From Anaerolineaceae bacterium (GTDB lineage Bacteria > Chloroflexota > Anaerolineae > Anaerolineales > Anaerolineaceae), in the NCBI GenBank assembly GCA_016841445.1, contig JAENZD010000001.1, positions 930,001-994,000 of the forward strand: a DNA stretch of 64,000 nucleotides. Reading direction: 5' to 3'. The notes beneath the pieces were generated by a model. The model had not been told where the DNA came from and ran no database searches. It was given only the letters and a program-made list of their open reading frames with translations. Both the position numbers and the translations under genes were made by a program. Below are positions 1-64,000 of the stretch, piece after piece (the stretch's first letter is position 1; each line of letters starts with the position of its first letter).

Positions 1-174
1 ATTTTGGCTAGGATTAAAACCTTCAAATCCTCCTTTAACGAGAAAGTGCTTTAATGGATCAACTAAATTGTGATCAAGATCTTTATTTTTTTCTAAATAG
101 AAAGATTTATCGAAAAATCCACTTTTCTTAATTAAGAAATAATAATATAGGAATTTGAGAAGTCTTTTTACCAT
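1..174 (-). CDS. N-terminus of a glycan-biosynthesis protein (partial)
   Basis: The reading frame opens with ATG at 174 and is still open at the window edge, so only 58 codons are visible. The peptide carries FDKSFYLEKNKDL and then DPLKHFLVKGGFEGFNPS. This pattern resembles the FDxxYYLxxNPDV...HYLxxGxxEGRxP leader repeat found at the N-terminus of many large glycosyltransferases and rhamnan-synthesis-type proteins. It continues the surface-polysaccharide locus in the same direction as its upstream neighbour. The catalytic part lies outside the window, so the enzyme class cannot be fixed. Confidence 0.6.
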   Translation of the reverse strand, partial: MVKRLLKFLYYYFLIKKSGFFDKSFYLEKNKDLDHNLVDPLKHFLVKGGFEGFNPSQN

Positions 175-500
175 GCTATCCGTTTAGATCATTCAATGTT
201 ATTTAAATATTATCAGGACAAGTATGTATTTTGAAAAGTTCAAACAATAATATCATAACTTTCTTAATAGTATTGTCCATGATGCTGCATTCTTTCTTTG
301 CAAATTATCCTTGATTTTCGCCATTTTCGCAATTCTCAATCCCGTCTTCAGAAACCTGATGTTCTAAATTTTCATTCTTGCAAGGTTGAAAATTACGGAA
401 GAAAAACTGTTTTTGATGTTATTCGGGTAATGGCCTAAACGATAGAATTGCAATTATGCCGAAAAGAATAATTAGAAAAGTATTCACTTTTAGAAAAGGC
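175..500. other. Intergenic stretch without a recognisable gene
   Basis: This 326-base AT-rich stretch separates the family 2 glycosyltransferase from the partial glycan gene. I find no coding frame with family resemblance. Its only plausible content is a minus-strand promoter near 252-279, listed separately. Confidence 0.5.
252..279 (-). promoter_or_regulatory. Candidate promoter for the partial glycan gene
   Basis: Read on the minus strand, a TGGACA -35 box (279-274) is followed after 16 bases by a TATGAT -10 box (257-252). This would give a leader of about 70 bases before the ATG at 174. It suggests the last visible gene may have its own transcription start in addition to read-through from the locus. 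Confidence 0.35.
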
Positions 501-1625
501 TTAAACCTTTGATGTTATCTTTTCCATTGCCCTCCTTAATAGATACCAAAAGGATTTCCTTTTAAGCTGTGCTACCCGAATCCTGAGCTGGTCCATTTCC
601 TTGACCTGATTACTAAGTCGATTGATTTCCTCGATGGAAAATATATCATGATCCTTGGTTATTTCAACAAAGGCTTTTTTATTAAAGTTTTGGTGATCTT
701 TTAGCAGTGATGCCCGCTGGGGGTCATTCAGCGCTTCAAACAGGAGATTCAAACCAAACAAATGTGCCTGCACAATTAGCCCATGTTCAACCGCCACTCT
801 TCCCAAAGCGTATAGGAGGTCGGGGTTAGGATAACTCAGGTACTGTTCGGCTTCGGGGAAGACACACAGCAGGTCTTCCATACTTGCAAGGCTTTGATAA
901 TTCTCGAGGACCTTCAAGAGTTCATATTGAAGACGAATTCGGGTATCTGGCCGGTTGCCGCTGGTGTTCGTTTCTGCCCGGTTGATTCTGAATTGCGTTA
1001 GCTTTTCAGGCAGGATGTGGATCTCATATTTTAAGCAAAATCGGACCCATAGATCAAAATCCGCAAGCTGGCCGAACCCATTCCGATAAATTTGGTCGTC
1101 GTAGCATGTCTTTCGAACCAGAACACTGGGATGACACAGTGCATTTCCCCAATCGAAGAAATAGCGCAGCCACTCAGACCGACTGCGGTTTGGCTGATCA
1201 AACTTCCCGTAATAGGGGTGGTTTTGATCAGCAAATTGCTCGCCGTTTTCTTCAATCAGCCTGACTTGGGTGAATACTGCGCTTATGGCTGGATGAGAAT
1301 CCAGGAAATCTACCTGTTTTTCGAGTTTGGATTCTTCCCATAGGTCATCGGAGTGATGTATAGCAATATATTCTCCTTTTGCCTTATCCTGAATTGCTTG
1401 TTTTAATGTCCCGCCTCTTTGGTTAATCTCATTACGAAATTTCCTAATTCGCGGGTCCTGGTAATTGGTTATCTTTTTCCATGACGAATCTGTTGAGCCA
1501 TCGTCCCAAATAATCAGTTCATAATCAGTGAAAGTTTGTCGCAAAACACTCTCGATGGAGGCGCAGATATACTTTTCATGGTTATAAGATGTCAGGATAA
1601 TCGAAACTTTAGGGTTTACATTCAT
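501..1625 (-). CDS. Family 2 glycosyltransferase
   Basis: A 374-residue GT-A glycosyltransferase, expected to transfer a sugar from a nucleotide-sugar donor to a growing glycan at the cytoplasmic membrane face. The N-terminus has the family signature VSIILTSYNHEKY (residues 7-19), the nucleotide-binding WDDGSTD (40-46) and an HSDD motif (91-94) in the place of the metal-binding DxD. The last 150 residues are less conserved, ending in a basic tail with no clear membrane span. It lies downstream of two ATP-grasp genes and upstream of another glycan gene, all on the same strand. Donor and acceptor cannot be read from the sequence. Confidence 0.88.
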   Translation of the reverse strand: MNVNPKVSIILTSYNHEKYICASIESVLRQTFTDYELIIWDDGSTDSSWKKITNYQDPRIRKFRNEINQRGGTLKQAIQDKAKGEYIAIHHSDDLWEESKLEKQVDFLDSHPAISAVFTQVRLIEENGEQFADQNHPYYGKFDQPNRSRSEWLRYFFDWGNALCHPSVLVRKTCYDDQIYRNGFGQLADFDLWVRFCLKYEIHILPEKLTQFRINRAETNTSGNRPDTRIRLQYELLKVLENYQSLASMEDLLCVFPEAEQYLSYPNPDLLYALGRVAVEHGLIVQAHLFGLNLLFEALNDPQRASLLKDHQNFNKKAFVEITKDHDIFSIEEINRLSNQVKEMDQLRIRVAQLKRKSFWYLLRRAMEKITSKV

Positions 1626-1765
1626 ATATTTAGTATGGTTTGATTAATAATGAGTTCAGAATTCATTCGAAAGAAAATGATTTGTTAACGTCAGATAATT
1701 ATAATTGAAGTTAAGGGACGAATCATTATATTAATATATTTTGTTAATGATCAGCTTCTGGTAAG

Positions 1766-2944
1766 TTACAGCTGCTTGAAGAATTTAAGAATTTTCCTTT
1801 GCAACTTTCTAATAAGACTCTGCTCTCGAATTTGGCCTAATTGTTGCATTTTCTCCAGGATAAGGGCGTTGTAAAAACTTTTTGTTGGATCATCCAATAG
1901 GTACGGGTGATAAGATTGGTTGATTGTGTTCCCTTCGTGAGAATTGATTTCCAGAATTTTAAACCCGGTTTCAGTGATTGCAATATCCAACCCCATGCTT
2001 ATGATTTGTGGTATGTAATTGCTAATTTGGAGAATTTTTTCCTTTACAAGATCCCAATGGGGGATTATCCCTGATAATGGCTCATTCGTATCTGGGTGAA
2101 ATGTGCATTTGAATAATTTATCATTTTTTACAATCTTACTATCGAAAAAACGACCGCTTTCTAGGTCAATGATGCTAAACCCACCGGGTCCAATATTGTC
2201 TATTAATCCACCCACACTTGCACCGAAACGGATCATAGCATTAATTATTTCTGCTTTTCTGTGTTTTCTCCGGATCACAGATAACCTGATTGAGTTTGTT
2301 GATTCAGGCCAGATCTTTGCTAATTGATGATGCGGTTGAATAAATTCGGTGATTAATGTACCCAATCCATTTTGTCTCTTCCATTCCGAAAATTTTTCAA
2401 GCAGGACCTTAACTGTGGTTGGGTTTTGATTATATTTGAAGCCTTCAGAGCCATGACTTAATTTGACGAATCCTTCTCCGGAGGTGCCTGCTAATGGTTT
2501 TACAGCCAATGCCTTATAATTCATCAAAAGTGTAATGATATCTTCCATGGAATTCCCGCTGGATTCAGGACAATCAAGCAGGCGGATAACCTCACCATCA
2601 ACCAAGTGGTAAAAATATTCAGGAAGATATTCTGAGAATGGTTCCAATATCAACCTCATCGTAAGTTTGTCATCGATCCAACGGGAAAAAATGTTGTTGA
2701 TAGGGTGCAGTTTATAATATGTAAAATCTGAAAGAAAAAATTTATAGTTATCCTCTGTTAAATTATAGAGGTCAATCCTATTGGAATAAAATCCCCGTCT
2801 ATGTGCCCACATCTTTTGAAGCAAAGATTTAGAATTTGCCGTGACGATATCATTCCATCTTTTTTGAAAAATTTGGTAAGCAAAATACTCTGAATACCCC
2901 CTTTTTTGCATGCGATTTGAGATTAAATTTCTATACCAAACCAA
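1766..2944 (-). CDS. Sugar-transfer associated ATP-grasp protein (paralogue 1)
   Basis: A 392-residue protein resembling the ATP-grasp family found in polysaccharide loci (sugar-transfer associated ATP-grasp). ATP-grasp enzymes join a carboxylate to an amine or thiol through an acyl phosphate. Visible features are HPINNIFSRWIDDKLTMR near residues 80-100, a lysine-rich KALAVKPLAGTSGEGFVKL segment that fits the ATP-binding strand and loop, and ITETGFKILEINSHEG near the C-terminus as the metal-binding E-x-N. The TTG start is supported by a GAGGA ribosome site a few bases upstream. The next gene upstream is a diverged copy, pointing to tandem duplication. The ligated substrates are unknown. Confidence 0.75.
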   Translation of the reverse strand: MVWYRNLISNRMQKRGYSEYFAYQIFQKRWNDIVTANSKSLLQKMWAHRRGFYSNRIDLYNLTEDNYKFFLSDFTYYKLHPINNIFSRWIDDKLTMRLILEPFSEYLPEYFYHLVDGEVIRLLDCPESSGNSMEDIITLLMNYKALAVKPLAGTSGEGFVKLSHGSEGFKYNQNPTTVKVLLEKFSEWKRQNGLGTLITEFIQPHHQLAKIWPESTNSIRLSVIRRKHRKAEIINAMIRFGASVGGLIDNIGPGGFSIIDLESGRFFDSKIVKNDKLFKCTFHPDTNEPLSGIIPHWDLVKEKILQISNYIPQIISMGLDIAITETGFKILEINSHEGNTINQSYHPYLLDDPTKSFYNALILEKMQQLGQIREQSLIRKLQRKILKFFKQL

Positions 2945-3059
2945 TTTTTCCTCTTCCTGAAGGGAAACGTTAATTTTTAGATCAAATTTAAATTCTAGAA
3001 AACATAAAGAGCAATAGCCTAATGTTTAATAATTAAATCAGTGTCAGAAGAAAAAGCCA

Positions 3060-4154
3060 CTAATCTTTACCCAATAAACCATTAAAAAAGGGCTTCGTTA
3101 CCGGGTCGGTCAGGAATTGACGCGATATTTGTTCAAAGCCAGGATGTGAATTGATTTCAATGATCTTGAAACTATCTTCAGTTACGAAGACGTCATACCC
3201 CATAAATATTACTTCTGGGATAGTGTTGCTAATTTCGATGATCTTTTCACAGATAAAATGCCAATTTGGAATCACACCTTTCAAGCGTTTTTTGGTATCT
3301 GGATGGTAAGAAATGGAAAAGTATTCTTTTGAGGTTCCAAATTGATATCCATTTTCGAATGAGCCGTCAACAATACCAATGTGACTCCAGATTGCGCCTT
3401 GCCCAGGGTTATCCACAAAACCTGAGCTTTCTGTCCCAAATCTGATATAAGCATGGGCAATTTGAGGAAGTTGGTTTTTGCCTCTGAGCACGATGATTCG
3501 TATCGAACTCGATTTGTTCCATATGCTTAATAATGCCTTATTTGGTGTAATAAATTCAGTAATTAAATATCCTCCCACATTACTTTCAGACCAATGGTGT
3601 GTGCGCTGATGAAAAACATCACGGGAGACCATTTGTTCGTTGATAATTAAACAGCCATTTGAGTATTCCAGTTTACAGAAGTTTTCACCCATTTTCCCAA
3701 CCACAGGCTTTAAGGCGAGTACCTGTTTCTCTTTAAGCAGATCAATAATGTTATCAGGGGTTGGTAAGATAGTAGTAAGGGTGTCTGGCAGGTTGAGAAT
3801 CTCACCATTGTATAAGTGGTAGTAATATTCAGGCAAGAAATCTGAATAAGGGGCGAGAATATATCGCAAGGTTAGTTTATCGTCAATCCATCTTGAAAAT
3901 ATCCCATTTATGGGATGAAGGCGGTAATAATCAAAATCTGAAAGATAATCTTCATAGTTTTTATCAGATAGTCGATAGCTTTTAACATTAGATGACCAGA
4001 ATCCTCTTTTCAACCCCCAAAATTTTTGTTTAAGGGGTATCGCGTTATTATGGAAAAAGTCATTCCAGGTTTTCTTCCAAAACCAGTATGCAAAAATCTC
4101 AGAAAAGCCTTTCTGAATCATGTGCTTTGTTATCGATTTTTTAATTAATTTCAT
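3060..4154 (-). CDS. Sugar-transfer associated ATP-grasp protein (paralogue 2)
   Basis: A 364-residue paralogue of the next gene downstream, sharing HPINGIFSRWIDDKLTLRYI, the YYHLYNGEI segment, VLALKPVVGKMGENFCKL and the C-terminal EDSFKIIEINSHPG metal and ATP site. The ATG at 4154 has no obvious ribosome site. An internal methionine at residue 12 aligns with the MQKRG start region of the paralogue, so the true start may be slightly downstream. Divergence over the middle of the protein suggests the two copies recognise different substrates rather than being recent duplicates. The likely role is amide or ester ligation to a surface-glycan sugar; this is inference. Confidence 0.72.
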   Translation of the reverse strand: MKLIKKSITKHMIQKGFSEIFAYWFWKKTWNDFFHNNAIPLKQKFWGLKRGFWSSNVKSYRLSDKNYEDYLSDFDYYRLHPINGIFSRWIDDKLTLRYILAPYSDFLPEYYYHLYNGEILNLPDTLTTILPTPDNIIDLLKEKQVLALKPVVGKMGENFCKLEYSNGCLIINEQMVSRDVFHQRTHHWSESNVGGYLITEFITPNKALLSIWNKSSSIRIIVLRGKNQLPQIAHAYIRFGTESSGFVDNPGQGAIWSHIGIVDGSFENGYQFGTSKEYFSISYHPDTKKRLKGVIPNWHFICEKIIEISNTIPEVIFMGYDVFVTEDSFKIIEINSHPGFEQISRQFLTDPVTKPFFNGLLGKD

Positions 4155-4304
4155 TTAGGCTTTCTATATAGTTTCACTGATAATCTTTCAAAAAGTAATT
4201 CAAAATTTATAAATTGAATTTTACATCGGGAAGCATTAGCATGAGGCTATTGAATTGATTAATAAGGAACAAACAGAATAAGAAGAGATCCTGTTATCAG
4301 AAAA

Positions 4305-5210
4305 TTACGAGAATTCTCCTTCTCGGTAAGCGGGGAACCAGGTGCTGTTCGATTTTCCTTTCATCGCTGTTATTTTGGCATATTTGTCTACATTTAACAC
4401 AATACCACAGAAATATGATTGGCCTGTTTGGTTTGACCAACCTTCTTTGAATAAATCTAATCCACTTAATTCTGTTTTATTGCTGCTTTGTCCTCCACCG
4501 AAGTTAATAAATTTGACCTTTTCTGAAAGTGAATTTATTGCGGTCCACTTTGCAGCATAAGATGCACTTAACTTGTAACCTTTTGGTGTTGACGCAGAGA
4601 GGTGGGAATATGCGACTCCATTTTGGAGATAAAATAGCAGTCCGTTAACAATCGAATCTTGATATAAGACTTTAAAGAAGTGTGTTTTTGGTATTGCGAT
4701 TTGTTTTTCAAAAGCTTGTCTTGAAAATTTGCGAAGATCATTGATATGATGGTGCTCTATAAGGCATTTATACAATTGATCCCATTCATCAAGGGCAATA
4801 TTTGGGGCTATATCGGTAATTACTTCAAGATCTCTTAAAGCCCTACGAGCATTCCTTCTTGTGTTCTTAGAAACCGCACTTTCAATAGGTTTAGATAGAT
4901 CTAAAAGATAGTGTGTTTTGTAATCCTTCACAAAATCAAAGGCAAGTTTAAGTTGTGGGGGGGCAGGGGCAGAAAGCGGCTCAACGACGACTGAGATGCT
5001 CACCAGATCGTTTATAAGTGCGCTAAAGTCATCCAGTAAGTTTTCCCAATTCTCGCAAAAGAATAGGGGATAGGGTCCCATTGCATCAAAATGATCCGTT
5101 CCAGGGATTCTCCTTTTGATAAGCCACCCTTTGCTTTTTGGTAAGAAAATTGGAGTGCCAATATTTGAAAAAGATTGTGCATAGAGCGGATGCAGGTAGC
5201 CTTCTATCAT
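4305..5210 (-). CDS. GNAT/FemAB-like acyltransferase
   Basis: A 301-residue protein with the features of the FemAB-like branch of the GNAT fold (Acetyltransf_6 type): a basic NTRRNARRALRDL segment in the middle, then a VNGLLFYLQNGVAYSHLSAS strand pair, and a C-terminal FINFGGGQSSNKT loop. Members transfer an acyl or aminoacyl group to an amine. It starts one base after the stop of the DegT-like gene, so the two are translationally coupled. Next to an AMP-ligase with a carrier domain, it is a good candidate for the enzyme that moves the activated acyl group onto an amino sugar, but no substrate evidence exists in the sequence. Confidence 0.7.
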   Translation of the reverse strand: MIEGYLHPLYAQSFSNIGTPIFLPKSKGWLIKRRIPGTDHFDAMGPYPLFFCENWENLLDDFSALINDLVSISVVVEPLSAPAPPQLKLAFDFVKDYKTHYLLDLSKPIESAVSKNTRRNARRALRDLEVITDIAPNIALDEWDQLYKCLIEHHHINDLRKFSRQAFEKQIAIPKTHFFKVLYQDSIVNGLLFYLQNGVAYSHLSASTPKGYKLSASYAAKWTAINSLSEKVKFINFGGGQSSNKTELSGLDLFKEGWSNQTGQSYFCGIVLNVDKYAKITAMKGKSNSTWFPAYREGEFS

Positions 5211-5211
5211 A

Positions 5212-6234
5212 TTATTTGATCAATCCCAGCAATAATTCCGCGATACGTTCCATGTCGCTTGCTTGGTAACGTTGGTCACAAGGTAATGTTAGTATTGTCT
5301 CTGATAACTCATGGCTTTCGGTGAAACCTTCTGGTACCAAACCGTTGATATACCAGTGAATAGGTGGATAAATTTCCTGTTTGAATAGTTCATGTTGGAT
5401 CAGATCTCGTCGTTTAAGCGCAACAGGGAATCCTAGTGGCACCACATTATCCAATAAATCGGGAAACAGTGCGATTCCTTCAAGCCTTTTTAGCAGTATT
5501 GCGTAATTTGTTCTTCTCTGAGATTGAATGTAAGCATAATCAAATGCTTTCATCAAGAGCATTTGGCTCACATCGCTCATGCGAAAATTGCCTGGTTTAT
5601 TCAAATTTTCGCCATCTGAGAGTATTTGATGCCAAATTCGATTTCCAGTATGAAGATCAAATTCACGCCTCATTATTGAACCGCCTAATAAACGAAAGTA
5701 AGATTCAAATGGTGGTTCTTTGAGAACGGGAAGTTCCAATTCTGTCCCTTGTTTAATATGCAGGATCCCACCATCCGGAACGCCCAGGAATTTCCTGGGA
5801 CTGAAAAGTGTAAAATCAGCTGAACTTTTCGAGGGATCAAAAAATAGTGATTGAGAACAATCCCTAATCACAAAAGCCTTTTCAGCGATGAGCGCTGAAG
5901 GCTCTTCCTTAAGAAAAGGAAATCCAAAGTAATCGATATACAGGAAAACATCTCCCCTTTTTACCTTTTTTATGAATCGAATATCCTTTAGCTTTTGTAG
6001 TTTGTTGGTCTCATAGAATTGAACCCTGGCGGATGTTGGTTTCACGGCCGAAAGAATTGAGGCACATAAATAGGATGGCAGCCAGATATGTTCAGGCTCT
6101 AATTCACTAATAATCCATAATATTGCAGATCGGGCATTGAAAAACAATATTGGCTTACCTGAAAGGAATGAAGGGGGCTGGTCATATTCAACCCAATCTA
6201 TTGGAAGACCAAATTTGCCTCCGATTATTCCCAT
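5212..6234 (-). CDS. DegT/DnrJ-like PLP-dependent protein
   Basis: A 340-residue divergent member of the sugar aminotransferase fold. It keeps a probable PLP-ring aspartate in RDCSQSLFF and the probable Schiff-base lysine in SPRKFLGVPDGG, matching the canonical DAAHT and HATK motifs of the second aminotransferase in this locus. Overall similarity to that neighbour is low, and the N-terminus (ILFFNARSAILWI) is shorter than in classical members. It may act on a different ketosugar or on a small keto acid. It is coupled to the GNAT gene downstream and follows the AMP-ligase upstream. Confidence 0.68.
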   Translation of the reverse strand: MGIIGGKFGLPIDWVEYDQPPSFLSGKPILFFNARSAILWIISELEPEHIWLPSYLCASILSAVKPTSARVQFYETNKLQKLKDIRFIKKVKRGDVFLYIDYFGFPFLKEEPSALIAEKAFVIRDCSQSLFFDPSKSSADFTLFSPRKFLGVPDGGILHIKQGTELELPVLKEPPFESYFRLLGGSIMRREFDLHTGNRIWHQILSDGENLNKPGNFRMSDVSQMLLMKAFDYAYIQSQRRTNYAILLKRLEGIALFPDLLDNVVPLGFPVALKRRDLIQHELFKQEIYPPIHWYINGLVPEGFTESHELSETILTLPCDQRYQASDMERIAELLLGLIK

Positions 6235-6302
6235 TTGCGATCCTTTGTTTGATGCCTATCCTGTTTTATTTTCTCAAATAGTTGTTCTGGAAGTTCAGCA
6301 AG

Positions 6303-8105
6303 CTACTTGATTTTATCAACCAAATCTGCTTGTTCTTTTATTGTGTTGGCCTGGTAGAGGTCAATCAGGGAGATACTGACCCCAAAAACTTGTTGAAGTT
6401 CTTGATGTATGAGGGTTGCAAGCATTGAATCGCCACCCAAATCCCGAAAAGCTTGGTTGAGGCCAATATCCTCACGACGAAGGACATTTTTCCATACACC
6501 GGCTATAAGACATTCCGTTTCAGTTTTAGGTAAATCATACGTGATATTTTCTGCCTGTTGCACGTTAAATGATTGATCGAGTCCTAATTTCTTTGCAAGG
6601 CCAATCCGCTGCAGCTTGCCAGTTGGTCCTTTGGGAATCTCATCCAGGAAAATGATTTTCTTCGGGATTTTGTGCGCAGCTAAGTTTTCTGCAGCAAAGT
6701 GAATGATTTCATCATCTGTTATTGAAAGATCAGATAGGACAATGGCTGCAGCAACCTCCTCTCCCAATGATGGGTGAGGCATACTGAATGTTAATACTTG
6801 CCTGACACCGGGATACTTCAGAATGACCTCATCAACCTCCCGAGGCGAGATTTTCTCGCCCCCACGATTAATGATTTCCTTAATCCTTCCAGTAATAAAA
6901 ACATAACCGTCACTATCTAAATACCCCTGGTCTCCCGTTCTGAACCAACCAAGCGGAAATGATTTGGCGTTGGCCTCGGGATTGTTTAAGTAACCCAGCG
7001 TTACATTTTCTCCTCGGATCACAATTTCCCCAATGGTATTGTTGGCTAAAAGGTTTGAATGGTTTTCATCCATGATGGCCACATCGGGGCCTGCCGGCAT
7101 CCCGACGGACCCTGGCTTACGAATTTCCGGGGGTAGAGGATTGCATGCGATTTGGTGTGATGCTTCTGTCATACCGTATGCCTCAACCATCGGCACGCCA
7201 AATGTTTCTTCAATATCAGACATTACATTTGGCGCCAGTGAGGATGAAGATGACCGGATGAATCTTAATGAGGATTCTGTAAAATTGTAGTTAGTATTCT
7301 TAACCCGGTTCAGAATAGCCTGGTGCATCGTAGGAACAGCAGTGTAATAAGTAGGTTGAAATTCATGAAGCCAATCAAAGAATTCTGTGGAATAAAAACC
7401 TGGAGTACATACAACACTGCCACCAGCGGATATCGAGGCCATTACTGCAGCCATCAAACCGTGGATATGGAAGAGCGGCATGATATTCATACAGCGATCA
7501 GTTTCAGTCAGTCGCAATGTGGTATGGATATTCTTTGCTGATTTATAAAGGTTTTTTTGTGTCAGAGGAACCATTTTTGGTTTTGAAGTGGTCCCCGACG
7601 TATGGAGAATTAAGGCAATATCGGTTGTCTTTGCTGTACCAGGAACGCCCGATGGATGGTGGGGTTCACTTCTGCAAGAGAGGATGAAATCACCAGAAAA
7701 GTTGTTAGGGTGCTTTGAAAGGTAAATGACCGGGATGTTAATTTTCTCAGCAACCTTTATTACAGGATTATCAGAACCTTCTTCAACAATAACTCCCTTA
7801 ACCTCCAGATCTTCAAGAAAGAACTCATATTCTGATGCAGTATATCCAGGATTTAATGGGGCGCTTGTTGCGCATGAGGCAACAGTGAGAAATGATGTTG
7901 CCATTGCAGGTCCGTTAGGTAGGACGATAGCGACTCTGTCGTTTCTCCCGATCCCTAACGCGTTAAGAAAGTCCTTGGTTTGTACGATGAGCTCAAACAA
8001 TTTCCTGTATTTTAGAGGTTTGCTTTTGAGCCCCAAAATTGCATCAGCATCAGGTGTTTTTTGAGATTGATATTCCAATAATGCTGGAATAGATTTCTGG
8101 GTCAT
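6303..8105 (-). CDS. AMP-dependent acyl-activating enzyme fused to a carrier protein
   Basis: A 600-residue two-part enzyme. Residues 1 to about 510 are an ANL-superfamily ligase with the phosphate loop HTSGTTSKPK (168-177), the GWFRTGD adenylate motif and the hinge region GRIKEIINRGGEKISPREVD. The last 80 residues are a phosphopantetheine carrier domain with the attachment serine in LGGDS (Ser560). The enzyme should adenylate a carboxylic acid and load it on its own carrier arm. Embedded between aminotransferases, a NeuD-like enzyme and a GNAT protein, it probably supplies the acyl group for an N-acylated sugar. Its start lies 2 bases after the upstream stop. The acid substrate is unknown. 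No phosphopantetheinyl transferase is in the window. Confidence 0.88.
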   Translation of the reverse strand: MTQKSIPALLEYQSQKTPDADAILGLKSKPLKYRKLFELIVQTKDFLNALGIGRNDRVAIVLPNGPAMATSFLTVASCATSAPLNPGYTASEYEFFLEDLEVKGVIVEEGSDNPVIKVAEKINIPVIYLSKHPNNFSGDFILSCRSEPHHPSGVPGTAKTTDIALILHTSGTTSKPKMVPLTQKNLYKSAKNIHTTLRLTETDRCMNIMPLFHIHGLMAAVMASISAGGSVVCTPGFYSTEFFDWLHEFQPTYYTAVPTMHQAILNRVKNTNYNFTESSLRFIRSSSSSLAPNVMSDIEETFGVPMVEAYGMTEASHQIACNPLPPEIRKPGSVGMPAGPDVAIMDENHSNLLANNTIGEIVIRGENVTLGYLNNPEANAKSFPLGWFRTGDQGYLDSDGYVFITGRIKEIINRGGEKISPREVDEVILKYPGVRQVLTFSMPHPSLGEEVAAAIVLSDLSITDDEIIHFAAENLAAHKIPKKIIFLDEIPKGPTGKLQRIGLAKKLGLDQSFNVQQAENITYDLPKTETECLIAGVWKNVLRREDIGLNQAFRDLGGDSMLATLIHQELQQVFGVSISLIDLYQANTIKEQADLVDKIK

Positions 8106-8107
8106 AG

Positions 8108-8752
8108 CTAATCCTTAATATTTCTTTCGATGACCTGGGCGGGTATTCCCACTACTTTTACGTCTGCAGGTACATCACCTGTAACCAGTGATGAAGCACC
8201 GATAAAGCTGCCTTCACCGATAGTGATATGCTCGATAATACTGGCAGACATTTTAATTTCACAAGAGGGCCCAATATTGACAAAACTGGCGATATTTACG
8301 CCTGGAGAAATCATACAGTAGTCCTGGATTGTCGAGTCGTGTCCAATCAAAGCACCCCGATTAATCACCACATGATCCCCGATAACGACGTTTGTTGCCA
8401 GTTGTACACCGCTGTTAATGATGACACCCTTTCCGATTTTTGCGGTCTTTGAGACATAGGCTGTTGGATGAATAAATGTCGTGAAATCAAAACCGAAAGA
8501 TGCAACTTGATCAATTAATTTTTTCTTTATTTTCCTACCCAGCGCACAAACGGCTAAAATACTTTTGTCAAAATCCTCAATTTCATCCACCCAGTAAATT
8601 GGCCTATCTGCTAGTTTTGATCCACCAGTGAAAGGAGGCAGATTCACTACAAAGCCGATGACCTGATTTCCCGGGACTTCTTCAATGATATCCGCAATGG
8701 ATCTTGCAAAACTCCCTGCACCGAGGATTAGAATTTTTTGGTTAATGCTCAT
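8108..8752 (-). CDS. NeuD/PglD-like sugar O/N-acyltransferase
   Basis: A 214-residue protein with an N-terminal Rossmann-like PglD domain (ILILGAGSFARSIADII) and a C-terminal left-handed beta-helix of hexapeptide repeats from about residue 90, including the catalytic-type histidine region INRGALIGHDSTI. This family acylates amino groups of UDP- or dTDP-linked 4-amino sugars or sialic acids. It overlaps the upstream aminotransferase by 4 bases (ATGA). The pairing of DegT aminotransferase plus PglD-like acyltransferase is the known order for making N-acylated 4-amino-sugars. The usual donor is acetyl-CoA, but a carrier-bound donor from the adjacent ligase is possible here. Confidence 0.85.
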   Translation of the reverse strand: MSINQKILILGAGSFARSIADIIEEVPGNQVIGFVVNLPPFTGGSKLADRPIYWVDEIEDFDKSILAVCALGRKIKKKLIDQVASFGFDFTTFIHPTAYVSKTAKIGKGVIINSGVQLATNVVIGDHVVINRGALIGHDSTIQDYCMISPGVNIASFVNIGPSCEIKMSASIIEHITIGEGSFIGASSLVTGDVPADVKVVGIPAQVIERNIKD

Positions 8753-9837
8753 GAAAGATTTCCCTTAATAATTTTGGAGATTCGCGAAATTTGTTCTTTA
8801 TTGAGGTCATGAGAGAGAGGAAGACACAATACCCGTCTTGAAATATCCTCAGAAATTGGCATTGGCTGATCCTTGATATATGGCAAGCGACTTAACGAAG
8901 GATAAAAATACCGCCGCAAAAAGATATTTTGGTCAGTTAAAGCACGCAAGATTTTTATGAGGTCTTTCTCACTATTAAATAAAACTGGAAAATATGCATA
9001 ATTGTAGTCTGTCAGCGGAGGCAGTGCTGGAATGATCAGATTGGTACCGTTGAGCAGATTGCGATAAAGTTCGGAAATATATTTCCGGTGTCGAATAATT
9101 TCATCTATATGGGGGAGTATGCAAAGACCCATTGCCGCATGAAGTTCAGAATTCTTTCCATTGATCCCCAACCCCCAGTACTTTTCTTTTCCTTTATGAC
9201 CGAAGTTCCGCATATATGCGATTCTTTCCCCGAGCTCTTTATTGTTGGTTATCAGCGCTCCTCCCTCAACCGTATGAAATAGTTTTGTGGCATGAAAACT
9301 GAGTGTAGAAATATCTCCAAATGAGACCAGGGGTTTTCCTTTGTACCGAGCACCAAACGTGTGTGCTGCATCATAGATGACCCGGAGGTTGTGCTTTTTA
9401 GCAATGGCATTGATTTTTTCGACAGAACAGGGGAATCCATATACGTGCGTAGGTAAGATGGCAGATGTTTGAGGATTGATTGCCTGTTCAATCCGGTCGG
9501 GATCAATGCACATTGTCTCCGGATCGATATCAACAAATTTCGGTAGGCAGCCTTCCCAAATGACTGTGGAAGTTGTTGCCACGTAAGAATAAGGCGTGGT
9601 TATGATCTCCCCGGACAAGCCTAATGCCTTTATCGCAATTTGGAGAGCAATGGTTCCATTTGAGACAAAAAAGAGATATTGAACATCAAGATAAATTCTG
9701 AGTTTTTCTTCCAACAACTGTACGAGGGGGCCATTATTGGTTACTTGGTTGGTTTCCCAGATCAATCTCAGGTATTCAATGTAATCATCAATGTCAGGCA
9801 AATATGTTTTTGTTATCTGAATAGGATCTTGATCCAT
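8749..9837 (-). CDS. DegT/DnrJ/EryC1 sugar aminotransferase
   Basis: A 362-residue PLP-dependent aminotransferase. Key motifs are VSNGTIALQIAIKAL (phosphate-binding turn), IYDAAHTFGARY (PLP-ring aspartate) and SFHATKLFHTVEGGAL (Schiff-base lysine). The family converts nucleotide-linked 3- or 4-ketosugars to amino sugars using glutamate. The dTDP-4-keto-6-deoxyglucose made by RfbA and RfbB encoded just upstream is a natural substrate, giving dTDP-Qui4N (VioA-like) or a related amino sugar. It starts a subcluster that follows a 134-base gap after rfbD and overlaps the NeuD-like gene by 4 bases. Confidence 0.88.
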   Translation of the reverse strand: MDQDPIQITKTYLPDIDDYIEYLRLIWETNQVTNNGPLVQLLEEKLRIYLDVQYLFFVSNGTIALQIAIKALGLSGEIITTPYSYVATTSTVIWEGCLPKFVDIDPETMCIDPDRIEQAINPQTSAILPTHVYGFPCSVEKINAIAKKHNLRVIYDAAHTFGARYKGKPLVSFGDISTLSFHATKLFHTVEGGALITNNKELGERIAYMRNFGHKGKEKYWGLGINGKNSELHAAMGLCILPHIDEIIRHRKYISELYRNLLNGTNLIIPALPPLTDYNYAYFPVLFNSEKDLIKILRALTDQNIFLRRYFYPSLSRLPYIKDQPMPISEDISRRVLCLPLSHDLNKEQISRISKIIKGNLS

Positions 9838-9971
9838 TATTTACTTCTTCCGAACCAGCAGGGTGAAAATATTTTTACTTCTGACAATTTTTTAAGTGAT
9901 TATTTTGACAGTTGCTCTTTCTAAGGTGCAGAAAATCCTGAATAAGTTAACTGTTTTGACAAAGTCTCCAG

Positions 9972-10856
9972 TTACGTCTTCATCATAAGTTTGATTGAAT
10001 TTTTCCAATCGGGAGGCAGTATGCCAAAGCTGGTGATTAATTTATCGCATCCAAGGATGGATTTTTGGGGTCTCTCCGCCTGGGTAGAAAAATCCTGGCT
10101 CTTAGCCCGGACGATTTCTATTGTTTTTATTTCTTGTTGATGGGGATAGTTCTGTATAATGGAATTTGCCCATTCAAACCGGCTGCAAAAGCCTGAATCT
10201 GTCAGGTGATACAACCCGGATTTCTCCCTGAGGTAATTGAGCGGATCAGCGCGTCCCTGAGCGATGATGAGGGCGGTGATTTCACCCAATGTGCGTGCCC
10301 AGGTAGGTGTGCTGATCTGATCATCCACAATCCTCAAGGTTTCGTTTTCTTTAGCCCATTTGAGGACCTTTGTAACGAAACACGGGCGTCTTAGGGAATA
10401 GACCCAGCTTGTGCGGAAGATGAGGTAACCTTTGTCAACTTGTTGAATAGAATTTTCACCTGCTAGTTTTGATTGTCCGTAAACGTTAAGTGGGTTAGGT
10501 GCATCTTTCTCAGTATAGACGCTATCCTTGCGCCCATCAAACACATAATCGGTTGAGTAATGAATGAGTACGGCTTTCCGCATGGCTGCTTCCCGGGCGA
10601 GCAAACCAGGACCTTCAGCGTTAACAGCGTTTGCCAGTTCGGGTTCAACTTCAGCTTGATCTACATTGGTATATGCGGTCGCATTTACGATAATATCCGG
10701 ATTAACTTCAGATAAAACATGCAAAATGCTGCTGGATTTCGACATATCGATTTGTGGGTAATCCAGGGCTGTTAAATCGCCCAAGTGGATCAGGGACCGA
10801 TTCAGTTCCCATCCCGCCTGCCCATGGCATCCTAACAGCAGAATTCTTGGTCTCAA
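9972..10856 (-). CDS. rfbD: dTDP-4-dehydrorhamnose reductase
   Basis: A 294-residue SDR-type reductase catalysing the last step of dTDP-L-rhamnose synthesis. It has the nucleotide-binding [10 protein letters not shown] motif near the N-terminus, an [12 protein letters not shown] segment typical of RmlD, an STDYVFDG strand and the catalytic YGQSK (YxxxK). It overlaps rfbA by 4 bases (ATGA), so translation is coupled. The complete C-B-A-D set in this operon shows that rhamnose or a branch from the shared 4-keto intermediate is made here. Confidence 0.93.
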
Positions 10857-11731
10857 TCGATCAACCCCTCTTTGGCTAATCTCGTGAGATACTCCCCGTA
10901 GCGATTGCCGTTAAAACCTTCAGCGAGAGTTTTCAATTGCTTTCGGTCGATGTAGCCCATCCGGTAGGCGATTTCTTCGGGACAGGAAATCATCATGCCC
11001 TGACGGTCTTCAACAGCCTGGACATAATTAGAAGCTTGCAGAAGAGAGTGGTGCATGCCGGCATCCAACCATGCGATACCGCGCCCGATAGGTTCGACAT
11101 GCAGTTCACCCAGGTCCATATAGATTTTATTGAGGTCCGTGATTTCAATCTCGCCTCTCTTAGAGGGCTTAAGACTTTGGGCAAATTGGACGACACGGTT
11201 ATCATAAAAATAAATCCCGGGCACGGCATAATTGGATTTTGGTTTCCTGGGTTTTTCCTCCAGGCTTAGTGCATTTCCCGAGGGATCAAATTCAATAACG
11301 CCATAACGTTCCGGGTCATGAACTGGATAGGCAAAAATGACTGCGCCATCCTTTATCTTTGCGGATTTCCTCAGAATTTCAGGCAGACCATGACCATAGA
11401 AGATATTATCGCCAAGGATCAGTGCCACCGGTTCGCCAGCTATAAAATCCTCACCAACAATGAATGCATCGGCTAAACCACGTGGAACCTGTTGGACAGC
11501 ATATTCAAAAGATAAACCCCATTGTGAACCGTCTCCCAAAACCCTCAGGTACTGGTTTTGGTCTTCAGGAGTTGTGATGATCAGTATTTCGCGAATATTT
11601 GCCAGCATCAGCATTGATAAGGGGTAGTAAACCATGGGCTTATCATAAATTGGTAATAATTGTTTGCTGACGCCAAGGGTTAAAGGAAATAAACGGGTGC
11701 CTTTTCCGCCAGCCAGGATGATACCTTTCAT
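10853..11731 (-). CDS. rfbA: Glucose-1-phosphate thymidylyltransferase
   Basis: A 292-residue nucleotidyltransferase making dTDP-glucose, the first step of the dTDP-rhamnose pathway. The start shows the pyrophosphorylase signature [11 protein letters not shown], followed by [15 protein letters not shown], the [15 protein letters not shown] loop and LGDNIFYG metal-binding segment. Length and motifs fit RmlA of the large enzyme type. It starts 2 bases after the rfbB stop and overlaps rfbD by 4 bases. Confidence 0.95.
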
Positions 11732-11733
11732 GG

Positions 11734-12813
11734 TTATTCTCTTCCTTGATAATTAATTTGAACCCAATTCTGATACTCTTTTTCTTTGATGATGGCATTT
11801 AACCAATCCGTATGTCCTAAGTACCAGTCAATGGTTCTATTCAAACCCTGGTCAAAATCAAATTTTGGCTGCCACCCAAGTTCATTTTTTATCTTTGTGA
11901 TATCCATCGCATAGCGCCTGTCATGACCAGGCCGATCTTTAACGAATTGAACAAGATCAGCATGACATTTGTCCTCAGGTGTTCCGACGCTTTTATCTAG
12001 AATGTCGCAGATCGTTTTCACTATTTCGATATTTGGAGGCTGGTTACCGCCACCTATATTATAACTCTCGCCTATCTCTCCATTTTGAAGAATTGTCCAG
12101 ATGGCTTCACAATGGTCATCAACGTACAACCAATCTCGGATCTGCATTCCGTCGCCGTAAATGGGCAGGGGTTTCCCGGTGAGGGCGTTTAAGATCATTA
12201 AAGGGATCAATTTTTCAGGAAACTGGTATGCACCATAATTATTTGAGCAGTTAGAGATCGTGACGGGCAAATCAAATGACCGGGCATATGAACCGACGAG
12301 ATGGTCGCTGCTGGCTTTTGACGCGGCATAGGGTGAATTGGGGGCATAAGGCGTTGTCTCAGTAAATGCCGGTTCCCCTGGTTTTAAGCTCCCGAAGACT
12401 TCATCGGTAGAGATGTGGTGAAATCGGACCTTGGATGGGTCCATTTTATTGTTTTCACCCCAGACAACCCTGGCTGCCTCAAGAAGTGTGAATGTTCCGA
12501 CAATATTGGTTTGGATAAACGCTGAAGGTCCTGTTAAGGAGCGGTCCACGTGGGATTCAGCAGCAAAGTGGACAATGGTATCGATATTGAAGTCACGCAG
12601 GATAGATTCTACAAGGGAGGAATCACCAATATCTCCTCTTATGAAGTGATATTTTCCTGGAATGGGGAGTTCCTTCAGATTTTCAAGGCTCCCAGCATAT
12701 GTCAGTAAATCCAGGTTGACAATGAATGATGCAGGGTGATTATTCTGTAAGTATCGGGTAAAATTTGAACCGATAAATCCCGCACCACCTGTAACCAGAA
12801 AATTCTGCAGCAT
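11734..12813 (-). CDS. rfbB: dTDP-glucose 4,6-dehydratase
   Basis: A 359-residue extended SDR enzyme producing dTDP-4-keto-6-deoxyglucose. It shows GGAGFIGSN for NAD binding, the active-site segment [10 protein letters not shown] (Thr-Asp-Glu) and [11 protein letters not shown] with the catalytic YxxxK. Its product feeds RfbC and RfbD for rhamnose and could also feed the DegT aminotransferase in the same locus. The start codon shares one base with the rfbC stop, so the two are coupled. Confidence 0.95.
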
Positions 12814-13358
12814 TAAAAGACCTCCGCATCCTGAAAGAGAGTGCCTTCTGCGTCTTTCTTGGAAAGGATTGGTTCTTCACCAGGAGGGATTGGCCAATCA
12901 ATTCCCAGGTCTGGGTCATTCCACTTCAGGCAGCGTTCGCCGGTTGGATCATAGTAATTCGTGGTCTTGTAAAAAACATCTGCTCTTTCTGATAAAACAT
13001 AGAACCCATGGGCAAAACCTGGCGGTATCCAGAGTAAGTTTTTATTGACTTCTGAAAGGATAACACCCGTCCATTGACCAAAACGAGGTGAATTTCTACG
13101 AAGGTCAACCGCTACATCAAATATCTCACCACAAACCGCCATAACCAGTTTCCCCTGGATATGTGTCACCTGGTAATGCAGTCCACGTAAAGTCGACTTA
13201 ATTGACGAAGAGTAATTATCCTGAACAAAATCACCAGTAATACCAACCTGCAAAAACTTATCCTTTTGGAAGGTTTCGAGGAAAAAGCCTCGCTGATCTT
13301 TATAGATTTCCGGCTGAATTTGTAGAACTTCGGGGTGTTTCGTCTTAATGATTTTCAT
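12813..13358 (-). CDS. rfbC: dTDP-4-dehydrorhamnose 3,5-epimerase
   Basis: A 181-residue cupin-type epimerase, the usual size for RmlC. It has FVQDNYSSS, the catalytic RGLHYQ histidine, VAVDLRRNSP and IPPGFAHGFYVLS. It is the first rfb gene after the ABC exporter, with a gap of about 100 bases that could hold a promoter. It acts in the cytoplasm between RfbB and RfbD. Confidence 0.94.
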   Translation of the reverse strand: MKIIKTKHPEVLQIQPEIYKDQRGFFLETFQKDKFLQVGITGDFVQDNYSSSIKSTLRGLHYQVTHIQGKLVMAVCGEIFDVAVDLRRNSPRFGQWTGVILSEVNKNLLWIPPGFAHGFYVLSERADVFYKTTNYYDPTGERCLKWNDPDLGIDWPIPPGEEPILSKKDAEGTLFQDAEVF

Positions 13359-13457
13359 TTTTATCCCTGTACTTGATACAGGTGAATTATAACAGGCATC
13401 CCCAGTAAATGGACAAAAATAATATTTCGTAATGAATGAATATTTCTATGGCGGTCT

Positions 13458-14225
13458 TTATTTTGTGATTGATTTTTTATAATTATGGCAAACGTCCTTC
13501 GCTGTCCCAATAGCCATTATTTGGCCATGCTCTATCCACATGGCCCGTTCACAAATGGATTCCACTCTTTTCATTTCGTGGGATACCATCAGGACAGTAG
13601 CGCCGCTTTCTCTGAATGAGGCCATTCTGCTAAAACATTTCCGCTGGAATTCCAGGTCGCCTACGGAAAGAACTTCATCCAATATCAAAATATCTGGCTG
13701 CCATGCGGTTGCTACAGAAAAACCCAACCTGGCTTGCATTCCTGATGAATAAGTCCTCAAGGGTGTTTCTAAAAAAGCTCCAATTTCTGCGAAGGCGATA
13801 ATTTCGTCAATTTTCTCATCAATTTCTTTTCTTTTGTGCCCCAGCAATGTTGCATTTAGATAGATGTTTTCACGACCGGTGAGTTCTGGATGGAAACCAG
13901 CGCCAAGCTGGAGGAGTGGGCTGATTTGGCCTTTAGTCCATACCCGACCGCTTGCAGGTACCAGCACATTTGAAATGACTTTTAGAAGAGTGGATTTACC
14001 GGCGCCGTTTCTTCCGAGAATACCGAAGATTTCACCTGATTTGATATCTATATTGATATTCTGCAACGCATAAAATTTATTATGTTTGATCCTGCCCTGC
14101 ACCAAACGGATCATATATTCTTTGAACGTGCCTACAGACTCAGTTGGGACACGATAGCAAACTGAAACATCCTCCAATTGGATAACTGAGTCAGAGTGAT
14201 TCTCTTGTTTGGGTGAATTAGACAT
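13458..14225 (-). CDS. ABC transporter ATPase of a polysaccharide exporter (Wzt/TagH type)
   Basis: The likely product is 255 residues starting at the ATG at 14225, which overlaps the permease stop by 8 bases (ATGTCTAA). A longer frame to 14270 would run deep into the permease gene and is less plausible. It shows Walker A GRNGAGKST, the signature YSSGMQARLGFS and Walker B ILILDEVLSVGD. The specific Wzt-like features are the IRLVQGRIKHNKFYAL N-terminal segment and VMVSHEMKRVESICERAMW. It lacks the C-terminal carbohydrate-binding domain of longer Wzt proteins, so export is likely independent of a chain-end cap, as in TagH-like systems. Confidence 0.9.
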   Translation of the reverse strand: MSNSPKQENHSDSVIQLEDVSVCYRVPTESVGTFKEYMIRLVQGRIKHNKFYALQNINIDIKSGEIFGILGRNGAGKSTLLKVISNVLVPASGRVWTKGQISPLLQLGAGFHPELTGRENIYLNATLLGHKRKEIDEKIDEIIAFAEIGAFLETPLRTYSSGMQARLGFSVATAWQPDILILDEVLSVGDLEFQRKCFSRMASFRESGATVLMVSHEMKRVESICERAMWIEHGQIMAIGTAKDVCHNYKKSITK

Positions 14226-15027
14226 AATAAGCGAAACTGTCAGCCTTTTTTGTAAACACCAACCAACCAATGATCAAGATCCCAAATGAAACAAGTACTG
14301 CAAGACCCCAATCAAGGAAGTTGGGAACAGAATTATTAAGAACGATGATACGAAAAATATTAAGGACGTAATAAAATGGATTTAATTTCAAGAGCCAGCC
14401 GTTGAACACATCTTCAAGAAACTCAATCGGAATGATGATGGGTGACATATACATCCATGCTGTCAGCAGGACCGGATACATTTGTTCAACATCCGGGAAA
14501 AACACAGCAAGCGTTGAGATCAAGAATCCAAATCCCATTGAGAAGGTCAGGATCAAGATCATAGAAAATGGCAGCAGCAGCAGTGACCACCCCAGCGGGG
14601 TTTTTGTGATGACTAAAATCAGGAATAATGGAACCAGTGACAGTAAAAAATTGACCATGCTTGCCAGGATAGTTGAGACGACAAATGAAGCCCTTGGCAG
14701 ATAAATCTGCTGGAATAGTTTGCTTCCCCAAACCATCATGGAAATCGAAAAACTTGTTGATTGAGAAAACATTGTCCAACATATAAGACCTGTTAATACA
14801 TATGAGGGATAAGATTCAACAGTGTTGAATACCTGGGAAAAAACGATGACCATGATCACCATTGTGCCGAGGGGATTGAGCATGGTCCAGGCGATGCCCA
14901 AAAAGGATCGTTTATAACGGGCAACGATGTCACGCCGAACGAGTTGATAAATCAAATCTCGGTAACGAAATAGAGCCAAAAGTTCTTCAATTGCAGGCGG
15001 TTTTCTTTTTGCACTATCATAGATCAT
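14218..15027 (-). CDS. ABC-2 permease of a polysaccharide exporter (Wzm/TagG type)
   Basis: A 269-residue membrane protein with about six hydrophobic spans. Family hallmarks are RYRDLIYQLVRRDIVARYKRS followed by LGIAWTMLNPLGTMVIMVIVF, and NPFYYVLNIFRIIVLNN near the end. It forms the membrane channel with the adjacent ATPase, moving undecaprenyl- or lipid-linked glycan out of the cytoplasm. It is the first gene of the leftward locus. About 150 bases upstream hold no gene and probably contain the main promoter. Confidence 0.92.
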   Translation of the reverse strand: MIYDSAKRKPPAIEELLALFRYRDLIYQLVRRDIVARYKRSFLGIAWTMLNPLGTMVIMVIVFSQVFNTVESYPSYVLTGLICWTMFSQSTSFSISMMVWGSKLFQQIYLPRASFVVSTILASMVNFLLSLVPLFLILVITKTPLGWSLLLLPFSMILILTFSMGFGFLISTLAVFFPDVEQMYPVLLTAWMYMSPIIIPIEFLEDVFNGWLLKLNPFYYVLNIFRIIVLNNSVPNFLDWGLAVLVSFGILIIGWLVFTKKADSFAYYV

Positions 15028-15180
15028 TGATTAAATGTCCCAATTACTCTTCCAATAAGGTGCAGTTCGCAAAGAGCATACCTTAATAGGTAAAACGTGT
15101 CAACAGTTCTATTTTACACCATTTACAAAATGTAAATTGATCTATTAGTGGATTTTATTAAATCTGAAGATTGTGAAAAG

Positions 15181-16005
15181 TTAATTGTGTACGTCAAACT
15201 CGAATAAATAACGGAAATGTGTGTATCTCTGACTGCCCAGGGATTCGGGACCCCAACCACAGAAGCTTAAATAAATGGTTGGTGCTGAAGCTCCAGGGAT
15301 TTCGCCAATCCATTCCGATTCATCCCCTTCTTTTTCCGAAATGATTTGCTGGAGGTGATTTGGGTTTAGCCACAGACGGTCTGAGGCTTCGTGGGACAAC
15401 CTCGTAATTCCATTAATGGATGTTTGAAACACCTCTTTCCCATCACAGATCCAGTTGACTTGAGATCCAATTAAAGTGTCTATTTGATCCTGTATATACT
15501 GGTTTCCCGTTCCACCCCAATATTCAAGATATTTCCGTATGAATTCTGCTTCCATCGGCCTGAGGATATTGCTATTCTGGTATGAAGAATGAATGATGAA
15601 ATAGCGCTCATTTTCATAATAAATCCCTGTTCCTTTACCTGGCGCAAATTTATCAGCTTTATCTGTAAAATAATCCCTTCCTAAAACTATGAAGTCAGTT
15701 GATTTATTTTCCAATGGCCCAGAAACGAACTCAATTTCCATCTTGCAATCATATAGCGTTGAAAAAAGATCAGGGGTTGGGGTAACCGATGGCGTGGGGG
15801 AGTCCTCGTTTAGCGCGTCTGTGCTTTCAGGTTCGAAAGTGGATATTTCTTGTGGTGTTGGCGTGGAATTTAGTTCAGTTCTTATTGAGGATTCCGAAAC
15901 AATACCCTGGCCAAGTAAAGGTTGAGAAGCACTTGATAAGGGGACGGCGCATCCTACCAATAGAATGCTTGTGATTATGGATAGGATAAAGGTTCGTGGT
16001 TTCAT
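15181..16005 (-). CDS. Lipoprotein of unknown function
   Basis: A 274-residue predicted lipoprotein. The N-terminus has a lysine, a hydrophobic core and the lipobox LLVGC with the acylated cysteine near residue 19. A low-complexity linker rich in Thr, Pro, Ser and Glu (to about residue 75) leads to a folded domain with IEFVSGPLENKSTDFIVLGR. I do not recognise the domain. It is probably anchored on the outer face of the cytoplasmic membrane. The gene upstream is also exported, and the two are separated by a strong hairpin. Confidence 0.75.
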   Translation of the reverse strand: MKPRTFILSIITSILLVGCAVPLSSASQPLLGQGIVSESSIRTELNSTPTPQEISTFEPESTDALNEDSPTPSVTPTPDLFSTLYDCKMEIEFVSGPLENKSTDFIVLGRDYFTDKADKFAPGKGTGIYYENERYFIIHSSYQNSNILRPMEAEFIRKYLEYWGGTGNQYIQDQIDTLIGSQVNWICDGKEVFQTSINGITRLSHEASDRLWLNPNHLQQIISEKEGDESEWIGEIPGASAPTIYLSFCGWGPESLGSQRYTHFRYLFEFDVHN

Positions 16006-16018
16006 AACTTTACGGCAT

Positions 16019-16058
16019 TTCCCAGCAACTTCTTCAATATATTAGAAGTTGCTGGGAA
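16019..16058 (-). terminator. Strong intercistronic hairpin without U-tract
   Basis: A perfect 15-bp inverted repeat (TTCCCAGCAACTTCT at 16019-16033 with its complement at 16044-16058) surrounds a 10-base AT-rich loop. It sits between two minus-strand genes. No run of T follows on either strand, so it fits an mRNA-stabilising or processing hairpin, or a weak terminator, better than a classical Rho-independent terminator. Confidence 0.65.
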
Positions 16059-16081
16059 GGTTCTTTCATTGACTATTTAGT

Positions 16082-16897
16082 TTAATGGGTCTTCTTGTAT
16101 TTTTTTACGAGTAACCCGGCTGACAGTCCTAAACCTGAAACACCAACGATCGCAGGGATCAGGATTGGCAGGAGTGATGGACCTGCGCCACCTGCTGCTT
16201 CATCAGGTCGGCATACAACAACATTTTCCTCTGCGGTTTCTTCAATATTTTCTACCGTATAGGATACAGACAGTGATGTAGCACCACCGCTAGTTTTGAA
16301 TGTCGTGGCGCTGTTTGGATCGGCGATGCCGTTGCCAGAACCGCCATTACCGGTCTCCCATTCGAAAGGAACAGCAATATTATTAGGGTTATTGACTGTC
16401 CACTGCACGTTGCCATCACCCAAACATTCGCTATTTAGTGTCAGCAAAAGGGATTCCTCAGTTGGCGTGGTTGTCAGTGTTGGGGTTGGGGTAGGTGTAA
16501 GTGTTTGTGTCGGTGTGGGGGTGGGCGTTTCGGTAGCTACCGCTTGCAACCTGAAACTAGCATGGCTGATATCGTGGAACCCGTTTTCATTTGGGTTATC
16601 AACATCTGTCTGCAGGTTAACGGTTGTTTGAGGTGGATTTAGGGTGTCAAAAACCAGGGTTGTACCGGCTTTATAGCAAGTCTCAACAAGTTCATACCCT
16701 TCGGGTGCAGTATATTCATAACTTTGCGCGCTTATCCCGTCAACTTTGACCCATTCACCACCGTCAGGACACGTATCCTGACCTTGTGCAGCGACATTCC
16801 CGAAAAGTACGGCGAATGAGACTGCCGATAAGATTAATGCAGCGATAATTAAAGGTGTAAATCCCTTTCTCATCGCTGTTACCTTTTGCTTATTCAT
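16082..16897 (-). CDS. Exported, C-terminally membrane-anchored protein with TP-rich linker
   Basis: A 271-residue protein. Residues 1-38 form a signal peptide (AALILSAVSFAVLFGNVAAQG). Residues about 125-150 are a Thr-Pro repeat linker (TPTPTPTQTLTPTPTPT), the middle looks like two small beta domains, and the C-terminus has a hydrophobic span (LLPILIPAIVGVSGLGLSAG) followed by the basic tail KKYKKTH. It is probably tethered to the membrane with its body outside. Thr-Pro linkers of this kind are common in exported Chloroflexota proteins. No enzymatic motif is visible. Confidence 0.75.
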   Translation of the reverse strand: MNKQKVTAMRKGFTPLIIAALILSAVSFAVLFGNVAAQGQDTCPDGGEWVKVDGISAQSYEYTAPEGYELVETCYKAGTTLVFDTLNPPQTTVNLQTDVDNPNENGFHDISHASFRLQAVATETPTPTPTQTLTPTPTPTLTTTPTEESLLLTLNSECLGDGNVQWTVNNPNNIAVPFEWETGNGGSGNGIADPNSATTFKTSGGATSLSVSYTVENIEETAEENVVVCRPDEAAGGAGPSLLPILIPAIVGVSGLGLSAGLLVKKYKKTH

Positions 16898-17123
16898 ATT
16901 ATCTACTCCTCATTTTCTTTTTTTAATTGGTTAACTTATTATTTTTCTTTTGGAGCATATTCTTTTAAAATGTGATTAATAATTATTCCATGTAGAAATG
17001 CCTTTCTAATTGTTCAAAACTTGCTATTTTGAATTACTATTTCTGATAAATATTATACAATATATCCAAATTGAAATCAAGGTTGCAACCTTAAAATGTT
17101 GGTGGAGATGAGCGTTATATGAA
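16898..17123. other. AT-rich divergent intergenic region
   Basis: This region, with the apgM leader up to 17207, separates divergent genes. It is very AT-rich and holds no recognisable coding frame. It should contain the promoter of the leftward exported-protein gene, but I could not choose one convincing -35/-10 pair. Confidence 0.4.
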
Positions 17124-17152
17124 TTGCCTTTGATTCGCATTAAGTTTATAAT
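17124..17152 (+). promoter_or_regulatory. Promoter of the apgM gene
   Basis: A TTGCCT -35 box (17124-17129) and a perfect TATAAT -10 box (17147-17152) are separated by exactly 17 bases. Transcription would start near 17159, about 50 bases before the ATG at 17208. Confidence 0.7.
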
Positions 17153-17207
17153 CATTCAGCGGTATGATATATATGAGGTTCAAAAATATACAGAATGGAG
17201 CACAATA

Positions 17208-18419
17208 ATGGATGTTGAAATTTTAAAATCCCTGTTAATTGATGGCAGTAAAGGGAAGATTGTTCTTCTTGTAATGGATGGGTTGGGTGGATTACCTGTC
17301 GAAGAAGGTGGAAAAACTGAACTTGAAGAAGCGATTACCCCTAATATGGATGCGCTGGCGAAGAAAAGCACGCTTGGTTTACATCAAGGCATTCGACCCG
17401 GCATTACGCCTGGCAGCGGTCCAGCTCATTTGTCACTCTTTGGGTATGATCCGCTGGAATATCAAGTTGGTCGTGGGGCGTTATCTGCTCTAGGAATTGA
17501 TTTTGACTTACATAAGGATGATGTCGCAGCGAGAGGGAATTTTTGTACTGTCGATGAAAAAGGTGTGATTACAGATCGACGAGCAGGTCGAATTGGAACA
17601 GATGTTGGCGAAAAATTGTGTGACCTATTAAATGAAAAAATAAATATTCCAGGCGTTGAAGTCTTCTTAAGACCAGTAAAGGAATACCGATTTCTATTGG
17701 TCATGCGGGGGGAAGGATTAAAAGCGAACATTCAGGAAACAGATCCCCAGACGGTAGGAGAGAAAACATTAACTGCAAAAGCAATGGATCCTGGATCTGA
17801 AAAGGCTGCAAAGATTATCCAGGAATTTGTTAAGCAAGCAGAGAAAATTCTTGTCAATGAACATCCAGCGAATATGTTAATGCTGCGCGGTTTTGCACAG
17901 CTTCCGAACTGGCCGACCTTCCCTCAACGATTTGGATTAAAACCGGCTGCAATTGCGATGTATCCCATGTATCGCGGTGTTGCGAAGCTGGTTGGAATGA
18001 ACAGTTTACCCGCTGCCCACTCTTATGAAGAAGAAATTGATATGCTGGAAGCGAATTGGAAGGATTATGATTTCTTCTTCGTGCACATCAAGAAAACAGA
18101 CAGCTATGGAGAAGATGGCAATTTTGAGAAAAAAGTTCACGAAATTGAAAAAGTAGACGCCCTTTTGCCTAGAATATTAGCACTCGATCCTGCAGCTTTG
18201 ATCATCACTGGTGACCACAGTACACCATGTGCCATGAAATATCACAGCTGGCATCCTGTTCCTGTATTGCTTTATTCAAAGCTTTGCAGGCCAGATGGCA
18301 TTGATCATTTTGGTGAACGAGCTTGCTTGCGTGGTGGGTTAGGTGTCCGCTTCCCAGCCTATGAATTAATGCCATTGGCATTAGCCCATGCGGGCAGGTT
18401 GGAGAAATTTGGGGCATAA
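17208..18419 (+). CDS. apgM: 2,3-bisphosphoglycerate-independent phosphoglycerate mutase, archaeal type
   Basis: A 403-residue alkaline-phosphatase-superfamily enzyme that interconverts 3- and 2-phosphoglycerate in glycolysis. It shows the metal-binding start KIVLLVMDGLGGLP, TPNMDALAKKSTLG, GSGPAHLSLFGYDP with the likely phosphoserine region, FFFVHIKKTDSYGEDG and LIITGDHSTPCAMKYHSWHP with metal-binding Asp and His. The ATG at 17208 is chosen because a GGAG ribosome site precedes it by 7 bases. A longer frame would start inside the -35 promoter box. This type is typical of archaea and some deep bacterial lineages. A good terminator follows. Confidence 0.93.
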   Translation: MDVEILKSLLIDGSKGKIVLLVMDGLGGLPVEEGGKTELEEAITPNMDALAKKSTLGLHQGIRPGITPGSGPAHLSLFGYDPLEYQVGRGALSALGIDFDLHKDDVAARGNFCTVDEKGVITDRRAGRIGTDVGEKLCDLLNEKINIPGVEVFLRPVKEYRFLLVMRGEGLKANIQETDPQTVGEKTLTAKAMDPGSEKAAKIIQEFVKQAEKILVNEHPANMLMLRGFAQLPNWPTFPQRFGLKPAAIAMYPMYRGVAKLVGMNSLPAAHSYEEEIDMLEANWKDYDFFFVHIKKTDSYGEDGNFEKKVHEIEKVDALLPRILALDPAALIITGDHSTPCAMKYHSWHPVPVLLYSKLCRPDGIDHFGERACLRGGLGVRFPAYELMPLALAHAGRLEKFGA

Positions 18420-18438
18420 CCATTAAAAGTAAAATTCT

Positions 18439-18470
18439 AAAGAACCAGCGAATAAACTGGTTCTTTTTTT
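18439..18470 (+). terminator. Rho-independent terminator after apgM
   Basis: A 10-bp perfect stem (AAAGAACCAG with CTGGTTCTTT), an 8-base loop and a run of T give a classical terminator. It lies between two converging genes. Confidence 0.88.
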
Positions 18471-18493
18471 GTTTTAAAGAGCAGTTCATTTAG

Positions 18494-19297
18494 TCATCCA
18501 AGGAGATCATAAAATTCAGGTCTCCGGTCAGAAATAAGGTTGTTTTGAGGAGATATATTCTTTTGGGAAGCTTTTTGGGGGTCAATGTCCATAATATGAA
18601 CTGTAGGTACATTTTCTGGTCCACGGTAGAGAATGTGACCATGAGGGGCTGTGATTTGTGATCTTCCCGTAAATAGTAATTTTTTCCCGTCAAGATTTTC
18701 ATCACCAATCCGGTTTGCGGTGATTGTGAAAACGCGATTCTCAATAGACCTGGTAACCATCGCATCCTGGCAGTAAGGCATGACCAGATTTGCTGGATGG
18801 GCAATGATCTGTGCACCTTGCAGCGATAATGTCCTGGCAGACTCAGGGAAAATCCAGTCGAAGCAGATCATCATGCCGATCTTGACATCGTGCCAGTCAA
18901 ATACGCTGAACCCTGTATTGCCTGGTTGAAACAGTGATTTTTCATCAGCATATAAATGGATTTTTCGATAATTCTGGATGATGCCGTGTTCAGATACGGC
19001 AGCAGCGGCGTTGAATAATTTTCCATCAGCAAGCTCGGCATAACCCGCGACAATGATCCCACCGACTGCCATTGAAATCTCTTGTAGAACATATAAAAAC
19101 GGATCGCTGCAGTCTCCCTTTTCTGCATAGGGTAAGAGTTCTTCAGGCTTTCGGTATAAATAACCGCTGTTTGATAACTCGGGTAATACCACAAGATTAG
19201 CCTTAATACCTTTCAACAATCGGCGGATGATTTGAATATTACGAGCCACATCTTTACGTATGGGCTCAAATTGGACTAATGCAATTTGGAAGGACAT
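18494..19297 (-). CDS. Carbon-nitrogen hydrolase (nitrilase superfamily)
   Basis: A 267-residue hydrolase with the complete Glu-Lys-Cys triad: VVLPELSNSG (Glu40), NYRKIHLYADE (Lys112) and IGMMICFDWIFPE (Cys145). The family hydrolyses amides, omega-amides or N-carbamoyl compounds in the cytoplasm. The start has a GGAGG ribosome site. It converges on apgM and diverges from the AmmeMemoRadiSam gene. The specific substrate cannot be told; omega-amidase or N-carbamoylputrescine amidase-like activities are the nearest guesses. Confidence 0.88.
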   Translation of the reverse strand: MSFQIALVQFEPIRKDVARNIQIIRRLLKGIKANLVVLPELSNSGYLYRKPEELLPYAEKGDCSDPFLYVLQEISMAVGGIIVAGYAELADGKLFNAAAAVSEHGIIQNYRKIHLYADEKSLFQPGNTGFSVFDWHDVKIGMMICFDWIFPESARTLSLQGAQIIAHPANLVMPYCQDAMVTRSIENRVFTITANRIGDENLDGKKLLFTGRSQITAPHGHILYRGPENVPTVHIMDIDPQKASQKNISPQNNLISDRRPEFYDLLG

Positions 19298-19379
19298 CTA
19301 TACCTCCAGATTATAGTTGAATTGAGTTATTAGATCGTATATGATTAAGTGACAGTAGAAATTATTTGGAAAGGTATGT

Positions 19380-20399
19380 ATGCTTCACGATGCCTTATTA
19401 TACGATAAGTCGTATGACGGGTCTGTGCAATGTAATTTATGTGCCCATCGCTGCCGGATCAAGGAAGGAAGCCGGGGCATATGCCGGGTCCGCGAGAACC
19501 GTAATGGTGAGCTTTATACGCTCGTTTATGGCAACCTGATCGCAGAGAATATTGATCCAATCGAGAAGAAACCCCTTTATCACTTCTTGCCTGGCAGCAA
19601 AGCCTACTCCATTGCCACACCTGGTTGTAATTTCCGATGCAGCTGGTGCCAAAACTGGCAGATCTCTCAAATGCCCAGGCAAATGGAAATGCCTGATCGC
19701 CGGCGCACAATGCCAGAAGCGATTATTGAAAATGCTCTACAAACTGGCAGCAAATCAATTGCTTACACTTTCACGGAACCAACGATTTTCTTTGAATACA
19801 GCTATGATACGGCAAAGTTAGCAAAAGAGGCGGGTCTGAAGAATATCTATGTGACCAATGGGTTTATGACATGCGAAATGCTGGAAATGATCCAGCCTTA
19901 TTTGGATGCTGCGAATGTTGATATTAAAGCATTCAAAGATGAAACATATCGTACCTTAATGGGGGGGCGGCTTGAACCTGTTTTGGAATCCTGTAAGGTC
20001 ATGAAAGAGTTGGAAATTTGGTTGGAAATTACCACCTTGATCGTGCCAGAAGTGAATGATGATCCAGAAGAACTAAAGGCATTAGCTGAATTTATCGTTG
20101 AAGAACTTGGCCCGGAAACACCATGGCACTTGAGCCGATTTTATCCGCAGTATAAGATGCAAGATCGAGATGCTACTGAAGAAACCATCTTTTATAAAAC
20201 GAAAGAGATGGGTGAAAAACTTGGTTTGAATTATGTATATATTGGTAATCTTTATGGTCCCTCTGCTACACACTGTAAGCATTGTGGACATGAACTGATC
20301 TCCCGAAGTGGATATGCCATTCGCATTACAGGGTTAAATAAAGAGGGGATGTGCAATGAATGTCATACGGCTTTGGATGGGGTTGGTATTGGAAATTAA
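19380..20399 (+). CDS. amrS: AmmeMemoRadiSam-system radical SAM enzyme
   Basis: A 339-residue radical SAM protein. Residues 18-35 hold an N-terminal cysteine set (CNLCAHRCRI...GICRVRENRNG). The SAM-binding iron-sulfur motif is CNFRCSWCQNW (Cys83, 87, 90), and the C-terminus has a zinc-ribbon-like HCKHCGHELISRSGY...CNECH. This order matches the AmmeMemoRadiSam enzymes related to pyruvate formate-lyase activases. Partners AMMECR1 and Memo are not in this window. The family's reaction is not established. A ribosome site AAAGG precedes the ATG. Confidence 0.9.
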   Translation: MLHDALLYDKSYDGSVQCNLCAHRCRIKEGSRGICRVRENRNGELYTLVYGNLIAENIDPIEKKPLYHFLPGSKAYSIATPGCNFRCSWCQNWQISQMPRQMEMPDRRRTMPEAIIENALQTGSKSIAYTFTEPTIFFEYSYDTAKLAKEAGLKNIYVTNGFMTCEMLEMIQPYLDAANVDIKAFKDETYRTLMGGRLEPVLESCKVMKELEIWLEITTLIVPEVNDDPEELKALAEFIVEELGPETPWHLSRFYPQYKMQDRDATEETIFYKTKEMGEKLGLNYVYIGNLYGPSATHCKHCGHELISRSGYAIRITGLNKEGMCNECHTALDGVGIGN

Positions 20400-20468
20400 T
20401 TAGCCACTAGAGGAACCTGAATTTTTACGTTCATCACTTGCCTTCGTAGTCAATACTTGTACAAGCTG

Positions 20469-20497
20469 TTGACCTGGATTTAGAAACATTGTATAAA
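20469..20497 (+). promoter_or_regulatory. Promoter upstream of the sigma factor gene
   Basis: A TTGACC -35 box (20469-20474), a 17-base spacer and a TATAAA -10 box (20492-20497). A second TATAAT lies at 20503-20508. The start codon of the sigma gene is about 265 bases downstream. Confidence 0.6.
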
Positions 20498-20666
20498 TTC
20501 AGTATAATCATTAATATAACCAAATATTAATGGCAAATTTTAATTAATTACATTTGTTTATAAAATCTTAACATAGTGATGCTAAAATGAAACTGAAATT
20601 AAGATATAATATCCATTACAAAAATGTAGATATCTTTCCTTTTGGAATTTGTTCGTGGATTGATGC

Positions 20667-20702
20667 CCATTGACGTTTGGATATCAAGTCAATGGTTTTT
20701 TT
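20667..20702 (+). terminator. Terminator-like hairpin in the sigma factor leader
   Basis: CCATTGAC (20667-20674) pairs perfectly with GTCAATGG (20688-20695), enclosing a 13-base loop and followed directly by seven T (20696-20702). It lies about 70 bases before the sigma factor start. It could attenuate sigma transcription or end a short independent RNA. Confidence 0.7.
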
Positions 20703-20772
20703 ACGCGTATTTAACGAATAAACAACTGAAGTACAGAAAGATAAAGAAAAGAATACAGGAGTAGTGAGTTTA

Positions 20773-21810
20773 ATGACACCAAATTCAAGTTTTTCTGAAG
20801 AAGCAATTTCGGAGAACGATATGCCTTCTTTCTTTGAAGAGAATGAAGACGATATTAAGGAATCAGAAATGGCTTATGAAGAGCATATCTCCGACCATAC
20901 GGGAATAACCTCGGATGACTCGGTTAGTTTGTATCTCAACGAAATGAGCCGTGTTCCCCTGCTGACCAGGGAAGAGGAAATTTCCTTAGCCAAGAAAATG
21001 GAAATCGGACGACAGGCTCGCCTCACGATGATCGAAAGTGAAGGTGACATCAAAAATATTGAAGAGGTCAAGCAATTGATCCGAGAGGGCAAGGATGCCC
21101 GAGAATATTTGATCAAAGCAAATATTCGGCTTGTTGTTAGCATTGCAAAAAAATACAGGCAGTACGGTTCATCTTTCCTGGATCTTATTCAGGCAGGCAA
21201 TGTTGGTTTGATCCGTGCTGTGGATAAGTTTGATTACAAACGTGGCAACCGGTTCAGCACTTATGCGACCTGGTGGATCCGGCGTTCTGTGCTAAGGTTT
21301 CTTAACCAAAAAGAGCGGACCATCAGGCTGCCAAACTACCTGAGCAATCGACTCCGAAAAGTACGCCACGTAACAAGGGACCTTTCGCAAAAATTGGGCC
21401 GCCAGCCAACCTTGGATGAAATTTCAGAACTTGTGGAACAGGATCCAGAGGAACTGCGCCAATTGATCCATTATGCCCGCTTGCCGATTTCACTGGACCA
21501 ACCAGTGGGCGAAGATGGCGAGAGCGAACTGCTGCACTTCATTGAAAATGAAAATGCTGTTTTGCCGTTCAACTCTGTCCAGCAGCATTTACTGGAGGAA
21601 GATATTGGCAGCGCTTTGGGTGAGCTTTCTGAACGTGAAGCCTCCATTATTAAGCTGCGATTTGGTTTGGAAGGTAACCGTAGTCACACGCTCAAAGAGC
21701 TAGGTGAGATCTTCGGTGTGACTCGGGAGAGGATTAGACAGATTCAGCAGAAAGCACTGCGTAAATTGCGCAGCCCGCAAAATCAAAGCCGGTTGCGGAA
21801 CTATTTATAA
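20773..21810 (+). CDS. RNA polymerase sigma-70 family factor (RpoD/SigA-like)
   Basis: A 345-residue sigma factor. An acidic N-terminus (to about residue 45) is followed by region 1.2 (SVSLYLNEMSRVPLLTREEE), region 2 (NIRLVVSIAKKYRQYG, DLIQAGNVGLIRAVDKFDY, FSTYATWWIRRSV), region 3 and region 4 with the helix-turn-helix HTLKELGEIFGVTRERIRQI. Region 1.1 and the large non-conserved insert are missing, so it may be the primary factor in a compact form or a group 2 paralogue. The ATG at 20773 is preferred over GTG 20764, because the AGGAG site ends only 2 bases before the GTG. Confidence 0.92.
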   Translation: MTPNSSFSEEAISENDMPSFFEENEDDIKESEMAYEEHISDHTGITSDDSVSLYLNEMSRVPLLTREEEISLAKKMEIGRQARLTMIESEGDIKNIEEVKQLIREGKDAREYLIKANIRLVVSIAKKYRQYGSSFLDLIQAGNVGLIRAVDKFDYKRGNRFSTYATWWIRRSVLRFLNQKERTIRLPNYLSNRLRKVRHVTRDLSQKLGRQPTLDEISELVEQDPEELRQLIHYARLPISLDQPVGEDGESELLHFIENENAVLPFNSVQQHLLEEDIGSALGELSEREASIIKLRFGLEGNRSHTLKELGEIFGVTRERIRQIQQKALRKLRSPQNQSRLRNYL

Positions 21811-21830
21811 CCAAAATTTAGAATAATTAG

Positions 21831-21858
21831 AAAAAGCCATTGAAAGATGGCTTTTTTT
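21831..21858 (+). terminator. Rho-independent terminator after the sigma factor gene
   Basis: A stem AAAAAGCCAT / ATGGCTTTTT with a 6-base loop and a following T-run, 20 bases after the stop codon. Confidence 0.88.
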
Positions 21859-21936
21859 CTTAAATTCATCATTTGGTATTATTAATTTAGTCATACAACC
21901 ATCTAATCATGTAGATATTGAATTTCAGGAGGATTA

Positions 21937-22761
21937 ATGGATATTCAAGCCGTTTTTCAAGACTTTTTAACAGAATTTATTAACTACCTGCCGAAGTTGA
22001 TATCAGGCATTATTATTTTTATTCTTACTCTCATAGGATCGGGATTTTTTGCCAAGTGGGTCAGAAAGCTAGCCAAAAAGAAGATTGAGAGCAAAGAGAT
22101 GCTCCAGCTTATTTTCCTGATAACGAAATGGATCATTATTATTGTTGGAACCATTTTTGCGTTGGACCAGGTTGATTTTGATGTAACAGGATTTATTGCA
22201 GGTTTAGGCGTAGCAGGATTCACGATTGGTTTTGCACTGCAGGATATCGCTAAGAACTTCATTTCCGGGATAATGCTGCTCTACCGACAGCCATTTAATT
22301 TGGGGGAATATGTGAAAGTTGCAGAATTAGACGGCACAGTGAGGGAGATAAATATCAGGGACACGGTCATTGAGACCCGTGATGGCGAACTGGTCATCAT
22401 CCCAAATAAAGAAGTATTCGAAAACCCAATCATTAATTACACGCACTCTCAATATCGCCGGCGGGAGGTTAAGATAGGGTTGGGTTATGAAGAAGATGCA
22501 GAACGAGCCTCCGGTATTTTCATGGAAACGATCAAAGCCATAGATGGGGTGGAGGTTGATAAAGAGATTACCATTCGTGCTGAAGCCTTGGGGGATTCTG
22601 CTCTATCATTATCTGCAATCTTTTGGGTTGATCAGCAGGAAAATGATATTTTTGCTGTTCAATCTGATGTGATCAAAGCAATTAAAACTGCTGCAGAGGA
22701 ACACAAGATTAACCTGCCTTATCCCATTCAAACCGTTCTGGTCAAGAGCTTGAATCAGTAG
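21937..22761 (+). CDS. Small-conductance mechanosensitive channel (MscS family)
   Basis: A 274-residue membrane protein that opens under membrane tension to release solutes on osmotic downshock. It has hydrophobic spans near residues 18-38 and 65-80. The pore helix [20 protein letters not shown] is followed by [20 protein letters not shown], and the cytoplasmic beta domain contains [21 protein letters not shown]. Size matches the short MscS class. An AGGAGG ribosome site precedes the ATG. It stands alone after a terminator. Confidence 0.93.
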
Positions 22762-22829
22762 CGTTCATCTGGGTAATTCTCAGTAATTATGATGATCTAC
22801 CCATTCAACAGTTGATAATTGAAGGCATT

Positions 22830-23600
22830 ATGATGGCAGGGATTTCATTACAACCCGGTATTGTCTATGGACCTGTCCTTTCAAGGCGGTTAGGGCGCTC
22901 ATTGGGGATCAATTTACTGCCAACATCACACAAAGTATGCTCTTTTGATTGTACATACTGTCAATAAGGCAGGACAGTTGAGCACACCCTGGACCCGGAT
23001 CGCTCTGGACTTCCATCTATTTCCGAAATTCTATTTGCTGTTGAAAAAGCTCTTTCAAAACCGAGAACGATTGAGACCATCACTTTTTCAGGGAATGGTG
23101 AACCAGCCCTTCACCCGGATTTTCCTGAGATCGTAATGGGGGTTAAAGAATTACATGATCGTTACAAACCCTTATCAAAACAGGGTTTGCTGTCTAATGC
23201 TTCGAGGCTCAATCTCCCCGCTATTAAAAGAACTATGAAATTGATTGACCTGCCGATGCTCAAACTGGATGCCGGCGATAAAACGACTTTTTCAGCAATT
23301 AACCAACCTGTTGAGACTTTAGATTATTCTGAAATTCTTGATGGATTAATAAGGGTCAATCCCGTCATCATTCAAAGTGTATTGTTTGACGGGAGTGTTT
23401 CAAACATCCATGGCAGAACTTATGAGTCCTGGGCTACGGTTCTTAGCACTATCCACCCTGAACAAATTCACATCTATTCGACTGAACGTCCGACCGCATC
23501 AGCGGATGTGATCTGCCTCACACCTGAAAAACTAAAACAAATCCGGGATGATCTTCAATCAAGATTTAAATTGCATGTGAAAGCTTTTTGGAGGGATTAG
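22830..23600 (+). pseudogene. COG0731-like radical SAM protein interrupted by one in-frame TAA
   Basis: One continuous frame of 257 codons is interrupted by a single TAA at 22965-22967 (codon 46). Before it come [20 protein letters not shown] and the iron-sulfur motif CSFDCTYCQ. After it the same frame continues with GRTVEHTLDPDRSG, ITFSGNGEPALHPDFPEI and a full TIM-barrel body to the stop at 23600. Related proteins carry CxYCQ followed by Leu or Tyr and GRT, so the TAA replaces a codon one base away (TTA or TAT). No frameshift is needed. It may be a recent nonsense mutation, a sequencing error or a read-through site. A GAAGG ribosome site precedes the two start ATGs. Confidence 0.8.
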
Positions 23601-23615
23601 TAAGAGCATCTGAAT

Positions 23616-23644
23616 TTGGGGGCATTTGGTAGGGCTGGTATAAT
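23616..23644 (+). promoter_or_regulatory. Candidate promoter of rpsU
   Basis: A TTGGGG -35 box, 17-base spacer and TATAAT -10 box (23639-23644), about 175 bases before the S21 start. The -35 match is weak. Confidence 0.4.
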
Positions 23645-23819
23645 CACTTATCCGGGGTTGTAAAATCCCGTATTTCTTAAAATCAACACCCAGCGATAGA
23701 CTGCTTCAGTTATGTTGTCCAAGGCTAAACATATTAATCAGTAATGATTCAATCCTGACCGAGAGCCTGTTGATGACGCTTTGTAAAATATCAGGGTGAA
23801 AACAAGGAGGTGAACCGGC

Positions 23820-24008
23820 TTGGTAAAAGTTAAAAAAAGAGATAATGAATCTTTCTCCCATTTGATACGACGTTTTCGTAAAAAAGTCACGAGGTCAAAA
23901 GTGCTTTCTGAAAACCGCAAGCGACGTTTTTATACATCACCGAGTGAAGAAAGACGAATTGCCAAAAAGAAGGCGATTCGTAAAATGCACCAAAAAAATC
24001 GCGGATAA
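23820..24008 (+). CDS. rpsU: 30S ribosomal protein S21
   Basis: A 62-residue, strongly basic protein with the bS21 pattern: VKVKKRDNESFSHLIRRFRK near the start, then KVLSENRKRRFYTSPSEERR, and a lysine-rich end. bS21 joins the small subunit late and helps base-pairing of mRNA with the 16S 3' end. The start is TTG with a strong AGGAGG site 9 bases upstream. It stands alone, with a 219-base upstream stretch that contains a candidate promoter. Confidence 0.92.
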   Translation: MVKVKKRDNESFSHLIRRFRKKVTRSKVLSENRKRRFYTSPSEERRIAKKKAIRKMHQKNRG

Positions 24009-24133
24009 AGCATACCCATCGGTCAGGATTGAAATCCAATAAACATTAACTTTATAATTTAAATAAAAAATCCCCCTTCTTGATTCTTTAATAACTAAAT
24101 TATCATATTCTCACTCGAGAACCTAAATTCCCT

Positions 24134-25459
24134 TTATTTTAGTTCCTTCAGAGATGCTGGATTTTCAAGTGTATCAACCAAATCAACCAGGAAATTAGCT
24201 GCAACTGCGCCATCCACGATCCGATGGTCTGCAGCGAGGGTCAGGTTCATCATTGGCCTGACATTGATTGAATCCTCCTCGTCCACCACAACCGGTCTGC
24301 GTTTGATCGCACCAACAGATAATATCGCGGATTGGGGTGGGTTAATGATCGATGTGAAGGATGTGATGCCATACATTCCTAAATTCGAGATTGTAAACGT
24401 CCCTCCCAGGATTTCTTCGCGGGTCAATAGGTCTTCTCTTGCCTTTTCCGAAAGAGTTTTTACCTTCTGGTTTATCTCTTGGAATGAAAGTTTGTCCGCG
24501 TGATGGATAACAGGCACGATTAACCCTGAATCTAAGGCTGTGGCTATACCAATATTGACGTCATCCCAGAAATGAATTTTTTTGTCTTCCAGAAATGCAT
24601 TGAGGAAATGGTGCTTGGTTAAACAACCAGAGATTACTTTAACAAGAATGGTAGTCAACGAAATTTTTTGCATTCCTTGATCTGTCGCTGTTTCATTCAA
24701 CTGCTTACGAAATGATTCGGCTCGCACCATATCAACTTCTACTGTCAGGAAGATATGTGGGATCGTTTGATAACTGGTGGTTAAACGATCCGAAATTCGC
24801 CTGCGCATACTGGTCAATTCGATTGGCTCTAAAGAAGAAATGGTCTGTGCCTGGCGTGTTTTTTGATCCAAAGCTCCCTGAATATCGACGGCTTGCACAC
24901 GGCTCCTGGGCCCGGTGCCCTCTATTGTCTTAAGATTGATCCTGTTTTCGGAAGCGATCCGGCGAGCTGCAGGTGTGGCAGGGGTTTCGACTCTATGTTT
25001 GTTTGGCTTAGCAGCTAAATAAGCATCAATATCTTCTTTCGTGATTTTTTCACCTTTTGAGGGCACATCATTCAAGTCGATGTTTTCTGCTTTTGCAATT
25101 CGCATAGCAAGGGCTGTTGCTGCAATTGGTTTTTCACTTATGGATATTTCAGATTGAGCAGTTTCTACTGGTTTTTCGTCCTGGCTAATTTCAAGAACAG
25201 GCAGGTCGGCTTCCGTTTCACCTTCTACTAGAATATAGGCCACAACTTTCGTAACAGGTGCAGTCTCGTTTTCTTGGTATAGGAGTCGAGCTAACGTTCC
25301 AGATGCTGGTGCTTCAACCTCGCTCGTGATCTTATCGGTTTCGACTATGATCACAGGCTCGCCTTTTTCGATAAAATCGCCTTCTTTTTTGAGCCATTGA
25401 TCAATGAATACTTCTTCCTGGTCCATATCCATTTTAGGCATTATGAACGGAATGGGCAT
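24134..25459 (-). CDS. Dihydrolipoamide acyltransferase (E2) of a 2-oxoacid or acetoin dehydrogenase
   Basis: A 441-residue E2 core protein. Residues 1-80 form a lipoyl domain with the modified lysine in ETDKITSEVEAP (Lys43). Two peripheral subunit-binding domains follow (about 112-148, ALAMRIAKAEN...; and about 160-197, TPAARRIASEN...GPRSRV). The catalytic acyltransferase domain from about residue 210 ends with AADHRIVDGAVAANFL (His412, Asp416). It moves the acyl group from E1 to CoA. It is last in the operon after E1alpha and E1beta. No E3 is encoded here, so E3 must come from elsewhere. Most E2 proteins have one binding domain; two is unusual. Confidence 0.92.
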   Translation of the reverse strand: MPIPFIMPKMDMDQEEVFIDQWLKKEGDFIEKGEPVIIVETDKITSEVEAPASGTLARLLYQENETAPVTKVVAYILVEGETEADLPVLEISQDEKPVETAQSEISISEKPIAATALAMRIAKAENIDLNDVPSKGEKITKEDIDAYLAAKPNKHRVETPATPAARRIASENRINLKTIEGTGPRSRVQAVDIQGALDQKTRQAQTISSLEPIELTSMRRRISDRLTTSYQTIPHIFLTVEVDMVRAESFRKQLNETATDQGMQKISLTTILVKVISGCLTKHHFLNAFLEDKKIHFWDDVNIGIATALDSGLIVPVIHHADKLSFQEINQKVKTLSEKAREDLLTREEILGGTFTISNLGMYGITSFTSIINPPQSAILSVGAIKRRPVVVDEEDSINVRPMMNLTLAADHRIVDGAVAANFLVDLVDTLENPASLKELK

Positions 25460-25473
25460 GTCTTTGCTCCTTT

Positions 25474-26460
25474 TTAATACTGATTATTGACAATCGCCCG
25501 AATTTCCCGGATGATGTCCTCTTCCTGCGGGACAGATGCCCTTTCCAATAGACGATTGTAAGGAATGGGCACATCTAAACCGGCTAGACGTCGCATTGGT
25601 GCATCGAGGTAGTCCCAGGCAGGGCTTTCGGAAACAGATGCCATGATCTCACCCGCCCAACCCGCTGTTTTGACCGCTTCGTGGACAACTAATAGCCTGC
25701 CTGTTTTCATCACCGATTGAGTGATGGTGTCAACATCCAGAGGTTGGAGTGTCCGGGGGTCAATGATTTCAACTGAGATACCCTCTTTAATGACTTCCTC
25801 TGCTGCGCTCAGGCTTTTATGGACCATGATCTCTGAAGTTACAATGGTTAGATCCGTACCTTCCCGTTTAACATCTGCAACACCTAAGGGGATGGTATAT
25901 TCTCCATCAGGTACTTCACCCTTGGATTTATAAAGAAGCTTATGTTCCAAAAAACAGACCGGGTTGGGGTCTCGAATGGCACTCAAGAGCAATCCTTTTG
26001 CATCATATGGGGTGCTGGGGGCAACGACCTTCAAACCAGGAATATGCATCAGGATTGTTTCAAGAGATTGGGAATGCTGTGCAGCAGCTCCGGTACCTGA
26101 CCCATTGGGCATTCGTAGCACCATTGGAATTGTTGCTTTTCCGCCGAACATATAACGGGCTTTAGCTGCCTGGTTTATCAGAGGGTCCATCGCAACACCC
26201 ATAAAATCCATGAACATGAGTTCAGCTACTGGACGCATTCCAACCATAGCTGCACCAACTGCAGAATCGACAATGGTCTCTTCTGAAATGGGTGTTTCCC
26301 ATACTCGCTCTGTTCCGAACTCCTCCAGGATGCCCGCGGTTACACCGAATGCACCACCATAAGCTCCGATATCTTCACCCATAATAAAAACAGTGCTGTC
26401 TCGTCGCATTTCCTCAATAATAGCGTCATGAATGGCTTGTCGTAATGTAATTTCAGGCAT
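25474..26460 (-). CDS. 2-oxoacid/acetoin dehydrogenase E1 beta subunit
   Basis: The product is 328 residues starting at the ATG at 26460 ([14 protein letters not shown]), which overlaps the E1alpha stop by 8 bases (ATGCCTGA). The longer frame to 26511 is not needed. Motifs include [56 protein letters not shown] and [20 protein letters not shown]. With E1alpha it forms the thiamine diphosphate-dependent decarboxylase. Pyruvate, branched-chain 2-oxoacids or acetoin are possible substrates; the sequence alone does not separate them. Confidence 0.92.
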
Positions 26461-27484
26461 AAACATACTCCGTAACATCTTCAATATTTGGTTCGGGTGA
26501 ATTTTCTGCAAATGTTACAGCATCATCAATCACCTTTGTCATTTTCTTTTCAATATCTTCAATTTGATCCTCAGTGATCACATCACCTTCTAGCAAAAGT
26601 TTTTTGAAACGTTGTATAGGATCTTTTTCTTTCCAATTGTTGATTTCTTCTTTGGACCGATAAAGATTTCTGTCGCTCTTGGAGTGCCCTAATATCCGAT
26701 AAGTTTCGGTTTCAACGAATACCGGACCTGCACCAGATCGAGCATGGTCAAATGCGTTTTTCATGAATTCATAGACTGCCAATACATCATTGCCGTCTAT
26801 GAAGTAACCAGGGACACCTAATGCTTCTGCACGGTCTCTGAAGGGGACTTTCCCAGAAACACGTTCAACCTCTGCTGACATCCCATAATGATTGTTCTCA
26901 CAGAGGTAAACGACCGGCAGGTCCCAGATCGATGACATATTGAGCGATTCCTGGAAAACGCCCCGATTAGCAGCGCCGTCGCCAAAAATGACGAGGGCGA
27001 TTTGGTCTGTTTTCTTCATTTTGATGGCCATGCCAACACCTGGTGCAATTCCCATTTGAGCGCCGACAATACCCTGTGCGCCTAAAATATTTGCACTGAC
27101 ATCCGCAATATGCATCGAACCGCCACGTCCTCGACAAAATCCTGTATCCTTGCCAAGGAACTCTGCCATCATTTTATTGACATCTGCTCCGCTGGCGATA
27201 AAATGGCCGTGCCCACGATGGTGGTTCAGTAGATAATCTGAAGCCTTACGCGCTAAACCTGTACCAGCAGCCACTGCTTCCTGCCCGATGGAAAGATGCA
27301 TCGTACCGTGTACTTTTCCGAGTCCATACAGGGTCGTTGCCATTTCTTCAAAATGCCGCGTCTCGACCATGACCTCATACATCCAAACCAGGTCAGGCTT
27401 TGAAAGACCTAATGCTTCAGCTTTTTGGAAAACATCTGTTGTTTCTTCGTTATCGTATTCTGCCCTGATTTTCTTTGTTCCCAT
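26453..27484 (-). CDS. 2-oxoacid/acetoin dehydrogenase E1 alpha subunit
   Basis: A 343-residue thiamine diphosphate-binding subunit. Motifs are [26 protein letters not shown] and the cofactor motif [19 protein letters not shown]...CENN. The phosphorylation-loop region [15 protein letters not shown] resembles AcoA/PdhA proteins. It follows the SorC regulator by only 28 bases and has an AGGAAGG ribosome site. The regulator-first operon suggests induction by a sugar-like or acetoin-related ligand, but this is inference. Confidence 0.92.
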
Positions 27485-27512
27485 AAAATCCTTCCTGTGT
27501 GATAAAGGGTGG

Positions 27513-28475
27513 TTAATTTGTTTTTGCCAATACCTCTGATACCGTTCTGGAGTCAGATACCAGGATGTTGATCAGTTGATTTTTTAATGCGCCGATAATT
27601 GGGTCAACTTTTTCCGGGCCACCTGCGACACCAATTCGGATGGGGATATTACTCAGGTCTTCTGTTGAAATTCCAATCAGGCGATTTTGAAAATCAAATG
27701 CCGTCATATTCCCATCAATATCATAAAAACGCCCGCAGACATCCCCGATTGCGCCTGCACTCTGTATTTCTAGAATCCCATCTTTATTGACGTAATCTGC
27801 AAGGTAATAACTGCTGGTCTCCAGATCTGCACTGCCGACCCCCAATAAGGCGATATTAGCTCGTTTTCCAAGGGATAGCGTTTCTCTGATGCTCTGGTTT
27901 GAAAGCAGGGATTCTGCGATGGATTGATTCTCTACCAGGAAAGGTGCGTTTAAGTGCACACCCTCAGCGTCCAATTTCTCTGCTAATCGACGGACAATCG
28001 CATGAGCGTCGTACTGCGCAATCCTTGCTCCCAGGGCCCCTAACAACTGGACAACCCGGATGCCTGTTGGGGGAGATATGTTGCTGATTTCTTCGACTGA
28101 TGCACTTATGGCTGTCCCCCATGATGTTCCAATAATCCAACCGGGTTTTAGTCGTGAGATTAACTCTTGCCCTGCCACTTTGCCCAGCAGGGATAACAGC
28201 CGCGAAGATTGCTCAATATCGATGACACGAGCATGGACCAGGTTGAATCGTTCAATCAATTTCTTGGTAAGAGGGATATTTTCCTGCAATGGTCGTTTAA
28301 TATTGATTAGAACGATCCCAGAATTTCTGGCTTCAGTTAACATTCGAGACACATTGGAGCGTGTGGTACCAACTATTTCGGCGATTTCTGCCTGAGTTTT
28401 CTCTTCAAGAAAGTACATTTCGGCAATATCGGCCAATAGGTTTTGGCGATCTTTTGAATGAGTGGAATTGATCAA
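27513..28475 (-). CDS. SorC-family transcriptional regulator
   Basis: A 320-residue regulator. The N-terminal helix-turn-helix is MYFLEEKTQAEIAEIVGTTRSNVSRML. The rest is the SorC/DeoR sugar-binding-like domain with GTSWGTAISASVEEI, VVQLLGALGA, ALLGVGSADLETSSYY and IGVAGGPEKVDPIIGAL. Members bind a phosphorylated sugar and control neighbouring catabolic genes. The TTG start has an AGGAG site at the right spacing. It is the first gene of the E1/E2 operon, so it probably controls its own transcription through the palindromes upstream. Confidence 0.9.
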   Translation of the reverse strand: MINSTHSKDRQNLLADIAEMYFLEEKTQAEIAEIVGTTRSNVSRMLTEARNSGIVLINIKRPLQENIPLTKKLIERFNLVHARVIDIEQSSRLLSLLGKVAGQELISRLKPGWIIGTSWGTAISASVEEISNISPPTGIRVVQLLGALGARIAQYDAHAIVRRLAEKLDAEGVHLNAPFLVENQSIAESLLSNQSIRETLSLGKRANIALLGVGSADLETSSYYLADYVNKDGILEIQSAGAIGDVCGRFYDIDGNMTAFDFQNRLIGISTEDLSNIPIRIGVAGGPEKVDPIIGALKNQLINILVSDSRTVSEVLAKTN

Positions 28476-28489
28476 AGTACACTCCTAAA

Positions 28490-28519
28490 CACAAATGTGA
28501 ACTATAAATCACAGATGTG
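28490..28519. promoter_or_regulatory. Two palindromic operator candidates 20 bp apart
   Basis: CACAAATGTG (28490-28499) and CACAGATGTG (28510-28519) are each CACA-NA-TGTG palindromes, and their centres lie 20 bp (two helical turns) apart. The second overlaps the predicted transcription start of the SorC operon, a typical repressor position. Confidence 0.6.
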
Positions 28520-28520
28520 A

Positions 28521-28549
28521 ATATTATCATGGCTGGATGATATTGTCAA
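28521..28549 (-). promoter_or_regulatory. Promoter of the SorC-E1-E2 operon
   Basis: On the minus strand a perfect TTGACA -35 box (28549-28544), a 17-base spacer and a TAATAT -10 box (28526-28521). The start would be near 28514, about 39 bases before the TTG start codon of the regulator. Confidence 0.75.
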
Positions 28550-28706
28550 TGGCGGGTTGAGTGGTGCTAGGGTTTAAGCACACTTTTGAAATGTTTGTGG
28601 AGGGAAAACCTCCTATTTACTAACTAAATGAAACATAAACCGATTATGATATAGAGCTAAGAGATAAGAACTGGGATAAAATAATGAGGTCAGGATAGGA
28701 GAAAGT

Positions 28707-29639
28707 ATGAGGCGAATTATTATAGATTGTGACCCGGGGATAGATGATGCACAAGCAATCATCATGGCATATCTACACCCAGGAGTGGAGATTGAAGCAA
28801 TCACGACTGTATCTGGCAATGTTGGCGTTGAAAAAACGACTGCAAATGTATTAAGAATACTCGATGTCCTTGACGCGCCACCCATCCCGGTTTTTGCAGG
28901 TTCTGCAACCGCTTTAGTTGAGAGTTGCGAGAATGCCAGCTTCTTTCATGGTGAAGATGGGTTGGGGGATAGTGATTTGCCGCAATCATCCCGTGAAGTC
29001 AAAGATGAACATGCAGCGCTGGCTTTGATCCGGCTGGCAAAAGAAAATTCTGGTGAATTGGAACTTGTCGCCATCGGGCCATTAACCAATCTTGCCCTTG
29101 CATTAAGATTGGAACCAAGCCTCCCAAGCATGTTTAAGAGATTGGTTGTGATGGGTGGGGCATATTACGCCCAGGGAAATACCCGTAATCTCCCCGCTGA
29201 ATTCAACATCTATGCAGATCCAGAAGCAGCGGCAATTGTTTTCGAGTGTTGGCCAATGCTTACTTTGATCACATGGGAAGCAACACTCTCTCACGGCATT
29301 CCCATTGAAAAGTATTTGAACCTTTGCAAAATTGAGAATCCCCGCAGTCGTTTCTTGGAAAAAATTACAAAGCATTCTTTCGATTATTTAATCAAGCTGC
29401 TCAATCGGGAGATGAGCTATCTGGCAGATCCGCTAGCCATGGCAGTTTTGCTTGAGCCCAATATCATCTTGGAATCAATAGATGTTTTTGTTCAGATTGA
29501 ACGGCATGGAAGGTTAAGCAGAGGCATGACAGTCGTCGATTGGTGGGGAAAGACTAGTAAACGGCCCAATGTTAAGTTGGTAACAAAGATCGATTCTGAC
29601 CGGTTCTACCAAATATTCAAAAACGCGTTTGAAAAATGA
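28707..29639 (+). CDS. Inosine-uridine preferring nucleoside hydrolase family protein
   Basis: A 310-residue hydrolase that splits the N-glycosidic bond of ribonucleosides. The N-terminus has the calcium-binding and catalytic signature IIIDCDPGIDDAQAIIMAY. ITTVSGNVGVEKTTANVLRIL, ALIRLAKENSGELELVAIGPLTNLALAL, VVMGGAYYAQGNTRNLPAEFNIYADPEAA and a C-terminal DPLAMAVLL complete the family pattern. A GGAG ribosome site precedes the ATG. It diverges from the SorC operon; no transporter partner is near. Base preference cannot be told. Confidence 0.92.
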   Translation: MRRIIIDCDPGIDDAQAIIMAYLHPGVEIEAITTVSGNVGVEKTTANVLRILDVLDAPPIPVFAGSATALVESCENASFFHGEDGLGDSDLPQSSREVKDEHAALALIRLAKENSGELELVAIGPLTNLALALRLEPSLPSMFKRLVVMGGAYYAQGNTRNLPAEFNIYADPEAAAIVFECWPMLTLITWEATLSHGIPIEKYLNLCKIENPRSRFLEKITKHSFDYLIKLLNREMSYLADPLAMAVLLEPNIILESIDVFVQIERHGRLSRGMTVVDWWGKTSKRPNVKLVTKIDSDRFYQIFKNAFEK

Positions 29640-29698
29640 GAGTTGAATATTGATTTTGGTTTTTAACAACAACATTGAATCTGATTTACAAGAATTAT

Positions 29699-30349
29699 TT
29701 ATAAGTCATTATCAATAATTCGTTGTGATTCCAGTGATTTGATATAACGATTCCCCCCAATATCTTGAAAACCCAACACTTTCAGATAATGAACATGTGA
29801 AGCGACAGATGTGCTTGTTTCAAGGTGGTCAATGCCTTGTTCAGTTAAAACTTGAACGTTATCATCAAAGATAAAGGACCCAATCTTAAAATCGCGATAA
29901 TCTGTTAATGCATAATCCAGCAGAACTTCACCCACATTGCTATTAGGTCGGATGATGACCAACCCGGCGGGAATGGTATCTCTCAGGATAAAATAAACAA
30001 GATCTTATGGATTTATTTCATAATCAAAATTAGGAAAGAATTTCCTGATATCGACATTGTGGAAATCCAGGAAAAACCTCAGGTAAGTGCTGCCAGGTGT
30101 TACAACTATCAGTGTGAAATATTCGCTCCTTTTGAGCATTCTAATGAGGTAAAAGGAATCAATGATTACAATTAATCCATTCAAAATGGCAATTGGATAG
30201 GCTTTGATCAAGATGCCATAAACGACAAAAACAAATGCCCCGATGCCATTGATGATCCTCAAACGGATGAGTGACTTCATGATCAGGGAGATTGCGATCA
30301 ATAATGACGCGCTGTAGCCGATCAGCTCAAAGATGGCTTGACTTTCCAT
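29699..30349 (-). pseudogene. YgjV-like membrane protein with GNAT-like tail, interrupted by one in-frame TAA
   Basis: A single frame of 217 codons is broken by one TAA at 30005-30007. The first part (114 residues) is a membrane domain resembling YgjV-type proteins (FELIGYSASLLIAISLIMKS, RLRIINGIGAFVFVVYGI, YPIAILNGLIVIIDSFYLI). The frame then continues without shift into DLVYFILRDTIPAGLVIIRP, YRDFKIGSFIFDD and HVHYLKVLGFQDIGGNRYIK, which resembles the end of a GNAT acetyltransferase. No new start with a ribosome site is visible for the second part, so it is best read as one broken gene. A nonsense mutation, read-through or a sequence error are the options. Confidence 0.7.
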
Positions 30350-30494
30350 TTAAATCCTTTTTATAAATGTTTCCATTAATTATACTGAACTTGTTTGACA
30401 TTTCTTAAAAAAATGCTTCATAATATGAGTAAGTCATCAATCCCGCATTATTCCTGCTGGATGAATGGTTTACGACCAAATTGAGAGGTCTCCG

Positions 30495-31082
30495 ATGGTT
30501 GAAAAGATAGCTGTTCTTATCATTAGCTATTTGGTTGGCTCATTTCCAACAGCTTTGATCTTATCAAAGTCTTTCCACGGTCAGGATATTCGGGAATTTG
30601 GCGATGGCAACATGGGCGCGTCGAATGCCCAACGCCAATATGGTGCGCATGCAGGGATCGTTGTTGCTGTTCTGGATATTCTAAAAGGAGTCATCGCAAC
30701 ATTATTAGCGATAGCACTACGGTTACCAGCAAACTGGCAAATTGCTGCCGGTGGTGCAGCTATCCTGGGGCATGATTTTTCAATTTTCGCAAGGTTTCGC
30801 GGCGGGCAGGGACTTGCGACCACAGCCGGTGTCTTCCTGGTGCTTTTTCCAATCCCATGGTTGATTGGGTGCGTTGCATTTGGCTTGGTTTATTTATTAT
30901 CTCACCGTCCCAATTTGGCTAAAGGAACCGGAATGGGGGTGTATGCACTGTTTGTCACTCTTTGGGGCGGATCGTGGTTCACTATTAGTTCTATTATTTT
31001 TGTTCTGCTCTTTGTACCGTTTAAAAAATGGCTGGATAGATCGCGCCGGGTGAAAATTCAATTAGATGAACAGAATCAATAA
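30495..31082 (+). CDS. plsY: Acyl-phosphate:glycerol-3-phosphate acyltransferase
   Basis: A 195-residue integral membrane enzyme that makes lysophosphatidate from acyl-phosphate, the first step of phospholipid synthesis. It shows ISYLVGSFPTALILSK, the first active-site motif REFGDGNMGASNAQR, GAAILGHDFSIFARFRGGQGLATTAG and several hydrophobic spans. The ATG at 30495 is chosen because GAGAGG precedes it by 6 bases and the family begins a few residues before YLVGS. In place of the usual GSGNxGATN the protein has GDGNMGASN, a mild variation. Confidence 0.93.
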   Translation: MVEKIAVLIISYLVGSFPTALILSKSFHGQDIREFGDGNMGASNAQRQYGAHAGIVVAVLDILKGVIATLLAIALRLPANWQIAAGGAAILGHDFSIFARFRGGQGLATTAGVFLVLFPIPWLIGCVAFGLVYLLSHRPNLAKGTGMGVYALFVTLWGGSWFTISSIIFVLLFVPFKKWLDRSRRVKIQLDEQNQ

Positions 31083-31220
31083 AACCTTCCTACGCTATAT
31101 GCATCAGAATTACTCACCATATCGTAAGAAGGTGTTTATTGATAATCTTTTTATATTGGGTTTACGAAGAATCCTGTTTTAGTCCAGAGTTGGAAACACT
31201 TCGGACGAAACTTAAAACCT

Positions 31221-31421
31221 TTATTCAACCTTCTTCAGTACCGGCAAACCTGATTTTAATTCCACCACTTTTTTACCTGCGGGAACCTCATTGACACCAA
31301 GATCGGCGTCCAGTTTACCGGCAAAATAAAATAAATCTCTTGTTTTTCCAGTGGATGAAGTTAGGACTTTGCGATGAAGAAAATAGGTCTTACCTTTTGA
31401 GTTTGTGAATGAAAAAGCCAT
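31221..31421 (-). CDS. Small protein of unknown function (66 residues)
   Basis: The frame starts MAFSFTNSKGKTYFLHRKVL and ends VVELKSGLPVLKKVE, with a basic, compact composition. An AAAGGA ribosome site lies 9 bases before the ATG, and a candidate promoter lies about 90 bases upstream. The pattern xFSFTNSKGKTYYLH...GLPxLKK resembles small uncharacterised proteins I associate with related bacteria, but I cannot name a family. It may be a small nucleic-acid-binding or zinc-free ribbon-like protein; this is a guess. Confidence 0.65.
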   Translation of the reverse strand: MAFSFTNSKGKTYFLHRKVLTSSTGKTRDLFYFAGKLDADLGVNEVPAGKKVVELKSGLPVLKKVE

Positions 31422-31764
31422 CCAATTTATCCTTTCGTTTGGTTTCTCAGTAAGTTCGAGAAATTGGGTTAAAATTTTGAATAGTTCCGTATGTGAAAGA
31501 ACCTAATATATTTATATCATAACATCAGCATGATATTCAACTCATTTTATGAATCTTGGTATAGTTCAAAGCAAGCCACCTCAATTCCTCCCAAATACTT
31601 TTCACTCCTTAAATCAGTTAACCACGATCATCGATTCTGATTGGTCTTCGATTTCCCCCGCCATTTATTAAGCAACCGCCACTTAAAGGAATTTCTTCAT
31701 ATTTTGACATCTGTTTTAAGAAAGATATATTAGATTTACCTATACATGAGACTTTTTTAGATCA
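31422..31764. other. Intergenic stretch with one candidate promoter
   Basis: This 343-base stretch between two minus-strand genes has no recognisable coding frame, RNA or repeat. The only structure I support is the promoter-like pair at 31511-31540. Confidence 0.45.
31511..31540 (-). promoter_or_regulatory. Candidate promoter of the 66-residue protein gene
   Basis: On the minus strand TTGAAT (31540-31535), 18 bases, then TATAAA (31516-31511), with the ATG at 31421. Confidence 0.4.
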
Positions 31765-32199
31765 TTAATTAGGGCGTGTGTCTTCTTTTTCTCGATCCAT
31801 TGAATAGCTGGTCTCATGATGCACAACGGTTTGTCTGCTTTCAGCACCTTCTTGTGGGCGGAAGAAAATTACATAAACTGCTCTTTCTAATGCCCATCCG
31901 ATCAGTGCATAAACAGCCATAGCAATTAAAGTTGAGATTTCCAAAACTAGCCCGTTTGCGCTTGGTTCTGGGGTTAAATTAGCGAATGGGACCAGGAAAA
32001 AACCAGTGACATTATATAGGAATTCCGCAAAGGTATTTTGTGGATTTGCTCCAATCAACTTGAAAATGAAGCGCAATCCCAACAAAGCCTCAAGAATACC
32101 AAAAATGAGCCATATCAACTGAGTGCTGATATAAGTTTTAATTCGTCCCCTGCTTCCCTTTTCCGAATGAGATGTTCTTATTTCTTTGTATTCGGACAT
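31765..32199 (-). CDS. YggT-family membrane protein
   Basis: A 144-residue protein starting at the second of two adjacent ATGs (32199), 6 bases after an AAAGGAG site. Two or three hydrophobic spans are visible: LIWLIFGILEALLGLRFIF, NVTGFFLVPFANL and LVLEISTLIAMAVYALIGWAL. The arrangement LEALLGLRFIFKLIGANPQN-FAEFLYNVTGFFLVPF fits YggT proteins. Both termini are polar. YggT members are linked to division, osmotic response or cofactor balance, but no firm function is known. It is separated from its neighbours by non-coding gaps. Confidence 0.78.
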   Translation of the reverse strand: MSEYKEIRTSHSEKGSRGRIKTYISTQLIWLIFGILEALLGLRFIFKLIGANPQNTFAEFLYNVTGFFLVPFANLTPEPSANGLVLEISTLIAMAVYALIGWALERAVYVIFFRPQEGAESRQTVVHHETSYSMDREKEDTRPN

Positions 32200-32399
32200 C
32201 ATTAACTCCTTTATTAAGTCCAATGAATTTTTTTAGTAAGATTTCAGTAAAGAATCTATTCTATGAGCTTAGTCTAACTTTTCCACCCGTATATTGGAGT
32301 TTGTGACGTGTTTTTGTTGGGTTGTAATCCCGTAAGGTAAGTTAGTGTTTTGGCTATTTCAGCGATGAAATTAATCTGATTATCTAAAATTTGAAAACG

Positions 32400-33032
32400 C
32401 TATCCAATAGAAAGAGATAGAATCTGGAAATCTCTCACGAGTGTCTCATGAAGACTGCGATTATAGAACACTGCAGCGGGATGATATAAAGGAAAAATTG
32501 TAACATCGCCAAAGGATGTCGTTGATTTTAGTTTCTCTCCATGTAATTGTGAGATTTTGGATTCTGAAAACGGCAGGTTGAATTCTCGAAGAATAGTTCG
32601 CAAAGCAATTCGACCTAAAGGTGCTATAATTTGTGGCTTAATGACTTCAATTTGCTCAATTAAGAAGGGTTTATAAATATTGATTTCAGAAATTCGCGGG
32701 GCACGGTTCCGAGGAGGCCGATCTTTTACAATATTGGTGATATAAACCTCTTCGCGGGATAATCCAATAGAATCGAGCAATTCATCCAATAATTTTCCTG
32801 CTCGCCCAACAAAGGGATGACCGGATTCCGCTTCTTGCTTGCCAGGCGCTTCTCCAATGAACATGATGTCGGCGTTTATGTTTCCTTCACCAAACACAGG
32901 TAAATAATTATTCTCCACCCTGAAGGAATAAAGAGGAGAAATTTCGAGGTTCTTTATCCTTTTAGAGATTTCTTTTAGCTGATTTGCTTTATCCGTAATT
33001 TGTTCATTTTGTTCTGAATCAGAAGTAAACAT
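32400..33032 (-). CDS. Uracil-DNA glycosylase, family 4-like, without the iron-sulfur cysteines
   Basis: A 210-residue glycosylase removing uracil from DNA. Motif 1 is MFIGEAPGKQEAESGHPFVGRAGKLLDELL, motif 2 is YHPAAVFYN near the C-terminus, with VYITNIVKDRPPRNRAP between. Canonical family 4 enzymes have four cluster-binding cysteines (CPLC, VKCRPP and a further one). Here those places read SPLY, VKDRPP and INIYKP, so the cluster is almost surely absent. The ATG at 33032 is preferred; the frame also extends to a TTG at 33050. It overlaps the aldo/keto reductase by 14 bases. Confidence 0.88.
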   Translation of the reverse strand: MFTSDSEQNEQITDKANQLKEISKRIKNLEISPLYSFRVENNYLPVFGEGNINADIMFIGEAPGKQEAESGHPFVGRAGKLLDELLDSIGLSREEVYITNIVKDRPPRNRAPRISEINIYKPFLIEQIEVIKPQIIAPLGRIALRTILREFNLPFSESKISQLHGEKLKSTTSFGDVTIFPLYHPAAVFYNRSLHETLVRDFQILSLSIG

Positions 33033-33849
33033 GATATGGATCTTCCCCAACCCTTGTGTTTTGATCCATGGCTGCTATGTCTGCCATATCATTGGGGTCA
33101 AGTTCAAAATCGAACACACCGATATTTTCAACGATATGCTTCTGATTGCCGGACTTGGGAATTGTGATGACTTCTTTTTGAAAATCCCAACGAATCAGAA
33201 CCTGGGCAGTTGTTTTATGATGCTTTTTTGCAATCTTTAGGATGGTAGGATTGCTTAGTGTCTCGCCTTTCATTAAAGGTGACCATGCCTCCAGTTGGAT
33301 ATTATGAACTTTGCAGAAATCGTAAAGGTCAGACTGCTGTAAGCGTGGATGGTATTCAACCTGATTGATGGCTGGGGTTATTTTGGCAGCAGGTAAAAGC
33401 TCTTCAAGATGTACGATCATGTAATTGCTCACACCGATCGCTTTGGCTTTTCCTGAGCGGTAGATTTCTTCCATATCTGACCAGACATCCACAAAACGGC
33501 CTTCAATCGGCCAATGAACCAGGTAAAGGTCAACAAAATCCAGCTGAAGTTTTTCCAGGCTTAGGTCAATGGCTTTCAGGGCATTCTTTTTTCGAATATC
33601 ATCGTTCCATAATTTTGTCGTGATAAAGAATTGATCCCGAGAGATGCCGCTGTCTTTGATTGCCCGGCCCAGGCTTTTTTCATTGCCGTAGATCATAGCG
33701 GTGTCAAAACTGCGGTAGCCTGCAGCAATGGCATGGCGAACAGCACGATAGGCATCTTCACCATCATGTAAGCGCCAGGTACCGAAGCCAACCCAGGGCA
33801 TCCTGATGCCATTATTTAAAGTTGCTACAGGTATATTTGAATCTTCCAT
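33019..33849 (-). CDS. Aldo/keto reductase
   Basis: A 276-residue NADPH-dependent reductase with the complete tetrad pattern: GYRSFDTAMIYGNEKSLGRAI (Asp and Tyr), FFITTKLWNDD (Lys) and YLVHWPIEGRF (His). The NADPH site ITIPKSGNQKHIVENIGVFDF is present near the C-terminus. The ATG at 33849 follows an AGGAAGG ribosome site by 5 bases, which decides against the GTG 6 bases upstream. It is first in a pair with the uracil-DNA glycosylase. The aldehyde or ketone substrate is not indicated. Confidence 0.92.
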   Translation of the reverse strand: MEDSNIPVATLNNGIRMPWVGFGTWRLHDGEDAYRAVRHAIAAGYRSFDTAMIYGNEKSLGRAIKDSGISRDQFFITTKLWNDDIRKKNALKAIDLSLEKLQLDFVDLYLVHWPIEGRFVDVWSDMEEIYRSGKAKAIGVSNYMIVHLEELLPAAKITPAINQVEYHPRLQQSDLYDFCKVHNIQLEAWSPLMKGETLSNPTILKIAKKHHKTTAQVLIRWDFQKEVITIPKSGNQKHIVENIGVFDFELDPNDMADIAAMDQNTRVGEDPYHVYF

Positions 33850-33950
33850 TCTCACCTTCCTGGTTAAAATTATTGTTATCTAGAACAAACAAATATTATT
33901 TTACCTGTTTTTCCCTTCAAATCTTTCAGTTTCCAGAATAAGAAAAGGAT

Positions 33951-33980
33951 TTGATTTCAATATTGATTTTATGCTATATT
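33951..33980 (+). promoter_or_regulatory. Candidate promoter of the propeller lipoprotein gene
   Basis: TTGATT (33951-33956), 18 bases and TATATT (33975-33980) with a TG just before it, ending 31 bases before the ATG at 34012. Confidence 0.5.
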
Positions 33981-34011
33981 AAACTCAACTCAAATATAGA
34001 AAAGGAAAAAT

Positions 34012-35226
34012 ATGATGAAATATCTGCGTATGTCATTAGGAGTAGGTGTTTTATTCGTTTTGTTCCTGTTTTCTGGTTGCTCGCTTGTTAATCCAGATGC
34101 AGTCGATCTGCTGACGGATGATGAAAAAGGAATAACGCCAGAGAGCACTGAAATTTCAAATCCCATGCCAGAGGAATCTGAGACCTTACCTGCTGAGGAT
34201 CTTCCAACTGAAACAGAAGTTGTTCTCACCGAAGCCCCTCTTTCAAGAGGACAAATTGTGTATGTTTTCGGAGGTGAGGTCTGGCGCTACCTCGTTGACC
34301 TGAATTCTACAGAGCAAATCACCTCCGGAAGCAGTGGATTTTACAGCAACCTGATGGTTTCGGGGGATGGAGTCTTCGCGGCATATAATCGGGATGGGAT
34401 GATTCATATCCTCAACCTGGGTGATAGCAGTGAGCAGGTAATAGCTAATGTGGGTACTTTTGTCAATTGGGGTGAAGGCGATGGCGAAATCTACACATTT
34501 GAGAGCGACCTATCTTGCGAAGATTTTGCAGATGATATTCAAAACCAGGATATGATCAATTATGATGTATTGAGGGTTAATATTTCCGACCCCTCTAGTT
34601 TTATCAATCTCGCTAATATTCCTGGCGGGATGCGCTTGCCAGAGGGTATCTATAATTACGGCACCTGGGCAAGCATGGCGAGCTGCGGTTGCTATTCTGA
34701 GTGCGGGGGTTTCTCGCTATGGTACCTCCCGACAGTAACACAAATGTCCCATCCTGATGTCGGCACTAACGCAGGTGGATTTTCTTTCTCACCAGATTAC
34801 AGTCAGGTGACATTTAGCAACCTCCAGATGTATGGCTATTTCCAAAGTCCACTATATGTTTCTGACCCAAATTACACCAGCAGCGCCGTGATTTACAATG
34901 AGACAAATGTTGCTGTCGTTGAACCGATGTGGTCTCCTGCTGGGGATTGGATAGCCTTTACCGGCATCAATTTTGATGACAGCACAATGGAGATCACCAA
35001 CAGCCGTGTGATCCTGATCCGCCCGGATGGCAGCGAGCAGAGGATCGTCGAGGATGTCTCGGGATGGCTTGTGGATTGGTCACCTGATGGACAGTATTTG
35101 CTTTACAGGCAAGAGGGGTCGCCATCGGACACGTTCACGATCTATGCTTTGATAGATGCCAGTAAAACCCTTTTGCCTTTTACAGTTGATGAATATCGAC
35201 CGGTGGATTGGGGATACCTCCCATAA
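34012..35226 (+). CDS. Lipoprotein with TolB-like beta-propeller
   Basis: A 404-residue predicted lipoprotein. The signal peptide ends in the lipobox FLFSGC (cysteine near residue 23), followed by an acidic Glu/Thr/Pro-rich linker to about residue 80. The rest shows repeated WD40-like/TolB segments such as FSFSPDYSQVTFSN, PMWSPAGDWIAFTGI and VDWSPDGQYLLYRQ. Such propellers usually bind proteins or glycans at the cell surface. A cluster CGCYSEC in the middle could form disulfides. It is monocistronic as far as can be seen. Confidence 0.78.
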   Translation: MMKYLRMSLGVGVLFVLFLFSGCSLVNPDAVDLLTDDEKGITPESTEISNPMPEESETLPAEDLPTETEVVLTEAPLSRGQIVYVFGGEVWRYLVDLNSTEQITSGSSGFYSNLMVSGDGVFAAYNRDGMIHILNLGDSSEQVIANVGTFVNWGEGDGEIYTFESDLSCEDFADDIQNQDMINYDVLRVNISDPSSFINLANIPGGMRLPEGIYNYGTWASMASCGCYSECGGFSLWYLPTVTQMSHPDVGTNAGGFSFSPDYSQVTFSNLQMYGYFQSPLYVSDPNYTSSAVIYNETNVAVVEPMWSPAGDWIAFTGINFDDSTMEITNSRVILIRPDGSEQRIVEDVSGWLVDWSPDGQYLLYRQEGSPSDTFTIYALIDASKTLLPFTVDEYRPVDWGYLP

Positions 35227-35494
35227 GGCTGAAGTTCTGCATATCAAAACAAACAACGGCTCGGCAACCGCCAAATTGATGAGTATTTTTGCGTGTCTAT
35301 TTACCTGTTGGGTTGTTCAGGTTTCGTTTATAATTAAGTTAAATCAAATTGATTTTTAATTTTCACACGGGTCTTTCGGGATTGATCAACAGTTATCCGT
35401 GGGAGACCAATATAATTTAAATTGACAAAGTACACCATCGAACATTAAGACCTCTTCTTTCATATGCGTTTCACATCTATGTTGGAGGTGAGCA

Positions 35495-36973
35495 TTGAAC
35501 CGGTTTACAAAACTTTTCATTATCATTTGTGCTTTATTATTTTCACAACCGTTCAAATTAACAGTCAGTGGGGTGGGGGAGACCTTTGAAGTCAACACAC
35601 GAGGCGATGAAGGGGATTATGAGCTGACAGATGGTATCTGCTGGAATGGTGTTGGGCAGGAGTGTACATTAAGGGCAGCCATCGAACAGGCCAATTATGA
35701 TCCCACTACGGCTGATACAATTGAGTTCAATATCCGGTCCGGATTTGTTCTGAGCAAGGTCATTAATGTTGGAACCACTTTACCTGCGCTCAGCTCCCCG
35801 ATGTCGATCCAAGGGCCAAATAAATCCGATAGCACGAAGATCGTCCTCGATGGACAAGGGCTTCCGTTTGGCGGAGTGACGATCTCATCGGATGATGTAC
35901 TTTTAGATTCAATCTCCATCAGTCAATTTGGAGATTATGGCATTAATATTATTGACGCGGAAAATGTAAGTGTTATGAACTGTACGATTGGGAAATTCCA
36001 GTTCAACCCATTACTTTCGGGAAATGGATCGCATGGGATATTCATTATTAATGCCACCGGTGTGACCATTCAGAATAGTAGGATTAACGATAATGGGGGC
36101 GATGGCATTTTGATCCAGGGAGGGTACGGACACATTATTCGGGGAAATGTGATAGGTCTTGAAGTCACAGGTACGACTGCCGAGCCTAATGCTGGCAATG
36201 GCATCAGGATTGTGGATTCGGATTCGAATGTCGTTGGGGGAAATAGTATTGATGAAAGGAATATTATATCTGGCAACGCACTAGACGGATTGCTGGTTGA
36301 GGATGATTCTTTGAATAATATCATCATGGGCAATTTCATCGGTTCTGATTTAACGGGGACGAAGATCATCGCAAACCAGATGAATGGAATCGAAATTTCA
36401 AATGCTTTCAACACCCAAATTGGAGGTGTAGGTAGTGGAGAGGGAAATCTGATCTACGGGAATACCGGTGATGGTGTGGCTGTAAAATATGCCTCCATCA
36501 ATAATCCCGTCATTGGCAATTCAATTTACATGAATGGTGGACTGGGAATCAATCTGATAGGTGAGGAGGAAGGGACATCAAGGGTGACGCCAAATGATAT
36601 TGGTGATGCCGATATTGGAGCAAACCAAATGCAAAATTTCCCCGTTATCACGAACATTAAATACGAACAATTCAACACTAGAATCACTTTAGAAGGGATT
36701 CTGGAAAGTATCCCCATTGCACCATTCACACTGCATTTCTACGGCAACGATTCGTGCGATCTTTCCGGATATGGTGAAGGAATGGTCTACCTGGGCGGAT
36801 CAGAGGTTGCGACCAGCTCGAGCGGAGTGGCTGAATTTAGCATCACCTTGCCGGTCAATGAAGCGTATGATTACATCACAGCTACAGCAACTGACAGCAA
36901 TGGCAATACCTCAGAATTTTCCGAATGTGAGATACTGTTTTTTTCTCGTTATTTGCCATTAATGATGAGATAG
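35495..36973 (+). CDS. Secreted CSLREA-like right-handed beta-helix protein
   Basis: A 492-residue exported protein. It starts at TTG after a strong GGAGGTGAG site. Residues 1-25 form a signal peptide. The CSLREA-like start domain appears as FEVNTRGDEGDYELTDGICW and ECTLRAAIEQAN. From about residue 120 to 400 it shows parallel beta-helix repeats with Asn- and Gly-rich turns (NSRINDNGGDGILI, NNIIMGNFIGSDLTGT). A beta-sandwich-like end leads to the terminal RYLPLMMR. The helix fold suggests polysaccharide binding or lyase activity, but no catalytic residues can be assigned. Confidence 0.82.
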   Translation: MNRFTKLFIIICALLFSQPFKLTVSGVGETFEVNTRGDEGDYELTDGICWNGVGQECTLRAAIEQANYDPTTADTIEFNIRSGFVLSKVINVGTTLPALSSPMSIQGPNKSDSTKIVLDGQGLPFGGVTISSDDVLLDSISISQFGDYGINIIDAENVSVMNCTIGKFQFNPLLSGNGSHGIFIINATGVTIQNSRINDNGGDGILIQGGYGHIIRGNVIGLEVTGTTAEPNAGNGIRIVDSDSNVVGGNSIDERNIISGNALDGLLVEDDSLNNIIMGNFIGSDLTGTKIIANQMNGIEISNAFNTQIGGVGSGEGNLIYGNTGDGVAVKYASINNPVIGNSIYMNGGLGINLIGEEEGTSRVTPNDIGDADIGANQMQNFPVITNIKYEQFNTRITLEGILESIPIAPFTLHFYGNDSCDLSGYGEGMVYLGGSEVATSSSGVAEFSITLPVNEAYDYITATATDSNGNTSEFSECEILFFSRYLPLMMR

Positions 36974-37213
36974 AAGTTTTCCTAAGTTTGTCCTGTCTGG
37001 CACCATTTAAATTTGATCATTTTAATAACTGGTGTATTTATTTTTGAAAAATATCACTATAATAGTAATTGCTCTTATTACTCACTTAATGATTGAAAAT
37101 CTATGTTTGGACAAACAAATTTTCGTGTTTTTCTCGTTAATTTTGCTAAAACATTCGACAATTTCTCGACGGTTATCCTCAAGAGATGAAAAACTTACAA
37201 GGAGTAGTTGGAC

Positions 37214-38089
37214 GTGACTGTAACAATTGATCAATATAAACAATCAAAAAATCAATGGATTTCCCGGCTTGTTCTGGGATTTGCTTTTGTTATCATTGGA
37301 ACCCTAATCATTGTCATTTTTAGTCCATACCGGCCGTTTTTCCATGGGATAACCGATACGTTGGGGCGGTTGGTATTGACCGGTTTCTTGATATTATCAG
37401 CTCTAGTCGCCAGGAAAAGCAGCCGATTGAATCAATATTGGCAGGTCTTGTTCGGGTTATTTATCCTTGCCCTGACAGTTTCTCTGGATTTCTGGGCTGC
37501 CGGATTCATGCAGAATGTGCTAAATGTCCCAACGAACACACCTGGTGCATTAGCTCTAGAAAAGATTAAATCAGCCAGCATTGCAGCCTTCGTCGTTTTG
37601 CTGCTCACAAAATTATCCGGTGTTGGATTGGGCTCTGTGTATATCCAAAGAGGGAGGTTGACAAAAAGCCTCATGATTGGCTTCGCCGCGTTTATCATTG
37701 CTGCTGCAGGGGCTATTCCAATGTCTCAATTGCTATTTTCTGGAAAGCCAGTTGAATGGAGTGTTCTTATCCAATGGCTGCCGTGGATTTTATTATTTGT
37801 GCTGGGAAATGCGATCTTTGAAGAATTGCTATTCAGAGGTTTGTTCCTCCGGAAGCTTGAAGCGTTTTACGGGAAATTTCTCTCCAACTGCCTGATTGTT
37901 CTCGTGTTTACAGGTTTACATCTAGGGGTGACGTACACAAGGGATCAAATGTTATTTTTAGTCATACTGATTCCGCTGGCGTTTTTGTGGGGTTACATCA
38001 TGCAAAAAACAGATACAATTTGGGGTTCAGTGCTGTTCCATGCCGGTATGGATTTGCCGATCGTGTTTGCAGTGTTTTCCAATTTGTAA
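37214..38089 (+). CDS. CPBP-family intramembrane metalloprotease
   Basis: A 291-residue polytopic membrane protein with about eight hydrophobic spans. The CPBP/CAAX-protease motifs are FEELLFRGLFLRKL (EExxxR), VFTGLHLGVTY (first histidine) and WGSVLFHAGMDL (second histidine). Members cleave substrates inside the membrane or mediate bacteriocin self-immunity. GTG 37214 is preferred: AAGGAG lies 9 bases before it but only 3 before the alternative TTG at 37208. It stands alone and converges on the fbp gene. Confidence 0.85.
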   Translation: MTVTIDQYKQSKNQWISRLVLGFAFVIIGTLIIVIFSPYRPFFHGITDTLGRLVLTGFLILSALVARKSSRLNQYWQVLFGLFILALTVSLDFWAAGFMQNVLNVPTNTPGALALEKIKSASIAAFVVLLLTKLSGVGLGSVYIQRGRLTKSLMIGFAAFIIAAAGAIPMSQLLFSGKPVEWSVLIQWLPWILLFVLGNAIFEELLFRGLFLRKLEAFYGKFLSNCLIVLVFTGLHLGVTYTRDQMLFLVILIPLAFLWGYIMQKTDTIWGSVLFHAGMDLPIVFAVFSNL

Positions 38090-38149
38090 ATCCACCATTG
38101 GGCAAATTTTTGGAAGAAAATAGGCTTTGCTTGTCTACCATGCGTACCG

Positions 38150-39142
38150 TTAGATTTTCGGAAATAAGATTTCTTTTGCTTTCTCTACGAGGAAGCGATT
38201 GCCGATGAAGACCGGTACTCGTTGGTGGATGTAAGAGGGTTTGATCTCTAATAATGATTGACTTCCGTCAGAGCCAAACCCGCCGGCCTGTTCTGCCAGA
38301 AATGCCAGGGGGGCGGCTTCGTATAGTAATCTAATTTTTCCGTCCGGTTTGGTGGGGGCAGCAGGGTAGCCAAAGACACCACCATGGATCAGGTTGCGGT
38401 GAAAGTCCGCAACCATGGACCCGACATAGCGGTGAGTCAGGGTTGGTTCTGTCAGGTTTCGCAGCCAATCGATGTAGGCTAATATAGGTGTGGGTAAGCG
38501 GTGTGTAATGGCATGGTTGAAACTGAAATAAGCAGGCGGGTTTGGAAAACAGATGTTTTCATGCGATAAAATAAACTCTCCCCAGGAGGGGTCAAGGGTG
38601 AAACCGTGGACGCCTTTCCCTGTGCTGTAAACCATCATGGTGCTGGTCCCATAGAGCATGTAGCCAGCAGCGACCAAATCCCGACCCGGCTGAAGACAGT
38701 CTGCCAAACATCCAGAATTTTCTTCATCAAGCGTTTTGTAGATGCCGAATATGGTCCCGATGCTGATGTTGGTATCGATGTTGGAAGATCCATCGAGGGG
38801 ATCGAAAACCAAAATATAAGATCCTTTTGTAAAACATTCTGGAATTGAAATGACTTCTTCTCGCTCTTCAGATACCATAGCGCACAGGCGGCCTGTGTGC
38901 TGTGTTAGCTTGATGATGACATCATCGGCATAGACATCCAATTTGCGTTGGGTTTCACCCTGAACATTGACATTATCAGCGAAACCGAGAATATCCAGCA
39001 AACCTGCTCGTCGCGTTTGGGCAGAGATGATCTTTGCTGCCAGTGCTAAATCGTAGAGAATGCTGGTCAATTCGCCTCTAGCATAATCCGGTTGGGTGTC
39101 TAATAAGAATCTTTCAATGGTGATGATCTTTGATTCCCTCAT
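38150..39142 (-). CDS. fbp: Fructose-1,6-bisphosphatase, class I
   Basis: A 330-residue sugar phosphatase for gluconeogenesis. The metal and substrate motifs are [20 protein letters not shown] and, further on, [20 protein letters not shown]. The N-terminus ([30 protein letters not shown]) fits the class I enzyme, including the [16 protein letters not shown] helix. It overlaps the PfkB-family kinase gene by 4 bases (ATGA), so the two antagonistic activities are coupled in one operon. Confidence 0.93.
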
Positions 39143-40080
39143 TTTGTTAGCCTCTTAGCCCTTGTTTGAAAAAATAATTCCTTAGCCAGTTCCAATGAAC
39201 CCATTGCTGTTCCTTCCTGACTCGCTGTAGCCGCACCGCAGGCAGCACCCCAACGGAGTGATTCATCCATCGAAAGCCCGCGTGAAAAGGACCAAACCAA
39301 ACCTGCTGTCAGCGAGTCGCCTGCGCCAATGGGATTGCGTTCAATAATGGCTGGGCTGTTCGTCATCCATTGTTCTTCATCTGTCACTAATAAAGCACCA
39401 TTTTTACCTAAAGAGACAACAACAATCTCTGGACCCATCTCTTGGACTTTTAGAGCAGCAATTAGAATCTGATTTTCCGTCTCAACCGGTTGTCCAGTTA
39501 ATTCTTGCAGTTCGGACTGATTGGGTTTAACCAGGTAAGGACAAGCGCTGCAGCCCTGCTGAAGGGTTTGACCGCTGGAATCCAGGATCGCTTTGCCATG
39601 GTTGGATTGGATAACTGTAATCAATTTTGCGTAATAATCGTTGGGAATACCAGGCGGCAGACTCCCCGCAATGACCCACCAATCACCGGGATGACACCGG
39701 TTCATAATTCTTTCCAGTAATGTGTTTTGCTCTTCTTCTGTGATCTTTGGACCCGGTTCGTTGATCTTGATGTGCTGACTGCTGTGTTTGGATAAAACAC
39801 TAACATTAGTTCGGGATTCTCCTTGAACCCAAACAAAGTCTGGTTCAATATCCAAAGATTCCAGGCCTTCCGCAAGGAATTCTCCGCTTTTTCCACCCAC
39901 AAACCCTAGCGCTGTGCTGGGGGTTCCAAGTGATCTTAGCATGCGGGAAACGTTGAAACCTTTCCCACCAATATCCACAATTGCTGAGGATGAACGTAGT
40001 ACCTGATCGAAAAGGATATCAGGGACAGTTAATTCACGGTCGATGCCTGGATTAAGTGTGACAGTATAGATTGAAGACAT
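39139..40080 (-). CDS. PfkB-family sugar kinase (1-phosphofructokinase-like)
   Basis: A 313-residue ribokinase-fold kinase. Signature 1 is [20 protein letters not shown], and the C-terminal active site is [17 protein letters not shown] with the catalytic Asp in GAGD. The start [15 protein letters not shown] and [14 protein letters not shown] are close to the 1-phosphofructokinase, 6-phosphofructokinase 2 and tagatose-6-phosphate kinase group. No PTS gene is nearby, which makes fructose 1-phosphate less obvious as the substrate; fructose 6-phosphate is possible. A -10-like TATAAT lies only a few bases before the ATG, so the mRNA may be nearly leaderless. Confidence 0.85.
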
Positions 40081-40107
40081 GATTACATTATAAATTAAGT
40101 TGTAATC
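40081..40107. promoter_or_regulatory. Inverted repeat over a -10-like box at the kinase gene start
   Basis: GATTACA (40081-40087) and TGTAATC (40101-40107) form a perfect 7-bp inverted repeat with a 13-base spacer. On the minus strand the spacer contains TATAAT (40093-40088), 7 bases before the ATG. It could be an operator for the kinase-phosphatase operon. Confidence 0.4.
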
Positions 40108-40387
40108 TTATAACGAATAAGAAACAAATTGGCGCTTACAAATAACAAAATAATTGGAACTTGGTTTCCAGTGAGTTTTGGTTGATGGATTGTTTTGAAT
40201 AAAAATGAGATTGTTCTATTAAGCACAACTAGTTTTATGTTACCAAAATGAAATTCATTTTTTAGACTTTAATCTCGGTACCATTAATTGAAAATCAGCA
40301 TAAATTCTTGAAATACACAAAGAACCATAGCCTATTTAAAGGGTGGAATAATTTCTTTAAATTTTCTTCGAGATCGTCTTGCATTAA
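40081..40387. other. Intergenic region with inverted repeat near the kinase start
   Basis: This 307-base AT-rich stretch lies between two minus-strand genes. The part next to the kinase start holds a 7-bp inverted repeat (listed separately). I see no gene, RNA or other repeat in the rest. Confidence 0.5.
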
Positions 40388-42361
40388 TTAGCCAAAGATT
40401 TCACGATTCCGATAGGCAGCCCAGGTTGTTTCAAACCATGCGTCTATCTCAGGAAGTGGTCTCACGGGCTCCCAAAGGTGCGAGATAGAAAGATTATCTT
40501 TGATTTTCGTGATCAAGACCTTTTCCCTGAATGCAGGATCTTCTCTTTGAATCTTCCAGGATTCATCCAGCAATTCACTAAATTGATCTCCTTCAGAATC
40601 TAGGACAATAGAAGAACCTCGGCTGCCAACCCTGTTTTCCAGCATAAAATTGATGGCATCGAGGTAAACCAGATGCGAAAAGGCTAACTGTCGGACTTTG
40701 AACGCGTTTCTTAAACCAATCAGGTCATCGCTTCGACATCCTGAATTGAGAATTTGATCGACAAATTGGTGAGCTAGGGGTAGTTCAGTACTGAGTGCTT
40801 TTTTTGATCGAATATGCGCGCCGCAGCGGGACATCCTGGTTTGAATTTCATCGAGTGCCGTTCGCCAATTAATTTCCGAAGTTTCTGAGTTCGCCATCCA
40901 TGTAATTGCATCCAAACATGCCTGGTTAATGGATTGATCAGCACTAGATTCATCTATACTCCAATCTCTGTAGCAAGCATCAATGAATTCGGCAGCACGT
41001 GTTCCCCAAACCTGGCCGGCATTCAATGCTGATCCACCTGGGCGGTTGACACCATGAGAGCCGTTCACCTCGCCAATTGGGAAGAAATGTTTGATGTTGG
41101 TCGATTCTGACCAGATATTTGCTGCCAAACCGCCATTGTTATGCTGGGCACAAACTGCAATTTCCAATGGCTCATGCCATAGATCTATGCCATGGTCCTG
41201 GTAAAGTTCAATTGCACCCGGATTCATTTTATTCAGCCGTTCAACAGGCGTTTTCTGAAAAGCTTCGGAGCGAGTAAGGTAGTTTCGCGCCTCGTCTGGC
41301 AGATCTTCAAAGGTGAAACTAGCAGGATTCTGCCGGAAATCGAGGAAGACACGACGTCCCTTTTCAACTGTTTCAATGTACACCAGGATATCAATAATCG
41401 ATGATCCGCCGTAGACTTTACGCGCATCAAAAGGCCACTGATAACCTTTCAGGAATACATTGCCATTCATCTCCGAGTCTGTTTCGAAATAATCTGATAG
41501 GAATTCCTGCTCATCTGATTTGCCATCTGACGCCGTACTGACAAACCGGGGGATGACCTGCATATAGGTTCCCGAAACATTCCACCTGAATTTCGTGGAA
41601 GCTAGACCGTATTGGGATTCTGGCAGGTTGCGAGCTTCTGCGCCTGCCATCAATGCTAAACCAATTGCACCAGAATGTACTTTGGGGTAGACGCTTGTTT
41701 TATAGAGTCCGCCAGGCCCACCTACTGCAAATATTATATTTTCAGCGATATAGGCTTCCATATTCCCTTGTTGGTTGAGCACCAGGGCACCAATGATCCT
41801 TTTGCTTTGATCGTTATCTGATCTTACCAGCTGGATCACCTCTCTATTTTCGAGAACAGGTATTTCCAGCGTTTTTACTTCTTTGATTAAGGCTCTGCAC
41901 ATTTCTCTGGAGGTATACGGGCCAACGGATGTCGCTCTCTGACGGGGATCATGATCGGTCTTATAGCCAATATATTGGCCGTAAACATCATGTGGGAACG
42001 GGACACCAAGGTTAACGAGGTTGATGAATCCTCGAACCGATAGGCTTGCTTCAATCAATGCCAGGTCTCCGTGCATGCTACCACCGCTCAAATAGCTTTC
42101 AGCCATTGAGACCGGGGAATCGCTCTCATCCCCGCTCATGGATAATTTGTAATAAGTTTGTTTATCACTGCCGGTGTTGATGGAGGTCCCCATTTGTAGT
42201 CCCTCTGTAAGTATAAGAATGTCTTCAACCCCGTACCGGTGCAATTGGACCGCTGCGTTCAAGCCAGAGGCACCACTGCCAATAATTAAGGTGTGAACCC
42301 TGGTCAGTTCGACAGGTTGGGTGATACTATTGTGCGAGATTTCAATATCTTTCTTAATCAT
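40388..42361 (-). CDS. FAD-dependent oxidoreductase, fumarate reductase flavoprotein-like
   Basis: A 657-residue flavoprotein. It starts with the dinucleotide-binding LIIGSGASGLNAAVQLHRYG, has IIFAVGGPGGLYKTSVYP in the middle, and NNGGLAANIWSESTNIKHFFPIGEVNGSHGVNRPGG as the second FAD-contacting region. The order fits the succinate dehydrogenase/fumarate reductase/aspartate oxidase group. The usual helical C-terminal domain is present. The second ATG (42361) has a GAGG site at better spacing than the first (42367). It is last in the leftward catabolic operon. A role in reducing or oxidising an unsaturated acid intermediate is likely but unproven. Confidence 0.85.
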   Translation of the reverse strand: MIKKDIEISHNSITQPVELTRVHTLIIGSGASGLNAAVQLHRYGVEDILILTEGLQMGTSINTGSDKQTYYKLSMSGDESDSPVSMAESYLSGGSMHGDLALIEASLSVRGFINLVNLGVPFPHDVYGQYIGYKTDHDPRQRATSVGPYTSREMCRALIKEVKTLEIPVLENREVIQLVRSDNDQSKRIIGALVLNQQGNMEAYIAENIIFAVGGPGGLYKTSVYPKVHSGAIGLALMAGAEARNLPESQYGLASTKFRWNVSGTYMQVIPRFVSTASDGKSDEQEFLSDYFETDSEMNGNVFLKGYQWPFDARKVYGGSSIIDILVYIETVEKGRRVFLDFRQNPASFTFEDLPDEARNYLTRSEAFQKTPVERLNKMNPGAIELYQDHGIDLWHEPLEIAVCAQHNNGGLAANIWSESTNIKHFFPIGEVNGSHGVNRPGGSALNAGQVWGTRAAEFIDACYRDWSIDESSADQSINQACLDAITWMANSETSEINWRTALDEIQTRMSRCGAHIRSKKALSTELPLAHQFVDQILNSGCRSDDLIGLRNAFKVRQLAFSHLVYLDAINFMLENRVGSRGSSIVLDSEGDQFSELLDESWKIQREDPAFREKVLITKIKDNLSISHLWEPVRPLPEIDAWFETTWAAYRNREIFG

Positions 42362-42387
42362 ATTCATCCTCGGATTGCCTGGTTTTT

Positions 42388-43425
42388 TTAGTCATCTATT
42401 TTGACAACAACCTTGATAGATTTGTTATTGGGGCTTAACAGGATCTCAAACCCTTGTTGCAATTCACTCAAAAGCAATATATGTGTGATCAGGGGTTTCA
42501 AACTCATTGTGTTTGTTTCCAGCATTTTCAATGCGTCCTGGAAGTCCCAAGAGTAACCCTGCGCCCCATAAAGCGAGATTTCTCTTTGAACAAATAAGTG
42601 GATTGGGATCTTATTTTCAATTTGCTCAAATATACCAATTAATGTGGCATTTGCGCCGTGTTTTAAAACCTGCAAAGATTGGCTCAGAGTTAATTCGAGA
42701 CCTACGGCTTCAAATGATTTATCCACACCTAATCCATTTGTTGCTTCCAGAATGGCATTGACAGGGTCTTGCTCACGGCTGTTGATCGCGAACTGAGCAC
42801 CAAGGTCCAATGCTTTTTGAAGGCGGTAGGGGTGAATGTCGCAAATAATACTACCAATTCCAGAGGTCTGGCGGGTGAGCATGGAAACGAGGATGCCAAT
42901 TGCTCCTGCGCCAAACACGGCTGATGTCTGCCCCAGCTTTATCCCGGACTTCTTAACTGCATGTAAAGCCACACTCATTGGTTCTACGAGTGCACCTTCC
43001 TCATAGGATATGTTTTTGGGAAGGTGGAAAGCCCTGTCCTCATGGACGATGAAAAAAGGTGCAAAAACGCCCTGTCCCTGGCGGTATTGAAAACTGATGT
43101 CCTTACAAAGGTGATAATCCCCACGCGAACAGTAGTCACATTTCCCGCAGGCAATTACGGGCTCTATGGTGACTCTGTCACCGATCTTATGTTTTGTGAC
43201 GGATTTGCCGATCTCTATGACTTGCCCAGAGGCTTCATGCCCCAAAGCGGCAGGTAATGAAGCGGAGGGATGTAAGCCTTTGTAAAGGTGTAAGTCGCTG
43301 CCGCAGATGGCGGCTGCTTTAATCTTGATCAATATCTCATAATCTCCAAGTGGAGAAAGCTTTTTTTGAACATATTCAATTTGCCTGGGTGCAGCAATCA
43401 CCGCCATGGGATAAGTTTCGGGCAT
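42388..43425 (-). CDS. Zinc-dependent alcohol dehydrogenase (MDR family)
   Basis: A 345-residue medium-chain dehydrogenase. The catalytic zinc site is CGSDLHLYKG and GHEASGQVIEIG. The structural zinc site is CGKCDYCSRGDYHLC, and the coenzyme site is AVFGAGAIGILVSML. The family resembles threonine/sorbitol/Zn-type dehydrogenases that oxidise secondary alcohols or sugar acids. A strong AAAGGAG site precedes the ATG. It starts 2 bases after the FAH-family stop, so it belongs to the same operon. Confidence 0.92.
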   Translation of the reverse strand: MPETYPMAVIAAPRQIEYVQKKLSPLGDYEILIKIKAAAICGSDLHLYKGLHPSASLPAALGHEASGQVIEIGKSVTKHKIGDRVTIEPVIACGKCDYCSRGDYHLCKDISFQYRQGQGVFAPFFIVHEDRAFHLPKNISYEEGALVEPMSVALHAVKKSGIKLGQTSAVFGAGAIGILVSMLTRQTSGIGSIICDIHPYRLQKALDLGAQFAINSREQDPVNAILEATNGLGVDKSFEAVGLELTLSQSLQVLKHGANATLIGIFEQIENKIPIHLFVQREISLYGAQGYSWDFQDALKMLETNTMSLKPLITHILLLSELQQGFEILLSPNNKSIKVVVKIDD

Positions 43426-43427
43426 CG

Positions 43428-44351
43428 TTACTCCTTTAGAACCGGATTGGTTAATTCACCTAATCCCTCTATACTGATTGATATGATATCTCCATCGGCC
43501 AGCGAGACTTCTGGGTTGGGCATATTACCAATGCATTTTGGACTTCCCATTAAGATGATATCTCCAGGCTGTAAGGTGGTCAGGTCTGAAAGATAGGAGA
43601 TAATTTCCTCACAACGAAAGAACATGTCTGATGTATTTCCTTTTTGGACCAATTCCCCATTGAGCAAGCTGATCATCTCCAGCTTGTTAGGAGAAGGTAT
43701 TTCATCTTTGGTTACCAGCCGAGGACCTATCGGGGTAAAGGAATCAAACATTTTTCCTGATGTCCATTGAGACGTTCTTTTTTCAATAACCCGATCACCA
43801 ATATCATTTGCCAGTAAGTAGCCTGCCACTGATTTAAGTGCCTGTTCTGCAGGGATGTGCCTTGTCAATTTCCCTATTACGATGCCCAGTTCAACTTCAA
43901 TTGCTACGTTTGTTGTAATATCTGATAAAAGAACGGGCTGTTCCGGTCCATTAATAGTGCTGGTGGGTTTCATAAAGACGGTGGGATACTCAGGCTTGAT
44001 TTGATTTTCCATTGACGGAAAATTTCCGGCAATGCATATGATCTTTCCGGGCATGGGTAATGGCGCCAATAATTGGACAGCATCCTCAGGTATCAAAACA
44101 CCCAAATTAATCAGGGTGCTTGGATCAATTAAGATCTCTTTCGATATCCATTCATAGATATCGAATAAGGCTGTCCAGTTATCCTCACATGATGCAAGGA
44201 GCGTCATCATATTTTGTAATTTTATGATTTGATGATTTCCATCAGCCTTCCTGAAAGCAATCTGAGACGCGCGTTGGAGATCTATGATATATCTCTCTAT
44301 AACTGCTCCAATCTGGATATCGGATTGATAAGCGTAAGAAACCAATCGCAT
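43428..44351 (-). CDS. Fumarylacetoacetate hydrolase family protein
   Basis: A 307-residue FAH-fold enzyme. The metal-binding pattern appears in IAIEVELGIVIGKLTRHIPAEQAL, with LANDIGDRVIEKR and GDIILMGSPKCIGNMPNP. The family includes hydrolases, decarboxylases and hydratases acting on dicarbonyl or 2-oxo-4-enoic acid products of ring opening. An N-terminal domain of about 90 residues precedes the catalytic part. It lies between the enoyl-CoA hydratase and the alcohol dehydrogenase genes, consistent with a late step in breakdown of a ring-derived acid. Confidence 0.88.
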   Translation of the reverse strand: MRLVSYAYQSDIQIGAVIERYIIDLQRASQIAFRKADGNHQIIKLQNMMTLLASCEDNWTALFDIYEWISKEILIDPSTLINLGVLIPEDAVQLLAPLPMPGKIICIAGNFPSMENQIKPEYPTVFMKPTSTINGPEQPVLLSDITTNVAIEVELGIVIGKLTRHIPAEQALKSVAGYLLANDIGDRVIEKRTSQWTSGKMFDSFTPIGPRLVTKDEIPSPNKLEMISLLNGELVQKGNTSDMFFRCEEIISYLSDLTTLQPGDIILMGSPKCIGNMPNPEVSLADGDIISISIEGLGELTNPVLKE

Positions 44352-44366
44352 GGTAATTTCCTGATC

Positions 44367-45170
44367 CTATTGATCTTGATTGAATTTGGGTTCACGTTTT
44401 TCAAGGAAGGCATTCCGTCCTTCAACGGAGTCAGCGGAGCGACCAGTCTTTACTCGGAAATCACTTTCAAGTTTCAGCCCGGTTTCCCATCCATCACGCA
44501 AACCCTGATTTACGCAGGTCTTTGCTGCTGAAATCACCGGTGCACTGAAACCGGCAATCGTTTCAGCGATATCCAGCGTCTTCGGCAGCAGTTCTTCATC
44601 ATCAAATAAGTATTCAACCAGCCCAAATTGGTAGGCTTCCTGAGCAGTGATCACTCGACCCGTGAGGATTAACTCCATTGCCCGGCCTCGACCAACCAGC
44701 CTGGGCAGACGCTGCGTGCCGCTGCCTGAGGGGAAAGCGCCAACTTTTACCTCGGGGAAGCCGAATTTAGCTGAAACACAAGCCGTTCTGAAATCACAAG
44801 CCAATGCCAATACAGCACCACCACCGAGTGTATGGCCGTTGCAGGCAGCAATGATGGGAAAACGGGCTTCTTCAATTTTCTGATTGAGCCCCGCTTCCCA
44901 ATAATCATTTTCAAGCAGCCAACCCACTTCCTGGCTGAAATCGCGTATGTCAGAACCAACCGTAAAAGCCTTGCCAACGCCTGTCAGAACAACGCACCTG
45001 ATACCAGGGTCTTTCTCGAGGGATACGACAACCTGGTACAAAGCTCTTTTTACAGCATGACGTAATACGCCTAAAGGTTGAGATGTGATTGTGATTAACG
45101 CAACCCCTTCTCTGGGTTTGGTGACCTGGAGGGATTCACTTTCGATTTCAGTTCCTGAAAATTCACTCAT
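44367..45170 (-). CDS. Enoyl-CoA hydratase/isomerase family protein
   Basis: A 267-residue crotonase-fold protein. It shows CVVLTGVGKAFTVGSDIRDF (oxyanion-hole strand), FPIIAACNGHTLGGGAVLALACD, and FGFPEVKVGAFPSGSGTQRLPRLVGRG. The typical second catalytic glutamate region LPEV.G..P is FPEVKVGAFP, keeping Glu. Its start codon shares one base with the CoA-transferase stop (TGATG), so translation is coupled. It probably hydrates or isomerises the CoA thioester formed by that transferase. Confidence 0.9.
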   Translation of the reverse strand: MSEFSGTEIESESLQVTKPREGVALITITSQPLGVLRHAVKRALYQVVVSLEKDPGIRCVVLTGVGKAFTVGSDIRDFSQEVGWLLENDYWEAGLNQKIEEARFPIIAACNGHTLGGGAVLALACDFRTACVSAKFGFPEVKVGAFPSGSGTQRLPRLVGRGRAMELILTGRVITAQEAYQFGLVEYLFDDEELLPKTLDIAETIAGFSAPVISAAKTCVNQGLRDGWETGLKLESDFRVKTGRSADSVEGRNAFLEKREPKFNQDQ

Positions 45171-46762
45171 CAGTTAGTGTCCTTTCGCAGACGTGAAGGA
45201 ACGTTACTCTGTTCTTTACGGTTAAGATCAATGCTAAGATTCATTGGTTCATCTCTAAAGATGCGCGGGTCCATCTCTTTTAGCACGGGAGAGATAGACG
45301 GTTTAAATTCCATTTGGTCAAGAATTTGGGTCTGGAGATCAATACCCGGCGCAATTTCAATCAGTTCTACCCCTTCCGGACCTCTTCTGAACACAGCCCT
45401 TTCTGTAATATATAATGCCTCCTGGCCTCGTTCCTGGGCAAATGGACCTGAATAAGAAATCTGTTCAACTTCTGTTAAAAGTTTTTTGAATTTTCCTTCA
45501 TTCATAATATGGGTTTGACCATCGATCCAGTCGATATTAAGTTTGCCGGCTGTAAATGTTCCACTGAAAATTACTTTTTTAGCGTATTGACTGATGTTGA
45601 CAAACCCACCGACACCGATGATCCGTCCGTTGAACCGGCTGACGTTGACATTCCCTTTTGCGTCCACCTGTGCAAAGGATAAGAATGCCAGATCCAGGCC
45701 GCCGCCATCATAAAAATCAAACTGATAGGGCTGTTCAACGATAGAGGTGTAGTTGATGGCTGCACCGGCATCAGATGAGGGTGCACCGCCGATGAGGCCC
45801 TGTTCGTTGGTCAGTACAATTCGACCTAAGATCTCTTCTTCAGCCGCGATAGTTGCGATCCCTGTCGAAACCCCTGAACCCAGATTGCAGATCGCTCCCT
45901 GGAAAAGCTCCAGTGCAGCCCGTCGAGCAATAATTTTCCGGGCGTCAAAGGGCAGGGGGGTGATGTCGTTTACCGGGACTTTCACCTCACCTGCATATGC
46001 CGGGCTGTAATCCATCAAGTAGGTCTGGCGTTGATCGGGATCAACAACAACCAGGTCCACCAGCATACCAGGGATTTTTACCTGTTTGGCTGGCAGGGTG
46101 TTTCTTTCAGCTAACCGAGCAACCTGTACAATCACGATCCCACCATTATTATGCGTGGCCTGGGCCATCGAAAGCATCTCTCCAAATACTGCTTCCCGCT
46201 CCATGGTGATATTGCCTTCCTCATCTGCGGTCGTTCCACGAAGGAATGCAACATCGATTTTGTAAGGCTTATAAAACAGCCATTCCTGGCCATCCAATTC
46301 TATTAATTCGACCAGGGATTCAGCAGCACATTCACTCTGCCTGCCACCCAATTGGCGAGGGTCGATGTAAGTATGCATGCCCGTTTTGGTAATCAAACCG
46401 GGCCTACCTGCTGCCATTTCTCGTACCAGTTGAGAAAGGGTTCCTTGTGGTAAAGTGTAAGCTTCAACTTTGTCTTCTTTTGCATATTCCTGAAAAATTG
46501 GACTGTTGACAAGTGCGCCTGTAATGATGCGTTTGACCATGCCGGGGTGTGAGAGGTGCCCTACGCCCTGGCTGATATTATCGCCAATCCCGACAGGATG
46601 GAAGAGCGTGATTTGTTTTGGCGACTGGTGCTTTTCGAACCTATCACCCAGGGCAACGATCAGAGCTTCAGGTACTGCATGACCGCCGCCTGATCCACCT
46701 ATCATAACAGTATCATTGTTATGAACATAACTTACTGCTTCTTCAAATGAGATAACTCGCAT
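45170..46762 (-). CDS. Fused acyl-CoA:carboxylate CoA-transferase
   Basis: A 530-residue family 1 CoA-transferase with alpha and beta parts in one chain. The alpha part has IGGSGGGHAVPEALIVALGDRF, GLITKTGMHTYIDPRQLGG and VAFLRGTTADEEGNITMERE. The beta part has the catalytic glutamate in VLTNEQGLIGGAPSS and FSGTFTAGKLNIDW. It resembles YdiF-type acetate or short-chain CoA-transferases. It activates an organic acid by CoA exchange, without ATP, and feeds the adjacent enoyl-CoA hydratase. Confidence 0.93.
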   Translation of the reverse strand: MRVISFEEAVSYVHNNDTVMIGGSGGGHAVPEALIVALGDRFEKHQSPKQITLFHPVGIGDNISQGVGHLSHPGMVKRIITGALVNSPIFQEYAKEDKVEAYTLPQGTLSQLVREMAAGRPGLITKTGMHTYIDPRQLGGRQSECAAESLVELIELDGQEWLFYKPYKIDVAFLRGTTADEEGNITMEREAVFGEMLSMAQATHNNGGIVIVQVARLAERNTLPAKQVKIPGMLVDLVVVDPDQRQTYLMDYSPAYAGEVKVPVNDITPLPFDARKIIARRAALELFQGAICNLGSGVSTGIATIAAEEEILGRIVLTNEQGLIGGAPSSDAGAAINYTSIVEQPYQFDFYDGGGLDLAFLSFAQVDAKGNVNVSRFNGRIIGVGGFVNISQYAKKVIFSGTFTAGKLNIDWIDGQTHIMNEGKFKKLLTEVEQISYSGPFAQERGQEALYITERAVFRRGPEGVELIEIAPGIDLQTQILDQMEFKPSISPVLKEMDPRIFRDEPMNLSIDLNRKEQSNVPSRLRKDTN

Positions 46763-46779
46763 GATTGATCAGATTCCTT

Positions 46780-48231
46780 CTATTTTTTACGTTTTAATTC
46801 TTTTAAGGTTACTGCTTCAGGTAAGTCTTTATAGAAATGATCCAAAGGATAACAGCCAGAAACAAGGCCTTTTCGAGGTGCGGTAGTGCAATCGCTAAAG
46901 GTCCGACAAATACGTCGCTTGTCAAAAGGCTTTCCTTCGAGAATATCCGCTGGCATTTCAGGATAAGACAGAACCATCCTGCCAAGCGCCACGAAATCAA
47001 TCATATTTCGATCGACAACCGCTTGAGCAACATTTGGTAGGTAATCCTGAAGATAAGTATATGCTGATCCAACGGTAACCAATTGCCCGCTGTGTTTATT
47101 TAACTCGGCACCAACATGAATATGGCGAGCAACCCCTGCCAGCGGATCTTCCGGCATGCTATAGCCATCACTGGGGGGATAATATGCCGGCCTTGTTAAG
47201 TGTGGGTTGTAGTAAGGACTGCCAGCCGTGAAATTGATCAGGGAAACACCCCAGTCGTTTAGCATATTCATTAACTGGATCATTTCGTCCAATTTAATTT
47301 GACCAGGATTGTCAGGATCGCCGCAAAAAGCAAATGGGTACTGACCAGATTCATCCCGATAAGTCAACATTTGGCCAATGTTATCTTCACCAGGACGGTA
47401 AGGCGGCATATCAAACATACTAACACGTACGCCAATTAGGAGTCCAGGGCATTCACTTTGAATGCCTTCCACAATTTGGCGTAAGAACCGTGTCCGGTTT
47501 TCCAACCCCCCACCATATTTTCCTGGTCTTGTAACTGCGCTTAAGAATTCGTGCCCCAGGTAGCCGTGACAATGCTTGATGTCCACGAACTCAAATCCGA
47601 TGGTTTGTGCTCGTTTTGCTGCTATGACATAATACGGTATAAGATCATCAATTTCCCTGTCAGTCAACACGGGGTAATCAGGATCGATGTGGAAGATTTC
47701 ATCCAATAAGGGGTGATGATAGACAATTTTTGGTTCTAATTTCGTTTTTATATTAGGGCGGCAGAACCTGCCAGAGTGCGTAAGCTGGAGACCAATAAAT
47801 AAATCATCCGTTTGTCCAAAATACTGGTTGTGTTCATGGACCAACCCAATACGCATTTTCTCGACTTCTGCCATGGTGTTGTCGAGGATCATCAGTTGAT
47901 TAGGGTTTGCGCGCCCATCAGGTCTGACTGCTGCGGCTTCTCCACCCCAAATGAATTTTGCCCCACTTCTACCGAAATTTAACCAACGGCGTTTGGTCAG
48001 CTCGGATGGATTTCCATCCGTCTCCGCATCCCATCCTTCCATTGGATTAATACAAAAGCGATTGCCAATTGTTTTTCCATTCTGTAATTTATAGGGTTGA
48101 GCCAGAGGGCTATCGGCTCCTGTTTTCATTTGCTCATCGATCGGAATGTCGATATTCATTTTTGTAAGGTATGCCTGGAAATCAGGCAAACATTTGATCC
48201 GAGGGATGTTTAGATAGGGTAATGAAGTCAT
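46780..48231 (-). CDS. NADH:flavin oxidoreductase, Old Yellow Enzyme type
   Basis: A 483-residue FMN-dependent TIM-barrel reductase. Motifs are NRFCINPMEGWDAETDGNP, GFEFVDIKHCHGYLGHEFLS, GVRVSMFDMPPYRPGED and IDFVALGRMVLSYPEMPADI. The C-terminal CRTFSDCTTAPRKGLVSGC holds three cysteines that may bind a cluster. The FAD-binding domain of 2,4-dienoyl-CoA reductases is missing. The ATG at 48231 follows AGGAG by 7 bases, so the longer frame to 48267 is rejected. Ene-reduction of an unsaturated intermediate is likely. Confidence 0.9.
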   Translation of the reverse strand: MTSLPYLNIPRIKCLPDFQAYLTKMNIDIPIDEQMKTGADSPLAQPYKLQNGKTIGNRFCINPMEGWDAETDGNPSELTKRRWLNFGRSGAKFIWGGEAAAVRPDGRANPNQLMILDNTMAEVEKMRIGLVHEHNQYFGQTDDLFIGLQLTHSGRFCRPNIKTKLEPKIVYHHPLLDEIFHIDPDYPVLTDREIDDLIPYYVIAAKRAQTIGFEFVDIKHCHGYLGHEFLSAVTRPGKYGGGLENRTRFLRQIVEGIQSECPGLLIGVRVSMFDMPPYRPGEDNIGQMLTYRDESGQYPFAFCGDPDNPGQIKLDEMIQLMNMLNDWGVSLINFTAGSPYYNPHLTRPAYYPPSDGYSMPEDPLAGVARHIHVGAELNKHSGQLVTVGSAYTYLQDYLPNVAQAVVDRNMIDFVALGRMVLSYPEMPADILEGKPFDKRRICRTFSDCTTAPRKGLVSGCYPLDHFYKDLPEAVTLKELKRKK

Positions 48232-48323
48232 TAATAATCTCCTAAAATGAGTCTGATCAGAAAACAAGTATTAATATTTGTGATTCAAGTACTAATCGGT
48301 AAACACAAATTCCGTTCAATTTT

Positions 48324-49106
48324 TTATAGCCTGTGGATGTGAAAGCCACCATCGACATCAAATGCTTGACCGGTCGAGAATGGGAAATAGCCTTCTGCAA
48401 TTGCCAGGATAGCTTTCGCAATATCCTCAGGTTGGCCCCAACGTTTGATTGGGGTGATCCCCTCTGCGATTAACTTGTCATATTTATCAGAAACAATTTC
48501 CGTCAAAGGTGTTTTGATGATACCTGGGCGAATTTCGTAGACATTGATTCCCTCGTCAGCAAGACGGTCTGCAAACAGGAGGGTGCTCATTGAAACGCCT
48601 GCTTTCGAAATGCAGTATTCTGCCCTGCTTGTACTGGATGTATAGGCGCTCATCGAGCTGATGTTGACGATTTTTGGATCAGCAACAGCCTCGCTTTTTA
48701 TGAGTTTGATCATTTCATTCGCTACGATCTGTGTGAGGAAGAATGATGCAACCAGGTTGACATTTAGAACTTCCCACATACTTTCGACGCTTGTTTCGAG
48801 CATATCCATCCGAACTCTTGGACCGATACCAGCATTGTTTACCAGAAGATCAATCCGTTGATAATGGTTCATTGTTTCGAGAACAATATTTTCACGAGTT
48901 TCAGGTTTGGTAATATCGCCCATAATAATAATTCCGTCACTTCCGGCTTCTCTGACCAGCTCAAGCGTTTCCTCAGGAGGCTTTGGATTGCCAAAATCAT
49001 TAATTACGATTGTCCATCCAGCCTCAGCTAACGTAGCCGCTATTCCTCGACCAATACCCCGCCCTGAGCCAGTAATAATAACAACTTTATTATTCTTCCC
49101 TGTCAT
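48324..49106 (-). CDS. Short-chain dehydrogenase/reductase
   Basis: A 260-residue classical SDR. The coenzyme motif is VIITGSGRGIGRGIAATLAEAG, the structural motif is LLVNNAGIG, and the catalytic set is NISSMSAYTSSTSRAEYCISK (Ser, YxxxK). Asp37-like ND after the second strand (VINDFG) hints at NAD rather than NADP preference. It is the first gene of the leftward catabolic operon, divergent from the GntR regulator. Confidence 0.92.
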   Translation of the reverse strand: MTGKNNKVVIITGSGRGIGRGIAATLAEAGWTIVINDFGNPKPPEETLELVREAGSDGIIIMGDITKPETRENIVLETMNHYQRIDLLVNNAGIGPRVRMDMLETSVESMWEVLNVNLVASFFLTQIVANEMIKLIKSEAVADPKIVNISSMSAYTSSTSRAEYCISKAGVSMSTLLFADRLADEGINVYEIRPGIIKTPLTEIVSDKYDKLIAEGITPIKRWGQPEDIAKAILAIAEGYFPFSTGQAFDVDGGFHIHRL

Positions 49107-49379
49107 TTCTTCTCACTTTCAATGCTTTTTATTTAATCGAAAATACTTTTGATTGGATATTGCTATCATATTTTTGAGTAAAAGAACCAAATAAATTTTA
49201 CCGCTGTTCTAAAATAAAATTTTGATGTATTACATTCCGTGGCAAAATCAGTGCTTTTCATTAGGGCACTAGCGCAGCCTAAAACATGCCTGGTGAGGTA
49301 GATTTCTTCATCAAAGTAAACTACTTATCTTCTTCCATTTCGTTTATTAACGTAAAATCAAAATCATATTAATTGGTGG

Positions 49380-49409
49380 TTGACAAAAGATTAATATCCA
49401 TTATATAAT
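49380..49409 (+). promoter_or_regulatory. Promoter of the GntR-led operon
   Basis: A perfect TTGACA -35 box (49380-49385), an 18-base spacer and a perfect TATAAT -10 box (49404-49409). The start codon is only 31 bases after the -10 box, and no ribosome site is visible, so the leader is short. Confidence 0.75.
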
Positions 49410-49427
49410 ATGTTTTATAAAATATTA
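49406..49427. promoter_or_regulatory. AT-rich palindrome, candidate GntR operator
   Basis: TAATATGTTTT and ATAAAATATTA form an imperfect 22-bp inverted repeat (9 of 11 positions). It overlaps the -10 box and predicted start of the regulator gene, the usual place for autorepression. The AT-rich composition makes chance matches more likely. Confidence 0.45.
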
Positions 49428-49440
49428 AGTATTAAATATT

Positions 49441-50148
49441 ATGACTATTTTACGATCATTTTCTAAAGAAGCACCACCCCTTCGGGAAGAATTTGCTTAC
49501 GAGGCAATAAAAGAGGCGATTCTCGCCGGCGATCTACTTCCTAACCAAAAAATCAGCCTTTCATCAATGGCTGAGAGTATGGGAATCAGCATTATTCCTG
49601 TGAAAAGTGCTGTTCAACGGTTGATCAGTGAGGGTCTTATTCGGCAGGATCCGCATCATTCACCTGTTGTTGAAGAATTATCCTGGAAAGAAACCCTTGA
49701 AGTTCTCAGGATAAGATACCATTTAGAGGATTTAGCGCTTCGTGAATCAATTTCGCATATTAATGGGGATGACATTACTGATCTGATGAAATATATTGAA
49801 CGTTTTAAGGAAGCGCTTGAAAATAAAGATAATCACACCTATGGCAAACTGAATCGTGAATTTCATATGGCAATATATGAATATTCAAAAATGCCGCTTT
49901 TGGTCACTATGATCGATGACCTTTGGAATAAATCGGAGCTCAATCGATCACGCAGTGTCTTTTCTTTGGTGCCAGATATGATGGCGCATTCATTGAAAGA
50001 GCACATTGATTTTGTTAATTTGATCAAGCATAAAGATTGTGAACCCGCACTTGCGCTTCTGCACAAGCACAGATCGTTTTCCCAGAAGATGCTAGCTGAG
50101 GCGATGCATAAAACTACTCCTAATCAACTTCTTGAGTCAAACAATTAG
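49441..50148 (+). CDS. GntR-family regulator with FCD domain
   Basis: A 235-residue regulator. The winged helix spans residues about 14-75 (YEAIKEAILAGDLLPNQKIS, MAESMGISIIPVKSAVQRLI). The FCD ligand-binding domain follows, with LRIRYHLEDLALRESI, NREFHMAIYEYSKMPLL and EHIDFVNLIKHKD; the Asp/His residues fit a metal-binding FCD pocket. FadR/VanR-type members sense organic acids. Its place between divergent catabolic operons marks it as their likely regulator. Confidence 0.92.
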   Translation: MTILRSFSKEAPPLREEFAYEAIKEAILAGDLLPNQKISLSSMAESMGISIIPVKSAVQRLISEGLIRQDPHHSPVVEELSWKETLEVLRIRYHLEDLALRESISHINGDDITDLMKYIERFKEALENKDNHTYGKLNREFHMAIYEYSKMPLLVTMIDDLWNKSELNRSRSVFSLVPDMMAHSLKEHIDFVNLIKHKDCEPALALLHKHRSFSQKMLAEAMHKTTPNQLLESNN

Positions 50149-50158
50149 ATATTTTTTC

Positions 50159-51019
50159 ATGAATTCTTTCAACTATTATCAGCCCAAGAATATTGAAGAC
50201 TTATTTGACCTGCAGGAATGCAGTGCAGATAATTATCGTTTGTTAGCAGGCGGAACAGATTTGTTGGTTCGTTTGAAATCAGGAAGCATCACTCCTGAAG
50301 CAATAATTGACATTAAACGTATTCCCTCATTGAATTCCGGAATTAGTATTGAAGCAGATAAGGTTACGTTTGGTGCATTAACCTTAATGGCGACATTGGA
50401 ATCAGATGAATTTCTGGAAGAGAATTATCCGGCGCTTACAGAGGCGGTCCATAATATTGGATCTGTACAAATTCGCAATCGTGCAACAATTGCTGGCAAT
50501 TTGTGCAACGCTTCTCCGGCTGCAGACAGTGCGCCTGCATTATTAATTTATGACGCATCCGTTGTTTGTGTATCGCGCAAAGGCGAACGGACATTACCAT
50601 TGCAAGAGTTCATAAAAGGGCCTGGCAAAACGGCTTTAGTTTCTAATGAAATTGTAAAACAAATTGTGATGCCATTACCATCACAGAATCAGGCAGGTGC
50701 ATTTTCTCGACTTACACGTCGTAAAGGGGTTGATCTGGCGACTATCAACCTTTGCTGTCAGGTTAACCAAACCGGAAAGGCTCGGTTTGCGCTCGGTGCT
50801 GTAGGACCGGTGCCTTTCATCGTTGAAGAAAATGAAGGCCTCTTATTATCAACGGATATCAGCAGCGAAGTGAAAAAATCAATCATTTCAAAGTTGATGG
50901 AAAAAGCAACGCCAATATCTGATGTCCGGGCGAGCAAAGAATATCGACAAGCTATGCTAACAGTTTTGGGTTGGCGTGCATTCAATACCGCCATTGAACG
51001 ATTACAGAACAAGATTTAG
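50159..51019 (+). CDS. Molybdenum hydroxylase FAD-binding subunit
   Basis: A 286-residue flavin subunit of the xanthine dehydrogenase/CoxM type. Residues 30-45 hold the FAD motif LLAGGTDLLVRLKSG, followed by IGSVQIRNRATIAGNLCNASPAADS, the second flavin motif. The C-terminal CO_deh_flav_C-like domain begins near residue 175. It transfers electrons from the iron-sulfur subunit to NAD or another acceptor. The ATG at 50159 is chosen because the frame upstream overlaps the GntR end; its ribosome site is weak. It is the first structural gene after the regulator. Confidence 0.92.
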   Translation: MNSFNYYQPKNIEDLFDLQECSADNYRLLAGGTDLLVRLKSGSITPEAIIDIKRIPSLNSGISIEADKVTFGALTLMATLESDEFLEENYPALTEAVHNIGSVQIRNRATIAGNLCNASPAADSAPALLIYDASVVCVSRKGERTLPLQEFIKGPGKTALVSNEIVKQIVMPLPSQNQAGAFSRLTRRKGVDLATINLCCQVNQTGKARFALGAVGPVPFIVEENEGLLLSTDISSEVKKSIISKLMEKATPISDVRASKEYRQAMLTVLGWRAFNTAIERLQNKI

Positions 51020-51027
51020 GAAATATT

Positions 51028-51519
51028 TTGGAAATTAAGAACGTTCATGAAATCACAATAAATATTAATGATCAGCCCTACACGATTGGTGTGCAAGCTC
51101 ATCATACGCTTTTAGATGTTCTGCGTGATCAATTGGATATTACCGGACCAAAAGAATGCTGCGGTGTTGGTGAATGCGGCGCGTGCACAGTGCTGCTGGA
51201 TGGTCAGGCGGTCAATGCCTGCTTGATCCTGGCTGTTGAAGTTGATGGGTCAGAAATTATTACAATCGAAGGCCTGGGTGGATCAGTTCATTTATCGCCG
51301 TTACAGCAAGCTTTCATCGATGCCGGCGCAGTCCAATGTGGATTTTGCACACCGGGGATGATCATGGCAGCGCAATATTTACTTAATACATATCCAGAAC
51401 CGACTAAAGAAGAAGTTAGAGTTGCTTTATCTGGTAACTTATGCCGTTGTACTGGTTATGACAGGATCATTGATGCAGTCCTTTCTGTTTCACGACAACA
51501 AAAAGAAAGGGTGAAATAA
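51028..51519 (+). CDS. Molybdenum hydroxylase 2Fe-2S subunit
   Basis: A 163-residue subunit with both clusters of this family. The plant-ferredoxin-type site uses Cys45, 50, 53 and 65 (ECCGVGECGACTVLLDG...NAC). The second site uses Cys104, 107, 139 and 141 (CGFCTPGMIM...LCRCTGY). It passes electrons between the molybdenum centre and FAD. The TTG start follows an AGGA site. The large subunit is not next; three genes separate it, which is unusual for these operons. Confidence 0.94.
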   Translation: MEIKNVHEITININDQPYTIGVQAHHTLLDVLRDQLDITGPKECCGVGECGACTVLLDGQAVNACLILAVEVDGSEIITIEGLGGSVHLSPLQQAFIDAGAVQCGFCTPGMIMAAQYLLNTYPEPTKEEVRVALSGNLCRCTGYDRIIDAVLSVSRQQKERVK

Positions 51520-51520
51520 A

Positions 51521-52384
51521 ATGAGCAATTCTGCTGTTGAAGCACTCGACACTTTATTAAATCATGTCAATGCATCAGAGATTACACCTCTCCGGCTGCG
51601 AGATTGGCACAAATTAATTGAATGGTGTATTGATGGCTCCTCATATTATTGGCTTTCCGATGGAAAGCAGTTTCACCCGGCAGAGGGGGGACAGGCGGAT
51701 TTTATTCTTAAGCTATCCGAAGATACCCTTTTACGAATATCAGAAGGCAAGTTACCCTTCTTTATTGGTCTTTGGGGAACGGGTGATATTCAGTTTGAAG
51801 GTTCTTTTGGAGATGCATATCGCTTAGGATATGTTTTCTTATCAGATAAGAGAGAACGACGGGTCATTTTCATCAGCCATTGCTGGTTAAATATTAATAC
51901 ACGCTTTCCTGAGGGCTGCTCCTTTGCTGGTGCAAACGTTCCTCTTATAAAGACTTTGCTTGATGCAGGACTGGGTATTATCCAAATGCCTTGCCCTGAA
52001 TATGAATGCCTTGGACTTGAAAAATGGCTGTACGGTGAAGTCATATTGGATGATATCAGGGCATGCTTCCGGATAAAAGCTGAAGTTGTCTTAAAACAAA
52101 TCAAGGATTATCAAGCATTGGGATTTGATATCGTTGGTGTTCTTGGGATGAATCCGAGCCCTTCTTGCGGTGTAACGGTAGCGAAAGGGAAAGGGACAAT
52201 GCTGGGTACAGACAGGGATACATCCGAGGAACCTGTGCCCGGAATTTTTATCGAAGAATTACAAAAACTTCTAAATCAAGCTCAAATCGAAGATATTCGT
52301 TTTTTCGGTGTTAGAAGAACACTGATTGGCGAGAGTGATTTAGATGAAAAAATCGTGTCATTACAGGCTTTTATTCAAGCCTGA
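51521..52384 (+). CDS. SCP2-like domain fused to a TudS/DUF523-like putative desulfidase
   Basis: A 287-residue two-domain protein. Residues about 55-110 (ADFILKLSEDTLLRISEG, LWGTGDIQFEGSFGDAYRL) resemble an SCP2 sterol-carrier or lipid-binding fold. Residues 115-280 resemble TudS-related proteins (DUF523 group): SHCWLN (Cys121), MPCPEYECLGL (Cys158) and NPSPSCGV (Cys216). These three cysteines would hold a 4Fe-4S cluster with a free iron able to bind sulfide. It starts one base after the 2Fe-2S gene and precedes the cyclase gene. It may remove sulfur from the substrate or handle sulfide for the molybdenum cofactor; both are guesses. Confidence 0.75.
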   Translation: MSNSAVEALDTLLNHVNASEITPLRLRDWHKLIEWCIDGSSYYWLSDGKQFHPAEGGQADFILKLSEDTLLRISEGKLPFFIGLWGTGDIQFEGSFGDAYRLGYVFLSDKRERRVIFISHCWLNINTRFPEGCSFAGANVPLIKTLLDAGLGIIQMPCPEYECLGLEKWLYGEVILDDIRACFRIKAEVVLKQIKDYQALGFDIVGVLGMNPSPSCGVTVAKGKGTMLGTDRDTSEEPVPGIFIEELQKLLNQAQIEDIRFFGVRRTLIGESDLDEKIVSLQAFIQA

Positions 52385-52474
52385 CGAAGAGCCATTATTT
52401 GGAGACCGAAAGTTATTTTCACTCCAATCAGAAAATTTAACATTAATTTAGATTACAAAATTAGGAGAAAAAAT

Positions 52475-53236
52475 ATGACAAGAATTATCGACCTGAGCTT
52501 ACCACATCAAAACTTTGCTAGCGAACCCTTTCCACCCTCAATAACACATACAACCCACGAGGAAGGAGCACGCAGATTAGCAGTATTAGCACAAGTTGAT
52601 CCGACGGATTTTGACGATGGGATGGGTTTGGCATCCGATCAGGTTAATGCAAGCACCCACTCTGGTACGCATGTTGATGCCCCATGGCATTATGGACCAA
52701 CAGTTGATGGGAAGCCCTCAAAAACAATCGACCAGGTGCCATTGGAATGGTGCTATGGGAATGGTGTTCTTCTGGATTTTCGTCATCTTGAGCAAGGGTC
52801 TGAAATAACAATTGATGATGTGAAAGCTGCTATAAAGAAGATTGAGCATACACTGGAACCCGGTGATGTTGTTTTAGTCCAAACGGGTGCTGATAAGTTC
52901 TGGGGAACAACTAAATATTTGCCAGCGCAGTCTGGTTTAGGCATGGATGCGACAGAGTATATCCTTGACCAAGGTGTCAAGGCAATTGGCATCGATGGGT
53001 GGGGCTTAGACCGGCCTGTAAAAAAGATGGTTGAATCGTTTCATGAAACTGGCAGGAAGAAAGATCTCTGGCCTTCGCACTTTTATGGCCGCCGTCGCGA
53101 GTATCTCCAGATCGAGAAGATGGCAAACCTGGATCAATTGCCAGCCTCAACAGGTTTCAAAGTTGCATTTTTCCCTGTAAAAATTGAACGCGGTTCCGCT
53201 GGTTGGACCCGTGCTGTAGCAATAATTGAAGATTAA
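52475..53236 (+). CDS. Cyclase-family (kynurenine formamidase-like) metal-dependent hydrolase
   Basis: A 253-residue metal hydrolase. The defining metal motif is STHSGTHVDAPWHYGP (HxGTHxDxPxH), with PGDVVLVQTGADKFWGT and AIGIDGWGLDRP downstream. The family opens or hydrolyses cyclic amides, N-formyl compounds and lactones (kynurenine formamidase, isatin hydrolase). An AGGAG ribosome site precedes the ATG. In an operon with a molybdenum hydroxylase it fits a ring-opening or amide-cleaving step after hydroxylation. Confidence 0.9.
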   Translation: MTRIIDLSLPHQNFASEPFPPSITHTTHEEGARRLAVLAQVDPTDFDDGMGLASDQVNASTHSGTHVDAPWHYGPTVDGKPSKTIDQVPLEWCYGNGVLLDFRHLEQGSEITIDDVKAAIKKIEHTLEPGDVVLVQTGADKFWGTTKYLPAQSGLGMDATEYILDQGVKAIGIDGWGLDRPVKKMVESFHETGRKKDLWPSHFYGRRREYLQIEKMANLDQLPASTGFKVAFFPVKIERGSAGWTRAVAIIED

Positions 53237-53257
53237 AGGAAAGCGAGTATTTAAATA

Positions 53258-54469
53258 ATGGAAGAAAAACTGTATCATAACGAGAATTATTGGGTAAGTT
53301 CGTATAATTATTTTGATGAGGTCCGTGCTGGTTTTCAACTCCCAGTTAGGCTTAAGATACATGATGTAACTTTGCGCGATGGTGAGCAGAGTCCCGGCGT
53401 GGCATTTCGTGCGGATGATAAAGTCCGCATCGCACAACTGCTTGATGAACTTGGTGTCGATCGGATTGAGGTCGCATTACCAGCAGTCTCGGAAGAAGAC
53501 AAGATTGCAACCAAGCGCGTTGTTGAACTCAGACCTAATGCCCAGGTTTTTGTTCTATGCAGAGGTATGGCAAGTGATGTTGAATTAGCATTGGAGTGCG
53601 GCGTCGATGGCGTTATTTTGGAGCTTCCTGTAGGTACCCCAAGGTTAAAACACCAGTTTTCCCATTGGACTGAAGAAGATGTTATCGAAAAAGCTGCCTA
53701 CTGGGCAAAATACGCAAAGGATAAAGGGCTGGAAGTCGTCCTATTCCCTATGGATTGCACCCGGTCCCGAACAGAATTCTTTACAAAAGTTCTGGAAGAT
53801 GTTGGCGCTTTACCAGAGGTGGATGGTGTTGCTCTTGTTGATACCTCCGGCTCACTCTCTCCCCAAGCAGCAACTTATTTGATCAAGCATATGAAAGATA
53901 TCACCCAGAAACGGATTGAAGTCCATACACATTCAGATTTTGGGATGGGTGTTGCAACATCATTAGCTGCGTTGATAGCAGGCGCAGAAGTCGTCCATGC
54001 CTCAATTGGTGGACTTGGCGAAAGAACTGGTAACACACCTCTTGATGAAGTCGCTGTTTCCGCGAAAGCACTTTACGGTCTTGATAGCAATATCAAATTT
54101 GAAAAACTATTCGATATTTCTAATGAAATATTGGAAATTAGCAAATTCAAAGTTGCATCATCGAAGCCCGTGATTGGTGAACGTGCCTTCACTCGAGAAT
54201 CCGGGATGGGCGTGGACCTTGTGAAGAAACAACCGCTTGCATTATTTGGTGTGATGCCCAGTTGGGTTGGACAGAAGCCTCAGTATGTTCTTGGAAAGAA
54301 ATCCGGTATTGCATCTGTTGAAATGAAGCTTGAAGATTTAGGCATGCCCATGCTGGATGAAGAAGATAAGATCTTGGTCTTGGATGGTGTGAAAACACTT
54401 GGTTTAGAGAAAAAAGGCCTGGTCACAGACGATGAATTTGTTTCAATTGTCAAGCAGGTTACAGGTTAG
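53258..54469 (+). CDS. Homocitrate synthase/isopropylmalate synthase-like DRE-TIM enzyme
   Basis: A 403-residue DRE-TIM metallolyase-type enzyme. It has DVTLRDGEQSPGVAF, the metal-binding HTHSDFGMGVA, and GGLGERTGNTPLDEVAV. A C-terminal domain from about residue 300 contains FTRESGMGVDLVKK and GKKSGIASVEMKLEDLG, as in homocitrate or citramalate synthases. Such enzymes condense acetyl-CoA with a 2-oxo acid, or run the reverse aldol. In this catabolic operon a lyase direction is plausible, but a synthase is not excluded. No lysine or leucine pathway genes are near. Confidence 0.88.
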   Translation: MEEKLYHNENYWVSSYNYFDEVRAGFQLPVRLKIHDVTLRDGEQSPGVAFRADDKVRIAQLLDELGVDRIEVALPAVSEEDKIATKRVVELRPNAQVFVLCRGMASDVELALECGVDGVILELPVGTPRLKHQFSHWTEEDVIEKAAYWAKYAKDKGLEVVLFPMDCTRSRTEFFTKVLEDVGALPEVDGVALVDTSGSLSPQAATYLIKHMKDITQKRIEVHTHSDFGMGVATSLAALIAGAEVVHASIGGLGERTGNTPLDEVAVSAKALYGLDSNIKFEKLFDISNEILEISKFKVASSKPVIGERAFTRESGMGVDLVKKQPLALFGVMPSWVGQKPQYVLGKKSGIASVEMKLEDLGMPMLDEEDKILVLDGVKTLGLEKKGLVTDDEFVSIVKQVTG

Positions 54470-54516
54470 GATTCACTTATCAACGTAAGAAAGTTCAACG
54501 AGGTTCCTATTTTAGC

Positions 54517-56811
54517 ATGGCAAAAATTGGTGATTCAGTAAAGCGTGTTGGTATAGAAGATCGAGTCAGTGGTGCATTGAAGTTCGCTGCTGACTTGAAA
54601 TTCAACAATATTCTACATGTCAAGTTAGTACGTTTGGATGTTGGCCACGCGCGAATTAACGCAATTGATACAAGTGAAGCATCACAGATTCCCGGCGTGA
54701 GGTATATCTTCACATCTGAGGATATGCCTAAGCCAATGCCATTGTACGGACCTTTCTATGATGACCAACCAATTATTGCTGTAGGTGAGATAAAATTCCA
54801 TGGTGATCCAGTGGCAGCTGTCGTTGCTGAAACCGAGGATATTGCCGAAAAAGCTGCAAAATTAGTGGAAGTGGATTTTGAAGAATTGGATGGCGTTTAC
54901 ACGGTAGAACAAGCATTAGCCCCAGATGCTCCGCTGGTACAGGATCCATCCATACGGGTTAGAAAAGATTTAGCTCAAACAAATATCTTTGAAGATTGGC
55001 AATATGGTTGGGGTGATCCAGAAAATGCGCCAGCTGACTTTGTCATTGATGATGAATTCAATTTCCCAATGACGACCCACTTTGCAATTGAACCGCATGT
55101 ATTTATAGCAGCACCTGATCAAGATGGCGTTCTGATAAGGAGTACGGTTCAACATCCATTTTTACTGCAGCGGGTTATTTCAAATACGCTGAATATCCCA
55201 GTCTCGAAAATTCGTGTTATCCCAACAGAACTGGGCGGAGCGTTTGGTGGAAAAGGATATCCCAAGTTCGAGCCGCTGGTAGCCTTTATCGCTATGAAGC
55301 TTCAGCAACCCGTTCGATTACGTTTTAGCCTGGAAGAGACTTTCCTGGTTGGCAGGAGAACGTCAAGCAGTATTCATGTGACGGCGGGATTTATGAAAGA
55401 CGGCAGGTTGTCATTCATGAAGGTCAATGCTGACTTCTTGATGGGTGCGTTTTCCAACGCATCTCCCCGGGTTGTTGCAAAAGCTGCCAATGCGGGATGT
55501 GGTATCTATAACCCACCCAATGCCAGCATTTATGCAAGAGCGATCCTTTCTCATACCATTCCGGGCACCGCTTTTCGGGGTTTTGGTGCACCTCAGTTCA
55601 TGTGGGCGCTTGATTCGATCATGGACATGGCAGCTAGAGCTTTGGACATAGATCCGCTGGAGCTTCGGCTTAAGAATATTCCAAATCGCGGCGAGGTTTT
55701 TCTTCATGGGGAAAAAGCGTGCGATGGCGACTGGAAGGAAGGTTTAACAAAAGCAGCAGAAGCTATCGGTTGGGGTTCTCCACTGCCCGAAAATCGTGGA
55801 CGTGGATTGGGTATTGGTGTGAAAACACCGGCACCTGCAACAGTATCGCAGTCGATGGTGCGCATGCATCACGATGGAAGTGTCACCATTCTGGTTGGTA
55901 CAACAGAGATGGGGCAGGGCGCACGTACGGTGATGGCCCAATTGGTATCCGATGCAATGGATATTCCAATGAACCGTATCAATATTATCAATGGTGACAC
56001 CGGTGTGGTTCCCTTTGATTCAGTCACTGCCTCAAGCCGGTCTACTGTTTTCATGGGTAATGCTGTCCAACGAGCATGCGATGACCTTAAGAAAAAGCTT
56101 GTTGATCTGACCGTAAAATATTTCGAAGTAAACCCGGAAACGATTGAATTTATTGGCGGTCAAATCGTGTACGATGGCGGAACAATAAACTATAAGGAAG
56201 TACTAACAGCACATTATGGCGGTTTTCAGGGCGAGGTGATTGGTCTTGGACTTTATAAGGAGCCGCTCTTGAAAGATCACCCCTTAAAAGGCGGCGTCTC
56301 CTTTTACGAGGTCATTTTTGCCGGTGCTGAGGTGGAAGTGGACAAAGAAACAGGTTTTGTCCATATGAAGAAACTTGTTACTGTTGGTGATGTTGGAAAA
56401 GCGATCAATCCCTTAGCTGTTGAGACACAAGACGAGGGCGGTGCTATAATGGGTTTAGGCCATTCATTGATGGAACATCTCATCATGGATCGAAAAGGCA
56501 GATTTATTAATCTGGGCGCATTAGACTACCGCATTCCTACAACATTGGATATTCCCGAGTTTTTTCAATCAAAATTAATCGAAAATATGGATGGCACAGG
56601 CCCGTCGGGTGCCAAAGGCGTCGGTGAAAGCGGCATCATTCCTATCGGTTCAGCAGTCGGGCTTGCAATCGCTGAAGCGACTGGGGTCTTCTTTCACGAT
56701 CTACCCCTGACGCCTGAAAGAGTTTGGAAGGGATTACAGGATGCCCAAGTATCTCATTCCCACATGGGCAAGAATTTCCCACAAGATGATGAAGGAGGTA
56801 AAAAAGGCTAA
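54517..56811 (+). CDS. Molybdenum hydroxylase large, molybdopterin-binding subunit
   Basis: A 764-residue subunit of the xanthine dehydrogenase family. Motifs are LGGAFGGKGYP (240-249), the substrate-pocket motif AFRGFGAPQ (352-360), a molybdopterin contact GTTEMGQGARTVMAQ near 470, and the catalytic glutamate in GVGESG (Glu704). The CO dehydrogenase signature CSFR is absent, so CO oxidation is unlikely and hydroxylation of a heterocycle or aldehyde is expected. It completes the set with the FAD and 2Fe-2S subunits encoded upstream. No XdhC or other maturation gene is present in the window. Confidence 0.93.
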   Translation: MAKIGDSVKRVGIEDRVSGALKFAADLKFNNILHVKLVRLDVGHARINAIDTSEASQIPGVRYIFTSEDMPKPMPLYGPFYDDQPIIAVGEIKFHGDPVAAVVAETEDIAEKAAKLVEVDFEELDGVYTVEQALAPDAPLVQDPSIRVRKDLAQTNIFEDWQYGWGDPENAPADFVIDDEFNFPMTTHFAIEPHVFIAAPDQDGVLIRSTVQHPFLLQRVISNTLNIPVSKIRVIPTELGGAFGGKGYPKFEPLVAFIAMKLQQPVRLRFSLEETFLVGRRTSSSIHVTAGFMKDGRLSFMKVNADFLMGAFSNASPRVVAKAANAGCGIYNPPNASIYARAILSHTIPGTAFRGFGAPQFMWALDSIMDMAARALDIDPLELRLKNIPNRGEVFLHGEKACDGDWKEGLTKAAEAIGWGSPLPENRGRGLGIGVKTPAPATVSQSMVRMHHDGSVTILVGTTEMGQGARTVMAQLVSDAMDIPMNRINIINGDTGVVPFDSVTASSRSTVFMGNAVQRACDDLKKKLVDLTVKYFEVNPETIEFIGGQIVYDGGTINYKEVLTAHYGGFQGEVIGLGLYKEPLLKDHPLKGGVSFYEVIFAGAEVEVDKETGFVHMKKLVTVGDVGKAINPLAVETQDEGGAIMGLGHSLMEHLIMDRKGRFINLGALDYRIPTTLDIPEFFQSKLIENMDGTGPSGAKGVGESGIIPIGSAVGLAIAEATGVFFHDLPLTPERVWKGLQDAQVSHSHMGKNFPQDDEGGKKG

Positions 56812-56868
56812 AAAGAAGAGAAAAGTAGTTACCAATATTGTTTCTAAGAATATTTAAAGGAGATTGTA

Positions 56869-58089
56869 ATGAAAAAACTGAGTATTTTAATAATTTTTGT
56901 GATGATTTCAGCTTTATTGCTAAGTGCTTGCGCTGAAAAAGAGCCAGAAGTTGTCCAAGAAGAAACTGAGACAGAAGATGTTGTTGCTGAAAAAGAGCCA
57001 GAAGTCATTAAGATTGGTAACCTTCAGGATGAGTCTGGTCCAATGGCTGCTCTTTCCGGCGCAGTAACACTTGCGGCTGAAATGAGAATTGAAGAAGTAA
57101 ACGCCGCTGGTGGGATTAATGGGCGTATGCTCGAACTGATTACCCATGATACTCGTGGTGACGTCAATGAAGCCATTAATGCCTTAACCCGCATGGTTGT
57201 TCAGGATGATGTCCAGGTTGTATTAGGCCCTCCAGTTTCCAACATCGGTATCGCGATTGCACCTATCAGTGAAGAGCTGCAGGTCCCGATTGTTGGTCTG
57301 TTCATGGAAGATCGCTGCACCATCCGCGAACCTGGGACACCATGGTCATATATGTTCCTTGCACAAAATTCTGCTTCCCGACAGGGTGAATCGATTGCAG
57401 CTTATGCTGTCCAGGAACTTGGCCTGACAAAATTCGCCACACTTGTCAACACAGCGAATTCCTATTCTGTCGGTCTTGCTGAACCCTTCAAGGCATTAGT
57501 GAGAGCCAATGGCGGCGAAGTTGTTGCCGAAGAAACCTATAACTGGGAAGACAAAGATTTCCGTGCTCAATTGACAAACATTAAGGGTACAGATGCAGAA
57601 GCACTCTTCTTCCCTGGCTATCCACCAGAAATTCCGTTGATCCTGGCGCAGGCGTATGAATTGGGTCTGGACGTCGTCATGTTGGGAAATAACTCCGTTG
57701 CCCCGACAGGATTTGCACCAACCACCGATCCCGCCGCGACCGCGAACACTTTCTATCCCTATGGGATTGATTCAAGTGATCCAAGCGTGTCCGACTGGGC
57801 AGCGAAATACGAAGCGCGATGGGAAACCAAACCCCTTGCACAATCATTCAGTGGTGACGATGCGATTGGGATCATCCTTCAGGCGATTGAAGCTTGCGGT
57901 GATGATGTGACATCAGCATGTATTACTGAAAAACTCAACACCATGGGAGAATTTGAAGGTCTCCAGGGAACGTTTGCACTTGATCCTACAACACATCAAC
58001 CAATTGGTCTGCCAATGGCGATCTTTACCATCACAGATGGCGCTCCTGTCTTCTTGGAATGGTACACCCCTGACGGTCCTGTAAATTAA
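56869..58089 (+). CDS. Liv-type ABC transporter substrate-binding lipoprotein
   Basis: A 406-residue periplasmic-binding-fold lipoprotein. The lipobox is LLLSACAEK (cysteine near residue 21). A 20-residue acidic linker with a repeated AEKEPEV block precedes IKIGNLQDESGPMAALSGA, the typical start of Peripla_BP_6 proteins. EEVNAAGGINGRMLELITHD, VVLGPPVSNIGIAIAPISEE and FFPGYPPEIPLILAQAYELG follow. It captures an amino acid, amide or aromatic acid and delivers it to the downstream permeases. An AAAGGAG site precedes the ATG. Confidence 0.92.
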   Translation: MKKLSILIIFVMISALLLSACAEKEPEVVQEETETEDVVAEKEPEVIKIGNLQDESGPMAALSGAVTLAAEMRIEEVNAAGGINGRMLELITHDTRGDVNEAINALTRMVVQDDVQVVLGPPVSNIGIAIAPISEELQVPIVGLFMEDRCTIREPGTPWSYMFLAQNSASRQGESIAAYAVQELGLTKFATLVNTANSYSVGLAEPFKALVRANGGEVVAEETYNWEDKDFRAQLTNIKGTDAEALFFPGYPPEIPLILAQAYELGLDVVMLGNNSVAPTGFAPTTDPAATANTFYPYGIDSSDPSVSDWAAKYEARWETKPLAQSFSGDDAIGIILQAIEACGDDVTSACITEKLNTMGEFEGLQGTFALDPTTHQPIGLPMAIFTITDGAPVFLEWYTPDGPVN

Positions 58090-58118
58090 TAAATTAGATT
58101 AAGAACTTTGAGTAAGAC

Positions 58119-58150
58119 TTGGGGCTCAAACTGTAAAGTTTGAGCCCCAA
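58119..58150 (+). terminator. Intercistronic hairpin after the binding-protein gene
   Basis: A perfect 14-bp stem (TTGGGGCTCAAACT and its complement) closed by a GTAA loop. No T-run follows, and the next gene starts 20 bases later. It fits a stabiliser or partial terminator that keeps the binding protein more abundant than the permeases. Confidence 0.75.
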
Positions 58151-58169
58151 TAAAGAACAAGGAGTAACT

Positions 58170-59057
58170 ATGGACTTGATTGAGATTTTTCAACAGGTAA
58201 TCAATGGATTATCTCGAGGTGCAATTTATGCATTAATTGCTGTCGGCTTTGCAATCATTGTAAATGTCCTCAAGTTTTCTAACTTTGCCCATGGCGGTGT
58301 CTTGGGGATCAGCGCATATGCTGGATATTTGGCATCCAGTCAATTCAATCTATCATTCATCCCAGTTGTTCTAATTGGGATGGTAACTGGTGCAATCGTT
58401 GCAGTCCTTGTAGAATTTATTGCCTTTCGCTGGATCAGAATGCAAAAAGGGCAATTGGTCTATTTTTTTGTTACCTCAGTCACCATGTTGATGCTTCTTG
58501 AGCAAATATTGGTCATCCGGTTTGGTTCATTTTTTGACACCTACCCTTATGATTTAATTAAAGTGAAATTCATCAATATTGGTGAATTAAGCATTTCTGT
58601 GACTTATTTAATTTCGCTTGCTGTCACGATCGTTGCGTTTGGTTTGCTCATCTATGTCTTTAAGAAGACAAAAATCGGTATTGCTATACGTGCAGCATCA
58701 AACGATATGACAACGACAAGTTTAATGGGAATCAATACGGGTATGGTGATCATTGCCGCATTTGTTGTTTCTGGAATGATGGGCGGAATATCAGGTGTTC
58801 TTTTTGGCATCTCCACTTCTTTATCCCCTCAAATTGGCCAGGTAGTTGTTAAAGGGTTCATTGCCTCAGTTCTCGGTGGACTTGGTAGTTTGACGGGTGT
58901 AGCTGTGGCAGCAGTTGCCTTAGGATTGATTGAAGTGTTTTTAGTATCGACCATTGGATCTGGCTATTCACCTGTTGTAATTTTTGCTCTGATGATTGCG
59001 TTTTTGCTGCTGCGCCCTCAGGGTTTTGCTGGTGTTAGTTTTACTGATAAAGCCTGA
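58170..59057 (+). CDS. Liv-type ABC transporter permease (LivH-like)
   Basis: A 295-residue membrane protein with about eight hydrophobic spans. It opens with FQQVINGLSRGAIYALIAVG and FSNFAHGGVLGISAYAGY, typical of LivH, and has ASNDMTTTSLMGINTGMVI in the cytoplasmic loop that contacts the ATPases. The ATG at 58170 is set by an AAGGAG site 5 bases upstream; the frame from 58140 would start inside the hairpin. Confidence 0.92.
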   Translation: MDLIEIFQQVINGLSRGAIYALIAVGFAIIVNVLKFSNFAHGGVLGISAYAGYLASSQFNLSFIPVVLIGMVTGAIVAVLVEFIAFRWIRMQKGQLVYFFVTSVTMLMLLEQILVIRFGSFFDTYPYDLIKVKFINIGELSISVTYLISLAVTIVAFGLLIYVFKKTKIGIAIRAASNDMTTTSLMGINTGMVIIAAFVVSGMMGGISGVLFGISTSLSPQIGQVVVKGFIASVLGGLGSLTGVAVAAVALGLIEVFLVSTIGSGYSPVVIFALMIAFLLLRPQGFAGVSFTDKA

Positions 59058-59078
59058 TCTTGTGAGGAGGAATTATTT

Positions 59079-59942
59079 ATGGATTTCTACATTGTAGTAG
59101 GTATAGGAATTGCTGCGAATTCAATAGCGGTTTTAGGTACCTTCATGCTAACTGGCATGAATGGTCTTTTCTCGCTGGGGCAAGCAGCATTCATGGGCTT
59201 GGGAGCTTACATTTCCGCGATATTAGTGGTAAATGTCGGTTTACCTTTTGCTGTTGCTATCCTGATCAGCATGCTGATTTGCTCTGCACTGGCATTTCTA
59301 GTCGGATTAGCTTCCTTGAGAATAAGGCAAGATTTCTTTGCCCTTGTCACATTTGGCTTTGGGCAGGCTGTGATTGCATTTTTCCAGGAGTACGTATCAG
59401 TGACAGGCGGCGCATTGGGTTTTTCAAACATACCCAATTTAACAACCCCAACTTTGGCATTTGTTTCCCTGGCTGTGGGAATTTTCCTTGTTTGGGGATT
59501 CCGACGCAGTCATTTCTTGAGGGACAGCCTGGCTATTAGAAGCAATGAATTGGCAGCAAAGGTCGCAGGTATAAACGTATTCAAGCATAAAATGATTGTT
59601 TTCATCATTGCGGCAGCCTTGACTGCATATGCAGGTTCGTTAATGGCTTTTCATACCAGATATGTTGAGCCCAAGATGTACGGATGGATTACAACAGTAA
59701 CATGGATCATCATTGTGTTTTTTGGCGGTCGAGATAGCCTTACTGGCACGATGGTTGGATCCATACTTCTACTTATGGCTCCTGAATTATTGAGATTCAC
59801 GACTGCCTATCGAATCATTCTTTACTGTGCCATCATTCTGATCATCATTAATGTGAGACCGAAAGGGCTATTTGGTACATGGGAACTTTCAATAAAACCA
59901 CTATTGCGCCTGTTTAAACGGAAAAAACAGGAGGTGAGCTGA
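59079..59942 (+). CDS. Liv-type ABC transporter permease (LivM-like)
   Basis: A 287-residue polytopic membrane protein pairing with the LivH-like permease. It has MNGLFSLGQAAFMGLGAYIS near the start, the IRSNELAAKVAGINVFKHK loop for ATPase coupling and the C-terminal INVRPKGLFGTWE. A GGAGG ribosome site is present. It is followed within 2 bases by the first ATPase gene. Confidence 0.92.
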   Translation: MDFYIVVGIGIAANSIAVLGTFMLTGMNGLFSLGQAAFMGLGAYISAILVVNVGLPFAVAILISMLICSALAFLVGLASLRIRQDFFALVTFGFGQAVIAFFQEYVSVTGGALGFSNIPNLTTPTLAFVSLAVGIFLVWGFRRSHFLRDSLAIRSNELAAKVAGINVFKHKMIVFIIAAALTAYAGSLMAFHTRYVEPKMYGWITTVTWIIIVFFGGRDSLTGTMVGSILLLMAPELLRFTTAYRIILYCAIILIIINVRPKGLFGTWELSIKPLLRLFKRKKQEVS

Positions 59943-59944
59943 TA

Positions 59945-60724
59945 ATGGGTAATGAACTATTAAGAGTCGAAAATTTAACAAAAAGGTTTGGTGGCCTATG
60001 TGCCGTTGATTGCTTCTGCGGCACTTTGGAAGCGAACCAAATTAAAGGCATCATAGGACCAAATGGTGCTGGTAAAACCACTATCCTGAACATGATTTCA
60101 GGGGTCTATCCCCCTACAACCGGGCAGATTTTTTATAAAGATCAGGATATCACTAAATTTCAACCCCATAAAATTAACCACCTTGGGATTGCTCGAACAT
60201 TCCAAAACATACGGCTTTTTCAAAATATGACCGTTCTGGAAACAGTGAAAACTGCATATTCCTGGCGAGCCCCTTATTCTGCGATTGAAACGCTATTTAG
60301 CTCACCACGGGTTCAAAAGTTTGAAAGAGAAATCGAAGAAAAGAGCATGCATTTCATCGATATGGTTAACCTTAAGGATTGTGCCAAATCAAATGCGCAA
60401 TCTTTACCATACGGCTTACAGCGTCGAGTGGAAATTGCCCGAGCGTTGGCAAGTGAACCAACAGTACTGCTGCTGGATGAACCTGGTGCAGGTCTCAACC
60501 AAACCGAAGTACGCGATCTGGTGGAATTAATACGCAGACTTTTCATAGACCTTTCGCTATCAATCCTCTTGATTGATCATCGAATGGATGTCATCATGCA
60601 GCTTTGCGAGTGGATCTATGTTCAGGATTTTGGGGAGTGCATATCACAAGGAACCCCGGAGCAAATACAAAACGACCCAATTGTTATTAAAGCTTATCTG
60701 GGAGAGGAGATCAATAATGCTTGA
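59945..60724 (+). CDS. Liv-type ABC transporter ATPase (LivG-like)
   Basis: A 259-residue ATPase with Walker A GPNGAGKTTILN, the LivG-specific insert after HLGIARTFQNIRLFQNMTV, a signature LPYGLQRRVEIARALA and Walker B TVLLLDEPGAGLNQ. The signature lacks the usual LSGGQ, reading LPYGLQ, a known variant in LivG proteins. Its end overlaps the next gene by 8 bases. Confidence 0.93.
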   Translation: MGNELLRVENLTKRFGGLCAVDCFCGTLEANQIKGIIGPNGAGKTTILNMISGVYPPTTGQIFYKDQDITKFQPHKINHLGIARTFQNIRLFQNMTVLETVKTAYSWRAPYSAIETLFSSPRVQKFEREIEEKSMHFIDMVNLKDCAKSNAQSLPYGLQRRVEIARALASEPTVLLLDEPGAGLNQTEVRDLVELIRRLFIDLSLSILLIDHRMDVIMQLCEWIYVQDFGECISQGTPEQIQNDPIVIKAYLGEEINNA

Positions 60725-61430
60725 GATAAATCATCTCCATTCTGGTTACAATAAAATCAAAGTCCTGGAAGACATCAACATACAAGTTCCTGATGGGAAG
60801 ATAGTTGTCGTGATTGGACGAAACGGTGCAGGAAAATCAACCTTATTAAATACCATTTCAGGGCTGGTTAAAATTAGTTCGGGAAGCATCATGCTCGATG
60901 GCGAAAAACTGCCTCCGACACCTCATAGAATTGTAGCTCGTGGGATTACCCAGATTCCGGAAGGCCGCCGAGTATTCCCATCCTTGACGATCGAAGAGAA
61001 TTTGATCATGGGGGGCTACCTTGCGACAGCATCTGAAATTCAAAAGCGCACATTGGAAGTGTTTGAAACATTTCCAATATTAAAAGAACGTTTTCACCAA
61101 CAAGCTGGTACCCTGTCTGGCGGTGAGCAGCAAATGCTGGCAATGGGCCGAGGGATGATGGCTAACCCCAGGATTCTCCTGCTCGATGAGCCCTCCTTAG
61201 GACTTGCTCCGTTAATTTTTACGCAGGTATTTGAACTTGTGCAGCAGCTGAATGAAGAACGCAACATGACGATTGTCCTGGTGGAACAAAATGCTTCTAT
61301 CGCGTTAAATATGGCTGACTACGCTTATGTCTTGGAAGATGGCAAGATTGTCATCGAAGGAACAGGGAAGGATCTGGTTGTTGATCCAAGAGTTAAGGCG
61401 GCTTATTTGGGTGGAGTCGTGGAAGAATAG
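60717..61430 (+). CDS. Liv-type ABC transporter ATPase (LivF-like)
   Basis: A 237-residue ATPase with Walker A GRNGAGKSTLLN, GITQIPEGRRVFPSLTIEEN, signature LSGGEQQMLAMGRGMM and Walker B ILLLDEPSLGLAPL. The ATG at 60717 overlaps the LivG stop by 8 bases (ATGCTTGA), and the first residues MLEINHLHSGY match LivF starts, so the longer frame from 60573 is rejected. It completes the importer. Confidence 0.93.
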   Translation: MLEINHLHSGYNKIKVLEDINIQVPDGKIVVVIGRNGAGKSTLLNTISGLVKISSGSIMLDGEKLPPTPHRIVARGITQIPEGRRVFPSLTIEENLIMGGYLATASEIQKRTLEVFETFPILKERFHQQAGTLSGGEQQMLAMGRGMMANPRILLLDEPSLGLAPLIFTQVFELVQQLNEERNMTIVLVEQNASIALNMADYAYVLEDGKIVIEGTGKDLVVDPRVKAAYLGGVVEE

Positions 61431-61443
61431 ACTTGAGCTTATC

Positions 61444-62361
61444 GTGAAAGATTGGAATCAAACCTGTACACTCAGTCTTGTCCATTTTATGGCCTATCCA
61501 GATTTACAATCTGGTGATGGAAATTTTATTCCTTCAATTCATGAAATTGGGGAATTCCTATTCTTTAATGCGATTGAATTGGGTGCAGTTAACGATAAAT
61601 TTGAGAGAAGAGAAATTAGAAAAGCGGCAGAAGAATATGGATTAAAGATCGGTTTTGGTGCCCAACCCATCATACTAAGTCAGAATCTTAACCTCAATAG
61701 TTTTGATCTTGATGAACGGTTCAGAGCATTGCTCATATTGAAGGAATATATCGATCAGGCTGCTGAGATGCAGGCTGATCGATTTGTTATCCTTTCAGGT
61801 AAAGATCCTGGAGAAGTTGGTCGCCCTAATGCATATCAACACCTTGCAGATTCGATCATTAATCTTGGGGAATATGCAGAGCAGTTTGGCGTCAGTGTTG
61901 TTTTAGAAACTTTTGATCGCTCGGTTGATAAAAATGCCCTGGTAGGTCCCTCAACAGAAGCTGCTGCGCTGGCTGCGACAATAAAATCAGCATATTCTCA
62001 ATTTGGTCTCTTATATGATATGGGACATATGCCTTTGCTTGATGAAGAACCAGAATTCGCACTATCCACACTGCACGAATATCTCGCTGAGGTCCATTTA
62101 GGGAATTGCGTAAAAATACTCGGTTCACCGATTTATGGCGATAAACACCCATGTTTCGGGTATGCAGGAGGTGTAAATGACACTCCTGAATTGGTGAGGT
62201 TTATCCAGGCGTTATTTGAAACAGGGTATCTGGATAACAGCAAATTGGATAAACCACTTCCATGGGTGGGGTTTGAAGTCCGGCCTCATCAAGCACAAAG
62301 CAGCTTGGAAATTTTAAAAAATATTAAAAGCACATGGATAGATGCGTGGTCGCAACTTTGA
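61444..62361 (+). CDS. Sugar phosphate isomerase/epimerase-like TIM-barrel protein
   Basis: A 305-residue protein of the xylose isomerase-like TIM barrel group. It starts MKDWNQTCTLSLVHFMAYPD from a GTG codon at 61444 with a weak ribosome site. Metal-site-like residues lie in VSVVLETFDRSVDK (Glu), LLYDMGHMPL (Asp, His), EVHLGNCVK (His) and WVGFEVRPH (Glu). Members isomerise or epimerise ketoses, inositols or hydroxypyruvate. It follows the importer by 13 bases and precedes a transketolase-like gene, suggesting sugar-like intermediates in this pathway. Confidence 0.8.
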   Translation: MKDWNQTCTLSLVHFMAYPDLQSGDGNFIPSIHEIGEFLFFNAIELGAVNDKFERREIRKAAEEYGLKIGFGAQPIILSQNLNLNSFDLDERFRALLILKEYIDQAAEMQADRFVILSGKDPGEVGRPNAYQHLADSIINLGEYAEQFGVSVVLETFDRSVDKNALVGPSTEAAALAATIKSAYSQFGLLYDMGHMPLLDEEPEFALSTLHEYLAEVHLGNCVKILGSPIYGDKHPCFGYAGGVNDTPELVRFIQALFETGYLDNSKLDKPLPWVGFEVRPHQAQSSLEILKNIKSTWIDAWSQL

Positions 62362-62382
62362 AGATAATTTATAAGGAGAATT

Positions 62383-64000
62383 ATGTCAAGTCTTAATCCA
62401 AATGCTGAGGAGAACCTTTCAGCTTTACGTGAGAATTTTCCCTATTGGGAAAAAACCAAAGATCTGATTGATCAGTTGATTGATATTATTTTAAATTACC
62501 GCCAAAGCGGGCATCCAGGAGGATCACGTTCAAAAGTCCATGCCTTATTGTCATTGCTTTTGAGTGGTGTTATGCGATGGGATATTCGTAATCCAGAAAA
62601 AAAATTTGCTGATCGCTTTGTTCTAGTTGGCGGACATACTGTTCCTCTAATCTACTGCACATTGGCCGTTCTCAATGAAGCTTTAAAAATAAAATATAAT
62701 CAAACCGGTGATGAGCGCTATCATGATCTGAACCCGCGTGAACGTATTTTATACTGGGAGGACCTTCTCAATTTCCGAGAGCGTCATGGCCTTTCAGGGC
62801 ATGCTGAAATGGAAGGCAAGACCTTGTTTCTTAAATTTAATACTGGTCCCTCAGGCCATGGAGCTCCTGCGGCAGCAGGAGAAGCATTAGCACTAAAACG
62901 CGCTGGGGCTGGTTCAGTCAAGGTTTTTGCATTTGATGGTGAAGGGGGATTTACTACGGGGGCTGTACAGGAAACCCTTAACTCAGCATATGGGCTTGCA
63001 CTGGATAACTTATATTTTGTCCTTGATTGGAACGATTATGGCATTGATAGTCATACGGTGAGTTCTGTCGTTTATGGTGATCCAAAAACGTGGTTTTCAA
63101 GCCATGGTTGGCAAGTGTTTGGAACCGAAGACGGCAGCGAGTGGGAACCTGTCACATCTACATATCTAGCTGCCGTTAACTTAGAGAATCCATCAGACAA
63201 ACCTATCGGCCTCTGGTTTAAAACACGTAAGGGAAGGGCATATCTTAAATATGATTATGCATCTCATGGTTCACCACATGCGATGAACAGTGATTTGTTT
63301 TGGGAGACGAAACAGGAATTTTCTAATAAGTATGAGGCTGAATTTGCGAATTTCAATGGTCCAGCACCTAAAGATAAAAAAGCTTTGCGGGATGAATTTT
63401 CGGCAAACCTTAAGGCTGTTATCGAAGTTCTTCATCAAGATCAGGAATTAGTTGACTATTTGGCAAAAACACTTGTCAACATTGGAGAAAGTGTTCCGGA
63501 GAAATTGCCGGATTTTATCATTGGAACAAAAGGGAATCCATATAAGGATGACAGGCTGTATGACTACAAAAATTATCCTGTGGAGATGTATGCCTCTCCA
63601 GGAGATAAGGTAGCTAATAGGACTGCACTTCGAAAATGGGGTGCGTGGATTAATGCATTTGGCGCTGTAGAATATGGAAGACCATTGTTCCTGGTTGCGT
63701 CTGCGGATTTAGCTGGCTCAACGAATCTCAGCGGGTTTGGAGAGGGTTTTGGTGATTTTCCCGGATATGGTTGGTATAAAAGATCGGGGAGTCAGGATGG
63801 CGTTATTCTTCCCCAGGAAATCACTGAGTTTGCCAATTCCGGTATTATGACTGGTTTGGCAACTGTAAATTTTGCTGAAAAACCAGAGGAAGAATACGAT
63901 GGATTTTATGGCGCATGCTCAACATATGGATCTTTTTCGTACCTAAAATATGGTATGTTCCGCCTATTCAGCCAGTTGTGCCAGGATACACAAATAAAAT
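62383..64000 (+). CDS. Transketolase-like thiamine diphosphate enzyme (partial, 3' end outside)
   Basis: An open frame of at least 539 codons from ATG 62383 (AAGGAG site 7 bases upstream) to the window edge. It shows YRQSGHPGGSRSK, GPSGHGAPAAAGEALA and the cofactor motif AFDGEGGFTTGAVQE...WNDYGID, with KTRKGRAY and, in the second domain, FLVASADLAGSTNLSGFG. The order fits transketolase or a related E1-type enzyme, but the first domain differs from classical Tkt (no DGDG, longer interdomain linker). It may transfer two-carbon units between unusual substrates of the island. Only the end is missing. Confidence 0.82.
   Translation, partial: MSSLNPNAEENLSALRENFPYWEKTKDLIDQLIDIILNYRQSGHPGGSRSKVHALLSLLLSGVMRWDIRNPEKKFADRFVLVGGHTVPLIYCTLAVLNEALKIKYNQTGDERYHDLNPRERILYWEDLLNFRERHGLSGHAEMEGKTLFLKFNTGPSGHGAPAAAGEALALKRAGAGSVKVFAFDGEGGFTTGAVQETLNSAYGLALDNLYFVLDWNDYGIDSHTVSSVVYGDPKTWFSSHGWQVFGTEDGSEWEPVTSTYLAAVNLENPSDKPIGLWFKTRKGRAYLKYDYASHGSPHAMNSDLFWETKQEFSNKYEAEFANFNGPAPKDKKALRDEFSANLKAVIEVLHQDQELVDYLAKTLVNIGESVPEKLPDFIIGTKGNPYKDDRLYDYKNYPVEMYASPGDKVANRTALRKWGAWINAFGAVEYGRPLFLVASADLAGSTNLSGFGEGFGDFPGYGWYKRSGSQDGVILPQEITEFANSGIMTGLATVNFAEKPEEEYDGFYGACSTYGSFSYLKYGMFRLFSQLCQDTQIK

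Follow-up and report, generated by a model that had tools for sequence, protein, structure and literature searches.

What is the role of a protein that joins a lipid-carrier-like domain to a TudS-like domain and is encoded inside the operon of a molybdenum (Mo) hydroxylase? The gene for such a fusion protein lies in a 64-kb stretch of the genome of an Anaerolineaceae bacterium, which was analyzed as a whole and is referred to here as the window (Table 1). An earlier note on this DNA had put forward two ideas: the desulfuration of a thio-substrate, or the supply of the sulfido ligand to the Mo centre.

Table 1. Positions of the fusion gene, its domains and putative active-site residues, and the neighbouring genes in the window
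Feature	Position	Strand	Basis
FAD_binding_2 flavoprotein, zinc ADH, FAH-family hydrolase, enoyl-CoA hydratase, CoA-transferase	40388..46762	-	
Old-yellow-enzyme-type (OYE) flavoprotein, recurrent partner of the fusion	46780..48267	-	PF00724
SDR reductase, recurrent partner of the fusion	48324..49106	-	NF009386, 302.6 bits (cut-off 250)
GntR-type regulator	49441..50148	+	Named from sequence; homologues in G056, G019 and G010 clusters
FAD subunit of Mo hydroxylase	50132..51019	+	PF00941, PF03450
2Fe-2S subunit of Mo hydroxylase	51028..51519	+	PF01799, PF00111
SCP2-like/TudS-like (CD3072 branch) fusion protein	51521..52384	+	287 aa; profile match and predicted structure
SCP2-fold N-terminal domain, ~residues 1-108	51521..51844	+	Fold match to 3bdq_B, Z 12.4
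TudS-fold C-terminal domain, residues 113-287	51857..52384	+	NF045597, 6z92_A, hhalign
Cys121, equivalent to cluster ligand Cys10 of TudS_A	51881..51883	+	Invariant in 34/34; alignment to TudS
Cys158 of CPE motif, equivalent to Cys43 of TudS_A	51992..51994	+	Invariant in A3; hhalign
Glu160, equivalent to catalytic Glu45 of TudS_A	51998-52000	+	hhalign
Ser213, equivalent to Ser101 of TudS_A	52157-52159	+	hhalign
Ser215, equivalent to Ser103 of TudS_A	52163-52165	+	hhalign
Cys216 of SPSCG, equivalent to Cys104 of TudS_A	52166..52168	+	A3 alignment, hhalign
PF04199 cyclase-family hydrolase	52475..53236	+	Pfam; 82-87% identical in three relatives
HMGL-like/homocitrate-synthase-like enzyme	53258..54469	+	PF00682, PF22617
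Molybdenum subunit of Mo hydroxylase	54517..56811	+	PF20256, PF02738, PF01315
LivKHMGF-type ABC importer, five ORFs, downstream	56869..61430	+	Named from sequence; synteny with relatives

Domains and active site of the fusion protein

According to the ORF list and its translation, the fusion gene starts with ATG and is separated by 1 base from the end of the 2Fe-2S subunit ORF. The AlphaFold2 model of the protein was built from 34 sequences and had a mean pLDDT of 91. Residues 1–106 of the model resembled the SCP2 structure 3bdq_B (Z 12.4, rmsd 2.6, 101 aligned residues), and residues 114–287 resembled the TudS crystal structure 6z92_A (Z 10.4, rmsd 3.1, 138 aligned residues, ~19% identity). 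In the model, one protein combines an SCP2 fold with a TudS fold, and both domains that had been claimed from the letters alone were thus recovered by prediction. In the Foldseek search, SCP2 rows were found among the best 50 of 605 rows, where no TudS row was present; TudS surfaced only in the VIA second look.

The C-terminal half of the window protein (residues 113–265) matched the profile NF045597, 'CD3072 family TudS-related putative desulfidase', with E 4e-32. Its score of 110.9 bits (112.7 bits in a second run) was below the equivalog cut-off of 130; CD3072 is nonetheless the closest named family, and it was matched by all ten fusions scanned (the fusion at locus L026 was outside that scan). 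PF04463 scored 16.2 bits on the window protein, below its gathering cut-off of 34.7, and matched all ten fusions weakly (best E 4.9e-6). The alignment of the C-terminal domain to a profile of three canonical TudS sequences by hhalign had a probability of 95% and E 2.5e-8. Of the two domains for which an HMM search had been advised, the TudS-like one was thus found, whereas Pfam SCP2 (PF02036) did not match the window protein at E 0.1 and matched only three of the ten fusions, weakly (best E 0.006). A sequence search of the PDB was uninformative for the window protein; with the profile of the 34 aligned sequences, it retrieved only an L-serine dehydratase (E 1, not significant) and no TudS.

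The fusion shares its C-terminal fold and the three Cys, Glu and Ser residues with TudS (DUF523, PF04463; 4-thiouracil or 4-thio-UMP desulfidase). It differs from TudS in the low identity over the aligned region, the score below the Pfam cut-off, the separate long branch described below, the additional N-terminal domain and the catabolic-operon context. RudS (TudS-DUF1722), which accounts for 40.1% of the sequences reported in PMC11417400, likewise combines a TudS domain with a partner, and this partner alters the substrate. In contrast to RudS, the partner domain of the fusion is SCP2-like and N-terminal, and no link to tRNA modification was seen in the neighbourhoods read. Residues 1–108 share their fold with SCP2-fold proteins, the SCP2 domain of alkylsulfatases (Pisa1, SdsA1) and UbiJ, but are only 9–18% identical to them and are joined to a TudS-type domain.

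In TudS_A, the cluster ligands are Cys10, Cys43 and Cys104, and the catalytic residues are Glu45, Ser101 and Ser103 (PMC10611767). C121, the CPE motif (C158/E160) and the SPSC motif (S213–C216) of the fusion were paired with the canonical TudS positions by hhalign, and residue equivalence was also obtained via a canonical relative aligned to 6z92. Conservation was examined in A3, an alignment of 34 sequences comprising 10 fusions, including that of the window, and 24 unfused relatives. H120, C121, C158, E160, S213, P214 and C216 were invariant in all 34 sequences, and S215 was kept in 10/10 fusions and 10/24 unfused relatives. These alignments show conservation of the complete presumed set of TudS cluster ligands and catalytic residues (C121, C158, C216, E160, S213 and S215). 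The three cysteines singled out in the earlier note, 121, 158 and 216, are present where it had placed them and none was lost in any sequence of A3; they are only part of the full TudS-type site predicted here.

Two more residues, K222 and R266, were invariant among the fusions and present in 0/24 unfused relatives. Residues 168 (R in 24/24 unfused relatives) and 265 (K in 15/24) did not distinguish the fusions. K222 and R266 hint at an anionic ligand and, because carboxylate-type transporters are encoded nearby (see below), an anionic substrate is suggested. In the SCP2-fold domain, the aromatic residues W44, F80, F81 and W85 were invariant, and W29 and W35 nearly so, among the ten fusions of a second alignment (A4), which includes L014 and omits L026 and so differs by one from the ten fusions of A3. 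Two unfused CD3072-like proteins (L030 and L088) carry an N-terminal stretch that by eye resembles a twin-arginine export signal.

Distribution and genomic setting

One genome per species was scanned for 84,980 species, with two short peptide patterns as the first filter. The best 80 of 306 confirmed stretches were kept, and fusions without those patterns could be missed. Nine full or partial fusions were present among these best 80 of 306 stretches, the one at L026 being frameshifted and the one at L022 truncated by a contig end; with those of genome G010 and the window, the total was 11. The closest non-fusion relatives in the same best 80 of 306 were 37% identical and downward. From the 79 loci of the scan, the 9 fusions and 24 unfused relatives were included in A3 together with the window, and the other 46 unfused ones were left out (5 read, 41 not). 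The SCP2-like part was absent from 29 unfused ORFs that were read by eye. At two unfused loci (L032 and L034), the tblastn match ran from residue 35 on, and the L032 ORF (198 codons) begins beyond that part.

The fusion records are labelled Chloroflexota, Atribacterota, Bacillota (Paradesulfitobacterium), Spirochaetales, Deltaproteobacteria, 'Flavobacteriaceae' MAG and unassigned bacterium, and hence span about six labelled phyla, although MAG labels may be wrong. One fusion belongs to a named strain, Paradesulfitobacterium ferrireducens PLL0 (L024, G878). The 11 fusions formed one clade (support 100/99) in a tree built from TudS domains, and the five fusions from Mo operons formed one subgroup within it (support 96/89). 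Between the fusion domains and the two canonical TudS sequences included, this tree has a long branch. Across the class, NF045597 matched 7 of 396 genomes, the window's own included, and seven loci beyond its own; six of these seven loci are in the tree, and L104 and L120 were dropped by the motif filter. Among plasmids, 14 records matched, none of which covered 80% of the query. No relative was found in phages, and viral contigs gave one relative with a match confined to residues 103–265.

In the window, the fusion gene does lie between the gene for the 2Fe-2S subunit and downstream enzymes, as the earlier note had claimed; the PF04199 gene at 52475 comes next, and the Mo hydroxylase subunits beside the fusion are genuine by Pfam. 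The (+) strand carries, in order, genes for GntR, the FAD and 2Fe-2S subunits, the fusion, the cyclase, the HMGL-like enzyme, the Mo subunit and the Liv-type importer. The divergent (−) arm runs from SDR and OYE to the CoA-transferase, enoyl-CoA hydratase, FAH-family hydrolase, zinc ADH and FAD_binding_2 flavoprotein. No gene for KDPG aldolase or KDG-type kinase was found by eye in the ORF list of this cluster. A transketolase-like gene (62383-64000, by eye) follows the Liv importer, and a Transketolase_N match is present in the G010 cluster (L143, 9780-12137).

Mo hydroxylase genes were located near the fusion in five of the 11 cases: the window, L014 (G010), L020 (G056 contig), L021 (G019 contig) and L022. 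All five belong to the window's family, as judged by kinship or record labels. The other six fusions (L023–L028) had no Mo hydroxylase genes in the available flanks, which were 10 kb at L024 and L027, 7–8 kb at L023, 6.1 and 2.9 kb at L028, and shorter at L025 and L026. The proximity to xanthine dehydrogenase-type genes, whose frequency the earlier note had proposed to check, is therefore real for part of the fusions but does not extend to the rest.

Other neighbours recurred more widely. Homologues of the window-type OYE and SDR were encoded within 10 kb of the fusion in the window and at L020, L021, L023, L027 and L028. With a threshold of at least 300 bits, both were present within 10 kb at three of the six non-Mo fusion loci (L023, L027 and L028) and at 0/70 unfused-TudS loci (from the best 80 of 306). 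The SDR partner is not fully specific, since an SDR match of 307 bits was found at the unfused locus L018 (outside the 70). At L024 (Paradesulfitobacterium), neither OYE nor SDR was found at 300 bits in 10 kb per side, and in G010 the OYE gene is ~14 kb from the fusion.

Several of the non-Mo clusters are of catabolic type. At L023 (an Atribacterota MAG), the order is IclR, KDPG aldolase, fusion, PfkB/KDG-type kinase (by eye), tricarboxylate-type transporter, OYE, SDR and flavoprotein. At L028 (a GMC4 MAG), the fusion gene, from its ATG on, shares 4 bases with the end of an IlvD-type dehydratase gene, and at L027 the fusion has transporters on both sides, by eye of the TRAP type. The tricarboxylate-type receptor TctC was matched at L023 and L025; the other carboxylate-type transporters were recognized by eye. 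KDPG aldolase and kinase genes are also found in the divergent arm of L012 (G056) and, by eye, of L013 (G019). The fusion is set in catabolic clusters, of which the Mo hydroxylase operon is just a single derived variant.

Among 151 genomes, the HMGL-like marker and the full-length fusion were found in the same four, and OYE was found in 15. G073 and G140 have most genes of the divergent arm and, by eye, aldolase and kinase genes, but the 20 kb read there contained neither the fusion nor Mo, cyclase or HMGL genes. Within the sugar-acid-like cassette, the fusion is therefore optional and peripheral, and the Mo operon is one specialized form of this cassette.

OYE/SDR homologues recur in further relatives without the fusion (L136, L137, L142 and L144). 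They are accompanied by aldolase and kinase genes (by eye) at L136 and L137, lie beside GH88-family genes at L137 and L142, and lie beside a similar ORF (by eye) at L144. These neighbourhoods suggest an OYE-containing route for uronate or sugar-acid catabolism, matched to no known pathway. A plasmid of Subdoligranulum variabile (L114, OY725857.1, 955-14704) encodes a Liv importer, an IlvD-like protein, OYE, SDR and a flavoprotein, of which OYE was identified by tblastn and the rest by eye; no TudS gene was seen among the ORFs of this cluster, read by eye. The plasmid neighbours of cyclase and OYE homologues in two records gave no clear pointer to a substrate. At L026 (2082-4745), the gene after the frameshifted fusion encodes a protein that combines dihydroorotate-dehydrogenase-like, Fer4_20 and pyridine-nucleotide-disulfide oxidoreductase domains. 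Its resemblance to dihydropyrimidine dehydrogenase is a possible hint of a heterocyclic substrate.

Chemistry proposed for the TudS-type site

Desulfuration, the first idea of the earlier note, remains the best guess for the chemistry of the fusion, since the Glu and Ser residues of TudS are conserved in addition to the cysteines. Our preferred, still tentative, reading is that of a catabolic [4Fe-4S] enzyme, most likely a desulfidase, which acts on a small substrate and is peripheral to a sugar-acid-type cassette. The protein probably carries out one step in the breakdown of an organic acid and probably does not serve the build-up of the adjoining Mo enzyme.

According to this proposal, the fusion would be a cytosolic two-domain enzyme with a [4Fe-4S] cluster that is ligated by the three cysteines and has one iron left open. 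The substrate, small and probably anionic, would bind to this iron through its leaving group, and Glu160 and the serines would activate a water molecule that displaces this group. The leaving group would most likely be sulfide, derived from a C=S or thiol-bearing acid, and the cluster would pass to a [4Fe-5S] state before sulfide is released, as proposed for TudS. The SCP2-like domain may provide a substrate pocket or a lid lined with aromatic residues. The product would enter the sugar-acid-type cassette (KDG-type kinase, KDPG aldolase, SDR and old yellow enzyme), to which the step would remain peripheral. In the window's family, the enzyme would have become part of an operon that handles one imported substrate and that also encodes a Mo hydroxylase, a cyclase-family hydrolase and an HMGL-like enzyme. 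The main weakness of the desulfidase reading is that we know of no sulfur compound that fits a sugar-acid cassette. The lack, by eye, of KDPG aldolase and KDG-type kinase genes in the window's cluster, the cassettes without the fusion in G073 and G140 and the absence of OYE and SDR at L024 also count against the proposal. To our knowledge, no activity is known for any protein of the CD3072 branch, and the name of NF045597 itself says 'putative'.

The main rival is a dehydratase, in view of the KDPG aldolase, KDG-type kinase and IlvD-type genes near the fusion and of the 2-hydroxyacyl-CoA dehydratases in the wider family. Here the TudS-type site would work as a [4Fe-4S] hydro-lyase: the open iron would bind a hydroxyl, Ser and Glu would provide acid-base catalysis, and a 2-keto-3-deoxy acid would be formed for the kinase and aldolase. 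This agrees with L023, where the fusion lies between the KDPG aldolase and KDG-type kinase genes and no other dehydratase is recognizable by eye in 16 kb. It also agrees with the overlap of the fusion and the IlvD-type gene at L028; however, this gene already provides L028 with a dehydratase. TudS is placed in the wider family of benzoyl-CoA reductase/2-hydroxyacyl-CoA dehydratase in PMC11971306. A dehydratase of that family, 3o3n_B, was recovered with Z 7.4 to the model, but this value falls in the range that the structure tool calls common. In addition, the catalytic residues that are kept are those proposed for desulfuration. We regard hydro-lyase chemistry as possible but unlikely. Its fuller form, a TudS-fold [4Fe-4S] hydro-lyase for polyhydroxy acids with the SCP2-like domain as substrate pocket, is a shade more doubtful. 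If true, it would represent a new kind of iron-sulfur sugar-acid dehydratase and a non-desulfuration function for the CD3072 branch.

Ordinary TudS-like salvage of 4-thio-UMP or thiouracil, by a gene placed in the operon by chance, would account for an active-site set that is the same as in TudS. The role would moreover be vacant, since a search of the window's own genome at E 1e-10 gave no canonical PF04463 match. The catabolic neighbours across several labelled phyla, the lack of K222 and R266 in the 24 unfused relatives and the long branch from the two canonical TudS sequences speak against salvage, which we judge improbable. SCP2 domains are mostly carriers, and the fusion could on this ground be a non-catalytic sensor or carrier of sulfide, an iron-sulfur species or a hydrophobic acid; with the catalytic Glu160 and Ser213 invariant in 34/34 sequences, such a role is more improbable still.

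The molybdenum link and the meaning of the fusion

The second idea of the earlier note, supply of the sulfido ligand to the Mo centre, has fared worst. It is unlikely because the Mo link is limited to the window's family, two of the nine fusion genomes searched have no Mo hydroxylase match, and XdhC is encoded elsewhere in 5/5 genomes with the operon. XdhC-type chaperones are usually required for sulfuration in the Mo hydroxylase family (PMC2997495). XdhC itself has only the Mo hydroxylase neighbourhood in common with the fusion and belongs to a different protein family. The absence of an XdhC-type factor from the window, which the earlier note had pointed out, holds for PF13478 within the 64 kb. 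The genome, however, has one XdhC match, on contig 3 (708164-708592), ~221 kb before the window start and between two other MoCoBD_1 matches.

A maturation factor should occur with the hydroxylase and never without it. Six of the 11 fusions have no Mo genes in their available flanks, some of which are short, and the Mo association is confined to one subclade. No MoCoBD_1 match was found in two of the nine fusion genomes searched, one of them a 5.5 Mb MAG (MAG completeness is uncertain). Where a fusion acts as the maturation factor, no other sulfuration factor should be present; XdhC, searched with the PF13478 model only, was found in 8/11 fusion genomes, being absent from G879, G880 and G881. 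The window's own genome has six MoCoBD_1 loci and one fusion, and Mo genes were found at none of the 70 unfused-TudS loci (from the best 80 of 306; 1,112 kb), 43 of which span at least 15 kb. On this distribution of XdhC and Mo genes, Mo sulfuration was rejected as the main role.

Several observations nevertheless favour a direct link to Mo. The fusion adjoins the 2Fe-2S gene in the window, G056 and G019, and is 1.7 kb away from it in G010, where the order differs and the fusion precedes the GntR gene. Seven of the nine fusion genomes have between 4 and 19 MoCoBD_1 matches each, 58 in all, and G879 (Spirochaetales) combines five of them with the lack of an XdhC match. In G014, an unfused TudS relative is encoded beside a Mo hydroxylase 2Fe-2S gene. 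Because of the genomes rich in MoCoBD_1, G879 and G014, a small probability is kept for such a link. A maturation factor that supplies the sulfido ligand is very improbable. The abundance of MoCoBD_1 in the seven genomes and the G014 pairing may reflect a shared kind of substrate. Paradesulfitobacterium ferrireducens (G878, L024) stands out with 19 MoCoBD_1 matches, a high number for a genome of 3.3 Mb.

A general link between CD3072-type TudS proteins and Mo hydroxylases was also considered and rejected on the same 70 unfused loci, with G014 as the exception. In this genome of the window's genus, an unfused CD3072-like TudS gene adjoins the 2Fe-2S and FAD genes of a different Mo hydroxylase (L019 1616-3640, L145) and is flanked on the other side by an FAH-family gene. 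This is a second, apparently independent TudS/Mo-hydroxylase neighbourhood, from one of five unfused relatives in the 151-genome search whose surroundings were read. The G014 protein sits on a very long branch with an unsure position in the tree, and a search with it matched 2 of 400 genomes of the phylum, namely the window's own and that of L120.

No paper naming CD3072 was found in the literature, nor, among the papers listed and partly judged by title, any TudS-SCP2 fusion in print, any paper for the cassette terms, or any that joins '2-thiouracil desulfurase' or DUF523 with Mo hydroxylase. As judged from the comparisons above, the SCP2 partner domain and the genomic setting appear to be new for a protein of the TudS superfamily, whereas TudS fusions as such are known from RudS. 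According to PMC10611767 and PMC11417400, TudS proteins remove sulfur at an open iron without a redox reaction, and this chemistry is connected with thiolated uracil compounds and tRNA. A TudS-type site fixed in catabolic clusters of several labelled phyla would either extend this chemistry to catabolism or mean that the fold does something else. With either outcome, the CD3072 branch would for the first time have a tested role.
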